Shown here one piece after another: positions 1 through 64,000 of a DNA stretch of 64,000 bases. Both the position numbers and the translations under genes were made by a program. Origin of the DNA: Rhodobacterales bacterium (lineage in GTDB: Bacteria > Pseudomonadota > Alphaproteobacteria > Rhodobacterales > Rhodobacteraceae); assembly GCA_025362795.1 (NCBI GenBank), contig JANYFE010000026.1:1-64000 (forward strand), in the 5' to 3' direction. The number at the start of each line of letters is the position of its first letter. The stretch's first letter is position 1. Below the pieces are notes generated by a model. That model was not told the DNA's origin. It saw nothing but the letters and a program-made list of their open reading frames with translations, and did not search any database.

Positions 1-8
1 AACAAAAC

Positions 9-28
9 CCCGGCAGAAGCACGCCGGG
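9..28 (-). terminator. Possible rho-independent terminator (leftward)
   Basis: A 6-bp GC stem (9-14 paired with 23-28) is followed, read leftward, by GTTTTGTT. This is the arrangement of an intrinsic terminator for transcripts coming from the minus-strand genes that end at 469. It lies about 440 bp beyond that stop codon, so it could equally belong to something outside the window. Confidence 0.4.
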
Positions 29-66
29 CGCTTGAGCTACCTGACGGCAACGCACCCGGCGTGCTT
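17..66. repeat. 12-bp perfect inverted repeat
   Basis: AAGCACGCCGGG at 17-28 is repeated in inverted orientation at 55-66, with 26 nt between the arms. The left arm overlaps the right half of the shorter hairpin at 9-28, so the two structures are mutually exclusive. That geometry would suit an attenuator or a protein-binding site. No gene is identified to which it belongs. Confidence 0.5.
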
Positions 67-468
67 GCCCAACCCGAAACCGACGATTATCAACAAGCCA
101 GACTCTCGTCATGAATGAGGGACGACCGGGGGGCAGGTCAGCCCCTGCACCTGCGCAGCGGCCAAGCTAAGGGCTCCAATGCCGCACGCTTTGCCGACCG
201 AAACCTGGCGCGGTTTCTAACGATAAGGCCGCGCGTCAGGCGACTGATCAAGCGCCTGATAAGGCGCTAGCGCGGTATCGCCACAACGTTTCCACACCTG
301 TCGCAAGAATGGCAGGCCGGGTTCATGGTGCTTTTTTCTCCCACAAACGCTGGGCGCCATTCAGGTCTCACCGGCAGGATGGCGTTTCCAGCGTTGATCC
401 GCCAAGGCTGCGGGGGCGCCGTGATGTGACCCGGATAGCCAGATTGGCATTGGTCGAAGGTAGGTTGG
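67..468. other. Gene-poor left flank
   Basis: No convincing coding region was seen. The stretch contains a hairpin at 251-268 (7-bp stem AGCGCCT/AGGCGCT, four-base loop). It has no T-run on either side, so it is not a textbook terminator. Short open frames here continue as antisense shadows of the downstream metallo-hydrolase gene. Confidence 0.4.
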
Positions 469-1977
469 TCAGGCGAGTTGCAGTTCGACCCACAGGTTTT
501 GCGCAAAAGACAGGGATTTGATCGAACCGGACGGAGCCTGAAACTCTGGTCCCGGTCCCGTGCCGGTGATCCAGGGGCTGTCGGCGCGGATGACGCGGCC
601 ACTGCACTGGGTCGCCAGGGCTTTCAAAATGGCCGTGTAGGGCATTTGCCCCCAGCCGACTTTCTGGGCGTCAAGCGCGTTTGTCGGGACGAAGGCGGAC
701 AGGTCTGTTTGGTGCATCTGGCCGAGACCCTTGGCCAGCGGCGTGGCGTTGTGGCTGCCGTGGTGGCCGACTTTATAATAGACCGTGCGCGCCAGAAGGT
801 CCGGTCCGGTCACCTGAGCGTCGCCGACCTGCCAGCTTCTATCTTGCCAGCTTAGCCAGTTGCCGATCTGGGCATCGGCGGCGAACAGCAGGACACGGCC
901 GGTGTCGATAAACTCGAACGCCAGAACCAGCGAAGTATTGTTGGTCTTGCTGTCCAGTTGCATGGCTAGATCAGCGCTTATGCCGAGCCAGTCCTGATCG
1001 ATCCGGCGCCACGACTGATCGCGGTCGGGTTGCGTTGTGGGAGCGAGGTTTTTGCGCGACGGGTTTGGCCGCGCTGGCGGCTTTGCCGGGCCGCTGTAGT
1101 TGTCTTGCACAAAACTGGCCAGTGCTGCCGCCTCTGGGCCGACGGCACGCGCCACGGCGTCCAGCGGCGTGCCGACATAGGTGTCAAAGGGCGCACCAGT
1201 GTCCACGATTTCAGTCTGCGCCGCGCTGACGGCGCAGGCCACCGCCAAAGCCCTGCTCCGCGGTGAAGTGGCAACTTGTGCCCCGAACATTTCGCTGGCC
1301 CGTTCAGTCAGGCCCAGCAGTTTGGCGTCGCGGGGCGGACCGAGGACATAGATGCGCAGGCCCAGATCGTCGCGGATCATCGGGGGATCGGTCGGTTCCA
1401 AATAGTGGATGTTGCCGCGCGCCAGACCAATACCGGCGTCACGGGCAGCACGGACTTTGCTGCCGGTGGCGCCGAAACTAAAACCGATCACCGCATCCAG
1501 GCCCTGATGCAAGGCGGTGATATAGTCGCTGGGTGCTGCCGCTGCTGACAAGCGCTGGCTGGCCGCTTGCAACGCGGTGACCGCGTCGTTCTTGTATTTG
1601 TCCAACTGCTTTGCCTGTGGGTCGGCGGGGTTTTCAGTCCATGCAAGCCAGACGGCATCGACCGAAAAGCTTTTGAATTGATCCGCAGCAGTCAGAAAGC
1701 CTGACACGTGATCGGTATGTTCGTGGGTCAGGACAAGCACGTCGATGTGTTTGGTCTGCGTGGCGATGTCCTGCACGATCGCGGCGATTTTCGCCGTGCC
1801 GCCGGTGACAGAGGAATGCACCCCGCAGTCGATCAACATCCAGAACAGACCACCACCGACCTTTGGGAATGACAGCAAATGGCAATCACCGATGCCCTGA
1901 CAATAGTGGCGTACCGTCATCCGGCCTGCTGGCTGGGAAGGCGGTTTGGCAGTGGCAGGATTTCTGGCCATGATCAT
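469..1977 (-). CDS. ComEC-like MBL-fold metallo-hydrolase
   Basis: A 502-residue protein of the metallo-beta-lactamase fold. The metal-binding signature LTHEHTDHVSGF is at about residues 82-93 (H85, H87, D89, H90). A late KVGHHGSHN motif is typical of the ComEC/Rec2-type subgroup. No signal peptide is evident, so it is probably cytoplasmic. Family members hydrolyse phosphodiesters or act as nucleases, but the substrate here cannot be read from sequence. The start at 1977 overlaps the stop of the upstream protease gene (ATGA) and has GGAG just upstream. A second ATG two codons later, at 1971, is possible. The tight overlap implies co-translation with the S8/metallopeptidase gene. A second MBL gene lies in the rightward arm of the same cluster. 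Confidence 0.85.
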   Translation of the reverse strand: MIMARNPATAKPPSQPAGRMTVRHYCQGIGDCHLLSFPKVGGGLFWMLIDCGVHSSVTGGTAKIAAIVQDIATQTKHIDVLVLTHEHTDHVSGFLTAADQFKSFSVDAVWLAWTENPADPQAKQLDKYKNDAVTALQAASQRLSAAAAPSDYITALHQGLDAVIGFSFGATGSKVRAARDAGIGLARGNIHYLEPTDPPMIRDDLGLRIYVLGPPRDAKLLGLTERASEMFGAQVATSPRSRALAVACAVSAAQTEIVDTGAPFDTYVGTPLDAVARAVGPEAAALASFVQDNYSGPAKPPARPNPSRKNLAPTTQPDRDQSWRRIDQDWLGISADLAMQLDSKTNNTSLVLAFEFIDTGRVLLFAADAQIGNWLSWQDRSWQVGDAQVTGPDLLARTVYYKVGHHGSHNATPLAKGLGQMHQTDLSAFVPTNALDAQKVGWGQMPYTAILKALATQCSGRVIRADSPWITGTGPGPEFQAPSGSIKSLSFAQNLWVELQLA

Positions 1978-4900
1978 GCGTCTCCTTCGTGGTCGTGTAG
2001 CATGGCGAAGGGTTCGGCTGCGGTTGCGCCGAAATAGAGGGCCCGCAGTGACGTGGATGCCCCACCGATCGCTGTTTGCCGTTGGCGTTCGCCACGTGCG
2101 GTGCTGCCGCTGTTCTTGATGATCGCATAGCGGATCGCGCGGCGACCTTCGCGCGGATCGATGATCAAAGTGCAGCCGCCCCGGAACCAGAACTTTTCGC
2201 CGTCCGGGTTGGCGGGGTCCAGCGGCAACGGGCGGCGTTGCAGAACCGTTGCCACGACTTCGACCTGAACCGAGCCATCGTCGGCGATGCGGCGCGCTGG
2301 GCGGACGCTGAACACGTCAAAGGTTGTCTGGCCGGGCGCGGCGGGTTTGACCACTTTGAAATTTGAATCGAACCTCGGGACGCCGTCCTGCAGGCCGAAA
2401 CTTTCGCAAAGCTGAGGGTTTTTGGCAAAGATAGCCTTGAGTTTGAACAGAACTTGCTTTCGATTGATTTCGTTCAGACGAAACACCTCGGTCCGGTCCA
2501 GATCGCGCAACGCACCCAGATCAAGACCGTCAATCAGATCATCCAGCCAGTCCGGCGTCGGGTCTGGGAAGGTGCCCCACCGCAACGTTTCTTCAGACAC
2601 TGTGCGAACGTCGCGCGGCAATATGTTGAATCTACGAAAATTTTCCATGAACGCGAGTCGGTAGTGATGATGATCGTCCGTCACGGAATCACTGTCAGCG
2701 GTGACGAGCGCGCGCAGATACTCGCCAAAGGTGATGTCAACCGCAGGACAATAGTCCAGCGCGCGGATGCACATGCGCAGAACGTGGTGCGCGGTTTTGG
2801 AGGTTTCTTTTGCGATGCGGTCGACCAGATCGGGGTGCAGCGCGCCACTGGGCAGAATGCCAGAGCCGTTGGTGGCAATGCGGATCAGATCGCCGGTGCG
2901 GCCATTGACGATCTGCAGGAACGCTTCGTAGACCGCCGCAACAAGGATCGAGGCCCGGGCATGCGGTTCGGTTGTAGTGGCATAGTCAAGGGTTCGGGTT
3001 TCGCCGCTGAGGTAGTCGCGCAACGGCCCCTTGCGGCCCGTGCCTTGTCCGAATTGCTGTGCCAGACCGCCGAGCAGTTTGGCGGCGCTGAGGTCGCCAC
3101 GCGCCTGCGCGACCTGAAAGCGCACCAGTTCAGGTATGGCGAAATGTTGAAACAGCGCGACAATGTCGGCGAAAGCCTCATGAAAGGCGGGAACGTCAAG
3201 GTTCGACACCTCTTGCATGCGGCGGTGCAGGCCATCCAGCAAGGCGTGTGACATCTCGTGCGCGACGATGTCGCTGGACAGACAGGAAAACACCATCGTG
3301 CCGGGGGCCGTCGCGTCGCCGTCTTGCGAGTTGGCCTGAAAATACCCAAACAGCAGCGCCTTCTTCTCAGGGCTGTAATAGGCGTTATCGGTGCGCAACG
3401 CATGCGGATAAATGCGAAGGCGCGGCACTTCATAACTGTTGTAAATCTCTGTTCCGTCGCTGTTTTTGGTGATGACGCGGTGCGGAGCCCATAGCACTTT
3501 GCGACCCAGAGCATGTTCAAAGTTGGTGATCGTGGTCATGGCGATGGCATAGACCATCTGCTGGTGGAACTGCGGATTGCCTTCGGATGGCACGTGACCG
3601 TCTTGTGCCAAAAGCCGTGGCGCATTCAAATTAACTGGGTCATAGACCCGGTTCGACGCCGGATCGACATCGACCACCTCTACATACTCGCCAATCGGGC
3701 CGGCTTGCAGATTATCCTCCCAACGGACCGGCAACGTAGTTTCGTTTATCGCGACGCTGTCCAAGGATTTGGCGGCTGACGGGTCGAGCGCGTAGACCCG
3801 CAGGCGGCGAGCGGGCGGCGGCTGATCTTTGGGTTTGGGTCGGAACGGCGGTTTTGGGGCAGGCGGCGGCGGTGCACCGCCGCTGATTTGCTTGCGCGAC
3901 AGCCATTGTTCCAGCTGTGCTTTCAGTGGCGCAGAGGGCTTGCCCGCATCTAGCGCCGCCGCAAGATAGCGCTGGCGGGCAACGGCAGAGATCTGATCCG
4001 GTGCCAGGTCATTGTCGCCAATGGCCGCATCGACTGTGGCATTTTGCTGGGCCATCTGGGTTAGTTCCAGCGCCAGCATCCGCTCGTGCGCGGTGGTTGG
4101 GGCAATGCTGACACCACCCCCGAACAGGATGTCGATCCAGCCGAAACTGGCTCGAGCGGGCGGCAGACGATGCAGCGCGGATTTGTCGGCAGGCTGCTCA
4201 GCCAATGCCTGATCGGCCTTGAGAACGCCGTTGCCGATTTTTTCAAACGTCTCGGATGGCGACATGCGGGGGGTGCTTTTGGCGGCAGCGGTGAACAGGG
4301 CATGGCGCACCGCCTCGACCCGCATCCAAGGCTCGGGGTAGCCCATGACGGCGGCACGGTGATGCGCCAGCCACAGCGCGGCGGCGGCGGCGATTTGCGG
4401 GGTGGCGGCAGAGGTTCCCGAACCGTCCATATCGACCAGTTTGCCGCAGCCGATCGCGGCCCACGGCACATTGGGGGTGAAGGCACCAAGGGCGGTGTTC
4501 ATTTTGGACGACGGGCCATAGCTGCCCTGCATCGTGCCAGAGGCCAGCCCGGAATAAGCACGACCATCGGCCATCACGCCGCAGGCCGCCAGCACCCGAC
4601 GATAGCGGGCGGGGAACACGGTCGAGCGCGGGGTAAGCGGATTTCCGGCGTAATTGTTGCCCGCGGCGGTGACGAGGACCATTCCGCTGTCATAGGCCAG
4701 ATTGACGGCATCGACCAAGGCGGCAGACGTCAAGCCGCCCATGCTCATCGACAAGACTTGCGCATGGCTGCGGCGGGCGTGGTCAAAGCCCTGCACCATG
4801 GTCCCGGTCCAGAACCGGACCACCCAATCGGCAATGCGGATCGGGATCACATGGGCAAAGGCCGCACCACCAATCGGACCGGTGTAGCCAGACCAGTCGG

Positions 4901-5594
4901 GCGACGTGCCGTCCAGCGGGTTGCCAGCCAAAAGCGCAAGGGTTGCAGTGCCATGGCCGCGGTTTCGGGTCAGCGCCGCGCCGGCTGGCGTGCGGTCGCT
5001 GGCGTCGTCCGGAAAAGCGGCGTCGACGAAGTTGCGCTGCAAGCTCAGGTCAAGGTTTGCAGGGCGGGTGATGTGCCCGGGGTCATATCCGGTGTCAAGA
5101 TGCGCCACGATGACCTGCGCCAGCTTCTGTTCCCAATCGGCCCCCAATGTCGCGCGTGCGGCGGAAAATTGCGAAAAGGCCGCCAGCTGGTTCCAGTCCC
5201 GTATGCCGACCGGGGGCGGGGCCTTGCCGCCGCTGCTGTCTTGATCATGGAAAATACAAAGCGCGTCGGCGGCCATTGCGGTTTTGGACGCGTCAGATTC
5301 AGGCGCAAACCAATGTTGTTCGTGGTCAGGTTCCACAAGGGAAACCCGCGCCCCAGCGGCGAAGCCCTGTCCCGGAACAAGGGCCGCGTGGGCTGCGTCC
5401 CATGGGTTTTCGTGGGTCTGACCCTGGTCAATGCGGAACCAGGTCGCCCGCGGTGCGGCGGCCGCACCCAGCCCGGATTCGGCGGCGGGGACTTCCAGAA
5501 TTTTGGTGACGCCCATCGGCGCAGCCCCTTGGGTCGCCGCTACAAAGGCTTGCGGATCGCCAACAACCTTGACCAGTAAACCATTTGCGGGCAT
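1974..5594 (-). CDS. Fused S8 subtilisin / HExxH metallopeptidase, 1206 aa
   Basis: Two protease domains in one chain. After about 130 poorly conserved residues comes a subtilase domain with Asp (AHLDTGYDPGH, D167), His (RGHGTAT, H214) and Ser (SGTSAATPQ, S395). A proline-rich linker at about 590-620 leads to a second domain. That domain has a zinc motif HEMSH (H779, E780, H783) and a downstream HEAFADIVALF (E806), as in thermolysin-like gluzincins. No secretion signal is visible at the N terminus. The start has GGGGGT upstream, and a sigma70-like promoter lies at 5616-5643. It is the first gene of a leftward two-gene operon with an MBL hydrolase and is divergent from two caspase genes. This suggests an initiator or effector role in a proteolytic cascade, which is inference. 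Both catalytic sets appear complete. Confidence 0.88.
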   Translation of the reverse strand: MPANGLLVKVVGDPQAFVAATQGAAPMGVTKILEVPAAESGLGAAAAPRATWFRIDQGQTHENPWDAAHAALVPGQGFAAGARVSLVEPDHEQHWFAPESDASKTAMAADALCIFHDQDSSGGKAPPPVGIRDWNQLAAFSQFSAARATLGADWEQKLAQVIVAHLDTGYDPGHITRPANLDLSLQRNFVDAAFPDDASDRTPAGAALTRNRGHGTATLALLAGNPLDGTSPDWSGYTGPIGGAAFAHVIPIRIADWVVRFWTGTMVQGFDHARRSHAQVLSMSMGGLTSAALVDAVNLAYDSGMVLVTAAGNNYAGNPLTPRSTVFPARYRRVLAACGVMADGRAYSGLASGTMQGSYGPSSKMNTALGAFTPNVPWAAIGCGKLVDMDGSGTSAATPQIAAAAALWLAHHRAAVMGYPEPWMRVEAVRHALFTAAAKSTPRMSPSETFEKIGNGVLKADQALAEQPADKSALHRLPPARASFGWIDILFGGGVSIAPTTAHERMLALELTQMAQQNATVDAAIGDNDLAPDQISAVARQRYLAAALDAGKPSAPLKAQLEQWLSRKQISGGAPPPPAPKPPFRPKPKDQPPPARRLRVYALDPSAAKSLDSVAINETTLPVRWEDNLQAGPIGEYVEVVDVDPASNRVYDPVNLNAPRLLAQDGHVPSEGNPQFHQQMVYAIAMTTITNFEHALGRKVLWAPHRVITKNSDGTEIYNSYEVPRLRIYPHALRTDNAYYSPEKKALLFGYFQANSQDGDATAPGTMVFSCLSSDIVAHEMSHALLDGLHRRMQEVSNLDVPAFHEAFADIVALFQHFAIPELVRFQVAQARGDLSAAKLLGGLAQQFGQGTGRKGPLRDYLSGETRTLDYATTTEPHARASILVAAVYEAFLQIVNGRTGDLIRIATNGSGILPSGALHPDLVDRIAKETSKTAHHVLRMCIRALDYCPAVDITFGEYLRALVTADSDSVTDDHHHYRLAFMENFRRFNILPRDVRTVSEETLRWGTFPDPTPDWLDDLIDGLDLGALRDLDRTEVFRLNEINRKQVLFKLKAIFAKNPQLCESFGLQDGVPRFDSNFKVVKPAAPGQTTFDVFSVRPARRIADDGSVQVEVVATVLQRRPLPLDPANPDGEKFWFRGGCTLIIDPREGRRAIRYAIIKNSGSTARGERQRQTAIGGASTSLRALYFGATAAEPFAMLHDHEGDA

Positions 5595-5920
5595 CGCGCT
5601 TACCCCCTGTTTTCCAATGTAAAAACTATTTTAAGTCAGTCAAATTCCGACAACAGCAGTCCGGCGCTGGCACGGCACAGTTGAAGCCTGACTTACACCT
5701 AGGATCGGATCGGGCGAAAATTTCAATCGAAGCAGACCTTAGCACATCTTGTCCGCAACGCAAAATTGATTCCTGAACGTCTGGGTTCGTGGATGCAATG
5801 CTGCAAATATCTACTTAGACGGGCAGGACCGCCCGCGATGAAACCCGATGCGCGAATCAAAAATTTGTGCTATGCTTGCAAAATTCAGAATATTTTTTTC
5901 AGGTGAGGGGAATTGCAGTC
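5595..5920. promoter_or_regulatory. Shared divergent promoter region of the protease cluster
   Basis: This 326-bp gene-free region separates the two arms of the caspase/protease cluster and must hold both promoters. It is more AT-rich than the flanking genes. The leftward promoter is listed separately. For the rightward arm only a weak extended -10 candidate (TGCTATGCT around 5870) was seen, with no clear -35. A small hairpin (CGGGC/GCCCG) lies near 5820-5835. The ribosome-binding site of the rightward gene is at 5901-5910 (AGGTGAGGGG). Confidence 0.6.
5616..5643 (-). promoter_or_regulatory. Sigma70-like promoter for the S8/metallopeptidase operon
   Basis: Read leftward there is a -35 TTGACT (5638-5643), a 16-bp spacer and a -10 TACATT (5616-5621). 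It is followed by a purine-rich Shine-Dalgarno and the ATG at 5594. Spacing and position fit a vegetative promoter with a short leader. Confidence 0.5.
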
Positions 5921-6724
5921 ATGACCTCGTCCAGAATCTGTCTCGATTCCAGAGTAGCTTTAGTTCTATGCCTGAGTTTCGGTCTCGCAGGTGCTGCGCA
6001 AGCGCAAGATTCTGCGGCTGCCGGAGCCTCAACCCTGACTGCGCTTGCCCAGGATTTGGGCAAATTCGCTGTTGTGGTCGTGTTTATTGAATCGGCGATG
6101 TCCGCCATTTTCAACTGGCGCGTTTATCGGGCTATCGTGAACTATCGGTCCATGAAGACGCCGGTATTGTGGGCGGTCGGTTTGGCGGTGGTCGCGACAT
6201 ATCACTATGATATATTTAACATAATCATGGCTTCAGTGAAGCCGGTCGCCGCAAGTTCTGCGGGCTCTTGGCTGACATATGCCGTGTCGGCGTTGATGAT
6301 CGCGGGTGGCAGTTCCGGGATCAACACATTGTTCTTGCGGCTTGGCATACGGTCGCCCATCGCGGAGGAACCGGTCAAACCGGCCCTGTCGATGACCGAG
6401 GCCTGGCTGTCGGTGAAGGTGACGCGGACCGCGGCGCGAGGGCCGATCCAGATTGCGATTGAGGAGGTGGCCGGCGGCCCGGCACTGCCGCTTGTCGGAT
6501 CACTGCAAGAGCGCACTCTTGGTCAGCGGCTGCGCGACGCGTTCGGGGCCGATTCAATGCGGTTCCCAAGCTATGGGGGCTGGACGATCAAGGCCGGGCA
6601 AAGTTACCGCATCACCGCAATTGCCACCGCCGAAAGCGCAAATGGGTTAGTTAGCCAAAGCAAAGTTATTTACGAGGGTGCGTTCGCGCCAAGGGCAATC
6701 GTGGACTTGCAGTTTGTTTTTTGA
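5921..6724 (+). CDS. Membrane protein with signal peptide, caspase cluster
   Basis: A 267-residue protein. The N terminus is a signal peptide with a probable cut after A28 (AQA). Hydrophobic segments follow at about 48-66, 81-103 and 117-140. A soluble C-terminal domain of about 120 residues, rich in short beta-like stretches, ends in VDLQFVF. No family was recognised. ATG at 5921 was chosen over an upstream start at 5867 because AGGTGAGGGG sits at the right distance and the signal peptide then begins at residue 1. It opens the rightward operon, 24 bp before a lysozyme-like gene. A holin-like, anchoring or sensing role is possible but not shown by the sequence. Confidence 0.75.
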   Translation: MTSSRICLDSRVALVLCLSFGLAGAAQAQDSAAAGASTLTALAQDLGKFAVVVVFIESAMSAIFNWRVYRAIVNYRSMKTPVLWAVGLAVVATYHYDIFNIIMASVKPVAASSAGSWLTYAVSALMIAGGSSGINTLFLRLGIRSPIAEEPVKPALSMTEAWLSVKVTRTAARGPIQIAIEEVAGGPALPLVGSLQERTLGQRLRDAFGADSMRFPSYGGWTIKAGQSYRITAIATAESANGLVSQSKVIYEGAFAPRAIVDLQFVF

Positions 6725-6748
6725 GAGATGATTTAGCAGGAGGCAGTT

Positions 6749-7444
6749 ATGAATACAAAGACTCAGGATGCCATGATCTGGCTGAATCAGAACTTTGGCG
6801 GCGATATTGACGCCGCATTGGCAGGTGCGCCGATTCCGAAGAATTTGATGATTGCGATTGGTATTCAGGAAACTTACTATATCTGGGCCAAGATGTATAA
6901 GACCGCCACTCCGGAAGAGATTCTGGCGATTTGTGTTGGCGATACGATTGACTTTCCCCGGCGCAGTACGGCCTGGCCCAAAAATCGCGTCGAGTTGGAA
7001 AAGCACTCGCAGGGCAAAGCGATGTTCAAGGTTGCGCGGGCCGCGCTAGAGCGTTTGGCTAAGGTGAATTCGGGTTTTGCCACGGTGGTCAAGAATCCGG
7101 ACAAATTTTGTCATGGTTTCGGGATGTTCCAATACGACATCCAGTTTTTCCGCAGCGCGGACCCGGAGTTTTTTCTGAACGGCGGCTGGGCGACGTGGAA
7201 AGGTACGTTGGGCCACGGGGTTGACGAATTGAAGGGCATGCTGGCCACGCTTTATGGCGCGCACAAGACGTCCTTAAGCCATGACGAGGTGGTGTTTCTG
7301 GGGGTGGCTTATAATCAGGGGGCGTTGAAAACCAAAAACAACTTCGCCAGCAAGCATTTCAAGATGGGCTACAAGGACGCGCAGGGCATTTATTATGGTG
7401 AACATATCGATAGCAATCTGAAAGCAATGGAGGGGCTGTGGTAA
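6749..7444 (+). CDS. Lysozyme/lytic transglycosylase-like protein
   Basis: A 231-residue protein with the three landmarks of the SLT/lysozyme fold in the right order. These are a glutamate in IGIQETYY (E41, candidate catalytic acid), GFGMFQ at 123-128 (equivalent to the G-x-x-Q strand), and AYNQG at 187-191 (equivalent to AYN[AS]G). No signal peptide is present, so it would be cytoplasmic unless exported by its neighbour or by lysis. A ribosome-binding site (AGGAGG) precedes the ATG, and the stop is 3 bp before the next gene. The assignment rests on motifs only. The fold may have been reused for binding rather than peptidoglycan cleavage. Confidence 0.6.
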   Translation: MNTKTQDAMIWLNQNFGGDIDAALAGAPIPKNLMIAIGIQETYYIWAKMYKTATPEEILAICVGDTIDFPRRSTAWPKNRVELEKHSQGKAMFKVARAALERLAKVNSGFATVVKNPDKFCHGFGMFQYDIQFFRSADPEFFLNGGWATWKGTLGHGVDELKGMLATLYGAHKTSLSHDEVVFLGVAYNQGALKTKNNFASKHFKMGYKDAQGIYYGEHIDSNLKAMEGLW

Positions 7445-7447
7445 GCG

Positions 7448-9817
7448 ATGAGCCTGACATTGGCACCGACCGACCGGGAGCGTGGGCTGATTTATCTTGA
7501 TCCGGCTCTGACGACGGCACCTGCGACTCATGCGCTGATCATTGGCTGCGGCCGCTTTGCCGCGCCGACGTTGCCGCCGGTCACATCGCCGCCCGTGTCG
7601 GCCCGTAAGGTTGCCGGCTGGTTTCTGGAACATGTCACGGGGCGCAGCACGGCGGGTTTTGCAAATTCCGATCGACCGCTGGCCAGTCTGGCGGTGGTGC
7701 TGTCCGAGGCGGCGGACGGGGCCTTGTCGCAGATTGAAGGTGGGCCGGTGCCACGTGCGACATTCGCCGTGATCAAGCAGGCCGTGCGCGACTGGGCGGC
7801 GCGGGCGGATTTGAACAACGGTTCGATGATGTTTCTGTTCATGGCCAGCCACGGTCAAAGCTTCAACCGGCAAACCGCGATTCTGTGTGAAGACTATGGG
7901 GCCGACACGGATGATGAATTTGCCGGGATGACCGAGGTCGAGCAATTCGTCGAGGCGATTGCCAATCTGGATGTGGCCGAAAAGCTGATGGTATTTGACT
8001 GCTGCCGGACCCCGGGCGCGTTGCCACAGAACCCGGACGGGCTGTATGGCAGCAGGTTCATGGCGAAAAAGGTCACAAGCCACGCCGCACCGCGCCGCCC
8101 GCAGGTCTTGCGGTCGACGGTGATTGGCAAAGAGGCCTACGGACTGCCGGCCCGCCCGACGCTGTTCACACAGGCCTTGCTGGATGCGCTGGGCGGGTTG
8201 GCGGCGGATTACAACGAGGATTGGCAGATCGCGACGGACAGGCTTGCAAGTGTCACGGAGCGGCTTTTGGGTCTGCACCAACTGGACGACGAACGGTTGC
8301 AGGAGCCCGAGTTTCAGTTGACGGCGGCGTTTCAGGTGGCGCAGGCCACCGCGACGGATCGGGTGACGCTGTATGTGTCATTGGACGCGCCGCTGGATCT
8401 GACCAAGGGGCGGTTGGAGATGATGTGCGATGGGGTCGTTCAGGGTGCGGCCTTGCCGCTGTCGCCGCCGTTCATGCGGTTTGATCTGCCGGGCGGGCAA
8501 TCCTTTGTCATCCGGGTGCTGGATGAGGCCGGAGTGCCAGTGGCGGAAACCAAACCCTTCAGTCCCCAACTGCCGCTGGCCTTTCGTCGGTTGCCGGACT
8601 CGCGCGGCATTCAGATCGTCCGGTCCAAGTCGCTTGATCTGACGCCAGGGCCATCGGTTCTGGCGTTGAACATTGGTCCTCACTCGCGCGGGGTGGCGCG
8701 AATTTCGGACCTGGCCGGGCACAGCCTGTCTTTGGCAGGTGAAACGCAGTCGGTCGAAGTCGCGCCCGGCACGCATCGGGTGGTCTTTACCCGGCCGGAC
8801 GGCAGGCTGTTGACCACGGATGTGGCGGTTGGTCCAGGTGAGACCATCACTCTGGATATGCCAGAGAGTGTACGTGGCTCGCCGCGTGAATGGTTGATCG
8901 ATGCGGTGCAAGCTGGGGTGATTTCGGCGGACGCCCGGCCCGGACCGGGGGCGATGGGCTTTGCCACCGAAAAAATTCAGGCGATCAGCGGCACCGAAGT
9001 TGCGGCACTTGTGACGGGCGGGCTGACGGATGCGGTGACCGCCCCCGACTTAAAGTTAATCAGAGCGCAAAGCGATGGGCGCTTCTTTCTGTATAACGTC
9101 GATGACACCCTGGCAGAGCGGTTGCGCGCCCAAAATTACGGAGCAGAGCCCACGGTGCGGGCGGCGGATTTTCCGGTGTGGGTGGTCGTGCGCACTGCGG
9201 ACTGGCGAGAGGTAGGATTTCTACCCACCCTTGGCCAGCAAGGCAAATGGCTGCAAATGCCGGGCAGGGGCGCTGATCCTTGGGGCGCTGATGTGCTGAT
9301 CGATATGGCGGCAGACAATGCCTCGCACCTCATCACCTATGTCCGCAATCAGCGCTGGGCGATGCTGCTGGCCTTTCTTGCGCGGCGCGATTTCGTCGGC
9401 GGCGGATCCGAGTATGAGGCATTGTTCCGGGACAACACCCTGCAGGTGGCGATCATGGAAAAGGTCAGCAATCCTCTTGCAGCATTTGCGGCGGCCTTGA
9501 TCGGCGTCGGGACAGGGCAGGTCGAAATGGTTGGTGTGGCCCAAAACTGGCTGCGCAATCTTGTGAACTGGTTCCCGGGCGTGCCGGACGGGCCGGTCAT
9601 TCTGGCGCGGCATTTGCTGGCGCGGGGCGAGGCGAACGCGGCCGCCGCACTGTTGAACGTGGCTTTTGCACGGGGTGTGCCGGTGTTTTCGCTATCCGTC
9701 GACTGGCTGGCGCAAGGCATGGCTGCCCTGGACCTTGCGGGCGCAGACGAGGCACGACGCTGGTCGCGGCTGGTTGATCCGGGCCGGACTTTCAGCGTGT
9801 TGCGGCTGCCGCGATAG
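7448..9817 (+). CDS. Caspase-like (C14) protein, 789 aa
   Basis: The N-terminal domain (about residues 25-255) is a caspase/metacaspase fold. It starts with the strand HALIIGCGRF, has the catalytic His in FMASHGQ (H135) and the Cys in VFDCCRTPG (C186). The middle (about 260-480) looks like two beta-sandwich segments, the second resembling a PEGA-type domain (VEVAPGTHRVVF). The C-terminal 300 residues are largely helical and unassigned. There is no signal peptide or transmembrane segment. The gene starts 3 bp after the lysozyme-like gene and ends 10 bp before the MBL gene, so it is operonic. It is a likely cysteine protease cutting after basic or acidic residues; the specificity is unknown. 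Confidence 0.85.
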   Translation: MSLTLAPTDRERGLIYLDPALTTAPATHALIIGCGRFAAPTLPPVTSPPVSARKVAGWFLEHVTGRSTAGFANSDRPLASLAVVLSEAADGALSQIEGGPVPRATFAVIKQAVRDWAARADLNNGSMMFLFMASHGQSFNRQTAILCEDYGADTDDEFAGMTEVEQFVEAIANLDVAEKLMVFDCCRTPGALPQNPDGLYGSRFMAKKVTSHAAPRRPQVLRSTVIGKEAYGLPARPTLFTQALLDALGGLAADYNEDWQIATDRLASVTERLLGLHQLDDERLQEPEFQLTAAFQVAQATATDRVTLYVSLDAPLDLTKGRLEMMCDGVVQGAALPLSPPFMRFDLPGGQSFVIRVLDEAGVPVAETKPFSPQLPLAFRRLPDSRGIQIVRSKSLDLTPGPSVLALNIGPHSRGVARISDLAGHSLSLAGETQSVEVAPGTHRVVFTRPDGRLLTTDVAVGPGETITLDMPESVRGSPREWLIDAVQAGVISADARPGPGAMGFATEKIQAISGTEVAALVTGGLTDAVTAPDLKLIRAQSDGRFFLYNVDDTLAERLRAQNYGAEPTVRAADFPVWVVVRTADWREVGFLPTLGQQGKWLQMPGRGADPWGADVLIDMAADNASHLITYVRNQRWAMLLAFLARRDFVGGGSEYEALFRDNTLQVAIMEKVSNPLAAFAAALIGVGTGQVEMVGVAQNWLRNLVNWFPGVPDGPVILARHLLARGEANAAAALLNVAFARGVPVFSLSVDWLAQGMAALDLAGADEARRWSRLVDPGRTFSVLRLPR

Positions 9818-9827
9818 AAAGGGGCAC

Positions 9828-10889
9828 ATGGTGGATTTCAAACTGACCCTGCATCAAGCGTCCGAAGGCGATGCGCTGGTTTTGGCATGGGGTGCACATC
9901 ATGCAGTGATCGATCTGGGCCGCACCGCAGACTACACTGCGTTGCGACCGTGGCTGGTGGCTGACCATGGGATCGAGCTGTTCGTCATCAGTCATATCGA
10001 CGCCGATCACATCGAGGGGGCGATGCAGTTGGTGGCAGAAGCCACGGCACCGTTCATGCCGCGCGAGGTGTGGTTCAACGGCCATGCGCAACTGGCGGCG
10101 GCCAAGGCACGGGCCAAGGTACTGGAACCGTTGAGCGTCGATCAGGGCAACAAGCTGTCTGCCGGCATTGTCCGGTTTGGCTGGCCGTGGAACGTGGCTT
10201 TTGCCGGAGGGCCGGTGTCTACCGACAGCCAGAGTCTGGGTCAGGTTTTCGACGTGGCGGGGCTGCGGGTGATCCTGCTGAGCCCTTCGGATAAAGAGCT
10301 GATAAAACTCGGCGCGACCTGGACCGCCGAGATTGAGGCTGCGTCGCTTGGTCTGGCTGACCCGGATCAGGCACCGCTAGCCCCGATGGGGTTTGAATCC
10401 TTGTCGGTGATCGAGGTTGAAAGCCTGGGCGCCAAACCGTTTGGCGCTGATACGACGCCGCCGAATGGGTCGTGTATCGCGTTTCTGGCAGAGTTTGGGG
10501 GCAAGCGGGTTCTTTTGGGTGCGGATGCGTTTCCCGGGCGCATTGCACAGTCGCTGACCGAAATGGGGTACGGTCCGCAGAACCGGTTGAAGCTGGACCT
10601 GTTCAAGTTGTGCCATCATGGCAGCAAGGCAAATCTGTCGCCGGCATTGCTGCAGATGCTGGATTGTACGCGCTTTGCCATCTCGACCGACGGAACGCGG
10701 CACCACCATCCCAATCCGGAAACCATCGCGCGGATTTTGGTTGCTGATCCGAAGCGGCAAAAGACCTTCTATTTCAACACCCGCCAGCCCAGTGCCGAGG
10801 TGTGGGATGATCCGGAACTGAGGGCAAAGTGGCGCTATGACTGCGTTTTCCCGGAGCATGGCGCGAAGGGGCTGGAGGTGCCGATATGA
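9828..10889 (+). CDS. MBL-fold hydrolase with HxDxDH motif
   Basis: A 353-residue MBL-fold protein. The metal site reads SHIDADHIEG (H56, D58, D60, H61), so the second His of the usual HxHxDH is Asp. A late LCHHGSKAN motif resembles ComEC-type members. ATG at 9828 has AAAGGGG upstream. A longer in-frame extension to 9666 would overlap the caspase gene and was rejected. It is the second MBL gene in the cluster and differs from the first (502 aa, canonical HxHxDH), which suggests different substrates or one reduced-activity paralogue. Cytoplasmic; the substrate is unknown. Confidence 0.8.
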   Translation: MVDFKLTLHQASEGDALVLAWGAHHAVIDLGRTADYTALRPWLVADHGIELFVISHIDADHIEGAMQLVAEATAPFMPREVWFNGHAQLAAAKARAKVLEPLSVDQGNKLSAGIVRFGWPWNVAFAGGPVSTDSQSLGQVFDVAGLRVILLSPSDKELIKLGATWTAEIEAASLGLADPDQAPLAPMGFESLSVIEVESLGAKPFGADTTPPNGSCIAFLAEFGGKRVLLGADAFPGRIAQSLTEMGYGPQNRLKLDLFKLCHHGSKANLSPALLQMLDCTRFAISTDGTRHHHPNPETIARILVADPKRQKTFYFNTRQPSAEVWDDPELRAKWRYDCVFPEHGAKGLEVPI

Positions 10890-10905
10890 CGTTGGCAGCG
10901 GTCTG

Positions 10906-12537
10906 ATGCCTGCGGGGCGAAACACAGCGCTAGTGATCGGCAACGGTGACTATCAGTATGCGACGCGGCTTGAATCGCCGCATGGCGATGCGCTGGCGAT
11001 GGCCAGTCTGCTGGAGCGGTTGGGGTTTGACGTGGTTGCGGGTTTTGACTGCGATTTTCACGACTTCGAGCGGCGTCTGCGGGACTTTCAGGACAGGATC
11101 GATCCGGCGGGGGTGGCTGTGTTCTATTATTCGGGACATGGCGTGGCAGAGCTGGGCGAAGCCAACCACTTGCTGCCGGTCGATGCCAAGGTACTGTACC
11201 GGGACGATCTGGGGCGGGTGACGATTCCCCTGGATGACGTGCTGACCGCGATGCGAGAGGCGGCGCGCGTCAGTCTGCTGTTTCTGGACGCCTGCCGTGA
11301 TGATCCATTTGCCGGCGCGGTCGGTGAGCTGCGCACCAAACGGGTGTTTTTGCCCAGTGTGGGCCTGGCGGCGGTGCCAAGGGAACTGCTCAATCAAGCG
11401 CTGATCGCCTTTGCTGCCGAAGAGGGCGAAGTCGCACGGGATGGCGATAGCGGCAGTTTAAGCCCGTTTACAGCGGCGCTGGTGCAACATCTGGGCAGTC
11501 CGGGTCAGGAAATCCGGTCGGTGATGACGGCCGTGCGGCGCGATGTGCGCACTGCGACGGCCAACAAACAGACCCCGTGGTCCAAGGAGTCATTGACCGA
11601 AGATTTCGTGCTGGTGCCGGCGGGCGAAACGGTCGCACCACAAAAGCCACCAGAGATGTCGGGTGGTTTTGTTCAGCGCAACGTCGGGGCGCAGAAGTTT
11701 TTGCCGGGCGTCCCGGCGGCAATGGCGGAATCGGGGCGCAGAGGGCAGTGGATTTGGCTCACCGGCGTTGTGATCGTGTTGATGGGCGCGGGTGGGTTGG
11801 CACTTTCCTTGGAGCAAAGGTCCGGCGGCCTGTGTGACAAATGGGCTCTGGGTTTCTTTCCACCCTGTCCCATCGTGACGGTGGACGACATCGCAGAGCT
11901 TGATTCGGTGTCATTTGCCCGGGCTTCTGATGCGGCAGATCGCCTTGTCCAAAAACTAAACGGCGGTTTGCTGGTGGTTGCCGAAAAGCGAGACTTGGCA
12001 AAATCACTTGTGGAGTTACTGGACCCCGGAAAACTCAAAGGATTTTCGCTGAACGGGCAGCGGAGCTTGCTGTCTGTCCTGTCGCAAATCCCTGCGACGA
12101 CCTGGCAAGGGGCGGTTTGGTTAGATCTGGCGGTGCAAACCCAAAGCCAGATCGCCAATCTGGATGGCGCGGTAAGGTCCGGCACTCTCATGTTGGCACC
12201 GGACTCACTGATGAACTTGGTCGCGTTGAAGGGCAATCTTGGGTATGTCAACCGCGCGACTCTGACCGTCTACTTTCAGTTTGCCGGCTATACGCGGCCT
12301 GCGGCGGAAGCGTTTCAGGAAAAGCTGTTTTCCCAAGGCCAATGGAAAGTTCCAGGTGTGGAACGCGAGGCAGGGGCGTCCGGGTTGAACGAAGTGCGTT
12401 ATGGCGATGCGAAGTTGCGGGTCACGGCACTGTTGCTGGCAAAGGATGTCACGACGATCACCGGCAAGACCGTGACAGTGGCAGAGATCGAACCCGCCAT
12501 ACCGGCGCTGCATCTGGAAATCTGGATAAGCCAGTAA
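10906..12537 (+). CDS. Membrane-anchored caspase-like (C14) protein
   Basis: A 543-residue protein. The N-terminal caspase fold has TALVIGNGDY, YYSGHGVAE (H78) and LFLDACRDDPF (C130). A basic/polar linker leads to one transmembrane helix at about 282-304. Behind it is a 240-residue C-terminal domain, probably periplasmic, with no recognised family. ATG at 10906 is used. The GGAGG upstream is better placed for an ATG at 10886, which overlaps the MBL stop but opens only a 6-codon frame ending at the true start (TGATG), so translation may be by coupled reinitiation. The topology places the protease inside and the C-terminal domain outside, as for a transmembrane sensor. It is the last gene of the rightward arm. 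Confidence 0.85.
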   Translation: MPAGRNTALVIGNGDYQYATRLESPHGDALAMASLLERLGFDVVAGFDCDFHDFERRLRDFQDRIDPAGVAVFYYSGHGVAELGEANHLLPVDAKVLYRDDLGRVTIPLDDVLTAMREAARVSLLFLDACRDDPFAGAVGELRTKRVFLPSVGLAAVPRELLNQALIAFAAEEGEVARDGDSGSLSPFTAALVQHLGSPGQEIRSVMTAVRRDVRTATANKQTPWSKESLTEDFVLVPAGETVAPQKPPEMSGGFVQRNVGAQKFLPGVPAAMAESGRRGQWIWLTGVVIVLMGAGGLALSLEQRSGGLCDKWALGFFPPCPIVTVDDIAELDSVSFARASDAADRLVQKLNGGLLVVAEKRDLAKSLVELLDPGKLKGFSLNGQRSLLSVLSQIPATTWQGAVWLDLAVQTQSQIANLDGAVRSGTLMLAPDSLMNLVALKGNLGYVNRATLTVYFQFAGYTRPAAEAFQEKLFSQGQWKVPGVEREAGASGLNEVRYGDAKLRVTALLLAKDVTTITGKTVTVAEIEPAIPALHLEIWISQ

Positions 12538-12539
12538 TT

Positions 12540-12836
12540 TCAGTGCTCTGGTTGAAATGGCGGTTCTGGCAACTTGATGCGCGGAGCAGGAAGGTTGTCG
12601 ACATTGCGTGCGTGCCAGTCGCCGCAATCGAATATTTGAACCTGCGCAGTGAGGCGGTCCTTCAAATGGTGCATGCCTTCGGGCACGATCAAGCGGTCGC
12701 CGCAGGTCACTTGCGGCCAACACCCTGCGACGCCGTGCATGAACGGCATCGCAGGGCAGGGACGGTCAATGACTGACACGCCAAGAACGCGGTGTTCGGG
12801 CGCAGGTATTTGCCGCGAACGAACTTTTTTAACCAC
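12540..12836 (-). CDS. Possible small hypothetical protein or fragment
   Basis: A 98-codon frame begins with GTG two bases after the katG stop and ends just beyond the caspase gene. Its codon choice looks coding-like and the protein has several Cys, Trp and His residues (for example IFDCGDWHARN). There is no recognisable ribosome-binding site or family. It could be a small gene translated by readthrough coupling after katG, or the remnant of a larger gene cut when the neighbouring cluster arrived. Nothing else is seen in the 300-bp space between the convergent genes. Confidence 0.3.
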   Translation of the reverse strand: MVKKVRSRQIPAPEHRVLGVSVIDRPCPAMPFMHGVAGCWPQVTCGDRLIVPEGMHHLKDRLTAQVQIFDCGDWHARNVDNLPAPRIKLPEPPFQPEH

Positions 12837-12838
12837 AA

Positions 12839-15169
<2,331 letters not shown>

Positions 15170-16081
15170 ATGAACAATCTGACGCTGAAGCAACTTCGCT
15201 ATTTCGAGGCACTGGCGCGGCACGGCCACTTTGGTCGTGCTGCAGAAGCCTGCGCCATCTCGCAACCCGCCTTGTCCATGCAGATTAAAGAGCTTGAAGC
15301 CGCGTTGGGGTCGGATCTTTTTGAACGTGCGGCCCGTCAGGTCCGGCTCTCAAGCTTTGGGGCAGAGTTCGCAGTACGGGCACGCGCCATTCTGCGCCAG
15401 GTTGACGAGCTGGAGGATCTGGCCCGAAGCGCCCGTGATGGATTGTTGGGGCAGTTGCGGATTGGGGTGATCCCGACGGTGGCGCCCTATCTGTTGCCAA
15501 CGCTGATTGGCAACTTGACGGCAGCAAATGCCGGGCTGGACATTCGGATTCGCGAAACGGTGACGCCCAGGCTGCTGCAGGAGTTGGCCGATGGCTGGCT
15601 GGATACTGCCATTGTCGCACTTCCGGTATCGGAACCCGCGATGACCGAGGTTGCGTTGTTTTCAGAAGAATTCGTGCTGGTGCGGCCCGCCGCCGATGCG
15701 GACAAGCCGGTGCCAGACCGGGAAATGCTGCGCGAAATGCGGCTGTTGTTGTTGGAAGAAGGTCACTGCTTTCGCGATCAGGCCTTGTCGTTTTGCAATG
15801 CCAATGCGGCACGGCCGCGCGAAATGCTGGATGCGAGTTCGCTGTCGACCCTGGTGCAGATGGTCAGTGCGGGGATCGGCATCACCCTCATTCCCGAAAT
15901 GGCTGTGGCGGTTGAAACCCGGTCCGCTGCCGTATCCGTCGTGCGTTTCAAGGCGCCGCAACCGGTCCGCACCATCGGCATGATCTGGCGCAAGACAAGT
16001 CCGTTCGCCAGGCACCTTGGCGCACTTGTCACGGAAGTGCGCCGGGCGGCGCAGGATTTGAAACACCGGCAGAACAGCTAG
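15170..16081 (+). CDS. oxyR: OxyR, peroxide-sensing LysR regulator
   Basis: A 303-residue LysR-family regulator. The winged helix-turn-helix is at about 5-65 (ALARHGHFGRAAEACAISQ). The effector domain carries the redox pair C200 and C209 (EEGHCFRDQALSFC), matching C199/C208 of E. coli OxyR in context and position. Oxidation by H2O2 forms the disulfide that switches the protein on. It is divergent from katG, its classical target. ATG has AAGGTGGG upstream. Confidence 0.95.
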   Translation: MNNLTLKQLRYFEALARHGHFGRAAEACAISQPALSMQIKELEAALGSDLFERAARQVRLSSFGAEFAVRARAILRQVDELEDLARSARDGLLGQLRIGVIPTVAPYLLPTLIGNLTAANAGLDIRIRETVTPRLLQELADGWLDTAIVALPVSEPAMTEVALFSEEFVLVRPAADADKPVPDREMLREMRLLLLEEGHCFRDQALSFCNANAARPREMLDASSLSTLVQMVSAGIGITLIPEMAVAVETRSAAVSVVRFKAPQPVRTIGMIWRKTSPFARHLGALVTEVRRAAQDLKHRQNS

Positions 16082-16163
16082 CGCCGTGTGGCGGGGCGGC
16101 ACCTCTTGCCGCCGCACCCGGCGCGGGCCACACTCAGCGGATGCACAAAGAAGGACCACGGTC

Positions 16164-17726
16164 ATGCCCGCACTGAATGAAGCCGCGCTAGAGCGGGCAA
16201 TGGATCTGCTTGCGGTGCGGTTCAAGGGGCCGGGCGGGGTCGCCGGCGTTGTCAAGGATGGCCAGGTGATCGCCCGGCGCAGCTGGGGCTTTGCCGACAT
16301 AGACCGCAGGCGTGCGATGACGCAGGGGACACGGCTGCCAATCTGTTCGATCACCAAGCAGTTTACCTGCAGTATCTTGCTGGACCAGATTGCGGACCCG
16401 GCAGGGCTGGAGGGGCAGGTGGCCACCTTTTTGCCCAACTTCCGCGACCCGCTGCCCACGGTGAAGCAGTTGTGTGACAATCAGTCCGGTCTGCGTGACT
16501 ACTGGGCGCTGACGGTGCTTCACGGGGCATTTCCCGACCAAGAGTTTCGTCGCGCCGATGCACTGCCGCTGCTGACACGAATGAAAACTGGTCATTTTCC
16601 GCCCGGCACCGCCTATTCTTACTGCAACAACAATTTCCGCATCCTCTCAGAACTGATCGAAGCCGCGACGGGTCGGCCGCTCGGCGATCTGTATGCCGAA
16701 CGCATTTTCATGCCGGCCGGCATGAAAACCGCAGTGTTGCTGCCCGACACGCGACAGCCCGCCGACGGCGTGGTGGGCTATGAAGGCAATGACGACATCG
16801 GCTTTCTGCCTGCGTCCAACGGCATTTACTGGATCGGCGACGCCGGTATTTCGGCGTCTCTGGATGACATGCTGGCCTGGGAGGGTTTTATCGATGCCAC
16901 GCGGGATGATGCCGCAGGTCTTTACAACCGGTTGTCCGCCGCGCCGGTGTTTGCGGATGGCACACCCGCCAGTTATGGCTACGGCCTGTCGCATGACAGT
17001 GTCGCGGGGCTAAAGGCAACCGGCCACGGCGGCGCATTGCGCGGGTTTCGGGCCCACCGGATGCATGTAGCATCCGAACGGCTATCAATTGTGGTCATGT
17101 TCAACCACGAGGCGGATGCCCGGGGCGCGGCCGTTGCGATTTTGGAGGCGGCGCTGGAGTTCGATGCGCCGCAGTCACAGACAGACCCGGCGGGCTGGGA
17201 TGGCCTTTGGCTGGACGATACGCAGGGACTTGTGCTGCGCACTGCTGGGGAAGCAGGCGGTGTCACATTGCGTTACGGAACCACCCCTGCGCGGTTGGCG
17301 GTCGGTCTGGACGGGGTGGCGCAAGGCGGCGGCATCACCCTGAAACACGACGGCGAAACTCTTGCGATGCGGCGGGAGACAGAAAACCTAACCGTTATCG
17401 CACGGCGCCTGGACCCCGTGCAGGTTGCCGACGGTCGGATGATAGCCAGCCGGTATTGGTCTGATGAACTGGAGGCCGGTCTGGTCATCGATACGCGGGA
17501 CGGCGCGACCTTCGCCGGTTTTGACGGCATGCTTGGACTTGGCCCGATGGAGCGGATGTATCCGGTGGCATCTGATGTCTGGGTCATCACGACCCGCCGG
17601 TCAATGGACGCTTCGCCGCCAGGGGACTGGACGGTTCAGGTGCGCCGCGATGCAGAAGGCGCGATCAGCGGTCTGGTGCTGGGTTGCTGGCTGGCGCGTA
17701 ACATTGGGTATCGGCGGGTCGGCTGA
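16164..17726 (+). CDS. dap: D-aminopeptidase, serine hydrolase of the beta-lactamase fold
   Basis: A 520-residue protein, the length of the Ochrobactrum anthropi D-aminopeptidase DAP. It has S62-x-x-K65 (ICSITKQF), Y153-C-N155 (YSYCNNNF) and a late HGGALRGF motif, the three active-site motifs of penicillin-recognising enzymes at the DAP numbering. The C-terminal 200 residues form the two extra beta-barrel domains of that family. It removes N-terminal D-amino acids from peptides. ATG at 16164 follows AAGGACC and gives exactly the family length. No signal peptide, so cytoplasmic. It follows oxyR by 82 bp, possibly cotranscribed. Confidence 0.85.
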   Translation: MPALNEAALERAMDLLAVRFKGPGGVAGVVKDGQVIARRSWGFADIDRRRAMTQGTRLPICSITKQFTCSILLDQIADPAGLEGQVATFLPNFRDPLPTVKQLCDNQSGLRDYWALTVLHGAFPDQEFRRADALPLLTRMKTGHFPPGTAYSYCNNNFRILSELIEAATGRPLGDLYAERIFMPAGMKTAVLLPDTRQPADGVVGYEGNDDIGFLPASNGIYWIGDAGISASLDDMLAWEGFIDATRDDAAGLYNRLSAAPVFADGTPASYGYGLSHDSVAGLKATGHGGALRGFRAHRMHVASERLSIVVMFNHEADARGAAVAILEAALEFDAPQSQTDPAGWDGLWLDDTQGLVLRTAGEAGGVTLRYGTTPARLAVGLDGVAQGGGITLKHDGETLAMRRETENLTVIARRLDPVQVADGRMIASRYWSDELEAGLVIDTRDGATFAGFDGMLGLGPMERMYPVASDVWVITTRRSMDASPPGDWTVQVRRDAEGAISGLVLGCWLARNIGYRRVG

Positions 17727-17917
17727 ACGGGTTTCTTGTCAACTGGCGGGGCGTTCTGCGCGGACAAACGGTTTCGAAACAGCTTGCACCGTGCCTCCGG
17801 GAACTTGCGTAAAGATACCGCAGGGCAGGGTGTGGCGGTTTGGGCTTTGGCACCTCCCGCGACCCGCGCACCATGCTGCCATCCTGTCCGCACCCAAATG
17901 TCGGCGCAGCGCGCATA

Positions 17918-18880
17918 TCATGTTGTCCGCTTTTCCCGGCCATACAGCAGCAGCATGGCGATGATCACCATACCATAAATGATCTGCCGGCCGAACTCTG
18001 CCATTTGCATGACCGACAAGATGGATTGCAGCAGCGTGATCAGGATCACCCCCGCAATCGTGCCGATATAACTGCCGCGCCCGCCAAGGATCGAGGTGCC
18101 GCCCAAAACGACGGCGGCAATCGCGGGCAGCAAGTAGGCGTCGCCCATCGACTGCGCCGCCTTGCCGGCATATCCGGCCAGCAGAACCCCGGCAAAAGCG
18201 GCCAGCCCGCCACACAGGGCAAACCCCAGCATGATCACCCGCTGCGTCGGAATACCGGACAGATAGGCCGCACTTTCCCGGTTGCCTATGCCATAGACCG
18301 CCCGGCCAAACGTGGTGCGGTTCAGCAAGATCACTGCCAGCACGCCCACCACAATCCATACCAGCACCGCATTCGGCAGACCGAAGATCAGATTGCCAGC
18401 CGCCAGATACTTCATCGCAGGCGATGCCGTATCCTGCGGCGAAAACCCACCCGTGTAGGCCACCATCAGTCCTTGTGCGACCGCGTTTACGGCAAGCGTC
18501 ACGATCATCGAGGGGATGCGCAGATAGGCCACCCCCACCCCGTTCACCAGACCCATCAGCACTCCGACAAAGATGCCGAACGGGACCGCCAGAACTTGAC
18601 CCGCCGGACCATAGGCCGTCGCCGCCGATGCCATCATCGCCCCCATCGTCACCGCCCACGGCACTGACAGGTCGATCTGCCCCATCAGGATCACCATCAT
18701 CATCCCGGTGGCGATGATGCCCAGAAACGCCCCGACCTTCAGTTGCTGCAACAGATAGGCGGGCGACAGGAAGTTGGTGGAATAGATGCTGCCGATCAGC
18801 AGCAGCACGATGATGCAGCCGAACGCAGTGGCGACGGGCATGTCGACGCGGCTTTTCCAACGGGCGAATGTGGCGGCCAT
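17918..18880 (-). CDS. Sugar ABC transporter permease (RbsC/CUT2 type), second
   Basis: A 320-residue inner-membrane permease with 8-10 hydrophobic segments. It carries the family motifs MGQIDLSVPWAV near the N terminus and LGGTSILGGRGS in the C-terminal half. It is the last of a leftward four-gene operon: binding protein, ATPase, permease, permease. ATG at 18880 lies 10 bp after the previous permease stop. The two unlike permeases probably form a heterodimer, as in YtfT/YjfF-type systems. The sugar is not deducible. Confidence 0.9.
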   Translation of the reverse strand: MAATFARWKSRVDMPVATAFGCIIVLLLIGSIYSTNFLSPAYLLQQLKVGAFLGIIATGMMMVILMGQIDLSVPWAVTMGAMMASAATAYGPAGQVLAVPFGIFVGVLMGLVNGVGVAYLRIPSMIVTLAVNAVAQGLMVAYTGGFSPQDTASPAMKYLAAGNLIFGLPNAVLVWIVVGVLAVILLNRTTFGRAVYGIGNRESAAYLSGIPTQRVIMLGFALCGGLAAFAGVLLAGYAGKAAQSMGDAYLLPAIAAVVLGGTSILGGRGSYIGTIAGVILITLLQSILSVMQMAEFGRQIIYGMVIIAMLLLYGREKRTT

Positions 18881-18890
18881 GTCCCGGCTC

Positions 18891-19871
18891 CTAGCTGAAA
18901 AAGTCAAGTCGGTTGCGCACGCTGAACAGCCGGGCCGAACCCAGTGAAACCGAGACCAGAAGAACGATCCCTTGAAACAGTGGCTGCCACAAAGGGTCAA
19001 AGTCGAACACGAACAGAAGATCGCCAATCGCCCGAAACGCCAGTGCGCCAAAGATGGCACCAACTGCAGAGCCACGCCCGCCGAACAGCGAAACGCCCCC
19101 CAGAACCACAGCGGCAATCGAATACAGCGTGTAGGTGTTGCCGTTCGACAACGACGCCTCGCCGGAATAGGTGAAAAAGGTCAGGAACAACCCACCCACT
19201 GCCGCCAGCAATCCTGAAAACACATAGGCGAGCATCTTGGCCTGCAAGATCGGGACACCCGACATGAACGCTGCGACCTCTGATGACCCGGTCGCATAAA
19301 CCGCGCGGCCCAGGATCGACCTTCGGAACGGTATCCAGATCACCACGATCACGCCCAGCAGAAACACCAGACTGGCCGGGACCACTCCGAACACCTTGCC
19401 GGTCAGTGCATCCGCGAGATCGCCATTGAACGCGTCCGTCGATCCCGGAAAAGGCCGCATCCACAAGGCGATACCGTAATAGACGGCGCCTGTGGCAATG
19501 GTGGCAACGATAGGCTGCAACCGGCCAAAAATCACAATGGCCCCGTTTATCGCCCCGCACACCACGCCGGTCGCCAGCACTGCCAGCACACCGCCCGTCG
19601 TCGTGATCAGCCCGCCGACCACCAAGTAGGACGCAATGCAATTCGCCAGAATCATCACCATGCCGACCGACAGATCAATTCCCGCCGTCAACACCACGAA
19701 AGTCTGCGCAATTGCCACCAACGCCAGCAACACACCCTTGTTCGCCGCCGTCTGCACGACGTTTGGCGTAAACCCTGCCGGATGATTGCTGACATACAAC
19801 GTGAACATCACCGCGAAAATCGCCAGCGCCAGCAGCGTTCCACGCTGTTCGTTCAGCCAGAACCGCGTCAT
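18891..19871 (-). CDS. Sugar ABC transporter permease (RbsC/CUT2 type), first
   Basis: A 326-residue permease of the branched-chain/ribose superfamily. It has the conserved LTAGIDLSVGMVM segment after the second membrane helix and LGGVSLFGGRGS before the last helices. The ATG overlaps the ATPase stop codon (ATGA), so translation is coupled. It pairs with the following permease to form the channel of the importer. Confidence 0.92.
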   Translation of the reverse strand: MTRFWLNEQRGTLLALAIFAVMFTLYVSNHPAGFTPNVVQTAANKGVLLALVAIAQTFVVLTAGIDLSVGMVMILANCIASYLVVGGLITTTGGVLAVLATGVVCGAINGAIVIFGRLQPIVATIATGAVYYGIALWMRPFPGSTDAFNGDLADALTGKVFGVVPASLVFLLGVIVVIWIPFRRSILGRAVYATGSSEVAAFMSGVPILQAKMLAYVFSGLLAAVGGLFLTFFTYSGEASLSNGNTYTLYSIAAVVLGGVSLFGGRGSAVGAIFGALAFRAIGDLLFVFDFDPLWQPLFQGIVLLVSVSLGSARLFSVRNRLDFFS

Positions 19872-21394
19872 GCTTCCACCGCCAGGTCAATATCCAGCGC
19901 CGACGCGATCAGCGCCCTCTCGGTAATCTCATCGCCCGCCAGTTCGCGCTTGATCGCGCCATCATACAACACCAGCACCCGGTCGCAGCAGCCGATCAAC
20001 TCGTCATAATCGGTGGAATACAGGATGATCGCCGCCCCCTCGTTGGCCAGCCGCCGCAGCAGGGCGTAAATCTCCTGTTTGGTCCCGACATCAATGCCGC
20101 GCGTCGGGTCGTTCAGCAAAATGATGCGTGGCGCAGTCATCAGCCATTTGGCGATCACCACCTTTTGCTGATTGCCACCCGACAGCGACCCCGCCAGCGC
20201 AGCTGTGCCATCCGTCTTGATCTCCAAAAGCCGGATCACGTCATCCACGGCGCGACTTTCGGCGGCCCGATCAATCATGCCGCCGCTGGAAAACTGCCCG
20301 AGTGACGCAAAGCTGAGGTTGTCCCGCACCGACATCGGCAGCATTAACCCCTCGGTCTTGCGATCCTCCGGGATCAGCGCCATGCCAACGCCCGGTGATT
20401 TCGCCACGCGCGGACTGCCAATCGCGGTCGGTTTGCCGTCGATCAAAACCGCGCCCGACACCCCGCGCAAAACGCCGAACAACGCCAGCAGCAATTCCCG
20501 CTGCCCCTGTCCATCCAGCCCGCCCAACCCCACAACTTCACCGGCCCGCGCGGCCAGCGAGATCCCGTTCAGCCGCGGTGCCCATGTCAGATTGCGCACT
20601 TCCAGAACGGGTGGCGCAGTCGAGGGCACAGGTGCGGGCCTCGCGGGAAACTTGTGGCTGTATTCACGGCCTATCATCAACTCGACGACTTCTCTGTCGG
20701 TTTTGGTGCCCGCGACATAACTCGCCACATTGCGCCCGTTGCGGAACACGGTGCAATCATCGGCCAGTTCCGCAATCTCATGCATGCGGTGGCTGATGTA
20801 CAAAAGTGCAATGCCTTCATCCCGCAACCGCTTCAACACGCCAAACACCGTCGTCACATCGGCCGCCGTCAGCGCAGATGTCGCCTCATCCAGAATCAAC
20901 ACCCGTGGCTTGCGCGCCAAGGCCTTGGCAATCTCGACAATCTGGCGCCGGGACAGCGGCAAATCCTTCACGATTTCGCGCGGATCAATGTCTCCACCCC
21001 CCGCCCGCTGCAAAGCCTCGGCCGCGATCCGGTGTTGTGCGCGGCGGTCAATCAGTCCGAACCGCATTGGCGGATTGCTGATGACAATATTGTCCGCGAC
21101 CGACAAGTCGGGGATCAAAGACAGTTCCTGAAAGATGCAGACAATCCCCGCAGCATTCGCCGCAGCCGGGCCGGCGAACACCACCGGCTTGTCATCCAGC
21201 AGCATCCGGCCCGCATCCGGCGCAACCACACCCGCCATCACTTTGATCAGTGTCGATTTGCCCGCGCCATTCTCACCTAGGATGGCATGAACCCGCCCCG
21301 CCTTGATCGTCAGTTCGGCCTGTTCCAGCGCCCTGACACCGCCGTAGCGTTTTGAAATCCCTTCCATGCGGAAGAGCGAAGGTGCTTCGGTCAT
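19868..21394 (-). CDS. Sugar ABC transporter ATPase (RbsA/MglA type)
   Basis: A 508-residue protein with two fused ABC domains. The first has Walker A GENGAGKST, signature LPLSRRQ and Walker B VLILDEATSAL. The second has a degenerate Walker A (GLDGQGQREL, no Lys), which is normal for this class, then LSGGNQQK and ILLNDPTRGID. It powers uptake through the two downstream permeases and the upstream binding protein. It lies 60 bp after the binding-protein gene, in the same operon. Confidence 0.95.
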   Translation of the reverse strand: MTEAPSLFRMEGISKRYGGVRALEQAELTIKAGRVHAILGENGAGKSTLIKVMAGVVAPDAGRMLLDDKPVVFAGPAAANAAGIVCIFQELSLIPDLSVADNIVISNPPMRFGLIDRRAQHRIAAEALQRAGGGDIDPREIVKDLPLSRRQIVEIAKALARKPRVLILDEATSALTAADVTTVFGVLKRLRDEGIALLYISHRMHEIAELADDCTVFRNGRNVASYVAGTKTDREVVELMIGREYSHKFPARPAPVPSTAPPVLEVRNLTWAPRLNGISLAARAGEVVGLGGLDGQGQRELLLALFGVLRGVSGAVLIDGKPTAIGSPRVAKSPGVGMALIPEDRKTEGLMLPMSVRDNLSFASLGQFSSGGMIDRAAESRAVDDVIRLLEIKTDGTAALAGSLSGGNQQKVVIAKWLMTAPRIILLNDPTRGIDVGTKQEIYALLRRLANEGAAIILYSTDYDELIGCCDRVLVLYDGAIKRELAGDEITERALIASALDIDLAVEA

Positions 21395-21454
21395 GCGCTG
21401 CCCCGGAAAAATGCGCTGCGGAGATGACTCCCCGCAGCGAAAGGAGTTGCCACG

Positions 21455-22588
21455 TTACTGGTCGTCCTTGGTCTGACCCATGATTTCCGCCGCATCAAAG
21501 TTGATGCCGCAGGTTGGGAAAGAATTGCCGACGAAGAAGTTGTCGGACTGGTCGGCATAGAAGTTCTCGCCGTCCTTGAAGTTGGGGTCTTCCACGACAG
21601 CCAGGGGCAGCTTCACCGACTGCGGCACGACCTTGCCCTCCAGCGCGTCAATGGCGGTCTTGATGGCAACCGCCACCTGCGCTGGGCCAGTGCCTGCCGA
21701 CGAACATTTCAACCCGTCCGCCGCATGGGCCGCGCAGAACTTGCGAAAGCCGTTTTCGGTTTCGCCGCCAAACGGCACGAAGGCGTGACCGGCGTCGATC
21801 ATCGCCTGCACAACGCCCGTGTCGCCACCCTGTGCTGTGATGCCGTCAAACTTGCCGTTGACCGCGATCGCATCTGCCGTGGCTTTCTGCGCCGTGCCAT
21901 CGTCCCACTTGCCAACAACCTCGACCACATCCCATTTCTTGCCGGAAGCGTCCAGAACCGTGTGAATGCCGTTGTGCCGGTCGGTGTCGACCGAGGTTCC
22001 GGCCACGCCGCGCACTTCCAGGATCTTGCCGCCATCCGGGATATGCGCGATCAGCCATTTGCCCCACAATTCGCCCAGGCCCTCCTGATCGACGTTCACG
22101 TTGATCGCATCCTTGGTGTCGAGGATGTTGTCGAAAGCCACCAGAACAACCCCGGCCTCCTTTGCGCGTTTGATCACCGGCGCGAAAGCCTGCGGGTTCT
22201 GTGCATTGACGACGATGGCGTCATAGCCAGAGTCGATAAAGTTGTTGATGGCGGAAATTTGTGCCGCCACATCCTCGCCGGTCGAGACGACTTTGAACTC
22301 TTTCAGCTTGGCCGCAACTTCTGGCTGCGCTGCATAGGCCTTGGCCGTCTGGATCATCTGGATGCGCCAGGTGTTGGCAATATAGCCATTGGCAAGGGCA
22401 ATGCGGTAGGGGCCAGTCTTGGCGGGGTATTGGAAGAACGCGGTGTCCGCCGCCCAAGGCACATAGCACCCTGGTTCTGCGGAAGGTCCGGCCACAACTT
22501 GTTGCGCAAATGCAGAACCGGTAAAGGCGCCACCCATCATCAGGGCCGCACCCAATCCGATACCGCGCATCATATTGGTGTATTTCAA
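21455..22588 (-). CDS. Periplasmic sugar-binding protein of CUT2 ABC importer
   Basis: A 377-residue substrate-binding protein of the ribose/galactose (periplasmic binding protein type I) family with an N-terminal signal peptide (cut near SAFA). Typical segments are AAQISAINNFIDSGYDAIVVN and FDGITAQGGDTG. It is longer than RbsB-like proteins and has several Cys in the mature part. A TTG start at 22588 is preferred because GGGAGG lies just upstream. The ATG at 22603 would put the ribosome-binding site inside the gene. First gene of the leftward operon, facing gntR. Confidence 0.9.
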   Translation of the reverse strand: MKYTNMMRGIGLGAALMMGGAFTGSAFAQQVVAGPSAEPGCYVPWAADTAFFQYPAKTGPYRIALANGYIANTWRIQMIQTAKAYAAQPEVAAKLKEFKVVSTGEDVAAQISAINNFIDSGYDAIVVNAQNPQAFAPVIKRAKEAGVVLVAFDNILDTKDAINVNVDQEGLGELWGKWLIAHIPDGGKILEVRGVAGTSVDTDRHNGIHTVLDASGKKWDVVEVVGKWDDGTAQKATADAIAVNGKFDGITAQGGDTGVVQAMIDAGHAFVPFGGETENGFRKFCAAHAADGLKCSSAGTGPAQVAVAIKTAIDALEGKVVPQSVKLPLAVVEDPNFKDGENFYADQSDNFFVGNSFPTCGINFDAAEIMGQTKDDQ

Positions 22589-22850
22589 GATTATTCCTCC
22601 CATTCGACGTTGAAATTATTCGCTTTCAAGGTTTGCGACGGGTCAGCACTGTGGCTGAGGCAGGTCGCTTGCCAGCTCGGATTTCAGCAGCCCGGCTCTT
22701 GATGGACGGTGCTGCGGTGGTCAGTCAGCACCCCAGTCGGCGCGCCTTTGGCACACGGGCGTGGGGCGGGCCTTCGCTGTTATCCAGTTTTCTCCCTCTT
22801 CCGCTTGGGCGGGCAAGATCGTGCCGTCAGCGCGAAAACTTTCCCTGAAC

Positions 22851-22866
22851 TACCGGTATACCAGTA
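22851..22866. promoter_or_regulatory. GntR-type operator 1
   Basis: TACCGGTATACCAGTA is a near-perfect palindrome (TACYGG-N4-CCRGTA). It recurs 104 bp away as operator 2, with only the central four bases changed. It overlaps the likely -10 of the sugar ABC operon, so binding would repress uptake genes. Confidence 0.7.
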
Positions 22867-22954
22867 AAATTGATCGGTCAATAATTGACATGACAGCGTC
22901 GGCTATGGTGATCGGATCAGGCGTCTACCGCCAACGACCGCCCTCAAACTGGAA

Positions 22955-22970
22955 TACCGGAATGCCAGTA
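22955..22970. promoter_or_regulatory. GntR-type operator 2
   Basis: TACCGGAATGCCAGTA shares both 6-bp arms with operator 1. It lies upstream of gntR near the expected -35, suggesting autoregulation. The 104-bp spacing (about ten helical turns) would also allow looping between the two sites. Confidence 0.7.
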
Positions 22971-23046
22971 TCCATCCAAAGCGCTTTGTGCTAGTCTGAT
23001 CCCCGGTGTATGGTCTGCAATCAAGGAACAAGCAGGGGACAGCACT

Positions 23047-23727
23047 GTGACACAACTGATTGACCGCAGATTGTCGACGCCGCCACAGGTCTATGACCTT
23101 TTGCGCAATCGCATCCAGTCGTCAGAGTTGCCGCCGGGCGAAAAAATCAATGAAAGGGCGTTGGCCGATTGGCTGGGCGTCAGCCGCACCCCGATCCGCG
23201 AGGCAATCCGCCGCCTTGCGGGTGAGGGGCTGATTACGGTCATCCCAAATGTCGGCACCCGAGTCGCGCTGGTTGATCCGGCGCGGGTCATCGAATGCTG
23301 CATCATCCGGATTACGCTGGAAATGGTGGCGTTTACCAAGGCAGCTTCGGCCTTTACCGTCGCCGCTGGTCGGCAACTGGAAACCCTTGTCGTCGAACAG
23401 GAACACACGATCGACACCGGCGACACGATGCGAAACATGGAACTCGACATCGAGTTTCATCGCAAGATCGTGCAACTCAGTGGTTTTGGCATCGTGGAGG
23501 AGTTGCTGCAAACGGTGATGGGAGAGGTGCTGCGCGCCCGGCACCTGTCGATCAAACTGCCCGGCCGGTCACGCGCGACGATCACCGAACACCGCGCCAT
23601 TCTTGCAGCATTACAGTCCGGAGACCCGGTCGAAAGCGCGGCCCGGATGCAGTATCATCTGGATCAAAGCTTCCTGTCGATCCAGCGGGTTCTAGAGATG
23701 AAATCTACACTGCTCGCTGTCACCTGA
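23047..23727 (+). CDS. GntR-family regulator (FadR/FCD subgroup)
   Basis: A 226-residue repressor. An N-terminal winged helix is at about 10-75 (ERALADWLGVSRTPIREAIRRL), the classic GntR signature. An all-helical FCD ligand domain follows, with metal-ligand-type residues (DIEFHRKIVQLSG and TEHRAILAALQ). GTG start with AGGGGA upstream. It is divergent from the CUT2 sugar operon, and matching palindromes lie between them. The effector is probably the imported sugar or an acid derived from it (inference). Confidence 0.92.
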   Translation: MTQLIDRRLSTPPQVYDLLRNRIQSSELPPGEKINERALADWLGVSRTPIREAIRRLAGEGLITVIPNVGTRVALVDPARVIECCIIRITLEMVAFTKAASAFTVAAGRQLETLVVEQEHTIDTGDTMRNMELDIEFHRKIVQLSGFGIVEELLQTVMGEVLRARHLSIKLPGRSRATITEHRAILAALQSGDPVESAARMQYHLDQSFLSIQRVLEMKSTLLAVT

Positions 23728-23978
23728 GCATTGCCGACTGCCATACTGCCGGGGCGCCCACTCTGCGGGCATCTGTGTCAAACTCATGGGTAAAGCCAGG
23801 CGGCATCCTCCTGGGCACCGCCCCTTGCAAAATGCGGCTGAGGCCAGGAACGGCCCTGGAAACGGTCTTTTGCAATGCCAAATCCGTTCGGACTATGGCA
23901 ACCCAGCCGACAGAACGGTTCCGGCCCTGGCCGCACTTACCGCTTGCAATACTGGCCATTTGGCGAATTCTTTCAGCC
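23728..23978. other. Intergenic gntR-modE
   Basis: No gene was seen. Two short hairpin-forming stretches with CCAGG/CCTGG arms occur around 23790-23860. I looked for a molybdenum-cofactor riboswitch here because of the mod genes and could not identify its conserved core. Confidence 0.3.
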
Positions 23979-24362
23979 ATGACCGAACCAGTCGCGCCCA
24001 TGCCCGCACCCACCCGATTGCAATTGCGCATCTACTTTGGCGCGGCGGCGATGCTTGGGCCGGGAAAGGCGGAAATGCTGGAGCGTATCCGCGACACCGG
24101 GTCAATTTCGGCTGCGGGTCGCGCGATGAACATGAGCTACAAGCGTGCCTGGTCGCTGGTCGAAGAAATGAACGCCGCTTTCCGCGACCCCTTGGTCGAC
24201 AGCACGCGCGGCGGCCCGGGTGGCGGCGGTGCCCGGCTGACCAAGGCCGGTGCCGTTGTTTTGCTGCACTTCCGCGCGATCGAAACGGCGGCATCGCAGG
24301 CCGCCGCGGCAGATATTGCAGCGCTTACCGCGATGCTGAGGGATATATCCGTCCAGAAATAG
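23979..24362 (+). CDS. modE: ModE-like molybdate regulator, DNA-binding domain only
   Basis: A 127-residue protein of the ModE N-terminal LysR-like winged helix type. The core is DTGSISAAGRAMNMSYKRAW, followed by a glycine-rich wing (GGPGGGG). It lacks the C-terminal MOP/TOBE molybdate-binding pair of E. coli ModE, as is common in alphaproteobacteria. ATG at 23979 is likely but has a weak ribosome-binding site; ATG at 24000 is an alternative. It lies 67 bp upstream of modA and probably represses modABC when molybdate is plentiful. Confidence 0.85.
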   Translation: MTEPVAPMPAPTRLQLRIYFGAAAMLGPGKAEMLERIRDTGSISAAGRAMNMSYKRAWSLVEEMNAAFRDPLVDSTRGGPGGGGARLTKAGAVVLLHFRAIETAASQAAAADIAALTAMLRDISVQK

Positions 24363-24429
24363 CGCTTGCATCCCGCCTTCGTCTCGCGTGATGTGTCTGG
24401 TGAAACATATCGCTTAACCGGAGTTGTTC

Positions 24430-25208
24430 ATGCACCGTTCGACCTGTCGCGCCGCGCTGTTGGCTGCGCTTGCCGTGTCCACCGCCTTTGCCTGGCCCGG
24501 GGTCGTATCGGCTGGGGAAATCACCGTCTTTGCCGCGTCCAGCCTGAAGACGGCACTGGATGCCATCGCCGCTGACTGGCAGACCCAGACTGGCAATACC
24601 GTGACGATCTCCTATGATTCCTCGGCCAAACTGGCTAAGCAATTGCAAGAGGGCGCACCCGCCGATGTGTTCATCTCGGCCTCGCGGCAATGGATGGACA
24701 CATTAGCCGACGGCAGCCTGATCAAACCGGACAGTCGCAAGAACATTCTGGGCAACACGCTTATCCTGATCGCGGCAGGCAAGGGTGCGGCGCCGGTCGA
24801 AATCGCCCCGGGTTTTGATCTGGCGGGCCTGTTGGGCGATGGCAAACTCTCAATGGCCACGGTCGATTCGGTGCCTGCGGGCCAGTACGGCAAAGAGGCG
24901 CTGACCTCTCTGGGGGTCTGGGATGCGGTGGCACCCAAAGTGGCCCAAGCTGAAAATGTGTGGCGGCGCTGGCGCTGGTGGCTACTGGCGAAGCTCCGTT
25001 CGGCATTGTCTATGCCTCTGATGCCATAGCCGAGGACAAGGTTTCGGTGGTTGGCACCTTCCCGGCTGACAGTCACAAACCGATCATCTACCCTGCCGCC
25101 GTCATGGCCAGCAGCGCCAAACCCGAAGCGCAGGCGTTCCTTGACGATCTGTCGACCGAGGCGGCGGCGGCGATCTTTATGGCACAGGGTTTCACCGTAC
25201 TGAAATAA
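24430..25208 (+). pseudogene. modA: modA, molybdate-binding protein, frameshifted
   Basis: This is the periplasmic molybdate-binding protein. It has a signal peptide, then the ModA opening EITVFAASSLK, the anion-binding stretch and SVPAGQYGKEAL. The frame is broken near 24958-24962, after AQAENV (codon 177). The protein continues in the next frame with AALALVATGEAPFGIVYASD and ends normally at 25208. The two halves join perfectly if one base is restored, giving a normal length of about 259 residues. Read as printed, the protein stops at 25029 and lacks its last third. It could be a real loss-of-function mutation or a sequencing error. modB and modC are intact. GGAG lies 7 bp before ATG 24430. 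Confidence 0.85.
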
Positions 25209-25224
25209 CGTTGCAAGGCAGGGC

Positions 25225-25923
25225 ATGGCGGATTGGTTCTCACCCGGCGAATGGCAGGCCATCGCCCTGTCGCTGCGGGTGTCGTTCTGGTCGATGCTGC
25301 TCAGCCTGCCGTTCGGCATTCTGGTGGCCCATGTGCTGGCGCGGCGCGAGTTCTGGGGCAAGCAGGTGCTGAACGGGCTTGTCCATCTGCCCTTGATCCT
25401 GCCGCCGGTCGTGACGGGCTATTTGCTTCTTTTGACCTTTGGGCGCAAAGGCTCGGTCGGCCAGTATCTTGACCAGTGGTTCGGCATCGTGCTGGCGTTC
25501 AAATGGACCGGCGCAGTGCTGGCCGCCGCCGTCATGGCCTTTCCGCTGATGGTTCGCGCCATCCGCCTGTCTATCGAGGCGGTGGACCCCAAACTGGAAC
25601 AGGCCGCTGCCACTTTGGGGGCCTCGCCGGTGTGGGTGTTCCTGACCGTCACGCTGCCGCTGATCCTGCCCGGCGTGATTGCCGGGGCGGTGCTGGGCTT
25701 TGCCAAGGCGATGGGTGAATTTGGCGCGACGATCACTTTCGTGTCCAACATTCCGGGCCAGACTCAGACTCTGCCCTCCGCCATCTACGCATTTCTGCAA
25801 GTGCCGGGCGGCGACCCACAGGCGTTCCGGCTGGTGCTGGTGGCCATCGCGGTCGCGATGCTGGCGCTGATCTTGTCGGAATGGCTTGGCCGCGCTGTTG
25901 CACGCCGGGTGTCCGGCCCATGA
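25225..25923 (+). CDS. modB: Molybdate ABC transporter permease
   Basis: A 232-residue inner-membrane permease with five or six helices. It has the ModB/CysT-type cytoplasmic loop at about 130-160 (EQAAATLGASPVWVFLTVTLP) that docks on ModC. It begins 17 bp after modA and overlaps modC by four bases (ATGA). Confidence 0.95.
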   Translation: MADWFSPGEWQAIALSLRVSFWSMLLSLPFGILVAHVLARREFWGKQVLNGLVHLPLILPPVVTGYLLLLTFGRKGSVGQYLDQWFGIVLAFKWTGAVLAAAVMAFPLMVRAIRLSIEAVDPKLEQAAATLGASPVWVFLTVTLPLILPGVIAGAVLGFAKAMGEFGATITFVSNIPGQTQTLPSAIYAFLQVPGGDPQAFRLVLVAIAVAMLALILSEWLGRAVARRVSGP

Positions 25924-27002
25924 CGCTGTCCGTCACCTTGGGTCACAAGTTTGCGGGCTTCACCCTCGACGTGGCCTTCGAGGCACCGCGCGGCGTGACG
26001 GCGCTGTTTGGCCGTTCCGGTTCCGGCAAATCGACGGTGATCAATGCGGTGGCCGGTCTGTTGCATCCCGACCGGGGCCGGGTGGCCAGTGATGATCAGG
26101 TGCTGCTGGACGTGGCCCGGAATATCAACTTGCCGGTCCACAAACGCCATCTCGGCTATGTCTTTCAGGAAGGCCGTCTATTTCCGCATCTGACTGTGCG
26201 GCAGAACCTGGCCTATGGCCGCTGGTTCGCGGGCAGGGGGGCTGGGGACTTTGACCGCATCGTTACCATTCTTGACATCGCGCCCTTGCTGCAGCGCCGC
26301 CCCGCTACCCTGTCTGGCGGTGAAAAGCAGCGCGTCGCCATCGGTCGCGCCCTGCTGAACCGCCCGCGCATCCTGCTGATGGACGAACCGCTGGCCGCAC
26401 TGGACGAGGCGCGCAAGGCCGAGATTCTGCCCTATATCGAAGGCCTGCGCGATCAGATGGACATCCCCATCCTGTATGTCAGCCATTCACTGGCCGAAGT
26501 GGCGCGTCTGGCCAGTCATATCGTCGTGCTGAACGCAGGTCGCGTGGTGCGCCAAGGCTCGGTAGCAGAAGTTTTGTCGGACCCCGCCGCCGTTCCGGAC
26601 CTTGGCCTGCGCGATGCCGGAGCATTTTTGACTGCCACGCTGGCCGCACAGGATGCCGATGGGCTCACACGACTGGATACCACTGCTGGTCCAATCTGGC
26701 TGCCCAGGATTGCGGCGGCCTTGGGGACCACTCTGCGGATCAGGGTCGCCGCCCAAGATGTGATGCTGTCGCGCACAAGGCCCGAGGGCTTGTCGGCGCT
26801 GAACATCCTGCCCGCCACCGTCGCGGCCTTGCGCTTGGGCGAGGGGCCGGGGGCACTGGTGCAGCTAAAGGTAGGTGATGACCTGTTGTTGGCCCGCATC
26901 ACCCGCCGATCTGCCGCCACCCTTGATTTGCAAACCGGCACGGCGGTGTTTGCAGTGCTGAAAGCTGTGGCTGTCGCCCCCGCCGACATCGGCATGCCGT
27001 AA
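25920..27002 (+). CDS. modC: Molybdate ABC transporter ATPase
   Basis: A 360-residue protein. The N-terminal ABC domain has Walker A GRSGSGKST, signature LSGGEKQR and Walker B ILLMDEPLAALD. The C-terminal MOP/TOBE domain (about 290-355, ending AVLKAVAV) binds oxyanions for regulation. ATG at 25920 overlaps the modB stop and gives standard ModC length. It is the last gene of the mod operon. Confidence 0.95.
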   Translation: MTLSVTLGHKFAGFTLDVAFEAPRGVTALFGRSGSGKSTVINAVAGLLHPDRGRVASDDQVLLDVARNINLPVHKRHLGYVFQEGRLFPHLTVRQNLAYGRWFAGRGAGDFDRIVTILDIAPLLQRRPATLSGGEKQRVAIGRALLNRPRILLMDEPLAALDEARKAEILPYIEGLRDQMDIPILYVSHSLAEVARLASHIVVLNAGRVVRQGSVAEVLSDPAAVPDLGLRDAGAFLTATLAAQDADGLTRLDTTAGPIWLPRIAAALGTTLRIRVAAQDVMLSRTRPEGLSALNILPATVAALRLGEGPGALVQLKVGDDLLLARITRRSAATLDLQTGTAVFAVLKAVAVAPADIGMP

Positions 27003-27685
27003 GGCATCAATCGCCGCCCGCAGGTTCAGGCCAGAAGGGTGTTCAGCTCGGGGAAAAGCGGCCCAGGCTTGCGCCGAAACGCTATCCTCAACGCAGGGAT
27101 AAAACGCTCACACCCACCGTTGGCCGGTCTGATCCGTCCGCGCCCTATCTAAGATCGGAGCCGTCCCGCGATCCGGTGCCGCCGCCAAGGGCGGGTGGCC
27201 CGTTCGTCCTGTCGACCTTGTTCCCCAGGCTGAGCCTGACCTTGTCTTAGGCCGGGCCGGTGACGCTGCCGTCTGGCCGATCATTCCCGGGCCGGATCGC
27301 CTGTGGCATTGCAAGATTCCTGACGCTCGGCGAATGTGGAGCTGCCGTCGGCATCGGTGTCCTTGCGGCGGCGGGTGGATTGGATATCTTTCGGGCCGAG
27401 GCCATTAGCCGGAATTGGCGATGACCTCACCCTTGGTGATCCGGAAGGCTGGGACCGTATGCTGAACATTGCCGCCACCCCTCGCGCAAGACAGGCGGCG
27501 CGGCCATGTCAGGGGGCGCGGTCGTGGTCGGATTGCACCGTCGACGGCTCTGCCCCGGCGAAAGGGTCACCGATCCGGAAACCGGTCGACGCCGCCACGC
27601 AATTTTGGGTGCTGGCCGGTGTCCCGACCGCGCCCCGCGGCGATCTGCGGTTTGGCAATCCCTGCCGTCTCTCTGGACCTGCGTC
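27003..27685. other. 683-bp region without a recognised gene
   Basis: Several short open frames on both strands are interrupted by stops, and none resembles a known protein. Base composition is similar to neighbouring genes, so this may be a decayed gene rather than true spacer. No repeat, hairpin terminator or promoter stands out. Confidence 0.4.
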
Positions 27686-29317
27686 ATGACTCAATCCGTC
27701 CCCGACCGCTACCTGATCGGCGTCGACGTCGGCACCGGCAGTGCCCGCGCCGGCGTGTTCTGCACCGGCGGTCGGCTGCTGGCCTCCGTGAAACAGCCCA
27801 TCACCATCTGGCACGAAGCGGGCGATGTCGTCGAACAATCCGCCGACCAGATCTGGTCCGCCGTCTGCGCTGCCGTGCGCGGGGCCGTGGTGCGCGCCGC
27901 CATCGATCCTTGTCAGGTGGCCGGTATCGGCTTTGACGCCACCTGTTCCCTGGTTGCGGTCAAAGCCGATGGTGCGCCCGTCACGATCAGCCACTCTGGC
28001 GATCCTGCCCGCAATGTCATGGTCTGGATGGATCACCGCGCGGCGGGCGAGGCCGCAGAAATCAACGCAGGACGCCACGCGGTGCTGGCCTATGTCGGCG
28101 GCCGCATCTCGCCAGAGATGCAGACGCCCAAGCTGCTCTGGCTCAAGCGCAACCTGCAAGACAGCTTCGCTGCAGCGGACCATTTCTTCGATCTCGCCGA
28201 TTACCTGACATGGCGGGCCAGCGGCTCTGCCAGCCGCTCGACCTGCACCGTGACCTGCAAATGGACCTATCTTGCCCATGAAAAACGCTGGGACGCGGCC
28301 TATTTCGGGGCCATTGGCCTTGGGGCTTTGGCCGACGAAGCGTTCACCCGCATTGGCACCGACATGGTCGAACCCGGCACGCCTTTGGGATCGGGCCTGA
28401 CGGCCAAAGCCGCGGATGACATGGGCCTTGCCCGCGGCACAGCCATTGCTGCCGCCCTGATTGACGCCCATGCGGGCGGTATCGGCACGCTTGGGGTTCC
28501 CATCCCCGGCAGCGCCGAATTCACCCGGCGTCTTGCGTATGTCTTTGGCACCTCAGCCTGTTCGATGGCCTCGGCCACGGCACCTGTCTTTGTCAACGGC
28601 GTCTGGGGTCCGTATTTCTCGGCCATGGTACCCGGCCTTTGGCTGAATGAAGGTGGACAGTCGGCGGCAGGGGCGGCAATGGATCATCTGGTGGCAATGC
28701 ACCCGGCATCGGCACAAGCTGCCGCTTTGGCCAAGTCGGCAGGCCAGTCGGTGATCGGTTGGCTTGACCACCGCGCCCTTGCCGCTTGCACCACTGCGGG
28801 TCAGGCGGTCTATCTGGCGCGTGGCCTGCATGTCGTGCCGGAATTTCTGGGCAACCGCTCGCCGCTGGCCGATCCCGATTCCCGGGCGGTGATTGCGGGG
28901 TTGGGTCTGGACAGCGGCTTGGACGATCTGACCGCGCTGTATGTCGCGGGGCTGTGCGGCATCGGCTACGGGTTGCGGCAATTGCTGGACGCTTTCGCGC
29001 AAGACGGCATCCGTATCGCGACCATCGTCGCCAGCGGCGGCGCGGCGCAAAGCCCTCTTGTCCGACAGATGCTGGCCGACGCGACCGGAGTTGCCGTTGC
29101 TGCACCCCTGTCACCAGAGCCGGTGTTGCTGGGCGCTGCCATGCTGGCCTCGGTCGCCGCAGGCCACAGCGAAACCCTGTCGCAGGCGATGGCAGAAATG
29201 TCGGGTTCAGCGACCGTCTACCTCCCGGCAGGTGGCGCGGTTCAGGCCAAACACGCCGCCCGCTATGAAGCGTTCAAATTGCTGCAAGCGGTTGGCAGAC
29301 AGATCAAAGACGCCTGA
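27686..29317 (+). CDS. FGGY-family pentulose kinase (D-ribulokinase type)
   Basis: A 543-residue sugar kinase of the FGGY family. The N-terminal phosphate loop is GVDVGTGSARAGVF, followed by FDATCSLVAV, VWMDHRA and YVGGRISPEMQTPK, which mark the pentulose-kinase (YDR109/FGGY carbohydrate kinase) branch. The C-terminal ATP-binding part has VASGGAAQSPL. It phosphorylates a ketopentose such as ribulose; the exact substrate is inferred. ATG at 27686 gives standard length. It is convergent with the second FGGY kinase (15 bp apart) and near a CUT2 importer, consistent with uptake followed by phosphorylation. Confidence 0.85.
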   Translation: MTQSVPDRYLIGVDVGTGSARAGVFCTGGRLLASVKQPITIWHEAGDVVEQSADQIWSAVCAAVRGAVVRAAIDPCQVAGIGFDATCSLVAVKADGAPVTISHSGDPARNVMVWMDHRAAGEAAEINAGRHAVLAYVGGRISPEMQTPKLLWLKRNLQDSFAAADHFFDLADYLTWRASGSASRSTCTVTCKWTYLAHEKRWDAAYFGAIGLGALADEAFTRIGTDMVEPGTPLGSGLTAKAADDMGLARGTAIAAALIDAHAGGIGTLGVPIPGSAEFTRRLAYVFGTSACSMASATAPVFVNGVWGPYFSAMVPGLWLNEGGQSAAGAAMDHLVAMHPASAQAAALAKSAGQSVIGWLDHRALAACTTAGQAVYLARGLHVVPEFLGNRSPLADPDSRAVIAGLGLDSGLDDLTALYVAGLCGIGYGLRQLLDAFAQDGIRIATIVASGGAAQSPLVRQMLADATGVAVAAPLSPEPVLLGAAMLASVAAGHSETLSQAMAEMSGSATVYLPAGGAVQAKHAARYEAFKLLQAVGRQIKDA

Positions 29318-29332
29318 GGCCGCGCCAGCCAC

Positions 29333-30775
29333 TCACCCCGCCGCCAGTCTGGTATTTACCGGCCGCGCCGCCGCAATCAAGTCCTGCCACAGCCCAAACC
29401 TTGTCTCCGCCAGCGCCGCAGCTGCCGGGTCGGGCGTGAACACCCGTTCGATCTGCACCAGACGCTCTGCCGCAGCCGTCAGATCCGTCATCGCCCCACA
29501 GCCAACCCCCGCCATCACCGCAGCGCCCATTGCACCGGGGTCGCGGCCCGCCACCCGCAGCAGGGGCCGGTTCAAAACATCGGCGCGGATCTGGCTCCAG
29601 CGATCCGACGCCGCTCCTCCACCACCCGTCCGCACCTGCTCCGGCACGATACCGCCGGAGCGTTGCAATGCCTCCATCGCCAGCCGTGCCGAAAATGCCA
29701 CGCCCTCCAGCACCGCCGCGGTCAGTTCGGCAGGCCCGGTCGTCGCCGACAGCCCGGCAAAGGTGCCGCGCAACGCCACATCCCACAATGGAGCCCGTTC
29801 GCCCTGCAAATGTGGCAGGAACAACGGCGCACCCGGCATGATCTTGGCGGCACCTTCGGCCAACCCCGCCGCTTCGCGCCCCAAAAGCCGCGAAAGCCAC
29901 TCCAGCGATGCACCTCCGGCCTGGGTCGGCCCGGCATGAAACGTGATGCCGGCCCAACGCGGAAAGGTGATGACACCAGGTGTCGGGGTCAGCCCCGCCG
30001 AAACGATCCCCGTCACCTCTGACGTCCCTGAAAGGTACATCGCCTGACCGTCCCGCGCCACGCCCAGCCCGATCAGGCTGGCCCAGGCGTCCATCATGCC
30101 CAGCACCACCGGCGTGCCCGCCAGCGGCAACCCCGCCCGGATCACCCCCACCACCGACAGCGGGTCTGCCAATGGTGCCAACTTGTGCCGCGCCCCCGGC
30201 ACCAAAGCGATCAGCCCCTCGGCATAGGTCAAATCTGGGCCAACCAGCCCCACCGCAGACATCGGGTCTGCCACAACCGCCCCGGTCAGCTGCGCCACCA
30301 GATAGTCGCGCGGCAGCATGACATGTGCTGTCCGCGCCCAAATCTCGGGATGCGCCTCCGCCATCCAGCCAACCCGCGCCAGCGCATGACTGGCATCGAT
30401 CGGGATCGGTGCTCCCAGCAGTCGGGTCTTTTCGGCGCCTGAAATCCGCGCATCCACCGCCGCTCCTGCCGCCGCCGCCCGGCCATCCTGCCAGACAATC
30501 GCCGGATGCAGCACTCGCAGCCCCTCATCCGTAAACACATGGGTATTGACCTGCGACGTGATGCAGATCGCCAGTACCTGGTCGCTGCCGGCCTTCTCCA
30601 AAACCGCCAGGACCTGCCGCAGCCAATCCGCCGGGTCTTGCTCGACCAGACCCGGCCCCGGCCGTTGCGTCGGGTATGACGCCGTCGACTCGGCCAGCCT
30701 CCGCCCGTCCAGCCCGACGCGCACCGCCTTGACCGAAGTGGTTCCCACATCGATCCCGATCAGACACTCCGCCAC
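29333..30775 (-). CDS. FGGY-family kinase (xylulokinase-like)
   Basis: A 480-residue sugar kinase. Features are IGIDVGTTSVKAVRV at the N terminus, VWQDGRA, the substrate-site segment GMMDAWASLIGLG, and the C-terminal RTGGGAASDRWSQI ATP site. GTG at 30775 is preferred because GGAGGG lies just upstream; an in-frame GTG at 30790 would contain that site. It is divergent from the CUT2 importer operon, with a 105-bp shared control region. It differs clearly from the other FGGY kinase, so two related pentuloses or pentitols may be handled. Confidence 0.85.
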   Translation of the reverse strand: MAECLIGIDVGTTSVKAVRVGLDGRRLAESTASYPTQRPGPGLVEQDPADWLRQVLAVLEKAGSDQVLAICITSQVNTHVFTDEGLRVLHPAIVWQDGRAAAAGAAVDARISGAEKTRLLGAPIPIDASHALARVGWMAEAHPEIWARTAHVMLPRDYLVAQLTGAVVADPMSAVGLVGPDLTYAEGLIALVPGARHKLAPLADPLSVVGVIRAGLPLAGTPVVLGMMDAWASLIGLGVARDGQAMYLSGTSEVTGIVSAGLTPTPGVITFPRWAGITFHAGPTQAGGASLEWLSRLLGREAAGLAEGAAKIMPGAPLFLPHLQGERAPLWDVALRGTFAGLSATTGPAELTAAVLEGVAFSARLAMEALQRSGGIVPEQVRTGGGGAASDRWSQIRADVLNRPLLRVAGRDPGAMGAAVMAGVGCGAMTDLTAAAERLVQIERVFTPDPAAAALAETRFGLWQDLIAAARPVNTRLAAG

Positions 30776-30815
30776 GATCCCGCCCTCCACTGCCTGTCAT
30801 TCCACTGGACGTTCC

Positions 30816-30868
30816 CAGACTGGCCTGACAATCTTGCACCTGCAAGGGCAACGCCAAACTGGCTTACA
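30816..30868. promoter_or_regulatory. Candidate operator cluster between kinase and CUT2 operon
   Basis: A perfect inverted repeat CTTGCA-CC-TGCAAG (30833-30846) is flanked by two imperfect direct repeats. These are CAGACTGGCCTGACA at 30816 and CAAACTGGCTTACAG at 30855, 39 bp apart. The arrangement lies in the short divergent promoter region and looks like a regulator binding site, but no regulator gene is adjacent. Confidence 0.4.
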
Positions 30869-30880
30869 GGGGGATTGATC

Positions 30881-31822
30881 ATGGCACTTAATATGACACG
30901 GCGCGGCATGGGGCGGGCAATGCTGCTGGCCGGCGTGGCGGCAATCGCGGCCAATGCCGCTGGGGCGCAGGGTGAAAAGATTGCGGTGATCACGCCCTAT
31001 CTGTCGCAACCCGGCACCCAGTTCTATGTCGAGGCGTTTCAGGCCCGGGCCAAGGAACTGGGCTGGGAGGTCAATGTCATCGACACCAAAGGCGATGTCG
31101 CGGCGGTGATCAGCCGGATCGAGGATGTGGTGGCCCAAGGCGTTGCCGGCATTGTGGTCAACGTCGATCCGGCACAAATCGGTGCGGGTCTGGATGCGGC
31201 GGCGGCGGCCAACATCCCCGTGCTGGGCATGGACGCCGGTGCCGATCCGCGCATCAAGGCCAACGTCACCTCGAACGGCTATGCGATGGCGGCCGAAACT
31301 TCGGTCTATGTCGCCAACCGGATTGGCGGCGCGGGGGGTGTCGTAATGTTCACCTTTGACGCTTTCCCGCCGGTGCAGGTCCGCGGTGTGGTTGCGGATG
31401 CCGTGTTCAAGAATTACCCTGATATCAAGGTTCTGGAACGGATCACCCCCGACGTCTCCGATGGCGGCATTGCCGATAGCCGTGCCAAGATGGAGGCTTT
31501 GCTGGCCGCCAACCCTACCCCCGGCAGCATCAAGGCCGTCTGGGCGGCTTGGGACCAGCCCGCGCTGGGTGCCTTGCAGGCCATCGAGGCGGCAGGCCGC
31601 CAGAACGAGGGCATCGTGATCACTGGCATCGACGCTAACCCCCAAGCGCGCGACGCCATCGCCGCGGGCGGCAGTTTCGAGGCTTCGGTGGCGCAGGATT
31701 TCAAAGGTATCGGCACCACCACCGCCGATACGCTTGCGCGGGTTCTGGGCGGCGAGGTGCTGAAGGCCAGTGTGATCTATGTGCCGACCATGCTGATCAC
31801 CTCTGCCAACGCCAAACAGTGA
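30881..31822 (+). CDS. Periplasmic sugar-binding protein (RbsB type)
   Basis: A 313-residue binding protein of the ribose family with a signal peptide (NAAGAQ cut region). Family signatures include IAVITPYLSQPGTQF, VVAQGVAGIVVNVDPAQI and WAAWDQPALGALQA. ATG at 30881 follows AGGGGG at the right distance. It is the first gene of a rightward operon with an ATPase and one permease. Together with two FGGY kinases this suggests a pentose or pentitol importer. Confidence 0.9.
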   Translation: MALNMTRRGMGRAMLLAGVAAIAANAAGAQGEKIAVITPYLSQPGTQFYVEAFQARAKELGWEVNVIDTKGDVAAVISRIEDVVAQGVAGIVVNVDPAQIGAGLDAAAAANIPVLGMDAGADPRIKANVTSNGYAMAAETSVYVANRIGGAGGVVMFTFDAFPPVQVRGVVADAVFKNYPDIKVLERITPDVSDGGIADSRAKMEALLAANPTPGSIKAVWAAWDQPALGALQAIEAAGRQNEGIVITGIDANPQARDAIAAGGSFEASVAQDFKGIGTTTADTLARVLGGEVLKASVIYVPTMLITSANAKQ

Positions 31823-31867
31823 CACTTTCGGTGCGGCGACCCGTTGCCGCGCCCCATTGGACAGCGC

Positions 31868-33364
31868 ATGCCCCAGCTTAGCCTTTCCGGTGTGGTGAAA
31901 ACCTACGGCCCGACCCGCGCCCTGAACGGCGCGGCGCTCGATCTGAAGGGCGGCGAGGTGCATGCGCTGATGGGCGAAAACGGGGCAGGCAAAAGCACGC
32001 TGATCCGCATTCTGGCCGGACTGGACCAACCTGATGCCGGTACGATTCTGCTCAACGGCAACCCGCTGACCCTGGCCTCGCCCGCCGCCGCCATCGCCGC
32101 GGGGTTGCGCATTCTGCATCAGGAACTGCAGATCGTGCCATCGCTGTCGGTCGCCGAAAACATGCACCTCGCCCACGCCTATCCGGCGACTTTCGGCCTT
32201 GTCCGCTGGCGAACGCTGGACCGGTCTGCCCGCGTCGCCCTCAGCCGCCTTGGCGTATCCCATATCAACCCGCGCGAAACGATGGGCAGTCTTGGTACCG
32301 GCGATCAGATGTTGACCCGCATCGCGGCCACGCTGATCGAAACCGGTGGCCCGGTGCCTTGGGCCTATGTCCTGGATGAACCCAGCGCCGCCCTGAACGG
32401 GACCGAATCCGAACGGCTGTTTCACGCGATCGCCACCCTGACAGGCGCAGGCAACGCAGTGTTGTACGTCTCGCACCGGATGGATGAGGTGATGCGCCTT
32501 GCCGACCGCATCACCGTGCTGCGCGACGGCGCTCATGTCTCCACGCGCGCCATCGCTGACACCTCTCGCGCGACCATCATCCACGACATGACCGGCCGCG
32601 ACTTTGCCAGCCTGTACCCGCCAGCCGGCCCCGCCACAGCCACCGCGCCGTTGTTGACGGTTCAGAACCTGACCGCGGGCTTCGTCCAGGACATTACCCT
32701 CACAGTGCAAACGGGCGAGGTTCTCGGCATCGCTGGCCTGTCCGGTTCAGGGCGAAATCTTGTGCTGCGGGCCTTGGTCGGCGCTGTCTCGCGGCAAGGG
32801 CAGGTCAAGATCAACGGCGTGGCCATCGCCGCAACCCCCGCCGCCGCCTGGAAGGCAGGGATCGCCTATGTCCCCCGCGAACGCCGGGCCGAGGGGTTGA
32901 TGCTGGCGCGTCCGCTGGCTGAAACCATCACCTTGCCGCACCTGTCAAGCCTGGCGAAGGCAGGTTTCCTGCGCCACCACCGCATCCGTGATCTGGTCCG
33001 GGCGCTGGCTGTCGAAGTGCGGCTCAAGGCCCGCGGCGGGCACCAACCCAGCAGCGAGCTGTCCGGTGGAAATCAACAAAAGATATTGTTCGCTCGTGCC
33101 TTGGCGGGTGATCCTAATGTCCTTCTTCTGGATGAACCCACCCGTGGCGTGGATGTCGGCGCGAAATTCGACATCTACACCACGATCCGTGCGATGGCGG
33201 CCAAAGGTCTGGCCGTGGTAATGGTGTCCTCGGATTTGCCAGAGCTGATTGGCCTCTCCGACCGCATCGCCATCCTGCACGCCGGACGCCTGCATAGCAT
33301 CATTTCCGCCAAGGGCCTGACCGAAGCGGCGCTTCTGGCGCAGTGCTACAGCGAGGCCGCGTAA
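31868..33364 (+). CDS. Sugar ABC transporter ATPase (RbsA type)
   Basis: A 498-residue double-ABC ATPase. Domain 1 has GENGAGKST and VLDEPSAALNG, but its signature is a weak LGTGDQ in place of LSGGQ. Domain 2 has a Lys-less Walker A (GLSGSGRNLV), a full LSGGNQQK and VLLLDEPTRGVD. ATG at 31868 is preferred to the TTG at 31844. It directly abuts the permease gene. Energises CUT2 sugar uptake. Confidence 0.92.
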   Translation: MPQLSLSGVVKTYGPTRALNGAALDLKGGEVHALMGENGAGKSTLIRILAGLDQPDAGTILLNGNPLTLASPAAAIAAGLRILHQELQIVPSLSVAENMHLAHAYPATFGLVRWRTLDRSARVALSRLGVSHINPRETMGSLGTGDQMLTRIAATLIETGGPVPWAYVLDEPSAALNGTESERLFHAIATLTGAGNAVLYVSHRMDEVMRLADRITVLRDGAHVSTRAIADTSRATIIHDMTGRDFASLYPPAGPATATAPLLTVQNLTAGFVQDITLTVQTGEVLGIAGLSGSGRNLVLRALVGAVSRQGQVKINGVAIAATPAAAWKAGIAYVPRERRAEGLMLARPLAETITLPHLSSLAKAGFLRHHRIRDLVRALAVEVRLKARGGHQPSSELSGGNQQKILFARALAGDPNVLLLDEPTRGVDVGAKFDIYTTIRAMAAKGLAVVMVSSDLPELIGLSDRIAILHAGRLHSIISAKGLTEAALLAQCYSEAA

Positions 33365-34336
33365 ATGGCCGGTTTCCTGCGCCATTACGGTACGCTGATC
33401 GGCATGGCGGCGATCGTGCTGTTTTTCTGGATCATGCTGCCTGACACATTCATGACGGCCCGCAACTGGTTGAATATAAGCCAACAAATTTCCATGCTGA
33501 CAGTGGCCGCGGTGACGATGACGGTCGTGATGGTGATTGGCGACTTTGACCTGTCGGTCGGTTCGATGGCCTCTCTGGCAGGTGTGGTCGCGGGCATCCT
33601 TTTCACCCAAGGCTGGTCTGTCAGTTCCGCATTGTTGGCCGCCTTGGCTGTCGGACTGGCGGGCGGCCTGATCAACGGCGTCCTTGTCAGCGTCATCGGC
33701 ATCCTGCCTTTTGTAGCCACTCTTGCCACCCTGACCATGTATTCTGGTGCCGCCTTCATCGTATCAGGCGGCAAAACCATATTTGGCCGTGACATCCCGC
33801 AAAGTTTTGGCGACTTCGCGAGGTCCGGGCTGCAATTTGGCACCCTAGCCGACAAGCCCGTCGTTTTGCCCTGGCTGACCGTGCTGGCACTGGTCATCAC
33901 CGCCCTTGTCCTGACCATACTGGAGCTGACAACCTATGGCCGCCGCCTGTATGCGATCGGTGGCAACGCCGAAGCGGCGCGGTTGGCGGGGGTGCCTGTT
34001 ACCCTGCTGCGCCTGTCGGCCTATGCGTTCACCGGGGTCGGGGCGGCGGTCGCGGGTCTCATGTATGCGTCCCGCGTCGCCTCCGCAAACCCGACGCAGG
34101 GCGCGGGCCTGATGCTGACCGCCATTGCGGCGGTGTTTCTCGGCATGACCGTGACGCGGCATGGCCAGCCCAAGGTTCTGGCCACTTTGGCGGGCGTCGT
34201 GGTGTTGGGCGTGCTGGACAACGGCCTGACCCAGATGCAGGTCGACAGCTATGTGCGCGAGGTGCTGGTGGGTCTGATCATCGTGCTGGCGGTGTCGATC
34301 AGCGCCTTGGGCCGCAAGGCGATCGGCCTGCGCTAA
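33365..34336 (+). CDS. Sugar ABC transporter permease (RbsC type)
   Basis: A 323-residue permease of about 9-10 helices, with GDFDLSVGSMASLAG near the N terminus and the glycine-rich LAGVPVTLLRLSAYAF loop. It starts immediately after the ATPase stop with no gap. It probably forms a homodimer, as only one permease gene is present. Last gene of the operon. Confidence 0.92.
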   Translation: MAGFLRHYGTLIGMAAIVLFFWIMLPDTFMTARNWLNISQQISMLTVAAVTMTVVMVIGDFDLSVGSMASLAGVVAGILFTQGWSVSSALLAALAVGLAGGLINGVLVSVIGILPFVATLATLTMYSGAAFIVSGGKTIFGRDIPQSFGDFARSGLQFGTLADKPVVLPWLTVLALVITALVLTILELTTYGRRLYAIGGNAEAARLAGVPVTLLRLSAYAFTGVGAAVAGLMYASRVASANPTQGAGLMLTAIAAVFLGMTVTRHGQPKVLATLAGVVVLGVLDNGLTQMQVDSYVREVLVGLIIVLAVSISALGRKAIGLR

Positions 34337-34340
34337 AGAA

Positions 34341-34390
34341 GCTCAGGGAAAAGCGTGAAGCGGTTTTTCCGCACGATTTGCGAAACCTCA
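34341..34390. repeat. Rhizobial-type intergenic palindromic repeat
   Basis: The stretch centred on GGGAAAAGCGTGAAGCGG and TTTTTCCGC closely resembles, from memory, a short palindromic repeat scattered in rhizobial genomes. It sits between two convergent genes and can form a GGAAAA/TTTTCC outer stem plus a GCGG-TTTTT-CCGC hairpin, so it may also end transcription. Only one copy was noticed in the window. Confidence 0.5.
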
Positions 34391-34435
34391 GTAGGTCACA
34401 TCGGATCCGGCGATTCTGTTATCGCCTGAACCGAT

Positions 34436-35254
34436 CTAAGCCTTGCGTTTGCGCTGCAAAATGGACTGCGCGGTGATCAGCAGGGTCAGCGACACCGTCA
34501 GCACCATCGCGCCAATCGCGTTGATCTCTGGCGTGACGCCCCGGCGGATCGACGAGAATATGTAGATCGGCAGCGTGGTTTCCGACCCCGCTACGAAAAA
34601 CGCCACGATGAAATCATCAAAGCTGAAAGTAAAACTCAGCAAGACCCCTGCGATGATGCCCGGCAATATCTGGGGCAGGGTGACTTGCCGAAAGGTGCCG
34701 AACGGCGTGGCATACAGATCCGCCGACGCCTCGATCAAACTGCGGTCCATCCCCGCGATCCGCGCCCGCACGATGATGATGACCAGCGCCAGCGAGAACA
34801 ATCCATGCGCAGCGATCAGGGACCCTTTGCCCAGTGCCAGTTGCGGCGCAGCGTCCGCCAAGGGCCACAACGCGGTCAGGATCGGGTTCAGCCAGTTGAA
34901 CAGCGTCACCAGCGCGATCAGCGTGGCAATGCCAATCACAATCCCCGGCACCATCACCGCGATATAGATCATCCCATCCATCACCGTCCGGGCCTGCCCC
35001 GTCATGCTTTGCAACGACAGCGCCGCCATCGTGCCGAACAGTCCGGCCAGCAGGGCTGACGCGGTGGCTACGATCAAGCTGGTCTGCAATGCCTCCATCA
35101 CAAACGGATTGTGCAGGGCCTTCGCATACCATTCGACCGAAAAGCCGTTGAACGAACTGGCGCTTCTTCCGGCGCTAAAGCTGAACAGGGCAATGACACC
35201 GATCGGCAGGTACAAGAACAGGTAGACCGCGATGGCGTAAATCCGCATGCCCAT
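34436..35254 (-). CDS. potC: Polyamine-type ABC permease, PotC-like
   Basis: A 272-residue inner-membrane permease with about six helices. It carries the docking loop EASADLYATPFGTFRQVTLP and the PotC-typical SFTFSFDDFIVAFF. ATG at 35254 overlaps the potB stop (ATGA). A longer frame starting at 35362 would run back into potB and was rejected. Last gene of the leftward potADBC-type operon. Confidence 0.9.
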   Translation of the reverse strand: MGMRIYAIAVYLFLYLPIGVIALFSFSAGRSASSFNGFSVEWYAKALHNPFVMEALQTSLIVATASALLAGLFGTMAALSLQSMTGQARTVMDGMIYIAVMVPGIVIGIATLIALVTLFNWLNPILTALWPLADAAPQLALGKGSLIAAHGLFSLALVIIIVRARIAGMDRSLIEASADLYATPFGTFRQVTLPQILPGIIAGVLLSFTFSFDDFIVAFFVAGSETTLPIYIFSSIRRGVTPEINAIGAMVLTVSLTLLITAQSILQRKRKA

Positions 35255-36105
35255 CACATCAACGACACGTCGTCGCGCGTGCCCCCCATCCGGCGGATCA
35301 GACGCAGGTAGACCGTCACCGTTATCAGCATGACGATCACCAGCGACATCGCCACCGCACAACCAAAGGCCCAGTTGCGCGACTGCAGGAAAAGATCAAC
35401 CAGCGCGTTGCCGACAAAGAACACCTTTCCGCCGCCCAGCATCGCCGGGATCAGGTATTCGCCCATCAGCAGGATGAAAACCAGCATGCACCCCGTGGCC
35501 ACGCCCGGCAAAGACAACGGCAGGGTGACGCTTAGGAACGTCCGCCATGGCGGGCAGCCAAGATCGGCAGAGGCTTCCAGAAGCCGTTTGTCCAGCCGTT
35601 CAAGGCTGACAAAGATCGGGAACACCATCAGCGGCAGATAACCGTAAACGATGCCGACCAGCACGGCGAAAGGTGTGTTGATCAACTGTATCGTTCCCAG
35701 CCCGAGCGCTGAAATCAGGGATGGAAGGCCCTTGCCGCCCAGAATGAATATCCACGCATAGCTGCGGATCAGGATCGAGGTCCAGAACGGCACGATCACC
35801 AGCACCAGCAGCAAAAGCCGCCAGCGCGGGTTGGATTTGACTGCAAGGAAATATGCCAGCGGATAGGCGATCAGCAGCGCCAGCACCGTGCCTTCCGGGG
35901 CTAGTGTCAGGGTGTTGCGAAACGCTGCCCACCGCGCCCCTAGGTTCAGGTAGTTGTCGAACGAAAAGCCCGGGGCGTAGCCGCCCGCCGTGCTCCGGTT
36001 GCCAAAGGAAAAGATCAGGACCACGATCAGCGGCAGCACCAGCATGGTGGCAAACCACGCCGCTGCCGGGGCCAGAAACAGGGTGGTCCTGATCTTCGGT
36101 GTCAT
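35254..36105 (-). CDS. potB: Polyamine-type ABC permease, PotB-like
   Basis: A 283-residue permease with the docking loop EASADLGCPPWRTFLSVTLP and a C-terminal MLITVTVYLRL helix. It starts one base after the potD stop and overlaps potC, so the genes are translated together. Substrate class (spermidine, putrescine or related) is inferred from family and operon. Confidence 0.9.
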   Translation of the reverse strand: MTPKIRTTLFLAPAAAWFATMLVLPLIVVLIFSFGNRSTAGGYAPGFSFDNYLNLGARWAAFRNTLTLAPEGTVLALLIAYPLAYFLAVKSNPRWRLLLLVLVIVPFWTSILIRSYAWIFILGGKGLPSLISALGLGTIQLINTPFAVLVGIVYGYLPLMVFPIFVSLERLDKRLLEASADLGCPPWRTFLSVTLPLSLPGVATGCMLVFILLMGEYLIPAMLGGGKVFFVGNALVDLFLQSRNWAFGCAVAMSLVIVMLITVTVYLRLIRRMGGTRDDVSLM

Positions 36106-36106
36106 C

Positions 36107-37255
36107 TCAGGCCGATTTGAACCGTGCCATCAGTTCGGCGCGGTCCGGGTTGGTCAGGGTTGCCGCCGCACCAAACTCCAGTGCGCTCAGCAAATCCGCC
36201 GCCGGATACAGGATCGGATCGGCCAGACGCTCCGGCGTCAGCATGGCGTTCACGCGCTTGTCGGCGACGGGCTGACCGTGGAACAGGGTTTCCTTCATGT
36301 TGATCGCGGGATCGAGAAGGAAGTTGATCAGCGCATAGGCCGCATCGCGGTGCGGGGCACCGACTGGGACGGCATAGAAATCGCTCCAGATTTCGCCACC
36401 TTCTTTACCCAGATGATACTCGATTTCGGGCATGTCGCGGTTCAACTGCTTGCCGTCGCCGGTCCAGCACATGCACAGCCAAGCATCGCCGTTGCGCATG
36501 GCGGGCTGGTAATCCGAGGTGATGGCAAACAGATGCGGTTTGACCGCCATCAACAGCTTTTCAGCATCGGCCAGTTCCTTGGGGTCGACCGAGTTGAAGG
36601 AATAGCCGAAGTATTTCAACGCGCTGCCGATGGTCGTCAACTGATAGTCGTGCACGGTCGTCTTGCCGGTAAACTCGGCCTGCGTCATGTCCCAGAATTC
36701 TTTCCAGCTGGTCAGCGCCTTGCCGTTGTTGTTCTTGGTGTTGGTCGCCATGCCGGTTGTGCCCCAGTCTTTCGACACCGCATAGATTTTGCCATCCACC
36801 GTGCCCGGCCCGGCAAAGCGCGGATCAAACGACGCGGGGTCGTAGTTCGGGATCTTGGACATATCCAGCGGCTCGATCAGGCCCAGCTCGACATAGGTGG
36901 TGATCGTATAGTTGGTTGGCACGAACACATCCCATCCGGTGCCGCCCGCCTGCAATTTCGCCAGCATTTCCTCGTTCGACCCGAACACGTTCAGCTGCAC
37001 CGCTGCGCCGGTCGCGGCTTGGAAAGCCTCGAAATCTGCGGGGTCATGGTAGTTGGGCCAACTGGACAGGATAACCCGGTCGCCGATACTGGCCTGGGCG
37101 TAGGCTTCGCGCGGCAGGGCGGAGCCCAACACGGAAGTCGCCAGCCCCAACCCGGTCACGCCCAGAAAGTGCCGCCGCGACACCGAGCCTTTGCGGTACC
37201 GCATCAGTTCTGCCATGAACTTTTCGGCGGATATGTGGTCAATATTGTCGGACAT
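36107..37255 (-). CDS. potD: Polyamine-type periplasmic binding protein with Tat signal
   Basis: A 382-residue extracellular solute-binding protein of the PotD/PotF family. About 25 residues in, the twin-arginine motif SRRHFLGVTG is followed by a hydrophobic stretch and an AYAQA cut site, so export is by the Tat route. The mature part contains the family segments WDVFVPTNYTI and GYSFNSVDPKEL. ATG at 37255 follows GGGGAG; an upstream TTG was rejected. It lies between potA and potB. Confidence 0.88.
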   Translation of the reverse strand: MSDNIDHISAEKFMAELMRYRKGSVSRRHFLGVTGLGLATSVLGSALPREAYAQASIGDRVILSSWPNYHDPADFEAFQAATGAAVQLNVFGSNEEMLAKLQAGGTGWDVFVPTNYTITTYVELGLIEPLDMSKIPNYDPASFDPRFAGPGTVDGKIYAVSKDWGTTGMATNTKNNNGKALTSWKEFWDMTQAEFTGKTTVHDYQLTTIGSALKYFGYSFNSVDPKELADAEKLLMAVKPHLFAITSDYQPAMRNGDAWLCMCWTGDGKQLNRDMPEIEYHLGKEGGEIWSDFYAVPVGAPHRDAAYALINFLLDPAINMKETLFHGQPVADKRVNAMLTPERLADPILYPAADLLSALEFGAAATLTNPDRAELMARFKSA

Positions 37256-37281
37256 TTTCAGTCTCCCCGTTTTTTGTTTGT

Positions 37282-38388
37282 TCAATTGTTCTGCAACACC
37301 AGCGCGGACTGCGCCTTCCAGCCGGCATGGGCAGCATCACCGGGCTGATAACTGCCCTCGGCAGCCTCGGCCTGACGTGACACCAAAACCAGAAACGCAC
37401 CCAAATCGTCACTTGTCACAAGATATTCGGTATGCTCGCCCAGAAAAATGCGGTTGACGATCCGCACCGGCACCGAAATCTCGTCCTCGCCAACCCGGCG
37501 CAGGGCAATTTGCTCTGGCCGCAGGCTGACGCTGACCTTTTCGCCCACTGCGGCCCCGGTGGCGCAGCGCCCGCCAAGCCGCCGCCCGCCGCCGGCCAGG
37601 ATCGTGCCGAGTCCCGCGGTCACAGTATCAAGGACGCCATCAAAGAAATTGGTCTTTCCTACGAAATCGGCGACATAGCGGCTGGCAGGCTGGTCATACA
37701 GTTCGGTTGGCGACCCGATCTGCACGATCCTGCCGCCGCGCATGACGCAGATCCGGTCGCTCATCGACAGGGCCTCTTCCTGATCATGGGTGACCAACAC
37801 AAAGGTGATGCCCAGTTTGCGCTGCAAGGTCTGCAATTCAATCTGCATGTCCCGCCGCAATTTGCGGTCCAGCGCCGACAATGGTTCGTCCAGCAACAAC
37901 AGCTTGGGCTGATTGATGATGGCGCGGGCCAAAGCGACCCGCTGCTGCTGCCCACCCGACATTTCCCAGATGCGCCGTTGGCCGAAACCGGGCAATCGCA
38001 CCGTGTCCAGCGCCGCTTCAACTTGCGCCGCGATCGCGGACCGGTCCAGCCGGGGCCGCAGTTGCCGCAGCCCGTAAGAGATGTTGTCGGCCACCGTCAG
38101 ATGCGGGAACAGCGCGTAATGCTGGAACACCATGTTGACCGGGCGGCGATGGGCAGGCAGGTCGTTGATCACCTGACCCTCCAGCAGCACATCGCCGCTG
38201 GTCGGTGCCTCGAACCCCGCCAGCATCCGCAGCGCTGTGGTCTTGCCACAACCGGATGGCCCCAGAAACGACAGAAACTCGCCGCGTTGAATGGTCAGGT
38301 TAAGATTATCCGCCGCGACCACGTCGCCAAACTTCTTCGTAGCACCGCGAAAGGCGGCAATCGGGGCGGTGTCTTGCGATTGGGTCAT
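37282..38388 (-). CDS. potA: Polyamine-type ABC ATPase, PotA-like
   Basis: A 368-residue ATPase with Walker [10 protein letters not shown], signature MSGGQQQR and Walker [15 protein letters not shown]-terminal TOBE domain (about 280-355) has [13 protein letters not shown] at 38388 has AAAGG upstream and gives PotA length; the open frame continues further upstream without homology. First gene of the potADBC-like operon. Confidence 0.92.
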
Positions 38389-39107
38389 GGTGCCTTTGGG
38401 AATGCGAGGCGGCCCGCCAGAGCCTTGGCCCGACCATAGAAATCCTTGTTGAACATGTATATACCTGAATGCACCGTGCCGCCCGATCGCTGCCGCCCCG
38501 TTTTGCGGCCGCAAAAGCGGCTGGAACGCAGGCATAGTTCACCGCCCATCCTCCGGCCAACCCAGACAGCAGCGCCAATCGCGGTCGCATCTGGATCCGT
38601 CGCGCTTGCCTCGCTGGTGCAGCGGCTGCCGGCCTATACCAAAGTTCGTATGGTTCGGATCGGTGGATATTGGCGGAGAGAGGGTTCGTTTCCGTCTGGC
38701 CTTTGGCATCCTTGGCACCTGCCAGCTTCGCTGGTCGGTGACGCGGCTTCAAATCCGCGTTTGCGGCGCTTCGGGTCATCGCTGCAACCCAAGTCTCCGC
38801 AGAGAACCCACCCTGAAACTGACCTCGCCAGCCACCCTCTGCGGGCCGCCGGTCCAAACTCCGCCGGCACGAAATCTGCGCTTTGCTTTTGCAACTGCCA
38901 GCGGCGTCCGAAATGCCAACAGCGTGACAACGCGCAATGTTTGGGCTAGTTTGGCCGAAAACAGGCATGGCTTTGATGCGACGTGGCCACGCGGCTGCGG
39001 TGACAGTGTGTCAGAAAATTCCGACCGCGCATCAGGCTTGACAACGGGCGTTCAAGACAGGGATTACATTGACTGGCGATGTGATCAATTCAGGCAAGGA
39101 CGAGACA
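38389..39107. other. 719-bp divergent intergenic region, potA to tpsB
   Basis: No convincing gene was found. It holds a 16-bp perfect palindrome TTTTGCGGCCGCAAAA (38501-38516) about 112 bp upstream of potA. It also holds an AT-rich GTATATAC palindrome near 38457 in the likely potA promoter. A consensus -35 TTGACA is at 38-43 past 39000, upstream of the secretion operon. The middle (about 38540-38950) has nothing recognisable and may be decayed coding sequence. Confidence 0.45.
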
Positions 39108-40907
39108 ATGGCAGTCATAGCCGTCAGTGCTTTGCGGCGCAGCGCCCTTCGAAACACGCTGATCGGCAGCAGCCTAGTCATGGGCCTGCTGCCTGCGGCC
39201 ATGCGGGCCCAGACGGTCGAACAGCACCCCGCTCCGGTGCTTTTCGGGGCGCAGACGGCTACATTGTCCGCCGCGGCGCTGGCCAACCACCAAACCGACC
39301 CGACCCCCTTTGGCATCAACCTCGCCGGCATTGCCGTGGTGGACGCGCACACCCACGGCCCCGCAGCCCTGCCGCATGCGTTGCGCGGCGTTGACACGTC
39401 ACTTGCCGGGACAACCGCGCAAACCGCAGCTTTTCGCGCCCTCCTGACCAAATATGTCGGCAAACCCCTGTCTTACAAGCTGATCAGCGCGGTCGAGGCC
39501 GACATCACCCAGTTTTACCGCGACAACGGCCGGTCACTGGTCAATGTCACCGTGCCGCCGCAGGAAATCACCGGCGGCGTGCTGCAAATCAACGTCAACA
39601 CCTTCGTTCTGGAAACCACCAAGGTCGAAGGTTCGGCCGCGTCGGGCTTTCTCAACAGCCAGATTCGCCTGAAACCGGGGCAAGAGGTCGATACCAACCG
39701 GCTTTTGGATGACGTGAACTGGCTGAACCTCAACCCGTTCCGCCATGTGTCGGTTGTGTTTGAACCCGGTGCCACGCCAGATTCCACAAAGCTGATCCTG
39801 CAAGTGACCAACGGTCGCCCATGGTCCGCCTATCTGGGCGCGTCGAATGCCGGCACCAAGGATACCGGGCGCAGCCGGGTGTTCGGCGGGTTCAACATGT
39901 CAGCCCTGCCTTGGCAGGATCACCAGTTGTCCTACCAGTTCACCGGGTCCCCGGACAATCTGGCGAAGTTCGACCTATGGGGCACCGGCACCCACAAAGG
40001 CTATCTGTCGCATGCGCTGACCTATTTCGTGCCGATCACCACGGCAGGTGGCTTCCGCACCAAAGTCACCTTCGGTGTCAGCCATATCTCCAGCTATTCC
40101 GCCTCTGCCAGCGTGCTGAGCGCGGGTACCGAAACCTCGGTCGGCAATCTCGAGTTGTCCTTTCCCCTGCCCAAAACCACCGGTACTTTCAGCCTGGTGC
40201 CAGAGATCTACCTGCAGGGCGAATACGACGCCTATACCCGCACCCAGTTCTTTGCGGGCATCCCCCTACCGGCAGAGAAAACCCGCCTGACCCATGGCGT
40301 CCTTGGCTTCCGCACCGGCATAACCGGCGAGATCATGGGCAAAAAAACGCGCGGCAACGCTGATATCGGGCTGGTCCTTGGCAGGCAGGCCACCCAGGGC
40401 GACGACAGCTTTACCTATGCCATGACCAAATTCTCGGTCAGCCAGGAAGTGTTCTTTGACAAGGACCGCTCGCTGAAAGTTCGACTGAACGGACAGTATT
40501 CCGGGGCCAATGGCCAGAACGGCGCGGCCCTCCTGCACCCGCTGGAACAGATGTCGCTGGGCGGCGATGGCACCGTGCGCGGGTATCCGGTCAATGGCGT
40601 CGCCAGCCAGACCGCCATCGCATCAAGCATCCAGTACAATTTCGCGCCGCTAAGCTTCAAGGCGGGCAGCCATGACGGCACGTTCCGCCCGCATGTCTTT
40701 GCCGATATCGGTGCGGCGCGCGGCAACGAAAACGCGGTGGGCGGCCATGTCAACGGGGCGCATATGGTGGCGGTCGGTGTCGGCGGAGAGTTCGGCATTG
40801 GCGAAGATCTGGTGGGCACGCTTGATCTGGCCGATGCGCTGACCGATGCCGGTGCAACCAAAAGCGGCGACTTCAGCATCGCCTTCCAGATGACCGCCCG
40901 GTTCTGA
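39108..40907 (+). CDS. Two-partner secretion outer-membrane transporter (FhaC/ShlB type)
   Basis: A 599-residue TpsB protein. After a signal peptide (cut near AAMRA) and about 90 variable residues come POTRA-type segments, including QFYRDNGRSLVNVTVPPQEI and NWLNLNPFRHVSVVFEPG. The C-terminal half is a beta-barrel of the ShlB/FhaC/HecB family ending in a terminal Phe (AFQMTARF), as barrel proteins usually do. It secretes the large exoprotein encoded downstream. ATG at 39108 follows AAGGA and starts the signal peptide. Confidence 0.92.
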   Translation: MAVIAVSALRRSALRNTLIGSSLVMGLLPAAMRAQTVEQHPAPVLFGAQTATLSAAALANHQTDPTPFGINLAGIAVVDAHTHGPAALPHALRGVDTSLAGTTAQTAAFRALLTKYVGKPLSYKLISAVEADITQFYRDNGRSLVNVTVPPQEITGGVLQINVNTFVLETTKVEGSAASGFLNSQIRLKPGQEVDTNRLLDDVNWLNLNPFRHVSVVFEPGATPDSTKLILQVTNGRPWSAYLGASNAGTKDTGRSRVFGGFNMSALPWQDHQLSYQFTGSPDNLAKFDLWGTGTHKGYLSHALTYFVPITTAGGFRTKVTFGVSHISSYSASASVLSAGTETSVGNLELSFPLPKTTGTFSLVPEIYLQGEYDAYTRTQFFAGIPLPAEKTRLTHGVLGFRTGITGEIMGKKTRGNADIGLVLGRQATQGDDSFTYAMTKFSVSQEVFFDKDRSLKVRLNGQYSGANGQNGAALLHPLEQMSLGGDGTVRGYPVNGVASQTAIASSIQYNFAPLSFKAGSHDGTFRPHVFADIGAARGNENAVGGHVNGAHMVAVGVGGEFGIGEDLVGTLDLADALTDAGATKSGDFSIAFQMTARF

Positions 40908-40952
40908 CGGCGCGGCTTGCGGCCCGTTCCTTGCCTGCCAGAAAGTATAGCC

Positions 40953-41531
40953 ATGCATTTCGCCATGATCCTCGCCGTTGCCACCCTGATCGCCGGGCCC
41001 GGCCTTGCGCAAACTGCCCCGACCGCGACGACCGCAACCTTTGGCGACTGGACCGTCAGTTGCACGATTGCCGCCAGTACCGATGCCGCCACGCCGGCCA
41101 AACTGTGCGAGATGACGACCAAGCTGAACCTCAAGGGCAACGACGGGCAGTTGCATCCCTTGTTGCAAATCGCCATCGGCCAGCCACCCGACGCCGCTGT
41201 GGCCCGTATCGTGCTGCAACTGCCGGTCGACGTGGCGCTGCGCGATCCGGTGGCCTTGTCAGTTGACAAGGTTACCGCCGCCCCCACCGCTGATGCCCCG
41301 ACCACCCTGGCGCCGCAAGATGATCTGTTGTCCGCCAGCTATCTGGCCTGTGCCGCCACCGGCTGCCTAGCCGATGCCGTGCTGCCGGGTGACGTTCTGG
41401 CCCGGTTGCGCAAGGCCAAGACGCTCAACGTCACCTTCACCAGCATTTCCGGCCCCAAAAAAATCACCGTGCCCGTCTCGCTGAACGGCTTTGGCGATGC
41501 GTTGATCGATCTGGGTCTGGCTGCGAAATGA
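40953..41531 (+). CDS. IalB-family (invasion-associated locus B) protein
   Basis: A 192-residue secreted protein with a signal peptide (cut near GLAQT). It has the IalB-family opening FGDWTVSC, a paired Cys a little later (AKLCEMTT) and a second Cys pair (YLACAATGC). IalB-like proteins are periplasmic or surface proteins of unclear biochemistry. Its position between the TpsB transporter and the TpsA exoprotein suggests a helper for secretion or folding, but this is inference. Confidence 0.8.
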   Translation: MHFAMILAVATLIAGPGLAQTAPTATTATFGDWTVSCTIAASTDAATPAKLCEMTTKLNLKGNDGQLHPLLQIAIGQPPDAAVARIVLQLPVDVALRDPVALSVDKVTAAPTADAPTTLAPQDDLLSASYLACAATGCLADAVLPGDVLARLRKAKTLNVTFTSISGPKKITVPVSLNGFGDALIDLGLAAK

Positions 41532-41714
41532 GCCAGCACTTTCGCCAACTAGGCGCAAATAAAGTAGGTTCGCGCCGCGCAACTCGTGTAATACTGCGAC
41601 TGAATCGATGCTTGCATCCAGCCAGGGCTTGCGGAGTGTTCTCCGATCGTCCGGCGTTTTTTGGTGTTTTGTGGTTTTCTGTTCCCCCTGTTTTGAAGGG
41701 ATGAGGTGATCGCA

Positions 41715-44700
41715 ATGGCCCGCACACCATTTCTGGCTGCCTGTCTTACGGCTTGCGTCTTGCTGCCCGGCGTTCTGCATGCCGACGGCCCCTTGCCGAC
41801 AGACCCCACGGTTGTGGCAGGCGACATCACCATCACCAGCCCCTCGGCGACCCAGCTGCTGGTGCAGCAAAACGGCTCCGCGGGCATCGTGGACTGGGGC
41901 AGCTTTTCAATCGGCGCAGGCTATGGCGTGGCCATTCAGAATGGTGCGGGTGCAACGCTGAACCGGGTGACGGGGGGCGATCTGTCGCAGATCATGGGGT
42001 CGCTGACCGCCACCGGCTCGGCCTATCTCGTCAATCAGAACGGCATCATCATCGGTAGGGATGGCGCGGTGAACACCGGCGGGCGCTTCATAGCCTCCGC
42101 TCTCGACATCGCCAATTCCGATTTCCTGAACGGCGGCGACAACACGTTTGCGGGGGACACCCCGGCTTATGTGATCAACCTTGGCCAGATCGCCTCGCTG
42201 GGCGGTGACGTCTCGCTGATGGCGCGGAATGTGGTGAACGCGGGCAGCATTGCCGCACCCAACGGCACCGTCGGACTGGCAGCTGGCCGCGAGATTCTGA
42301 TGCGGGACGCGGCGGTTGCAGACGGTATGTTCGCGGTGCGTATTGGCGGCGCGGACAGTTCGGTCAGCGACAGCGGGGCGATCCGTGCCGCTGCGGCGGA
42401 ACTCCGGGCCAATGGCGGCAATGTCTACGCGCTGGCGGGCAACACCACTGGCACGATCACCGCGACGGGCGTGGCCAAGGTCAAGGGCCGGGTGTTCCTG
42501 ACCGCAGGCGACACGGGCAAGGTTACGGTCGACAAGGCCGTCAAGGCTGCCAATGCCGATGGCAGCGGCGGCGCGATCACTGTCAGCGGTGGCACGGTTG
42601 ATCTGCCGGGGCGGCTGGATGCTTCGGGCAGCACAGGCGGCATCGTCACCGTCAATTCGGCCATTCAAACCACGTTCAGCGGCACGGTTCTGGCGTTTGG
42701 CAACGGCATTGCCGGGTCAGGCGGCTTTGCCGAAATCTCGGGCCATCACCTTACCTTCGCGGGCACTGTCAACACCGGCGGCGGCTCCGTCCTGATCGAC
42801 CCCGACAATATCGAAATCACCACCGGCAGCGCCATTTTGCTGGGCGCTTCGACCATGACGCCTGACAGCATCATCGCCATGCTGGGTAATCAGGACGTGA
42901 TCATCGAAACCACGGGAACGGACGTGCTGGCGGGCGTGATCCTGGTCAGCAACGATGTCAACTACAGTTCGACCCACAGCCTGACCCTGCTCGCCCACGG
43001 CGACATTCTGGCCTATGCCTCGCTGGTCAACAGCAGCGGGCAGTCCGGTGGCGATATCAATCTCGTCGCGGGCTGGGATGGCAGCACCAACATCACCACT
43101 TTTGACCCAGCGCCCTTCGACAGCGCCGATCTGATAAGCCAGACCCTGTTCGGCGTCAGCAGTGGGGCGAGCTATACCATCATAGAATCGACCCCAGCCG
43201 CCACCGGCTCGGTCTTTATTGGCGATGGCTATGCGTCCAACAGCGTCGCCGTCGGCTCGCGGAACGGCAGCACGCGGGTTTACGCCAACACGCTGGTCCT
43301 GACCGGCTCCAGCAATTCCAGTTCCTACTTTGGCTATGCGCAACTGGGCTACAACATCTCGTCCAGCAACAACGGCGTGCGCGGTGCCATTTCGGTGCGC
43401 ACCACTGGCGACATCGACCTGATGGCCGGCAGCGCGGCGAATGCCTATGCCCAGATTGGTCATGCCGGCGTCTACAGTTCCGAAGGTGTGGCCACGGCCC
43501 GGGTCGATGCGCCGATCACGGTGGAAACCGCTGGCAACCTGTCGCTGATCGCCAACCCCGCCAGTTTCAACACCTATGCCATGATCGGTCATGGCGCGGT
43601 TGTTGGCAATACCGCCAATGGCCTGCGCTCTGGCGATATCACGGTCACGGTCGGTGGTGAGGTGTCGCTGCAAAGCGCTTACGAATTGTATCACAACCCG
43701 GCTTGGATCGGACACAGATCGAACGCTTTCAATGGTGTGACGACCGCCAATGTCCTCTTGACCGCTGCGGCGTTTGACCTTGACGGCATAACCAGAGTCG
43801 GGTCCGGCGGGCTGGGCACGCTGGATATCTCGATGATTGGCAGCCTGTTGCAGGGCGGCAATGTGACGGTCATCGCCACCGAGAGCGGCCTCAATCTGAT
43901 CAATCAGACCTTCGGGAATTGCGAATGCAATTACATCACCGCCCCCGGTGATTTTCTGGTTCAAACCGCAGGCGACATCCACCTCGATTCCAGCTTTTTC
44001 TTCTCGAATCTCGGCCGTGGTAACGCCATTCTTGCGGCAGGCGGCAATTTTTTCAATGACACGCTTGGTTCCGGTTTCGGCACGATGAAGGACCGCTGGC
44101 TGGTCTATTCCGCCCGGCCGGACCAAAATCTTGACGACATCGGCGTGATGGATGCCAATTTCATCCAGTTCGGAACGACCTTCGATCCCGCCGATCCCAA
44201 CGCCGCCAGCCTGCCGTCCGGCAATGGTCTGGTCTATGCGGTCGCCCCGATTGTCACAGTCGGCCCTGCGACGATGACCTATGGCGGCGTGCTGGTGCCA
44301 CCCTCTGTCGTCGTGACGGTGAACGGGGACGCGGTGGCGGCGGATGCGTTCGGCTTTAACCTGTCTGACCCGCGCTACACATCCCAGGTCACGCTTTCGG
44401 CGGACGGATATGCCAATGCCGGGGTCTATGCCAAGGGACTGACCGTTGATCGCACCGCGGCCACTGCGGCACGGGTTATCGGCGTGCGGACCGTGGCCGG
44501 CCAACTGACCGTCGATCGCGCCGTGATCGGTGTGCAATTGGCGGACGAGGAAAAACTCTATGACGGCACCGGCCTTTACACCGGCACCGTAACCCTGACC
44601 GGCTTTGTCGGCAGCGATGGTGCCGGCCTGCTGACCTCTGGCCCGGATTTCGGCTACAGCGGCGGCGACAATGGCGGGGTGAATGCGGGCAGCTACCTGG

Positions 44701-46445
44701 TCTCCGCCAGCGGCCTGACCGAATCCAGCGGCAATTACAGCTTTGACCTGACCGACACCGCGACCTTGACGATTGATCAGGTCCGATTGTTCGCCGCGAT
44801 CACCGGCAATCCGACCAAGACTTATGACGGCACCACCGCCGCCACCCTGACCGCCGCCAACTTCCTGCTTTCCGGCTTCATCGGAACCGAAGGTGCGACC
44901 GTCACCCAGACCGCAGGCCTCTATGCGTCCCCTGACGCCGCCGCGACCAATTCGGTGCGCACAACCTTGGGCGCAAGCAATTTCACCGCCAACTCCGGGA
45001 CGCTGCTGGCCAATTACGTGTTGCCGGTCAACGCCTCAGGCGCGGGCGACATCACGCAGGCCGCCCTGACCGCCGCCATCACCGGCAATCCGACCAAGAT
45101 CTATGACGGAAATACCGCCGCCATTCTGACCGCTGGCGACTTTACCCTCACCGGATTCGCCACGGGGCAGGGCGCCGCGGTAAACCAGACTGCCGGCAGC
45201 TACGCCTCGGCCAATGCCTCTGCCACCAACGCGGTGACGGCCGCGCTGTCGGCAAACGATTTTGCGGCCGGTTCCGGCACCGACCTGTCGAACTACATCC
45301 TGCCGGTGAGTGCCACTGGCAATGGGATTGTCAGTCGTGCCGCACTCGCTGCGACCATCACCGGACTGCCGACCAAGACCTATGACGGCACCGTTCTTGC
45401 CACCCTGACAGCGCAGTATTTCGATCTGACCGGCTTTGTCCTGGGCGAGGGCGGCTCTGTCACTAAAACCACCGGCGTTTATACCACGCAGAACGCCACC
45501 GTGCCGAACAGAGTGACCGCAAACCTGACCGCCGCAGACTTCGCAGCCAACAGCGGCACCCTGCTGGCGAATTATATCTTGCCCGCTACCGCCAGCGGCA
45601 CCGGCCTCATCAACCGCGCCGTTCTGTCCGCGGTGATCGTCGGCAACCCGACCAAACTCTTCGACGCCACCACGATTGCCAGCCTGAGCGCCGCCAATTT
45701 CAGCCTGTCAGGCTTTGTCCTGGGCGAGGGCGCCACCGTCACCCAGACCACCGGCACCTATGACACTGCCGAACTTGGCTCCGGCAAGACCATCACCGCC
45801 ACGCTGGCGCCGACCGATCTGACCGCCAATGTCGGCACCCTGCTGTCGAACTACATCCTGCCGCTGTCGGCCAGCGGCACCGGGTCGATCGCCCCACCGC
45901 CGCCGCCTGTCACGATCGAACTGACGACGCGCGGCGTTGACGCTTTCTCGACCACGACCCTGGGCGAACCGACCGGCCCCGCGCCGGGCCTCGAAGTGAT
46001 CTCGACCGAAACCACCCGCCAGATCATCGACGAGGTCAACGCCGGTGTCGCCTTCTGCAAGCAGCTGGTCCACCCGGAATATATGGTCGACTGCCTCAGC
46101 GACAGGCTGCAATCGGTCGCCGATGGCCTGTCCGCCGTCGGCGAATACTCCGAGGTGCGCAGAGCGCTGGAGGATGCGGCGCAAAAGCTGCACGCATTGG
46201 CGCTGGCGAACTCCGGCAACCTGCCGCAAGCCGTCCACCGCAGTTCCGGACGCTCCTCCTCGCGCCCGCTGACCGCGGTGTCCGACGCGACGCTGGCCCG
46301 CGTGAACGGTCAGGCGGCGGCAATCATCAACAGCACCGAACTGGTGCTGCTGCGGTCCAGCGAAAACTCGGAACGCCGGCGTGTGGCGTTCGAGCAGATC
46401 TCGCAGGTGGTGGATTCGACCAAGGTTCTGCTGCGCTCGTCCTGA
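41715..46445 (+). CDS. TPS exoprotein, filamentous haemagglutinin-type adhesin
   Basis: A 1576-residue TpsA protein. A signal peptide (cut after about A23) is followed by the TPS secretion domain (about 30-260) with LVNQNGIIIGRDGAVNTGG, which TpsB recognises. A long beta-helix part runs to about 840. MBG/YDG-type domains follow: one diverged copy, then four copies of exactly 93 residues (1029-1400) with the motif PTKTYDGT. A proline stretch leads to a helical C-terminal domain (about 1430-1576) with a Cys pair (C1448, C1460). ATG at 41715 follows GAGG. The exoprotein is probably a surface adhesin; the helical tail is not a known toxin. Confidence 0.9.
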   Translation: MARTPFLAACLTACVLLPGVLHADGPLPTDPTVVAGDITITSPSATQLLVQQNGSAGIVDWGSFSIGAGYGVAIQNGAGATLNRVTGGDLSQIMGSLTATGSAYLVNQNGIIIGRDGAVNTGGRFIASALDIANSDFLNGGDNTFAGDTPAYVINLGQIASLGGDVSLMARNVVNAGSIAAPNGTVGLAAGREILMRDAAVADGMFAVRIGGADSSVSDSGAIRAAAAELRANGGNVYALAGNTTGTITATGVAKVKGRVFLTAGDTGKVTVDKAVKAANADGSGGAITVSGGTVDLPGRLDASGSTGGIVTVNSAIQTTFSGTVLAFGNGIAGSGGFAEISGHHLTFAGTVNTGGGSVLIDPDNIEITTGSAILLGASTMTPDSIIAMLGNQDVIIETTGTDVLAGVILVSNDVNYSSTHSLTLLAHGDILAYASLVNSSGQSGGDINLVAGWDGSTNITTFDPAPFDSADLISQTLFGVSSGASYTIIESTPAATGSVFIGDGYASNSVAVGSRNGSTRVYANTLVLTGSSNSSSYFGYAQLGYNISSSNNGVRGAISVRTTGDIDLMAGSAANAYAQIGHAGVYSSEGVATARVDAPITVETAGNLSLIANPASFNTYAMIGHGAVVGNTANGLRSGDITVTVGGEVSLQSAYELYHNPAWIGHRSNAFNGVTTANVLLTAAAFDLDGITRVGSGGLGTLDISMIGSLLQGGNVTVIATESGLNLINQTFGNCECNYITAPGDFLVQTAGDIHLDSSFFFSNLGRGNAILAAGGNFFNDTLGSGFGTMKDRWLVYSARPDQNLDDIGVMDANFIQFGTTFDPADPNAASLPSGNGLVYAVAPIVTVGPATMTYGGVLVPPSVVVTVNGDAVAADAFGFNLSDPRYTSQVTLSADGYANAGVYAKGLTVDRTAATAARVIGVRTVAGQLTVDRAVIGVQLADEEKLYDGTGLYTGTVTLTGFVGSDGAGLLTSGPDFGYSGGDNGGVNAGSYLVSASGLTESSGNYSFDLTDTATLTIDQVRLFAAITGNPTKTYDGTTAATLTAANFLLSGFIGTEGATVTQTAGLYASPDAAATNSVRTTLGASNFTANSGTLLANYVLPVNASGAGDITQAALTAAITGNPTKIYDGNTAAILTAGDFTLTGFATGQGAAVNQTAGSYASANASATNAVTAALSANDFAAGSGTDLSNYILPVSATGNGIVSRAALAATITGLPTKTYDGTVLATLTAQYFDLTGFVLGEGGSVTKTTGVYTTQNATVPNRVTANLTAADFAANSGTLLANYILPATASGTGLINRAVLSAVIVGNPTKLFDATTIASLSAANFSLSGFVLGEGATVTQTTGTYDTAELGSGKTITATLAPTDLTANVGTLLSNYILPLSASGTGSIAPPPPPVTIELTTRGVDAFSTTTLGEPTGPAPGLEVISTETTRQIIDEVNAGVAFCKQLVHPEYMVDCLSDRLQSVADGLSAVGEYSEVRRALEDAAQKLHALALANSGNLPQAVHRSSGRSSSRPLTAVSDATLARVNGQAAAIINSTELVLLRSSENSERRRVAFEQISQVVDSTKVLLRSS
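44799..45914 (+). repeat. Four 279-bp tandem repeats in the exoprotein gene
   Basis: Copies begin at 44799, 45078, 45357 and 45636, all exactly 279 bp apart. Each opens with ATCACCGG-type sequence encoding PTK-YDGT and ends with a SNYILP-type strand. A diverged fifth copy precedes them at about 44520. Exact length with diverged sequence points to selection on domain size, while retained DNA similarity leaves room for copy-number change by recombination. Confidence 0.9.
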
Positions 46446-46472
46446 CCCGGACCCGCTTTTCAGTGTCAAAAC

Positions 46473-46497
46473 CGGCCGATCCTTCCGCCTTCGGCCG
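46473..46497 (-). terminator. Likely terminator for the arabinofuranosidase gene
   Basis: A 7-bp stem CGGCCGA/TCGGCCG with an 11-nt loop is followed, read leftward, by GTTTTGA. It lies 50-74 bp past the stop of the GH51 gene, in the convergent space with the exoprotein gene. Confidence 0.5.
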
Positions 46498-46546
46498 CGC
46501 CCCGCCACTTCAAGCGAAGCCCGACCGTCAGGCAGCGATGCGTCGC

Positions 46547-48061
46547 TCAGCTCACCTTCACCCGGATCATGCTGTAGGAATAGGGTTTCAGCGCCACCGT
46601 CAGCATGCCGCCGTCCACCATGGCACCGCTGCCCTTGCGCGGCGCCACATTGGTCTGGTTGGTCGCGGTATTCACCGCCTCCAGCATCACATGGGTCATT
46701 TCCTGATGATCGATCACGGTGGCCTTGCCAAACCCCAGCAGGCTGATCTCGACCGGCAGACTGTCGGTCGCATGACGGTTGACAGCAAAGAACGTCACCG
46801 TGCCGCCCGCCTCGTCATGCACGCCGGAAATGTCCAGCCACGGCACATTGTCCGAGATATCGGCAGCATAGCCGGGGCAAGTCACCGCCAGATTCAACGC
46901 CGTGCCCCGCCCGAAGATCGAAGCGAAGTAATACGGATAGTAAATCGTCTGCCGCCATGCCGCGCCCTTGGGGTCGGTCATGATCGGCGCGATCACGTTG
47001 ACCAGCTGGGCGATACAGGCGATTTTCACCACGTTCGCCTTGCGGATAAAGGTGTTCAAGATACAGCCGACCTGCAACACGTCCTCAAAGTTATAGATAT
47101 CCTCCAAAAGACGCGGCGCGGTCGGCCAGCCTTCGTTTCCGTCCAGAATCGCGCGGTCGGCCTTGTTCGAATGATACCAGACGTTCCATTCGTCAAAGCT
47201 GATATAGACGTTGTGCTTGGACCGCTTGTTCGCCTTGACCAGCTTGATCGTCGATTCGATCGTGGTGATGTAATCCTCCAGCTTCTGGCTCAGCGCCAGA
47301 TAGTTGCCGGTGTGCTTGGCCGGGTTGCGGAAATACATGTGCAGGCTGATGTGATCGACCGATTCGTAAGTGTGTTCCAACACGATCCGTTCCCATTCGG
47401 GATAGGTTTTCATGTCCGAATTGGACGACCCGCAAACGATCAGCTCCAGCTTTTTATCAAACGCCCGCAAGGTCTTGGCGACCTCGTTGGCCAGACGGCC
47501 ATACTCGTCCGCTGTCTTGTGCCCAACCTGCCACGGCCCGTCCATCTCATTGCCCAGACACCACAACCGGCAATCAAACGGCTCTGCCCGGCCATTCTTT
47601 TTGCGCAGATCGCCCCAATACGACCCCAGCGGCCCGTTGACATATTCGACAAAATTCCGCGCCTCGTCCAACCCGCGCGAGCCGAGGTTGATCGCCAGCA
47701 TCATCTTGGTGCCCACCGTGTCGCACCAGTCGGAAAACTCATGGACGCCGACCGCATTGTTGTCCGACGTGTGCCATGCCAGGTCCAGCCGGGTCGGACG
47801 GCTTTCTCGCGGTCCCACGCCATCTTCCCAGTTGTAGGCGGACACAAAGTTTCCACCCGGATAGCGCACATAGGGAATGTTCAGATCGCGCACCAGCGTT
47901 GCGACATCGCCGCGCATGCCGTTTTTGTCCGCCGTCGGATGACCTGGTTCGTAGATGCCGGTGTAGATCGCCCGTCCCAGATGCTCCAGAAATGCCGAAT
48001 AAATCCGGTCGTCGATGGTCGAAATGGCAAAGTCCTTGTGAACCGTTACCGATGCTTTCAT
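46547..48061 (-). CDS. abfA: Alpha-L-arabinofuranosidase, GH51
   Basis: A 504-residue GH51 enzyme that removes arabinofuranosyl side groups from arabinan or arabinoxylan fragments. The acid/base is E172 in CLGNEMDGPWQ and the nucleophile is E291 in ISFDEWNVWY. The N-terminal YPGGNFVSAYNWEDG segment is also family-typical. No signal peptide is present, so it acts on imported oligosaccharides. ATG has GGGGGGAG upstream. A perfect inverted repeat lies in its promoter, next to the ArsR-type regulator gene. Confidence 0.95.
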   Translation of the reverse strand: MKASVTVHKDFAISTIDDRIYSAFLEHLGRAIYTGIYEPGHPTADKNGMRGDVATLVRDLNIPYVRYPGGNFVSAYNWEDGVGPRESRPTRLDLAWHTSDNNAVGVHEFSDWCDTVGTKMMLAINLGSRGLDEARNFVEYVNGPLGSYWGDLRKKNGRAEPFDCRLWCLGNEMDGPWQVGHKTADEYGRLANEVAKTLRAFDKKLELIVCGSSNSDMKTYPEWERIVLEHTYESVDHISLHMYFRNPAKHTGNYLALSQKLEDYITTIESTIKLVKANKRSKHNVYISFDEWNVWYHSNKADRAILDGNEGWPTAPRLLEDIYNFEDVLQVGCILNTFIRKANVVKIACIAQLVNVIAPIMTDPKGAAWRQTIYYPYYFASIFGRGTALNLAVTCPGYAADISDNVPWLDISGVHDEAGGTVTFFAVNRHATDSLPVEISLLGFGKATVIDHQEMTHVMLEAVNTATNQTNVAPRKGSGAMVDGGMLTVALKPYSYSMIRVKVS

Positions 48062-48102
48062 GTTCTCCCCCCGAGATGGCCCGAAGCGGGCCGTGTCGCG
48101 TC

Positions 48103-48121
48103 ATATCCGCAATACGGATAT
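48103..48121. promoter_or_regulatory. Inverted-repeat operator in the abfA promoter
   Basis: ATATCCG-CAATA-CGGATAT is a perfect 7-bp inverted repeat. It is placed downstream of a leftward -35-like TTGACC (48144-48149), where a bound repressor would block abfA. The same half-site recurs upstream of the CUT1 importer operon at 53204-53217. Confidence 0.65.
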
Positions 48122-48161
48122 AGATCGGGAAAACCGAACGATAGGTCAAGCGAAAAGCGCG

Positions 48162-49091
48162 TTACCCGGCGGTGGTGATCCGCATCACGATGTCCTGGTC
48201 GTAATTGCCAAAGCCCCGGCCAAAAATATTGACACCCCCCGGATGCCGCGCTTCATCGCGCACGCCGACCCGAAACCGGATCGAACGGTGCTTGTCCACA
48301 TCCAGATCCTTCAGCGAGATGGGCGAGATTTTGACGCCATCGACATAGCTGCCGTCGGTCGTCATCTTCACGGTTTTCAGCATGCCATACTGGCTGCCCT
48401 TCAGCTTCCACCAGTCCGGCGTGTAAACCCCGCGCTTGTCGCCAAAATCGCCGGGGCTGGTCCAGGTGCCGACATCCACCTGATTGACCGAGAATGTGAT
48501 GTCCGAGGGCCAGTTCGTCGCAGTCCCCGGAACTTCCGACGACAATTCCATCGAAAACTCAAGCGCCAGAACATCGCCCTTCATCAGGTTGATATTATTG
48601 GGAAACTGGTACTCCACATAGCCGCGCGTGAACCAGATCAACCCGGCCGACATCCGGCCAGGGTCCAGAAAAGTGTCCGGCACATCCAGCAGGCCGATGA
48701 TGCCTTCTTGCGAACACAACCCGCAAGGCGCCGACAGCTCGCAGGTGGTGTATAACCCCAAAGGCATCGCCACCTCGATCATGTTGCCATTCGACGCACT
48801 GGCATCCTTCTTGAACATCACCAGCACTTCATCAAACAACGTGTGACAAATCTTCTGGTTGCCCTTGCGCGCCCGCTGCGTCTCGGTCCGGATCAGTCCA
48901 GCCTCTTCCAGCACCTGCACATTCGAGGAAACTGAGCTTTGCGGCAGGCCCAGCTTGCCCGCGATCTCGTTCACATTCATCGGCCCGTGGGTGTGCAGCA
49001 GCTTCAGCACCCTGACACGGGCAGGCGAGCCAAAGGCCTTCAGCACCTCGATCCCCTCTTCAGGATCGACAATCAGGAAATTCCGGCTCAT
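48162..49091 (-). CDS. ArsR-type regulator with large C-terminal domain
   Basis: A 309-residue protein. An ArsR/SmtB-like winged helix is at about 12-85 (KAFGSPARVRVLKLL, GLPQSSVSSNVQVLEEAGLI). A further 220-residue domain has a Cys cluster (TCELSAPCGLC) and a beta-rich part that resembles a carbohydrate- or jelly-roll-type fold. ArsR proteins are usually about 100 residues, so the C-terminal part is probably an effector sensor. It is encoded 100 bp upstream of abfA in the same direction, which suggests it controls the arabinoside genes. The start has only a weak ribosome-binding site. Confidence 0.8.
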   Translation of the reverse strand: MSRNFLIVDPEEGIEVLKAFGSPARVRVLKLLHTHGPMNVNEIAGKLGLPQSSVSSNVQVLEEAGLIRTETQRARKGNQKICHTLFDEVLVMFKKDASASNGNMIEVAMPLGLYTTCELSAPCGLCSQEGIIGLLDVPDTFLDPGRMSAGLIWFTRGYVEYQFPNNINLMKGDVLALEFSMELSSEVPGTATNWPSDITFSVNQVDVGTWTSPGDFGDKRGVYTPDWWKLKGSQYGMLKTVKMTTDGSYVDGVKISPISLKDLDVDKHRSIRFRVGVRDEARHPGGVNIFGRGFGNYDQDIVMRITTAG

Positions 49092-49277
49092 CGATACTGA
49101 CTTTCATGGGTTTCGGGTCTGGACGGCATCTATATCGAAAATTCCGGTTCAGTCAAAGGCCAAGGCCCGATCGCTCCAATTTGATTAAAATATCGCCCCC
49201 AATTCAACTGTCCCTAAATATCCCACGGGGGTCCGGGGGTGTGAAACCCCCGGCGGCCAGCGACAATGGCCTGCGTC

Positions 49278-50306
49278 TCAGCCCTGTCGCGGCACCCCCA
49301 CCGATGCCCGCAGCAAGGGATCGCAGTCGATCTTGACCCGCCGCGCCGCCAGAGGCTTGTCGCCACGTTCCAGCAATTGCGCCACCGCCCAGCGCGCCAT
49401 CTCGTCATGCGGAAGCACCATCGTCGACAGCGGCGGCTGCAGGTTCGCCACCAGGTCGTCGTTGTCAAACCCCATCACCGACATGTCCTCCGGCACCCGC
49501 AAGCCTCGGGCCGCCAATGCCTCGTAACAGCCGATCGCCACCCGGTCGTTGAAGCAGAAAATCGCGGTCGGCGGGTCGTTCAGATCCAGCAGCTGCAACG
49601 TCCGCGCCCGCCCCGACGCCACCGTCCAGGCCGGGCCGACCATCAGCGCCGGATCAAACCGCAGGTCATGCGAGGTCAGCGCCCGCCGGTACCCCAAGGC
49701 CCGGTCCCGCGCCGCCTCGCCCCAGTCCTCGCCCGCCAGATGCGCGATGCGGCGGTGGCCGGCGGCGATCAACACCTCGGTCGCGGCAAAACCCGCCGTC
49801 ACATCGCCCGGCGTCACAGACGCAAAATGCCGGCCCTTGTCGTGGCAGTTCAACAGCACCACCGGCAATCCCGTCAGTCGGGCAGGGGGCGTGACCGTCC
49901 GCGTCACCAGCGTGGCATAGAGCACCCCCACCAGCCCGGTCGCCTCCAGCACCTGCAAGGCGGCCTGTTCAATGGACGGGTCCGACCCGGTGCAGAACGT
50001 CGCCACCACACAACCCGCCGCCGCCGCCGCCACTCTGGCCCCATCGATCAGCGGTGCTGCAAACGGCGTGCCCGTCACGTCATCGATCAGCATGCCGATC
50101 ACCCGGGTATCCAGCGCCCGGCTCGCCAGCGCCCGACCCGCCAGACCGAAACGGCCATAGCCCATCCCTTCGGCCAGGGTCTTGACCCGCGCCCGTGTCG
50201 CCGCCGACACCCGCGCATTCGGCACCTCGTTCAGCACCAGCGACACCGTGGCCTGCGACACCCCGGCGACCAGAGCAATATCATTCATCGTGGCGCGTTT
50301 GGTCAT
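49278..50306 (-). CDS. LacI-family transcriptional regulator
   Basis: A 342-residue repressor. The N-terminal helix-turn-helix and hinge are TMNDIALVAGVSQATVSLVL, and the periplasmic-binding-protein-like effector domain contains GMLIDDVTGTPF and IFCFNDRVAIG. It is divergent from the GH2 gene and shares a 109-bp control region containing an AT-rich palindrome. Probable repressor of the sugar-degradation genes, relieved by a sugar. Confidence 0.93.
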   Translation of the reverse strand: MTKRATMNDIALVAGVSQATVSLVLNEVPNARVSAATRARVKTLAEGMGYGRFGLAGRALASRALDTRVIGMLIDDVTGTPFAAPLIDGARVAAAAAGCVVATFCTGSDPSIEQAALQVLEATGLVGVLYATLVTRTVTPPARLTGLPVVLLNCHDKGRHFASVTPGDVTAGFAATEVLIAAGHRRIAHLAGEDWGEAARDRALGYRRALTSHDLRFDPALMVGPAWTVASGRARTLQLLDLNDPPTAIFCFNDRVAIGCYEALAARGLRVPEDMSVMGFDNDDLVANLQPPLSTMVLPHDEMARWAVAQLLERGDKPLAARRVKIDCDPLLRASVGVPRQG

Positions 50307-50377
50307 GCACTGTCCCCGGATCTTTTCAGCCTACCCTGCCACGACTCACTTGCCAGAACCTATCAGGAAGGCTAGTG

Positions 50378-50391
50378 GTAATAATTATAAC
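50378..50391. promoter_or_regulatory. AT-rich palindrome, candidate LacI operator
   Basis: GTAATAATTATAAC is a near-perfect palindrome (one mismatched pair, perfect ATAATTAT core). It lies 25 bp before the GH2 start codon, between divergent lacI-type and GH2 genes. It is unusually AT-rich for this DNA and may also overlap a -10 element. Confidence 0.45.
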
Positions 50392-50415
50392 TGATTTCTT
50401 TGGCAGAGGGTATCC

Positions 50416-53181
50416 ATGTCAGCTTCAGCGGCATCCACGGCTCGTCTCATGCATTCGCTGGATGGCGCCTGGGAGTTTCGCCACGAAACCGACACAGCCT
50501 CGCGTGTCGCAATGGTGCCGATGCCGTGGCAGGCCAGTTTTGCTGATCTGCGCCAGACCTCTGGCCGGGCCACCTATACGAAACGCTTTGCGCGTCCGGC
50601 CAAAGTCGAGGGCAAGGAAACCGTTCTGTGCTTTGGCGCCGTCAGCTACATCGCCGAAGTGCGGGTGAACGGCGTCGAAATCGGGTCGCATGAAGGCGGC
50701 TATCTGCCCTTCGAATGCGTGATCCCGTCCCATCTGCTGTCTGCGGAGAACGATGTAGAAGTATCGTGCCTTTTGCCCGACGGCAGCCCGAACCCCGAAG
50801 GCATTGATTTCGCAGAAATTCCGCATGGCAAGCAAAGCTGGTATGGCCCAATCGGCGGCATCTGGCAGTCGGTCACGCTGGAAACCCGCGACCCGGCGCA
50901 TCTGGACCATTGCGCCATCACCGCCGATCTCGCCACCGGCGGCGTCGCCATCCGCCTGGCGCTGCCCGCTGCCGCAATCGGCGCCACCGCCGAACTCAAG
51001 ATCACCGCACCTGACGGGAAAACCGTCGCCAGCGGCAAAATCGCGGTCACGGATGTCGAAGCCACGGGCCATCTGACCGTTCCCACCGTCCTTGCCTGGT
51101 CGCCCGATGCGCCCAATCTTTACACGCTGAACGTGACCCTGACTCGGAGCGGCACGCTGGACCACACTGCCCACACCTTCGGCTTTCGCAGCATCGTGGC
51201 CCAGGACGGCAAAATCCTGATCAACGGCCAGCCGTTCTACATGCGCGCCGCCCTGGATCAGGACTATTACCCCGAAGGCATCAGCACCCCGCCCTCGCTC
51301 GCCTTTCTGGAAGATCAGGTGCACAAGGCCAAGGCGCTTGGGCTGAACATGCTGCGCTGCCACATCAAAATCCCCGATCCGCGCTATTACGAAGTGGCCG
51401 ACCGGCTGGGCATGCTGATCTGGACAGAAATTCCCAACGTCGCCACCTTCACCCAAGCCTCGGCGCGGCGCATGACGGACACGATGCAGGGCATCTTGCA
51501 GCGCGATGGCAATCATCCCTGCATCGTGATCTGGACCCTGATCAACGAAGACTGGGGCACCCGCCTGACCGGTGATCCGGCGCACCGGGCCTGGCTCAAG
51601 GACACCTATGACTGGCTCAAGGCGTTGGACCCGACCCGGCTGGTCTGCGACAACTCGCCCTGTAACGGCAACTTCCATGTCAAAGGCGATCTTGACGATT
51701 ATCACTATTACCGCTCGGTCCCCGAACGCCGCGCCGAATGGGATGCGCTGACCCGCGAATTTGCGGGCACGGCCGACTGGACCTATTCGCCTTTCGGCGA
51801 TGGCGTCCGCACCGGCAAGGAACCGAAGATCGTCTCGGAATTCGGGGTCTGGGGCCTGCCGGACCCGACCCGCGTGACCCTTGATGGTGCAGAGCCGTGG
51901 TGGATGGAAACCGGGCAGGGCTGGGGCGACGGCGCCGCCTATCCGCACGGCATTCAGGCCCGATATCAGGGTCTGGGCATGGCGACCGTATTTGGCGCGT
52001 TTGAAAACTTCATCACGCAGGTCCAATGGTATCAGTTTTCCAACCTGAAATACCAGATCGAGGCGATGCGGTCCCATCCGGAGATCATGGGCTATGTCAT
52101 CACCGAGTTCACGGATGTTCATTGGGAGTCTAACGGACTTCTGGATATGAATCGCAACCCCCGGGTGTTTCACGACCGTTTTGCCGACATCAACGCCGAG
52201 GTGGTCATCGTGCCCCGCGCCGCCCGCTATTCCGGTGTGGCGGGGCGCGATTATGCCTTTGGCCTGGCGATTTCCACTGGCGGATGGACGCTGTCTGCCG
52301 CTGTGCTCAAATGGCGGGCCGAATCCGGTGAGGCGGGCGAAATCAATGTGCCCGCTACGTCCGCCCTTGATGTGGTCGAGCTGGGCAACGTGCGCTTTGC
52401 CCTGCCCAAGGGCGACGGCAACCGCATGCTGAAGATCGACCTGACCCTGACCGAGACCGGCAAGACCATCGCGCGCAACCAGCTGGATATCGCGGTCTAC
52501 CTGCCGCGCCGCGCCAGTCAGCTGCCCTCCATCGGCAGCCGCGACCGCGCCCTGGCCGATTACGCCCGCGATCTCGGCTACACTGTCACCGCACCGGAAA
52601 CCGCCGACATAACCCTGTCGCGCGGGCTGGACGCCGATGACATCATCCGCCTGCAAGCCGGCGCGCGCTATCTGGTTCTGGCGGATGGAACCGAGAAAAC
52701 ACAAGGAAATCTGCGAGTTGACACCCGAGGTCGCGAACAGCCCTTCATCAAGATCGTGGATGACACACCGGGCATTCCGATCGGGGCCGAAGGCGTCTTG
52801 CCCAATATCTCGCTGATCGCCCGTCACGGGACCATGTGGCGCGGTGACTGGATTGCGGGCTTCTCGTGGATTCGGCGGGACGGCGTGTTTGCCGATATGC
52901 CCGGCGGACCGCTGGTCGACATGTCCTTTGACCGCGTTGTGCCGCATCATGTCATGGCAGGCTTTCGCAACTGGGAATATGCCGGGCCGGTTCACGCGGC
53001 AATCGTGGTAGGCTGGGTCCACAAACCCGCGGCCCTGATCGCCGAACGCCGCGTTGGCCGTGGCGGCCTTGTTGCCACCACCTTCCGCCTCTTGACCGAG
53101 GCGGCGGGCGAAGATCCGGTGGCGGGCTATCTGTTCGACGCCCTGACCCGGTTGACGTCAGACATAAAGACCGAAATCTGA
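50416..53181 (+). CDS. Glycoside hydrolase family 2 enzyme
   Basis: A 921-residue GH2 enzyme (beta-galactosidase/beta-glucuronidase superfamily). The N-terminal sugar-binding domain (SLDGAWEFRHE) and an Ig-like domain (WSPDAPNLYTLNV) are followed by the TIM barrel. The acid/base is E378 (LINEDWG) and the nucleophile is E475 (IVSEFGVWG). About 350 extra residues follow the barrel. No signal peptide, so cytoplasmic. The exact glycosidic bond is not deducible. It lies between a LacI regulator and an oligosaccharide importer, 227 bp upstream of the binding protein, and probably trims the imported oligosaccharide. Confidence 0.92.
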   Translation: MSASAASTARLMHSLDGAWEFRHETDTASRVAMVPMPWQASFADLRQTSGRATYTKRFARPAKVEGKETVLCFGAVSYIAEVRVNGVEIGSHEGGYLPFECVIPSHLLSAENDVEVSCLLPDGSPNPEGIDFAEIPHGKQSWYGPIGGIWQSVTLETRDPAHLDHCAITADLATGGVAIRLALPAAAIGATAELKITAPDGKTVASGKIAVTDVEATGHLTVPTVLAWSPDAPNLYTLNVTLTRSGTLDHTAHTFGFRSIVAQDGKILINGQPFYMRAALDQDYYPEGISTPPSLAFLEDQVHKAKALGLNMLRCHIKIPDPRYYEVADRLGMLIWTEIPNVATFTQASARRMTDTMQGILQRDGNHPCIVIWTLINEDWGTRLTGDPAHRAWLKDTYDWLKALDPTRLVCDNSPCNGNFHVKGDLDDYHYYRSVPERRAEWDALTREFAGTADWTYSPFGDGVRTGKEPKIVSEFGVWGLPDPTRVTLDGAEPWWMETGQGWGDGAAYPHGIQARYQGLGMATVFGAFENFITQVQWYQFSNLKYQIEAMRSHPEIMGYVITEFTDVHWESNGLLDMNRNPRVFHDRFADINAEVVIVPRAARYSGVAGRDYAFGLAISTGGWTLSAAVLKWRAESGEAGEINVPATSALDVVELGNVRFALPKGDGNRMLKIDLTLTETGKTIARNQLDIAVYLPRRASQLPSIGSRDRALADYARDLGYTVTAPETADITLSRGLDADDIIRLQAGARYLVLADGTEKTQGNLRVDTRGREQPFIKIVDDTPGIPIGAEGVLPNISLIARHGTMWRGDWIAGFSWIRRDGVFADMPGGPLVDMSFDRVVPHHVMAGFRNWEYAGPVHAAIVVGWVHKPAALIAERRVGRGGLVATTFRLLTEAAGEDPVAGYLFDALTRLTSDIKTEI

Positions 53182-53203
53182 CGAGAAGACTATATCAAGC
53201 AGG

Positions 53204-53217
53204 CGGATACATATCCG
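53204..53217. promoter_or_regulatory. Inverted-repeat operator upstream of the CUT1 importer
   Basis: CGGATA-CA-TATCCG is a perfect inverted repeat built from the same half-site as the abfA operator (48103-48121), with the arms in the opposite order. It lies 8 bp upstream of a consensus -35 TTGACA (53226-53231), a position suited to an activator or regulator of the importer operon. Confidence 0.6.
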
Positions 53218-53225
53218 ATAAATGG

Positions 53226-53255
53226 TTGACAACACTTCGCCGGGTTTCATAGGCT
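53226..53255 (+). promoter_or_regulatory. Promoter of the CUT1 importer operon
   Basis: A perfect -35 TTGACA is followed after 18 bp by a poor -10 (TAGGCT, 53250-53255). A strong -35 with a weak -10 next to an operator fits a regulated promoter. Confidence 0.45.
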
Positions 53256-53408
53256 ACGACCACATGGGGGAGGGGAGGAAGCGCCGTTCGCGGCGTCCCT
53301 GTTCCAACGCTAGTTGCAGTTCGGGATGACCCACTTGCGTGCGCCCGCAAGCTGGTCTGACTAAATGGCGCGCGGGGCGCTGGCCCCCTCGGGAGGATCG
53401 AAATCGAA

Positions 53409-54680
53409 ATGAGAAATTCATTCAAGGCGGCCATTTTGGCGACGGTCATGGCAGCGACCGGCGCTCAGGCCAAAGAAACCGTGGTCTGGTGGGACTTTCT
53501 CGGCGGCGGCGACGGCGTTCGCATGAAAAAACTGCTGGAAGATTTCAACGCCGAACACAAGGACACCATCGAAGTTCAGGCGACCACCCTGGAATGGGGC
53601 ACCCCGTTCTACACCAAGGTCCAGACCGCCGCTGCCGTGGGCGAAGGCCCCGACGTGATGACCTATCACCTGTCGCGCCTGCCGCTTGGCGTCTCGACCG
53701 GCACCTTGTCCGAAATCACCGAGGCTGATCTGGCCACGGTCGGCCTTGTCCCCACCGACTACGCAACCGCGAACTGGGATGCGGCCCATGTCGATGGCAA
53801 GCTTTATGCCGTGCCCTTCGACATGCACTCCATCGTTCTTTACTACAACAAGGACATGTTGGACAAAGCCGGCCTGATTGGCGCTGACGGCCTGCCCACC
53901 GGACTTGACGGCATCGACAACTTCAACGCCGCCCTGAAGAAACTGCAAGACGGCGGCGCTCAATACGGTCTGTCGATCCACAGCGCGGCTGGTGACAGCA
54001 TGTGGCGTATCTTCTACTCGCTGTTCGGTCAGCAAGACGGCAAGTTCCTCGACAATGGCAAGTTCCTTGACGGTGCCAACCTCGACAAGGCCGTGAAAGC
54101 CACGACCGTCATCGCCAACTGGATCAAGGACGGCTATACCCCGGCCTCGACCGAATATCCGGCCTCGATCGCCCTGTTCACCGGCGGCAAAGCGGCGTTC
54201 CACATCAACGGCGTCTGGGAAGTTCCGACCTTTACTGACCTCAAGGCCAAGGGCGAGCTCTTCAACTGGGGTGCCATCGAACTGCCGACCTTCTTCGATC
54301 ACCCGGCCACCTGGGCTGACAGCCACTCTTTCGCCATTCCGAACAACGTCGGTCATCCGATGACGCCCGAGAAAAAGGCGGCTGTTCTGGAAGTGATCTC
54401 GTGGATGAACAAGCATTCGACCTTCTGGGCGACTGCGGGCCACCTGCCGGCCTATAAACCGGCGCGTGACAATGACGAGTTCAAGGCGATGCAGCCGAAC
54501 GCTGCTTATGCCAAACTGGCCGATACCGCCGTGTTCGATCCGTCCTCGGTTCTGGCTGGCGTGGCCTCGCCGGTCTATGACGCCGCCGGCAACTTCCTGA
54601 TGCCCGCCGTCAATGGCGAGATGGAGCCGCAGGCTGCGATGGAAGGCATGCGTGACGACTTGCAGGGCCAGGCTGAGTAG
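53409..54680 (+). CDS. Periplasmic oligosaccharide-binding protein (CUT1)
   Basis: A 423-residue extracellular solute-binding protein, family 1. A signal peptide (cut near GAQA) is followed by VVWWDFLGGGDG and the hinge segment VDGKLYAVPFDMHSIVLYYN. GGGAGG lies upstream of ATG 53409. First gene of the importer operon, followed by a strong hairpin and the two permeases. Its setting among GH51 and GH2 enzymes suggests arabinose- or galactose-containing oligosaccharides. Confidence 0.92.
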   Translation: MRNSFKAAILATVMAATGAQAKETVVWWDFLGGGDGVRMKKLLEDFNAEHKDTIEVQATTLEWGTPFYTKVQTAAAVGEGPDVMTYHLSRLPLGVSTGTLSEITEADLATVGLVPTDYATANWDAAHVDGKLYAVPFDMHSIVLYYNKDMLDKAGLIGADGLPTGLDGIDNFNAALKKLQDGGAQYGLSIHSAAGDSMWRIFYSLFGQQDGKFLDNGKFLDGANLDKAVKATTVIANWIKDGYTPASTEYPASIALFTGGKAAFHINGVWEVPTFTDLKAKGELFNWGAIELPTFFDHPATWADSHSFAIPNNVGHPMTPEKKAAVLEVISWMNKHSTFWATAGHLPAYKPARDNDEFKAMQPNAAYAKLADTAVFDPSSVLAGVASPVYDAAGNFLMPAVNGEMEPQAAMEGMRDDLQGQAE

Positions 54681-54699
54681 TTCAGCCTGACGACTGTGC

Positions 54700-54730
54700 G
54701 CCGGTCGGCGACCTCCTCTCGCCGACCGGC
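54700..54730 (+). promoter_or_regulatory. Strong intercistronic stem-loop
   Basis: A perfect 12-bp stem (GCCGGTCGGCGA with TCGCCGACCGGC) and a 7-nt loop lie 20 bp past the binding-protein stop, with no T-run after it. In such operons a hairpin here protects the upstream mRNA and makes the binding protein more abundant than the permeases, as between malE and malF. Confidence 0.75.
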
Positions 54731-54759
54731 AGTTTCATCTCCAGTGTAGCAGGTCGAAC

Positions 54760-55638
54760 ATGCAAAATTACCGACGGTCAGAGGTGTTGACTGCGCTGAT
54801 CCTGCTTACGCCGTTTCTGTTGGTCTACGGCGTCCTGTTCATCTACCCGACCATAAAGATGGTCATACTGACCTTCACCAAAGCCCCGTTGATCGGGTCC
54901 GGCGACTGGGTCTGGTTTGCCAACTACACCAAATTGTTCAAGGACCGCCTGTTCGGCGTGGCGGTCTGGAACACGCTGTATTTCGTGCTGCTGTCAGTTA
55001 TCCCCTCGACCCTGCTGGGTCTGTTGATCGCACTGGGCGTCAACCGGCTGAAAGGCTGGTGGCAATCCGCCGTGCTGGCGGCGTTTTTCGTGCCCTACAT
55101 CCTGCCGGTGTCCGTCGTGTTCCGCATCTGGGGCTGGATGCTGGACAGCCAGTTCGGGATTTTCCAATACCCGATTGCCGCGATCTTTGGCGGCAACATT
55201 CCGATCTTCCGCACCCTGCCGCTTTTCATGCCGACTGTGGCCTTCATCACGATCTGGTGGCTGGTGGGCTTCAATGTGCTGTTGTTCATCGCCGGTCTGC
55301 GCAACATCAGTGCCGAGATCTACGAGGCGGCGGCGCTGGATGGGGCGACGCGCTGGCAGTCGTTCCGGCGCATCACCTGGCCTCTGGTCTGGCCGATCAC
55401 GGTGCTGGTCGCGACAATCCAGTTGATCTTGCAACTGAAAATCTTCGATCAGGTCTATCTGTTTGCCCAAGGAGGCCGCGTCGATGCGACCTTGACGATG
55501 GTGCAGTTCATCTACCGGGCGGCATTCCAGAAAAATCAGGGCGGTTACGGCGCCACGTCCTCGCTGGTGCTGTTCGCCATCATCGTGATCGTGTCGGTGC
55601 TGCAATATCAACTGACCCGGGCGAGGAGCCTGAAATGA
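54760..55638 (+). CDS. Sugar ABC permease (MalF/UgpA type)
   Basis: A 292-residue inner-membrane permease with six helices. The docking loop EIYEAAALDGATRWQSFRRI is typical of the first CUT1 permease. It overlaps the second permease by four bases (ATGA). Confidence 0.95.
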   Translation: MQNYRRSEVLTALILLTPFLLVYGVLFIYPTIKMVILTFTKAPLIGSGDWVWFANYTKLFKDRLFGVAVWNTLYFVLLSVIPSTLLGLLIALGVNRLKGWWQSAVLAAFFVPYILPVSVVFRIWGWMLDSQFGIFQYPIAAIFGGNIPIFRTLPLFMPTVAFITIWWLVGFNVLLFIAGLRNISAEIYEAAALDGATRWQSFRRITWPLVWPITVLVATIQLILQLKIFDQVYLFAQGGRVDATLTMVQFIYRAAFQKNQGGYGATSSLVLFAIIVIVSVLQYQLTRARSLK

Positions 55639-56501
55639 GCGACGTGGCATCCCCTGGCTTCAGCCTCGCGCGGTTGCAGCGCATCAACAAGATCGGCGCG
55701 GCGATCACGATCCTGACGCTGCTGGCGGCGATCTTCTGGGCCTTTCCGATCTATTGGGCCCTGGTCACCACCTTCAAACCCGAACAGGACGTGGTCCGCC
55801 CCGGTATCGAATTCTGGCCCAAGCGCCCCACGGTCGAGGCGTATACCCATGTGCTGTTCCAGACCAAACTGGGGCTGTGGTATCTCAATTCCCTTGTTAC
55901 TTCGCTGGCCGTGACATTGCTGGTTCTGCTGATGAGCGCGGCAGCCGGCTATGCGATCAGCCAGATGAACTTCCCCGGACGCCGCGCCTTGTGGTGGGTG
56001 ATCCTCGCCAGCTTCATGGTGCCGATCCCGGCGCTGATCGTGAACCACTTCATCCTGATGGCACAGTTCAACCTGTTGAACACCTGGGCCGGCGTGATCC
56101 TGCCACAGCTGATCGCACCCGTGACGGTGATGATCTACAAGCAGTTCTTCGACAGCGTTCCCAAGGATTTCCGCGAGGCGGCGATCATGGATGGCGCGAC
56201 CCAGTGGCAATTGCTGTTCCGGCTGTATCTGCCGATGAACTGGGGGATCACCACCGCGCTTGGCATCATCACCTTCATTGGCGCGTGGAATGCCTTCCTG
56301 TGGCCGTTCCTTGCGGTGACGACAGAGGACAAGATGAACGTGACGGTCGGCATCACCCAGGTCACGGACGCTTTCGGGGTGAAATACGCGCGGCAACTGG
56401 CTTCTGCCGTGATGGCAGGGCTGCCGGTTGCGGCAGTCTATCTGATATTTCAACGCCGGGTGACGCAAGCGATCATGCTCACGGCGGGGATCAAGGGGTA
56501 A
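55635..56501 (+). CDS. Sugar ABC permease (MalG/UgpE type)
   Basis: A 288-residue second permease with the docking loop DFREAAIMDGATQWQLLFRL and the late FIGAWNAFLWPFL segment. ATG at 55635 overlaps the previous stop. An apparent long frame beginning upstream only reads through the first permease in another frame. Ends 3 bp before the ATPase gene. Confidence 0.95.
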   Translation: MSDVASPGFSLARLQRINKIGAAITILTLLAAIFWAFPIYWALVTTFKPEQDVVRPGIEFWPKRPTVEAYTHVLFQTKLGLWYLNSLVTSLAVTLLVLLMSAAAGYAISQMNFPGRRALWWVILASFMVPIPALIVNHFILMAQFNLLNTWAGVILPQLIAPVTVMIYKQFFDSVPKDFREAAIMDGATQWQLLFRLYLPMNWGITTALGIITFIGAWNAFLWPFLAVTTEDKMNVTVGITQVTDAFGVKYARQLASAVMAGLPVAAVYLIFQRRVTQAIMLTAGIKG

Positions 56502-56504
56502 ATC

Positions 56505-57590
56505 ATGGCATCGGTTGATTTGAACACCATCACCAAACGGTTCGGCGCGGTCGAGGTGATCCGCGAATTGAATCTCACCGTGGCAGACGGATCGTTCTGC
56601 GCCCTGCTTGGGCCGTCAGGCTGCGGCAAATCCACGCTGCTGCGGATGATTGCCGGTCTTGAAACCGTGTCCGGCGGGCAGGTTCAGATCGGCGGCACCG
56701 ATGTCACTCACACTGAACCCGCCAAGCGCGGTGTGGCGATGGTGTTCCAGTCCTACGCACTTTACCCGCATCTGACGGTGGCAGAGAATATCTGCTTCTC
56801 GCTGTCATTGGCCGGTGAATCCAAGGCCAAACAGGCCGAGGCCGGGGCGCGGGTCGCCAAGATGCTGCAACTTGAACCGCTGATGGGCCGCCGCCCGGCA
56901 CAATTGTCCGGTGGCCAGCGCCAGCGTGTCGCGATCGGCCGCGCCTTGGTTCGTGACCCCAAAGTGTTCCTGTTTGACGAACCCCTTTCCAACCTGGATG
57001 CCCTGCTGCGGGTCCAGATGCGGCTGGAACTCGCCAAACTGCACACCGACCTCAAGACCACGATGATCTACGTCACCCATGATCAGGTCGAGGCGATGAC
57101 TCTGGCCGACAAGATCGTCGTGCTGGACAAGGGCCGCATCAGCCAGGCCGGCTCGCCGCTGGAATTGTATAACAATCCCGCCAACCGCTTTGTTGCGGGT
57201 TTCATCGGATCACCGGCGATGAACTTCCTGAAGGGCACTGCCACGGCCACCGCCGACGGTCTGAACGTCGAACTGGCGGGTGCAGGCCGGCTGACCTTGC
57301 CCGCCCGCGCGGTGCAGGATTTCACCGGCAGCCGTCCGGTGGAACTCGGTGTCAGGCCAGAGCATTTGCACCTTGCCACCGACGCGGATGCGCAGCTGCA
57401 AGGCAAAGTTTCCGTTGTCGAATATCTGGGCAACACCAGCTATGTGTATGTCGAAACCCCGCTTGGCCCGCTGCATGCCGAATCCGACGCGCTTCTGCGG
57501 CTTGAACCCGGCGCGACTGTCGGGCTAAAGTTCGATCCGCTGATGGTCCATGTGTTTGACGAAAACGGCACGGCCTGGGCCAGACGCTGA
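56505..57590 (+). CDS. Sugar ABC transporter ATPase (UgpC/MsmK type)
   Basis: A 361-residue ATPase with GPSGCGKST, LSGGQRQR and VFLFDEPLSNLD, and a C-terminal TOBE/regulatory domain (about 240-355, ELGVRPEHLHL). It energises the importer encoded just upstream. ATG at 56505 is 3 bp after the permease stop. Its length and sequence are typical of multi-sugar CUT1 ATPases. Confidence 0.95.
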   Translation: MASVDLNTITKRFGAVEVIRELNLTVADGSFCALLGPSGCGKSTLLRMIAGLETVSGGQVQIGGTDVTHTEPAKRGVAMVFQSYALYPHLTVAENICFSLSLAGESKAKQAEAGARVAKMLQLEPLMGRRPAQLSGGQRQRVAIGRALVRDPKVFLFDEPLSNLDALLRVQMRLELAKLHTDLKTTMIYVTHDQVEAMTLADKIVVLDKGRISQAGSPLELYNNPANRFVAGFIGSPAMNFLKGTATATADGLNVELAGAGRLTLPARAVQDFTGSRPVELGVRPEHLHLATDADAQLQGKVSVVEYLGNTSYVYVETPLGPLHAESDALLRLEPGATVGLKFDPLMVHVFDENGTAWARR

Positions 57591-57619
57591 AGCAGGTTTA
57601 AGCGGGCGGGGTATCCGAA

Positions 57620-58654
57620 TTGGAACATTACGGAACCTTGCCGGATGGCCGCGCGGTCCAGCGTGTGACCCTGACCAACCACCACGGCCTGCGGGCCTGC
57701 GTGATCAGCTATGGCGCACGCCTCACCGAACTGCACGTGCCCGACCGCAGGGGAACCTTGGCGGACATCGTGCTCGGCCACGACACGCTGGCGGATTATG
57801 TCGCCGGAACCACCTATTTCGGTGCCACCTGTGGGCGGCATGCCAACCGCATCGCCCAAGGCCGTTACACGCTGAACGACCTGCCGGTGCAACTGGACCT
57901 CAACGAAGGTGCCAACCACCTGCACGGCGGGCGCGACGGCTTTGACCGCAAGGTCTGGGATATCACCGCGCAGGACACGAGCCGCGTCACCTTCGCCACC
58001 CATTCCGCCGATGGCGAGATGGGCTATCCCGGTGCCTGCGACCTGACCACGACCTATACCCTGACCGATGCCAACCGCCTGACCATCACCATGCAGGCGA
58101 CCACCACCCGGCCCACCGCGATGAACATGGTCAATCACGCCTATTTCAATCTGGCGGGGCAGGGCTCCGGTGACGTGCTGTCCCAGACGCTTCAGCTGAC
58201 GGCCCGGTCCTATACCCCGGTCGGTGCCGCACTGCTGCCCACCGGCGACATTCGCGCCGTGTCCGGCACCCCCTATGATTTCCGCAGCGCCAAGCCGATT
58301 GGTCAGGATTTCGCGGCGCTGGGCGATGATGCGCGCGGCTATGACCACAACTGGTGCCTCAGCTATGCCGATACCGCCCTGCGCCCCTGTGCGACCGCCA
58401 TCGACCCCGCGTCCGGTCGCCGCATGGCCCTGACGACCACCGAACCGGGCGTGCAGGTCTATACCGGCGGCTATCTGGATGCGGCGATGACCGGCAAGCT
58501 TGGCAAACCATTGTGTCGCTATGCCGGCTTCACGCTTGAAACACAGAAATTTCCCGACAGCCCGAATTGGCCGCAATTCCCCTCCAGCCGCCTGAACCCG
58601 GGCCAGACCTATCACCACGTGATGGAATTCACCTTTGATACCGTGCCGGCCTGA
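57620..58654 (+). CDS. galM: Aldose 1-epimerase (mutarotase)
   Basis: A 344-residue enzyme that interconverts alpha and beta anomers of free sugars. Motifs in order are GRHANRIAQG, NEGANHLHGGRDGF, NHAYFNLAG and FTLETQKFPDSPN, which contains the catalytic Glu. A TTG start at 57620 is the best fit; it follows the importer ATPase by 29 bp and completes the operon by handling the released monosaccharide. Confidence 0.93.
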   Translation: MEHYGTLPDGRAVQRVTLTNHHGLRACVISYGARLTELHVPDRRGTLADIVLGHDTLADYVAGTTYFGATCGRHANRIAQGRYTLNDLPVQLDLNEGANHLHGGRDGFDRKVWDITAQDTSRVTFATHSADGEMGYPGACDLTTTYTLTDANRLTITMQATTTRPTAMNMVNHAYFNLAGQGSGDVLSQTLQLTARSYTPVGAALLPTGDIRAVSGTPYDFRSAKPIGQDFAALGDDARGYDHNWCLSYADTALRPCATAIDPASGRRMALTTTEPGVQVYTGGYLDAAMTGKLGKPLCRYAGFTLETQKFPDSPNWPQFPSSRLNPGQTYHHVMEFTFDTVPA

Positions 58655-58680
58655 CCTGGCCGCCGGCCCAGCGTCGCTGC

Positions 58681-59610
58681 TCAGACGAAGTCGCCCGCGC
58701 CAATATCTGCCAGACTGATCCCCAGCAGCAAAACGCTCTCCGCGCCAAACCGGATCAGCACGTCATCACCCGCCGCCGTGATCTCGACCCGGGTGCCAGT
58801 GTGGATGTGATCCACGCCGACCTCGAAATCTGCAATCACATCCGCCCCGGACCCTTTGCCGAACACGAAAAGATCGGCCCCCGCGCCTCCCGTCAACACA
58901 TCCTGCCCCATCCCTCCGGTCAGCGTGTCATTGCTGAACCCGCCGTCCAGCGTGTCACGACCCGCATTGCCCGCCAGCAGGTCATTGCCCGGTCCACCGC
59001 TCAACAGGTCCTCCCCGGTGCCGCCCGACAGCGTATCGCCATCGCCGTCGCCATACAGCCGGTCCTGATCCGCGCCGCCCTGCAGCACATCATTGCCGGC
59101 CCCGCCAAACACCGTGTCATTCGCGCTTCCGGTGAAAAACGTGTCATTTCCGCCGTAAAGGTTCACCCGGTCGTTGCCAGTCAGATCCAACAGCCCGGCC
59201 GAGGCCGTCGCGGTCTGGGGAAAGTAATCCGCCTGCGCGTTGCCGGTATAGGTCCAGCAATGCGCCACCAGCAGATGCGTTAGCGCCGCGCCGTCCAACC
59301 CGTCCCGCTCTGCCGCAAACGCCTGCCACAGCGCGTCGCCCGTGGTTTGCAGATCGGCGAATGTCACCAGATCAACCGCCTGCGCCCGGTAGATCAGCGC
59401 ATCAACCGCGCCACCCGTCATCTCGCCCGCCGGCCCGACCCGCAGACCGGTGCCCGTGAGCACAAAGCGCTGATGATCCGCCGTCTCGAACACCACCCGG
59501 GTGTCGCTGTGCCACAGTAAACTGGCTCCGGCGGTCAGCGGGTTCATATGGGTATAGACCTCACTTAGGCTGCCCGCGAAACTGTCGGCCACCGTCACGT
59601 CGATCATCAT
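58681..59610 (-). CDS. RTX calcium-binding repeat protein
   Basis: A 309-residue protein. The N-terminal 140 residues have no recognised domain. About residues 150-265 are glycine-aspartate nonapeptide repeats (GGAGNDVLQ, GGPGNDLLA and others) that bind calcium, followed by a FVFGKGSGADVIADF tail typical of type I secretion substrates. No signal peptide and no enzymatic motif were seen. It lies 87 bp after the MFS gene, both leftward. The function is unknown; it may be a surface or extracellular structural protein. Confidence 0.85.
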   Translation of the reverse strand: MMIDVTVADSFAGSLSEVYTHMNPLTAGASLLWHSDTRVVFETADHQRFVLTGTGLRVGPAGEMTGGAVDALIYRAQAVDLVTFADLQTTGDALWQAFAAERDGLDGAALTHLLVAHCWTYTGNAQADYFPQTATASAGLLDLTGNDRVNLYGGNDTFFTGSANDTVFGGAGNDVLQGGADQDRLYGDGDGDTLSGGTGEDLLSGGPGNDLLAGNAGRDTLDGGFSNDTLTGGMGQDVLTGGAGADLFVFGKGSGADVIADFEVGVDHIHTGTRVEITAAGDDVLIRFGAESVLLLGISLADIGAGDFV

Positions 59611-59697
59611 GGCAAACCGGTCCCCTCAGCTGTGCCTACACCGGTATAGAATCCGGCCATTGTGGCATATTCAGGGCTAAGCCTTGGGTTGAGCCTG

Positions 59698-60867
59698 CTA
59701 AACCGCAGGCACCGCCCTGACTTTGCGCCCCAGCACGCCCGCCGTCGCCAGGCTCAGCGCGATCAGGGGCAGGCTGATGCCATAAGACGCGCGAATGCCG
59801 TAATGCTCGGCGACAAAGCCCAACAGCGGCGGTCCAAGCAGGAAAATCATAAAGGCAAACTGCGCCAGCGCTGCAATGTTCACCGCCGCTGACCGGTCCT
59901 GCCGCTGCGCCGCGGCGGACATTGCCAGCGGGAATATGGCGCTCGTCCCCAGGCCCATCGCGGCAAACCCCACCAGCGACACCAAAGCGTGCGGCGAGAA
60001 ATACACCAGCAGACACCCCGCCAGCAGCACCACATACAAGACCCGCGCCACCTCTGCCGGGGAATGGCGGTCGACAAAACCATCGGCAAAGAACCGCGCC
60101 ACCCCCTGCGATACCGCAAAACAGGCCACCGCAATCCCGGACAGGAACGGCCCTGCGGCGAAACTGTCGCGCATATAGATCGCAGACCAGTCCATGCTGG
60201 CACCCTCCAGCAGCATGGCCGGGATCGTCACCACCACCAGGATCAGGATCGCCGCCGACGGTGCCGCAAAATGCGGTGCGGCCGCGGCACTGGCTCCCGG
60301 TCGCGCGGCGGCCGGCTGATAATCCAAAAGCGTCACTGCCATCGCCAGCACCACGATCGGCACCACCAGCGCCAGATGCAGTTGTGGGCTGATCCCCAGC
60401 CCGGCCACAAAAGCACCAAACAGCCCGGCACCAAAAAAGCCGATGCTCCAGAACGCGTGGCTGCGGTTCATGATCCTATAGCCCACCAGATATTCGGTGC
60501 GGTCGGCCTCGGTGTTCAGGATGATCTCGATACAGCCGATGGTGATGCCCACCGGGATCAGCGCAAAGAACAACCAGAACGGCGACGGCGCGTGAACCGC
60601 CACCGCGAACAACAGCGCCACCAGCGGCAGCGCAATCAGCAGTGAACGCCGGAACCCCAGTTTCTCCAGAAACGGCGTGGCAAACGTCAGCGCCACCAGC
60701 GACCCGATCGGCGTGCCGATCAACCCCAGCGCCAGCGCCCCAGTGGTGACGCCCATATCGGTCTGCACATCGGCAAGGCGCGGAAAGATATTGCCCATAC
60801 CAAAGGAATAGACCGCAAAACTTGCAAAAACCCGGCGTGCGGGTGACAGGGTAATTTGAAACGACAT
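59698..60867 (-). CDS. Major facilitator superfamily transporter
   Basis: A 389-residue protein of about 12 hydrophobic segments, with FASFAVYSFGMGNIFPRLAD at the N terminus and a proline/alanine-rich central loop (residues about 190-205). It resembles the drug/sugar efflux group of MFS proteins; the substrate is unknown. ATG at 60867 follows GGAAAG, and an upstream in-frame extension was rejected. It is divergent from the XRE-cupin regulator, which may control it. Confidence 0.88.
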   Translation of the reverse strand: MSFQITLSPARRVFASFAVYSFGMGNIFPRLADVQTDMGVTTGALALGLIGTPIGSLVALTFATPFLEKLGFRRSLLIALPLVALLFAVAVHAPSPFWLFFALIPVGITIGCIEIILNTEADRTEYLVGYRIMNRSHAFWSIGFFGAGLFGAFVAGLGISPQLHLALVVPIVVLAMAVTLLDYQPAAARPGASAAAAPHFAAPSAAILILVVVTIPAMLLEGASMDWSAIYMRDSFAAGPFLSGIAVACFAVSQGVARFFADGFVDRHSPAEVARVLYVVLLAGCLLVYFSPHALVSLVGFAAMGLGTSAIFPLAMSAAAQRQDRSAAVNIAALAQFAFMIFLLGPPLLGFVAEHYGIRASYGISLPLIALSLATAGVLGRKVRAVPAV

Positions 60868-61037
60868 GAAGGATCTTTCCGGTAAAACGGCCTTCCTTCC
60901 GATAGGCAAAATCGCCGCCAGCCGCAAGGGCGCCCGGTACAATTCCGGTCAGACCAGCCGTCAGGATTGCTCCGGCGCATGTTTCCCATTAGTAAACAAA
61001 TTGCCGAAAATCTTCACTCAGTCCCGGACCTTGCACC

Positions 61038-61685
61038 ATGACCGACCCCGCCGCCCCGCCACCAAAGCCGGCCCTTCATCAGGATCCGCACCGTGTCCGT
61101 GACATGATGGACCGCAACCTCGAGGCCGCCATTGGCCGCGAAGTCCGCACCCTGCGCCATCAGCAGGGCATGACGGTCGCCGACCTCGCGCGCAGCACCG
61201 GCCTGTCCATCGGCATGCTGTCAAAGATCGAAAACGGCATCACCTCGCCCTCGCTGACCACGTTGCAAAGTCTTGCCCATGCGCTGTCGGTCCCGGTCAC
61301 GAATTTCTTCAAATCCTACGAAGAACGCCGCGCGGTGCAGCACGTCAAATCCGGGGACCACGCCGAGATTGACCGTCGCGGCACCCGCGCGGGCCACCAG
61401 TATAACCTTCTTGGCCATATCGGCTCCAATGCCTCGGGCGTGGTGGTCGAGCCTTACCTGATCACCCTCACTGCCCAGTCCGATACGTTCCCGACCTTCC
61501 AGCACGAAGGCCTTGAACTTCTGTACATGCTGGAGGGCGAAGTGACCTACCGCCACGGCGATCAGCTTTTTCCGCTGAAACCCGGCGACAGCCTGTTCTT
61601 TGACGCCGATGCCCGCCACGGCCCAGAGGTGCTGACCAAACTCCCCGCAAGGTTCCTGTCAGTGATCTGCTACCCACAGGGCTGA
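61038..61685 (+). CDS. XRE-family regulator with cupin domain
   Basis: A 215-residue regulator. Its helix-turn-helix (MTVADLARSTGLSIGMLSKI) is at about 45-64, and a C-terminal cupin sensor domain (about 130-210) contains HEGLELLYMLEGEVTYRHG and PGDSLFFDADARHGPE. The two-domain plan is that of regulators sensing small amines or organic acids. It lies 212 bp upstream of glxB in the same direction and probably controls that operon. Confidence 0.9.
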   Translation: MTDPAAPPPKPALHQDPHRVRDMMDRNLEAAIGREVRTLRHQQGMTVADLARSTGLSIGMLSKIENGITSPSLTTLQSLAHALSVPVTNFFKSYEERRAVQHVKSGDHAEIDRRGTRAGHQYNLLGHIGSNASGVVVEPYLITLTAQSDTFPTFQHEGLELLYMLEGEVTYRHGDQLFPLKPGDSLFFDADARHGPEVLTKLPARFLSVICYPQG

Positions 61686-61897
61686 CGCCCAACGCCAGCC
61701 AATTTACCTAGATTTTTGCTTCATCTCGGCGCAGATGCTCCACCGGCAGCCGCGGCCGTGAAACCCCCAACTGCCAACCAAACACGCGACCTGCGCCGCA
61801 CTGGTCTATTGCCCCTAAGTTAAAATTGTTTCGCTACAGTTGAACAGCCCGAACGCCAATGCTAGCCTTCCCGCGACTCGACCCAAAGGATTCCCCC

Positions 61898-62791
61898 ATG
61901 TGCGGCATCGTCGGCCTGTTCCTGAAAGACCCCGGCCTTGAACCCCATCTCGGTGCCCTCTTGACCGATATGCTGATCCCCATGTCCGACCGCGGCCCCG
62001 ACAGCGCCGGCATCGCCATTTATGGCCGCCCCACCGCTGGCCGCGCCAAACTCACCCTGCAATCCCCCGACCCGGCCAATGATTTCAAGACGCTGCAAGC
62101 CGACCTTCACCTGATCCTCGGCGCAGAGATTACCTGCCAGATCAAGGACACCCACATCGTCATCGACCTGCCCCATGACCTGCTGACCAAGGCCCGCGCC
62201 AAAATCGCCACTCTGAATCCCGCTCTCAAAGTCATGTCCGCTGGTGAGAGCATCGAGATTTTCAAGGAAACCGGCCTGCCCAAAGACGTCGCCGCCCGCT
62301 TTCAGATTGCCCAGATGTCGGGCACGCACGGCATCGGCCACACCCGCATGGCCACCGAAAGCGCCGTCACCACGATGGGCGCACATCCGTTCTCGACCGG
62401 CCCTGACCAGTGCCTCGTTCACAACGGCTCGTTGTCGAACCACAACGCCGTCCGCCGCGACCTGATCCGCGCGGGCATGTCCTTCGAAACCGAGAACGAC
62501 ACCGAGGTCGCCGCCGCCTACCTGACCCACCGCATGCAGACCGAAACCCTGGGCGAGGCGATGCAGTCCACCCTCACCGACCTCGACGGTTTTTTCACCT
62601 TTGTCGTCGGCACCAGGAACGGCTTTGGCGTGGTCCGCGACCCCATCGCCTGCAAACCCGCCGTGATGGCCGAAACGGCGCAATACATCGCCTTCGGCAC
62701 CGAATACCGCGCCTTGGTCGGCCTGCCCGGCATCGAAGACGCCCGCATCTGGGAACCCGAACCCGCCACCGTCTATTTCTGGAACCGCTGA
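61898..62791 (+). CDS. glxB: Class II glutamine amidotransferase subunit, GlxB/MgsA
   Basis: A 297-residue Ntn-type amidotransferase. The mature N terminus begins with the catalytic Cys (MCGIVGLF), followed by SDRGPDSAGIAI and GIGHTRMATES, matching the glutaminase half of glutamate synthase. It frees ammonia from glutamine for the partner subunits. ATG at 61898 is required to expose Cys2 and has AAAGGA upstream. First gene of the glxBCD/mgsABC operon; it overlaps the next gene by one base. Confidence 0.93.
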   Translation: MCGIVGLFLKDPGLEPHLGALLTDMLIPMSDRGPDSAGIAIYGRPTAGRAKLTLQSPDPANDFKTLQADLHLILGAEITCQIKDTHIVIDLPHDLLTKARAKIATLNPALKVMSAGESIEIFKETGLPKDVAARFQIAQMSGTHGIGHTRMATESAVTTMGAHPFSTGPDQCLVHNGSLSNHNAVRRDLIRAGMSFETENDTEVAAAYLTHRMQTETLGEAMQSTLTDLDGFFTFVVGTRNGFGVVRDPIACKPAVMAETAQYIAFGTEYRALVGLPGIEDARIWEPEPATVYFWNR

Positions 62792-63471
62792 TGGACATCG
62801 ACCTTGCCACCCAGACCCTGCGCGACCTCAACGCCACGCTCCACGCCTTGCTGCCCGACACCAACGAAACCCTGTGGGCGATCACCAACCCCAAAGGCGC
62901 CCACGCCATCGCCGCCGGGGTCGACGCGCCCATCGACATCACCGTCCACGGCTCCAGCGGCTATTATTGCGCCGGCATGAACCAACAGGCGACCATCCGT
63001 GTCAAAGGGTCCACCGGTCCCGGCGTGGCCGAGAACATGATGAGCGGCACCGTCATCATCGACGGCGACGCCAGCCAATACGCGGGCGCGACAGGGCAGG
63101 GCGGCCTTCTCGTCATCAAGGGCAACGCCTCCTCGCGCTGCGGTATCTCCATGAAAGGCATCGACATCGTCGTCCACGGCAACATCGGCCACATGTCCGC
63201 TTTCATGGCGCAGTCCGGCAATCTGGTCGTCCTTGGTGACGCGGGCGACGCGCTTGGCGACAGCCTTTACGAGGCACGGCTGTTCGTGCGCGGCTCTGTC
63301 AGATCCCTTGGCGCGGACTGCATCGAAAAGCCGATGCGCCCCGAACACCTGACCCTGCTGGCCGACCTTCTGAAACGCGGCGAAGCTGACGCCAAGGCGA
63401 AACCGCAAGACTTCAAACGTTATGGCTCCGCCCGCCAGCTTTACAGCTTCCACCCCGACAACGCCTACTAG
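62791..63471 (+). CDS. glxC: GXGXG-domain glutamate-synthase-like subunit, GlxC/MgsB
   Basis: A 226-residue protein equivalent to the right-handed beta-helix (GXGXG) domain at the C terminus of glutamate synthase, including GDASQYAGATGQGGLLVIKG and SSRCGISMKGIDIVVHG. It links the amidotransferase and synthase subunits. ATG at 62791 overlaps the glxB stop (TGATG), and its stop is one base before glxD. Confidence 0.93.
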   Translation: MDIDLATQTLRDLNATLHALLPDTNETLWAITNPKGAHAIAAGVDAPIDITVHGSSGYYCAGMNQQATIRVKGSTGPGVAENMMSGTVIIDGDASQYAGATGQGGLLVIKGNASSRCGISMKGIDIVVHGNIGHMSAFMAQSGNLVVLGDAGDALGDSLYEARLFVRGSVRSLGADCIEKPMRPEHLTLLADLLKRGEADAKAKPQDFKRYGSARQLYSFHPDNAY

Positions 63472-63472
63472 G

Positions 63473-64000
63473 ATGACCGAAATCCGCACCCCTCCCAAAC
63501 AATCCTGGACCTTCTCGCCAGACGTCAACGCCGAGATCCGGCGCGCCGCGGCCACCGGCATCTATGACATTCGCGGCGGCGGCTCCAAACGCCGCCTGCC
63601 GCATTTCGACGACCTGTTGTTTCTGGGCGCCTCCATTTCCCGCTACCCCTTGGAAGGTTACCGCGAGAAATGCGCCACCGATGTCTGGCTCGGCACCCGG
63701 TTTGCCAAGAACCCCATCCACCTCGACATCCCGATCACCATCGCCGGCATGTCCTTTGGTGCGCTCAGCGGCCCGGCCAAAGAAGCCCTCGGCAGAGGTG
63801 CCACAGCCGCCGGAACCTCCACCACCACCGGCGACGGCGGCATGACCGAAGAAGAACGGGGCCATTCCAAAACCCTGATCTATCAATATCTTCCCTCCCG
63901 CTACGGCATGAACCCCGCCGACCTGCGCCGCTGTGACGCGATCGAGGTTGTGGTGGGTCAGGGTGCCAAACCCGGCGGCGGCGGCATGCTCCTGGGTCAG
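63473..64000 (+). CDS. glxD: FMN-binding glutamate-synthase-type subunit, GlxD/MgsC (partial)
   Basis: The first 176 residues only; the gene runs off the window. PITIAGMSFGALSGPAKEAL and the glycine-rich GQGAKPGGGG are the FMN/substrate-barrel signatures of the synthase core of glutamate synthase. With GlxB and GlxC it is expected to form N-methylglutamate synthase (MgsABC), which uses methylamine and glutamate in roseobacters, or a related amidotransferase. The next gene (often gmaS/glnT) would tell which. Confidence 0.9.
   Translation, partial: MTEIRTPPKQSWTFSPDVNAEIRRAAATGIYDIRGGGSKRRLPHFDDLLFLGASISRYPLEGYREKCATDVWLGTRFAKNPIHLDIPITIAGMSFGALSGPAKEALGRGATAAGTSTTTGDGGMTEEERGHSKTLIYQYLPSRYGMNPADLRRCDAIEVVVGQGAKPGGGGMLLGQ

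Follow-up and report, generated by a model that had tools for sequence, protein, structure and literature searches.

Gene organization of the locus

The question raised by this locus is whether seven genes at the left end of the window (64,000 nucleotides of Rhodobacterales contig JANYFE010000026.1, the whole stretch analyzed) constitute a single undescribed conflict or cell-death system, as a first-pass annotation had proposed. The seven genes are recurring modules lying side by side, not one undescribed unit. The label “undescribed” falls away for the caspase-MBL core, which is Canu-like, and stands only for a second protease-MBL pair and for the combination. Examination of the sequence confirmed seven open reading frames in two divergent arms that share a region of 326 bp:

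P0001, 469..1977, minus strand: MBL hydrolase of the ComEC type that carries two large insertions; module A, proposed to be its gated pro-nuclease
P0002, 1974..5594, minus strand: double protease that combines a subtilase (S8) with an HExxH zinc protease; pairs with P0001 in module A
Intergenic region, 5595..5920, no strand: 326 bp between the arms; presumed divergent promoters, with ribosome-binding-like sites seen by eye
P0003, 5921..6724, plus strand: membrane protein with an N-terminal signal-like segment, hydrophobic segments, and a C-terminal soluble part (hydropathy and gene neighborhoods); envelope module
P0004, 6749..7444, plus strand: probable lysozyme-superfamily peptidoglycan hydrolase (E41, non-significant fold matches, annotated relatives); envelope module
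P0005, 7448..9817, plus strand: caspase followed by a CanB-like C-terminal part, as a fusion of the CanA-CanB type (profiles, Pfam); module B
P0006, 9828..10889, plus strand: CanC-type MBL, proposed pro-nuclease (profiles); module B
P0007, 10906..12537, plus strand: second caspase, predicted to have one membrane segment (Pfam, hydropathy)

Overlapping starts had been reported within the arms, and this holds at the P0002/P0001 junction (ATGA), the sole overlap among the five junctions; the plus-arm genes from P0003 to P0007 are separated by 24, 3, 10, and 16 bp, provided that 10906 is the start of P0007, a position backed by its Bosea homologue. The catalytic residues named earlier are all present, namely H135/C186 in P0005, S395 and H779-E780 in P0002, and H101/C153 in P0007 (H78/C130 when counted from 10906). 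The window begins at base 1 of its contig, and hence the cluster may be truncated on its left side. To the right lie genes for a katG-like peroxidase and a regulator of the LysR type, neither of them a defense gene. No clean insertion site could be demonstrated next to katG among the katG neighborhoods of the genus, where contig C85 was seen to terminate in 160 bp from the 3′ end of a second katG.

A Canu-like caspase-MBL module

P0005 encodes a caspase domain (Pfam C14, 2.7e-08), and its residues 18–330 match a profile of three CanA-like proteins (E = 2.2e-49). Two stretches within residues 430–787 match a profile of three CanB-like proteins (E = 1.8e-35), which was built from loci L027, L029, and L174 and carries the CanB name by gene position, not by comparison with Klebsiella CanB. 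Genes of the canA-canB-canC type are separate at these three loci, and by sequence P0005 matches a fusion of the CanA and CanB-like proteins. Directly 3′ of it, after 10 bp, P0006 matches a CanC-type MBL, with E = 1.9e-113 against a profile of four caspase-linked MBL proteins, 2.7e-59 against LmuA, and 1.3e-54 against Avs1a, the last under the curated cut-off; its MBL match in Pfam is sub-threshold (0.0016). Together with P0001 (Pfam Lactamase_B_2, 3.3e-07), the two MBL hydrolases of the first-pass annotation are borne out. Membership of P0006 in AVAST or Lamassu, to which the best profile names point, was rejected because partner genes are absent and the Avs1a score is 185 bits against a cut-off of 420. 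The first insertion of P0006 has a glycine (G107) found in five of five caspase-linked MBL proteins and common to Avs1a too, and the second insertion has no conserved glycine. The P0005-P0006 pair recurs in Bosea (L022), and among 289 genomes of the class P0006 was detected at E 1e-10 in its own genome only. Searches of PDB sequences with P0005 and P0006 returned nothing useful.

The second caspase, P0007 (Pfam C14, 1e-35), has the MALT1 paracaspase as its nearest solved structure by sequence (1.9e-10) and one hydrophobic segment (residues 306–324, counted from 10837), which agrees with the earlier call of two caspases, one of them transmembrane. A relative of P0007 follows CanC in L022. The proposal that this membrane caspase senses damage found nothing in its support, and a sensor role suits the CanB-like half of P0005 no less well.

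Canu (KaeCanABC) is a caspase-nuclease antiphage system (Tuck et al., 2025), and, according to the accessible part of that paper (PMC12799240), it acts inside the cell by caspase-dependent nuclease activation and protects E. coli against T4. Since the caspase-MBL core described here is Canu-like and a Canu system is phage-protective, the conflict or cell-death role suggested earlier is supported. A STAND/AAA ATPase is indeed missing from the seven genes, yet this is unremarkable because the published three-gene Canu prototype has no STAND reported in the same accessible text. For module B alone, analogy with the homologous Canu suggests that the nuclease may be activated through the caspase and protect against phage: on infection, the CanB-like part would let the caspase cut P0006, and the cleaved P0006 would degrade DNA.

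A second protease-MBL pair

P0002 was annotated as a double protease, and the S8 half is supported by Pfam (Peptidase_S8, 1.6e-19); the HExxH half has no significant Pfam match and is assigned from the motif and its conservation. The scan with P0002 retained the best 80 of at least 473 confirmed relatives, 21 of these 80 loci being from Mesorhizobium. Among these best 80, the S8 triad D167/H214/S395 is intact in all 77 ungapped homologues, and H779/E780/H783/E806 are kept in 80 of 80, although E806 sits within a scan pattern used. A P0001 homologue adjoins P0002 on the same strand in 73 of the best 80 loci, and in five others (L088, L101, L106, L110, and L112) none was found despite flanking DNA. 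The distance correlations within module A are high (0.955 and 0.964; 67 loci), which may reflect only common descent.

The AlphaFold2 model of P0001 (pLDDT 81) contains two large low-confidence insertions, at about 114–185 and 218–345, and its best PDB match is the ComEC MBL domain 9ic4 (E = 7e-11). The ComEC-type core has its metal ligands intact, H85/H87/D89/H90 being present in all 70 homologues that reach 380 aa, the length class to which the catalytic counts are confined. In addition, F264 is invariant (70 of 70), P263 is kept by all homologues but one (69 of 70), and W330 occurs in every ungapped homologue (69 of 69), all within segments of pLDDT < 50. The ComEC of the same genome was tried as a ruler and had no MBL motif in its C-terminal 330 residues. 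The combination of a ComEC-type MBL with two big low-confidence insertions in the model suggests that P0001 is a gated pro-nuclease. By the same logic as in module B, the S8 and/or the zinc protease of P0002 may cut the large insertions of P0001 and convert it into a nuclease. No description of a pair of the P0002-P0001 type was found in the portion of the literature available, the supplement of Tuck et al. lying outside this scope, and module A is apparently an undescribed second protease-MBL pair.

Envelope genes P0003 and P0004

P0003 has two hydrophobic segments above the hydropathy threshold (one to five in 11 listed homologues), and its C-terminal soluble part has conserved positions. 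Matches to P0003 were found in 16 plasmid records, from which 12 distinct loci were examined (L130 is NZ_CP025613, the G637 stretch); CP013572 and CP088106, apparent duplicates of examined records, were left out together with CP050556 and CP140857, and short matches in G594, G626, and G728 (L131–L133) were not counted. A protease and an MBL lie within 9 kb of P0003 in 8 of the 12 plasmid loci, the pair being undetected in L121, L130, L135, and L137, and a peptidoglycan-active or peptidoglycan-binding protein is nearby in 9 of the 12. The type of the peptidoglycan-active protein varies between loci. Patatin (Pfam) is encoded directly before P0002 or P0003 in L035, L087, L090, L099, and L127. 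Three control stretches of 50 kb (150 kb) from three of the same plasmids contained none of these gene types by annotation.

The lysozyme-like character given to P0004 finds no support in Pfam, NCBIfam, PADLOC, PHROGs, or the PDB sequence search. It is favored by E41, which is invariant across P0004 and seven aligned relatives, by motifs that recall lysozymes, and by relatives annotated as DUF2272 or SH3. The model (pLDDT 63) has non-significant fold matches (best E 0.56), the top eight rows of which are lytic transglycosylases, a bacterial chitinase domain, and a g-type lysozyme. Five of 12 plasmid records with P0004 were examined (L121, L124, L125, L126, and L128). P0004 is a probable lysozyme-superfamily peptidoglycan hydrolase, and P0003 and P0004 belong to an envelope set.

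Phage holin-endolysin lysis cassettes place a membrane protein next to a wall hydrolase, and the pairing of P0003 with the wall-hydrolase-like P0004, which has no evident signal segment, resembles them. However, a phage origin of the two genes was rejected, as neither shows homology to a phage holin or endolysin or any match in 50,697 phage records at E 0.01. Neither has a PHROG match, and the viral contigs contained one P0004 relative and no P0003 relative.

P0003 and P0004, with the patatin of related loci, could sense damage to the envelope or the lysis proteins of phages and then trigger the proteases, without being killers themselves. The conserved positions in the soluble part of P0003 would suit this role, and the locus-to-locus variation in peptidoglycan-active partners makes a general wall signal conceivable; however, attack fits better with the invariant E41 and the recurrent patatin-type lipases, and we regard a sensor role as unlikely. 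Wall hydrolases, patatins, proteases, and nucleases are also typical secreted or type VI cargo, and type VI genes are present elsewhere on the plasmid of one relative, which would be in line with a cluster of secreted or injected antibacterial or predatory enzymes against wall, lipid, protein, and DNA that has no part in immunity. Yet P0001, P0002, P0004, P0005, and P0006 have no hydrophobic segment above the threshold of the hydropathy scan, none of the seven proteins matches a secretion machine in Pfam or PADLOC, and the Canu homologue works intracellularly in the accessible account (PMC12799240), making such a role highly improbable.

Independent cassettes or a combined, probable defense locus

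The seven-gene set was sought elsewhere and was found at none of the P0002 loci (the best 80 of at least 473), 46 of these 80 having 9 kb on both sides, and a conserved seven-gene unit was accordingly rejected; it is subsets that recur. The condition under which the first-pass annotation would have called the cluster a chance grouping therefore has a mixed outcome. Since the whole set was seen only at this locus, a joint function of modules A and B is unproven. There is close to an even chance that two or three independent defense cassettes are merely adjacent, with Canu and the S8-HExxH-MBL pair acting separately and P0003-P0004 belonging to only one of them. No homologue of P0003 to P0007 was found in 73 of the best 80 P0002 loci and none of P0005 or P0006 in any of the 80, as this would predict, and no P0002 homologue was found in the examined stretches of the Canu-like loci L027, L029, and L022 or, by annotation, in L174. 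On the other hand, P0003-P0004, which elsewhere are partners of module A, share one gene run with Canu here, and the Canu-like loci themselves have nearby genes for an S8 peptidase (L027 and L029), a lysozyme and an amidase (L022), or a patatin (L174). Moreover, in L021 and L127 a P0006-like MBL, unaccompanied by a caspase, is encoded close to module A. P0003 occurs in 5 of the best 80 P0002 loci compared to 5 of 289 genomes of the class (its own included), and rough arithmetic from the latter figure gives about 0.01 of 80 loci by random placement.

On balance, we consider it fairly probable that the locus is an abortive-infection-type defense locus composed of modules, in which an envelope arm accompanies two nucleases switched on by proteases. 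P0003 and P0004, as membrane protein and peptidoglycan hydrolase, may help to break or permeabilize the cell, and the infected cell would probably be killed or arrested. The proteolytic logic of the cascade proposed earlier is retained, but two protease-to-pro-nuclease switches operating in parallel are likelier than one linear cascade. Sensing, activation, and defense are what we infer for this locus, as are an active module A, the envelope arm, and any cross-talk that links the modules. A more ambitious version, which we hold to be doubtful, is an integrated suicide machine in which DNA and envelope would be destroyed under common proteolytic control by two protease-gated nucleases (one by caspase, the other by subtilase and zinc protease), the membrane protein, the wall hydrolase, and, in relatives, the patatin lipase, with P0003 as the first member of a family of lysis proteins that are licensed by proteases and do not come from phages. 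Such protease-MBL pairs recur together with P0003, wall-active proteins, and patatin, and this suggests a coupling of nuclease killing with envelope attack, of which no report was found in the portion of the literature available.

Comparison with known systems

The locus resembles the NTP-dependent ternary conflict systems and “System 3” (Kaur et al., 2020; PMC7159879), which in the accessible text combine proteases (trypsin, S8, caspase) with a nuclease and in some operons carry wall-attacking effectors; their nuclease is NucA, whereas here it is an MBL. None of the seven proteins has a Pfam match to MoxR, vWA, or STAND, and MoxR genes lie near the related loci L021 and L122.

Relative to Canu, as far as the available text of PMC12799240 describes it, the likeness lies in a caspase, a CanB-like part, and then an MBL nuclease homologue in the same gene order. 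Canu has an Ig-like fold after the caspase domain and an MBL with two gating insertions and conserved glycines. The CanA-like and CanB-like parts form one protein here, and a second, membrane caspase, the envelope pair, and the divergent S8-HExxH-MBL pair are added.

Module A is closest to the trypsin-MBL pairs of Hachiman, AVAST type 1, Lamassu, and DRT, in that an insertion-bearing ComEC-type MBL is joined by a partner protease; proteolytic activation is shown for those pairs in the accessible text (PMC12799240) and proposed for module A. No trypsin or ATPase was matched among the seven proteins in Pfam, NCBIfam, or PADLOC, and the trypsin fusion to HamA, Avs, or Lmu is absent. Unlike in the trypsin-MBL systems as there described, the protease gene of module A lies upstream of the MBL with no fusion to a defense ATPase or sensor, and in place of a trypsin the protease joins an S8 subtilase and an HExxH zinc protease in one protein. 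The same text gives trypsin-like and caspase partners for proteolytic nuclease activation in bacterial immunity (PMC12799240), and a subtilase-zinc protease partner that is widespread and conserves both of its active centers would widen this to other protease classes, with P0001 as a directly testable candidate substrate.

Gene Layout and Distribution of the Cluster

The seven open reading frames claimed by the first-pass annotation are all present at or close to the coordinates it gave, forming two divergent arms (P0001 and P0002 on the minus strand, P0003 to P0007 on the plus strand) 326 bp apart. The overlapping starts it described within the arms occur only in P0002/P0001; the plus-strand genes are separated by gaps of 24, 3, 10, and 16 bp, assuming that P0007 starts at 10906. 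The catalytic residues it named were found in the proteins, and Pfam agreed with the labels S8 protease for P0002, caspase for P0005 and P0007, and MBL for P0001; the MBL match of P0006 was sub-threshold, and this protein scored strongly against the defence MBL models LmuA and Avs1a. The membrane protein P0003 and the putative lysozyme P0004 had no significant match in any of four profile libraries.

Homologues of P0005 were found in 1 of 147 relatives searched, namely its own genome, and P0006 was likewise confined to its own genome among 289 of the class (E 1e-10). P0004 matched two of the 289, one being its own genome and the other giving a partial match, and P0003 matched five, counting its own. 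Across the phylum, P0002 had matches in 19 of the 398 genomes, at full length only in its own and two others. Because P0002 to P0006 are rare in relatives, the cluster looks accessory by homology search. Base 1 of the 66,283-bp contig is also the first base of the window, and the right neighbours of the cluster are genes for a katG-like peroxidase and a LysR-type regulator. A second katG 3' end, located at the extreme end of contig C85 of genome G000 (62604-62763), shares 83% identity over 160 bp with window positions 12839-12998; it may represent a paralogue of katG or the opposite side of an insertion.

A Second Protease-MBL Pair

The double protease P0002 (S8 and HExxH) and the ComEC-type MBL protein P0001 are a second protease-MBL pair (module A). 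One genome scan with P0002 confirmed 473 relatives, of which the best 80 supplied the loci counted here. A whole or partial P0001 homologue adjoins P0002 on the same strand in 73 of these 80. Of the 80, 21 are Mesorhizobium by title and are not independent. Other hosts among the best 80 include Pseudomonas, Lysobacter, Rhodopirellula, Acidobacteria, desulfobacterial, and Burkholderiales records. Among the seven loci without P0001, L102 and L107 stop within 104 and 370 bp of P0002, respectively, and no P0001 homologue was found beside P0002 in L088, L101, L106, L110, and L112 (blastp, 1e-4). Within the same best 80, the S8 triad is conserved in all 77 ungapped homologues and HExxH with E806 in 80/80, a count that is partly circular for E806, which sits inside a scan pattern; the MBL ligands H85, H87, D89, and H90 are conserved in 70/70 P0001 homologues. 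Across 67 loci, MBL distances correlate with those of the S8 part (0.955) and the zinc part (0.964), which common descent alone could produce. Four loci (L033, L122, L127, and L134) carry the zinc part next to an MBL gene and without S8, and therefore the core may be zinc protease plus MBL, with S8 added.

The AlphaFold2 model of P0001 (pLDDT 81, from 40 sequences) has a confident MBL core, whose best solved-structure match is the ComEC MBL domain 9ic4 (E 7e-11), and two insertions at about 114-185 and 218-345, with pLDDT < 50 at 234-265 and 326-330. The first metal motif and the Asn motif are 261 residues apart in P0001, compared to 205 in annotated Avs1a and 157 in P0006. Residues P263 (69/70), F264 (70/70), and W330 (69/69 ungapped) in the flexible stretches are near-invariant and might form a protease recognition site. 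P0001 is a putative gated pro-nuclease, which P0002 would activate.

The first-pass annotation had treated the seven genes as one system, but this arrangement did not recur at the best 80 P0002 loci: P0005 and P0006 homologues were found in 0/80, P0003 in 5/80, P0004 in 2/80, and the C-terminal half of P0007 in 1/80. P0003 to P0007 were all missing from 73 of the 80, in a set where only 46 extend 9 kb on both sides. Near the P0002-P0001 pair of Mesorhizobium amorphae, an 887-aa protein (L044:20097-22760) matches P0007 only in its C-terminal, non-caspase half (325-565), and this half may therefore be a mobile domain.

A Proposed Envelope Arm

P0003 homologues occur in 16 plasmid records, and the neighbourhood counts cover 12 distinct loci. 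A protease and an MBL gene lie within 9 kb of P0003 in 8 of the 12 (L021, L026, L122, L123, L127, L129, L134, and L136, with L129 scored by annotation and Pfam S8); none were found within 9 kb in L121, L130, L135, and L137. A peptidoglycan-active or -binding protein of varying type was identified at 9 of the 12, and none was found at L127, L130, and L134.

Peptidoglycan-active or -binding proteins at P0003 loci
L021: Hydrolase_2
L026: amidase and GH25 (annotation)
L121: P0004-like domain only
L122: PG_binding with M15
L123: Amidase_2 with tail lysozyme
L129: PG_binding with weak CHAP
L135: tail-tip lysozyme, 6.7 kb off (annotation)
L136: DUF2272
L137: M23

A patatin gene (Pfam) adjoins P0003 in L035, L087, and L127, and precedes P0002 in L090 and L099; patatin is also annotated in L122 and L129. 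Three control stretches of 50 kb from three P0003 plasmids (123 features), which are few and come from an incomplete gene table, had no annotated MBL, patatin, S8, or peptidoglycan hydrolase gene, and one gene annotated as amidase adjoins ABC transporter genes. For P0004, labelled lysozyme-like, Foldseek gave 44 rows, of which the eight highest-ranked are lytic transglycosylases, g-type lysozyme, and a chitinase domain; none is significant (best E 0.56), and lower rows match unrelated proteins such as cyclins. The predicted model is weak (pLDDT 63, 4 sequences). Together, P0003 and P0004 may permeabilise or lyse the cell.

L021, the related locus in Rhizobium etli, lies in a likely defence island, with a gene group on one flank (1445-9631) that encodes a MoxR ATPase together with its own MBL, and with AAA ATPase, McrC, and UvrD-type genes on the other (23838-30001). 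On a Nostoc plasmid (L126:1-18624), a P0004-like SH3 protein gene lies among genes annotated as M15 peptidase, peptidoglycan-binding, NB-ARC, and NACHT. A further conserved pair is present on two rhizobial plasmids (L124:7966-10551 and L125:7965-10557), where a DUF3616 gene is immediately 5' of a P0004-like DUF2272 gene.

Comparison With Canu

The plasmid loci L027, L029, and L174 encode a consecutive caspase (394-399 residues), second product (404-503), and MBL protein. P0005 matches the profile of the first proteins at 18-330 (E 2.2e-49) and that of the second proteins in two stretches within 430-787 (E 1.8e-35), while P0006 matches a profile of four MBL proteins (E 1.9e-113). These matches identify P0005 as a putative fusion of the first two proteins and P0006 as the third. 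The Bosea plasmid locus L022 has the same fusion followed by MBL and a P0007-like caspase, and then, on the other strand, genes for lysozyme, amidase, a protein with four hydrophobic segments, and M23. Near the Canu-like loci of an Agrobacterium plasmid (L027:11182-14762) and a Bradyrhizobium plasmid (L029:9084-12776), S8 peptidase and ATPase genes are annotated on the opposite strand, possibly another Canu partner pair. Annotated neighbours of L174 include a divergent patatin gene and cysteine desulfurase, DUF4007, and PAPS reductase genes, the latter three being reminiscent of Dnd systems.

The layout of module B (P0005-P0006), like that of L027, L029, L174, and L022, is that of the caspase-nuclease antiphage system Canu. 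According to Tuck et al. (2025, PMC12799240), CanC of this system is a gated MBL nuclease that CanA activates with CanB, and the three-gene Klebsiella version protects Escherichia coli from T4. Module B is Canu-like, an assignment by layout and family. By homology to the Klebsiella system, its caspase would activate the MBL nuclease in phage defence (PMC12799240). P0003-P0004, neighbours of module A elsewhere, share one gene run with the Canu-like genes here, and this is the strongest hint that the arms may work jointly.

The cluster is real, accessory, and immunity-like. The closest prior work in the literature searched is Tuck et al. (2025, PMC12799240) and Kaur et al. (2020, PMC7159879), and an S8 protease partner may be listed in fig. 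S2 of the former. As for the proposal of an undescribed system, the caspase-MBL core has been known since 2025, whereas the protease-MBL pair P0002-P0001 and the envelope association are apparently new.
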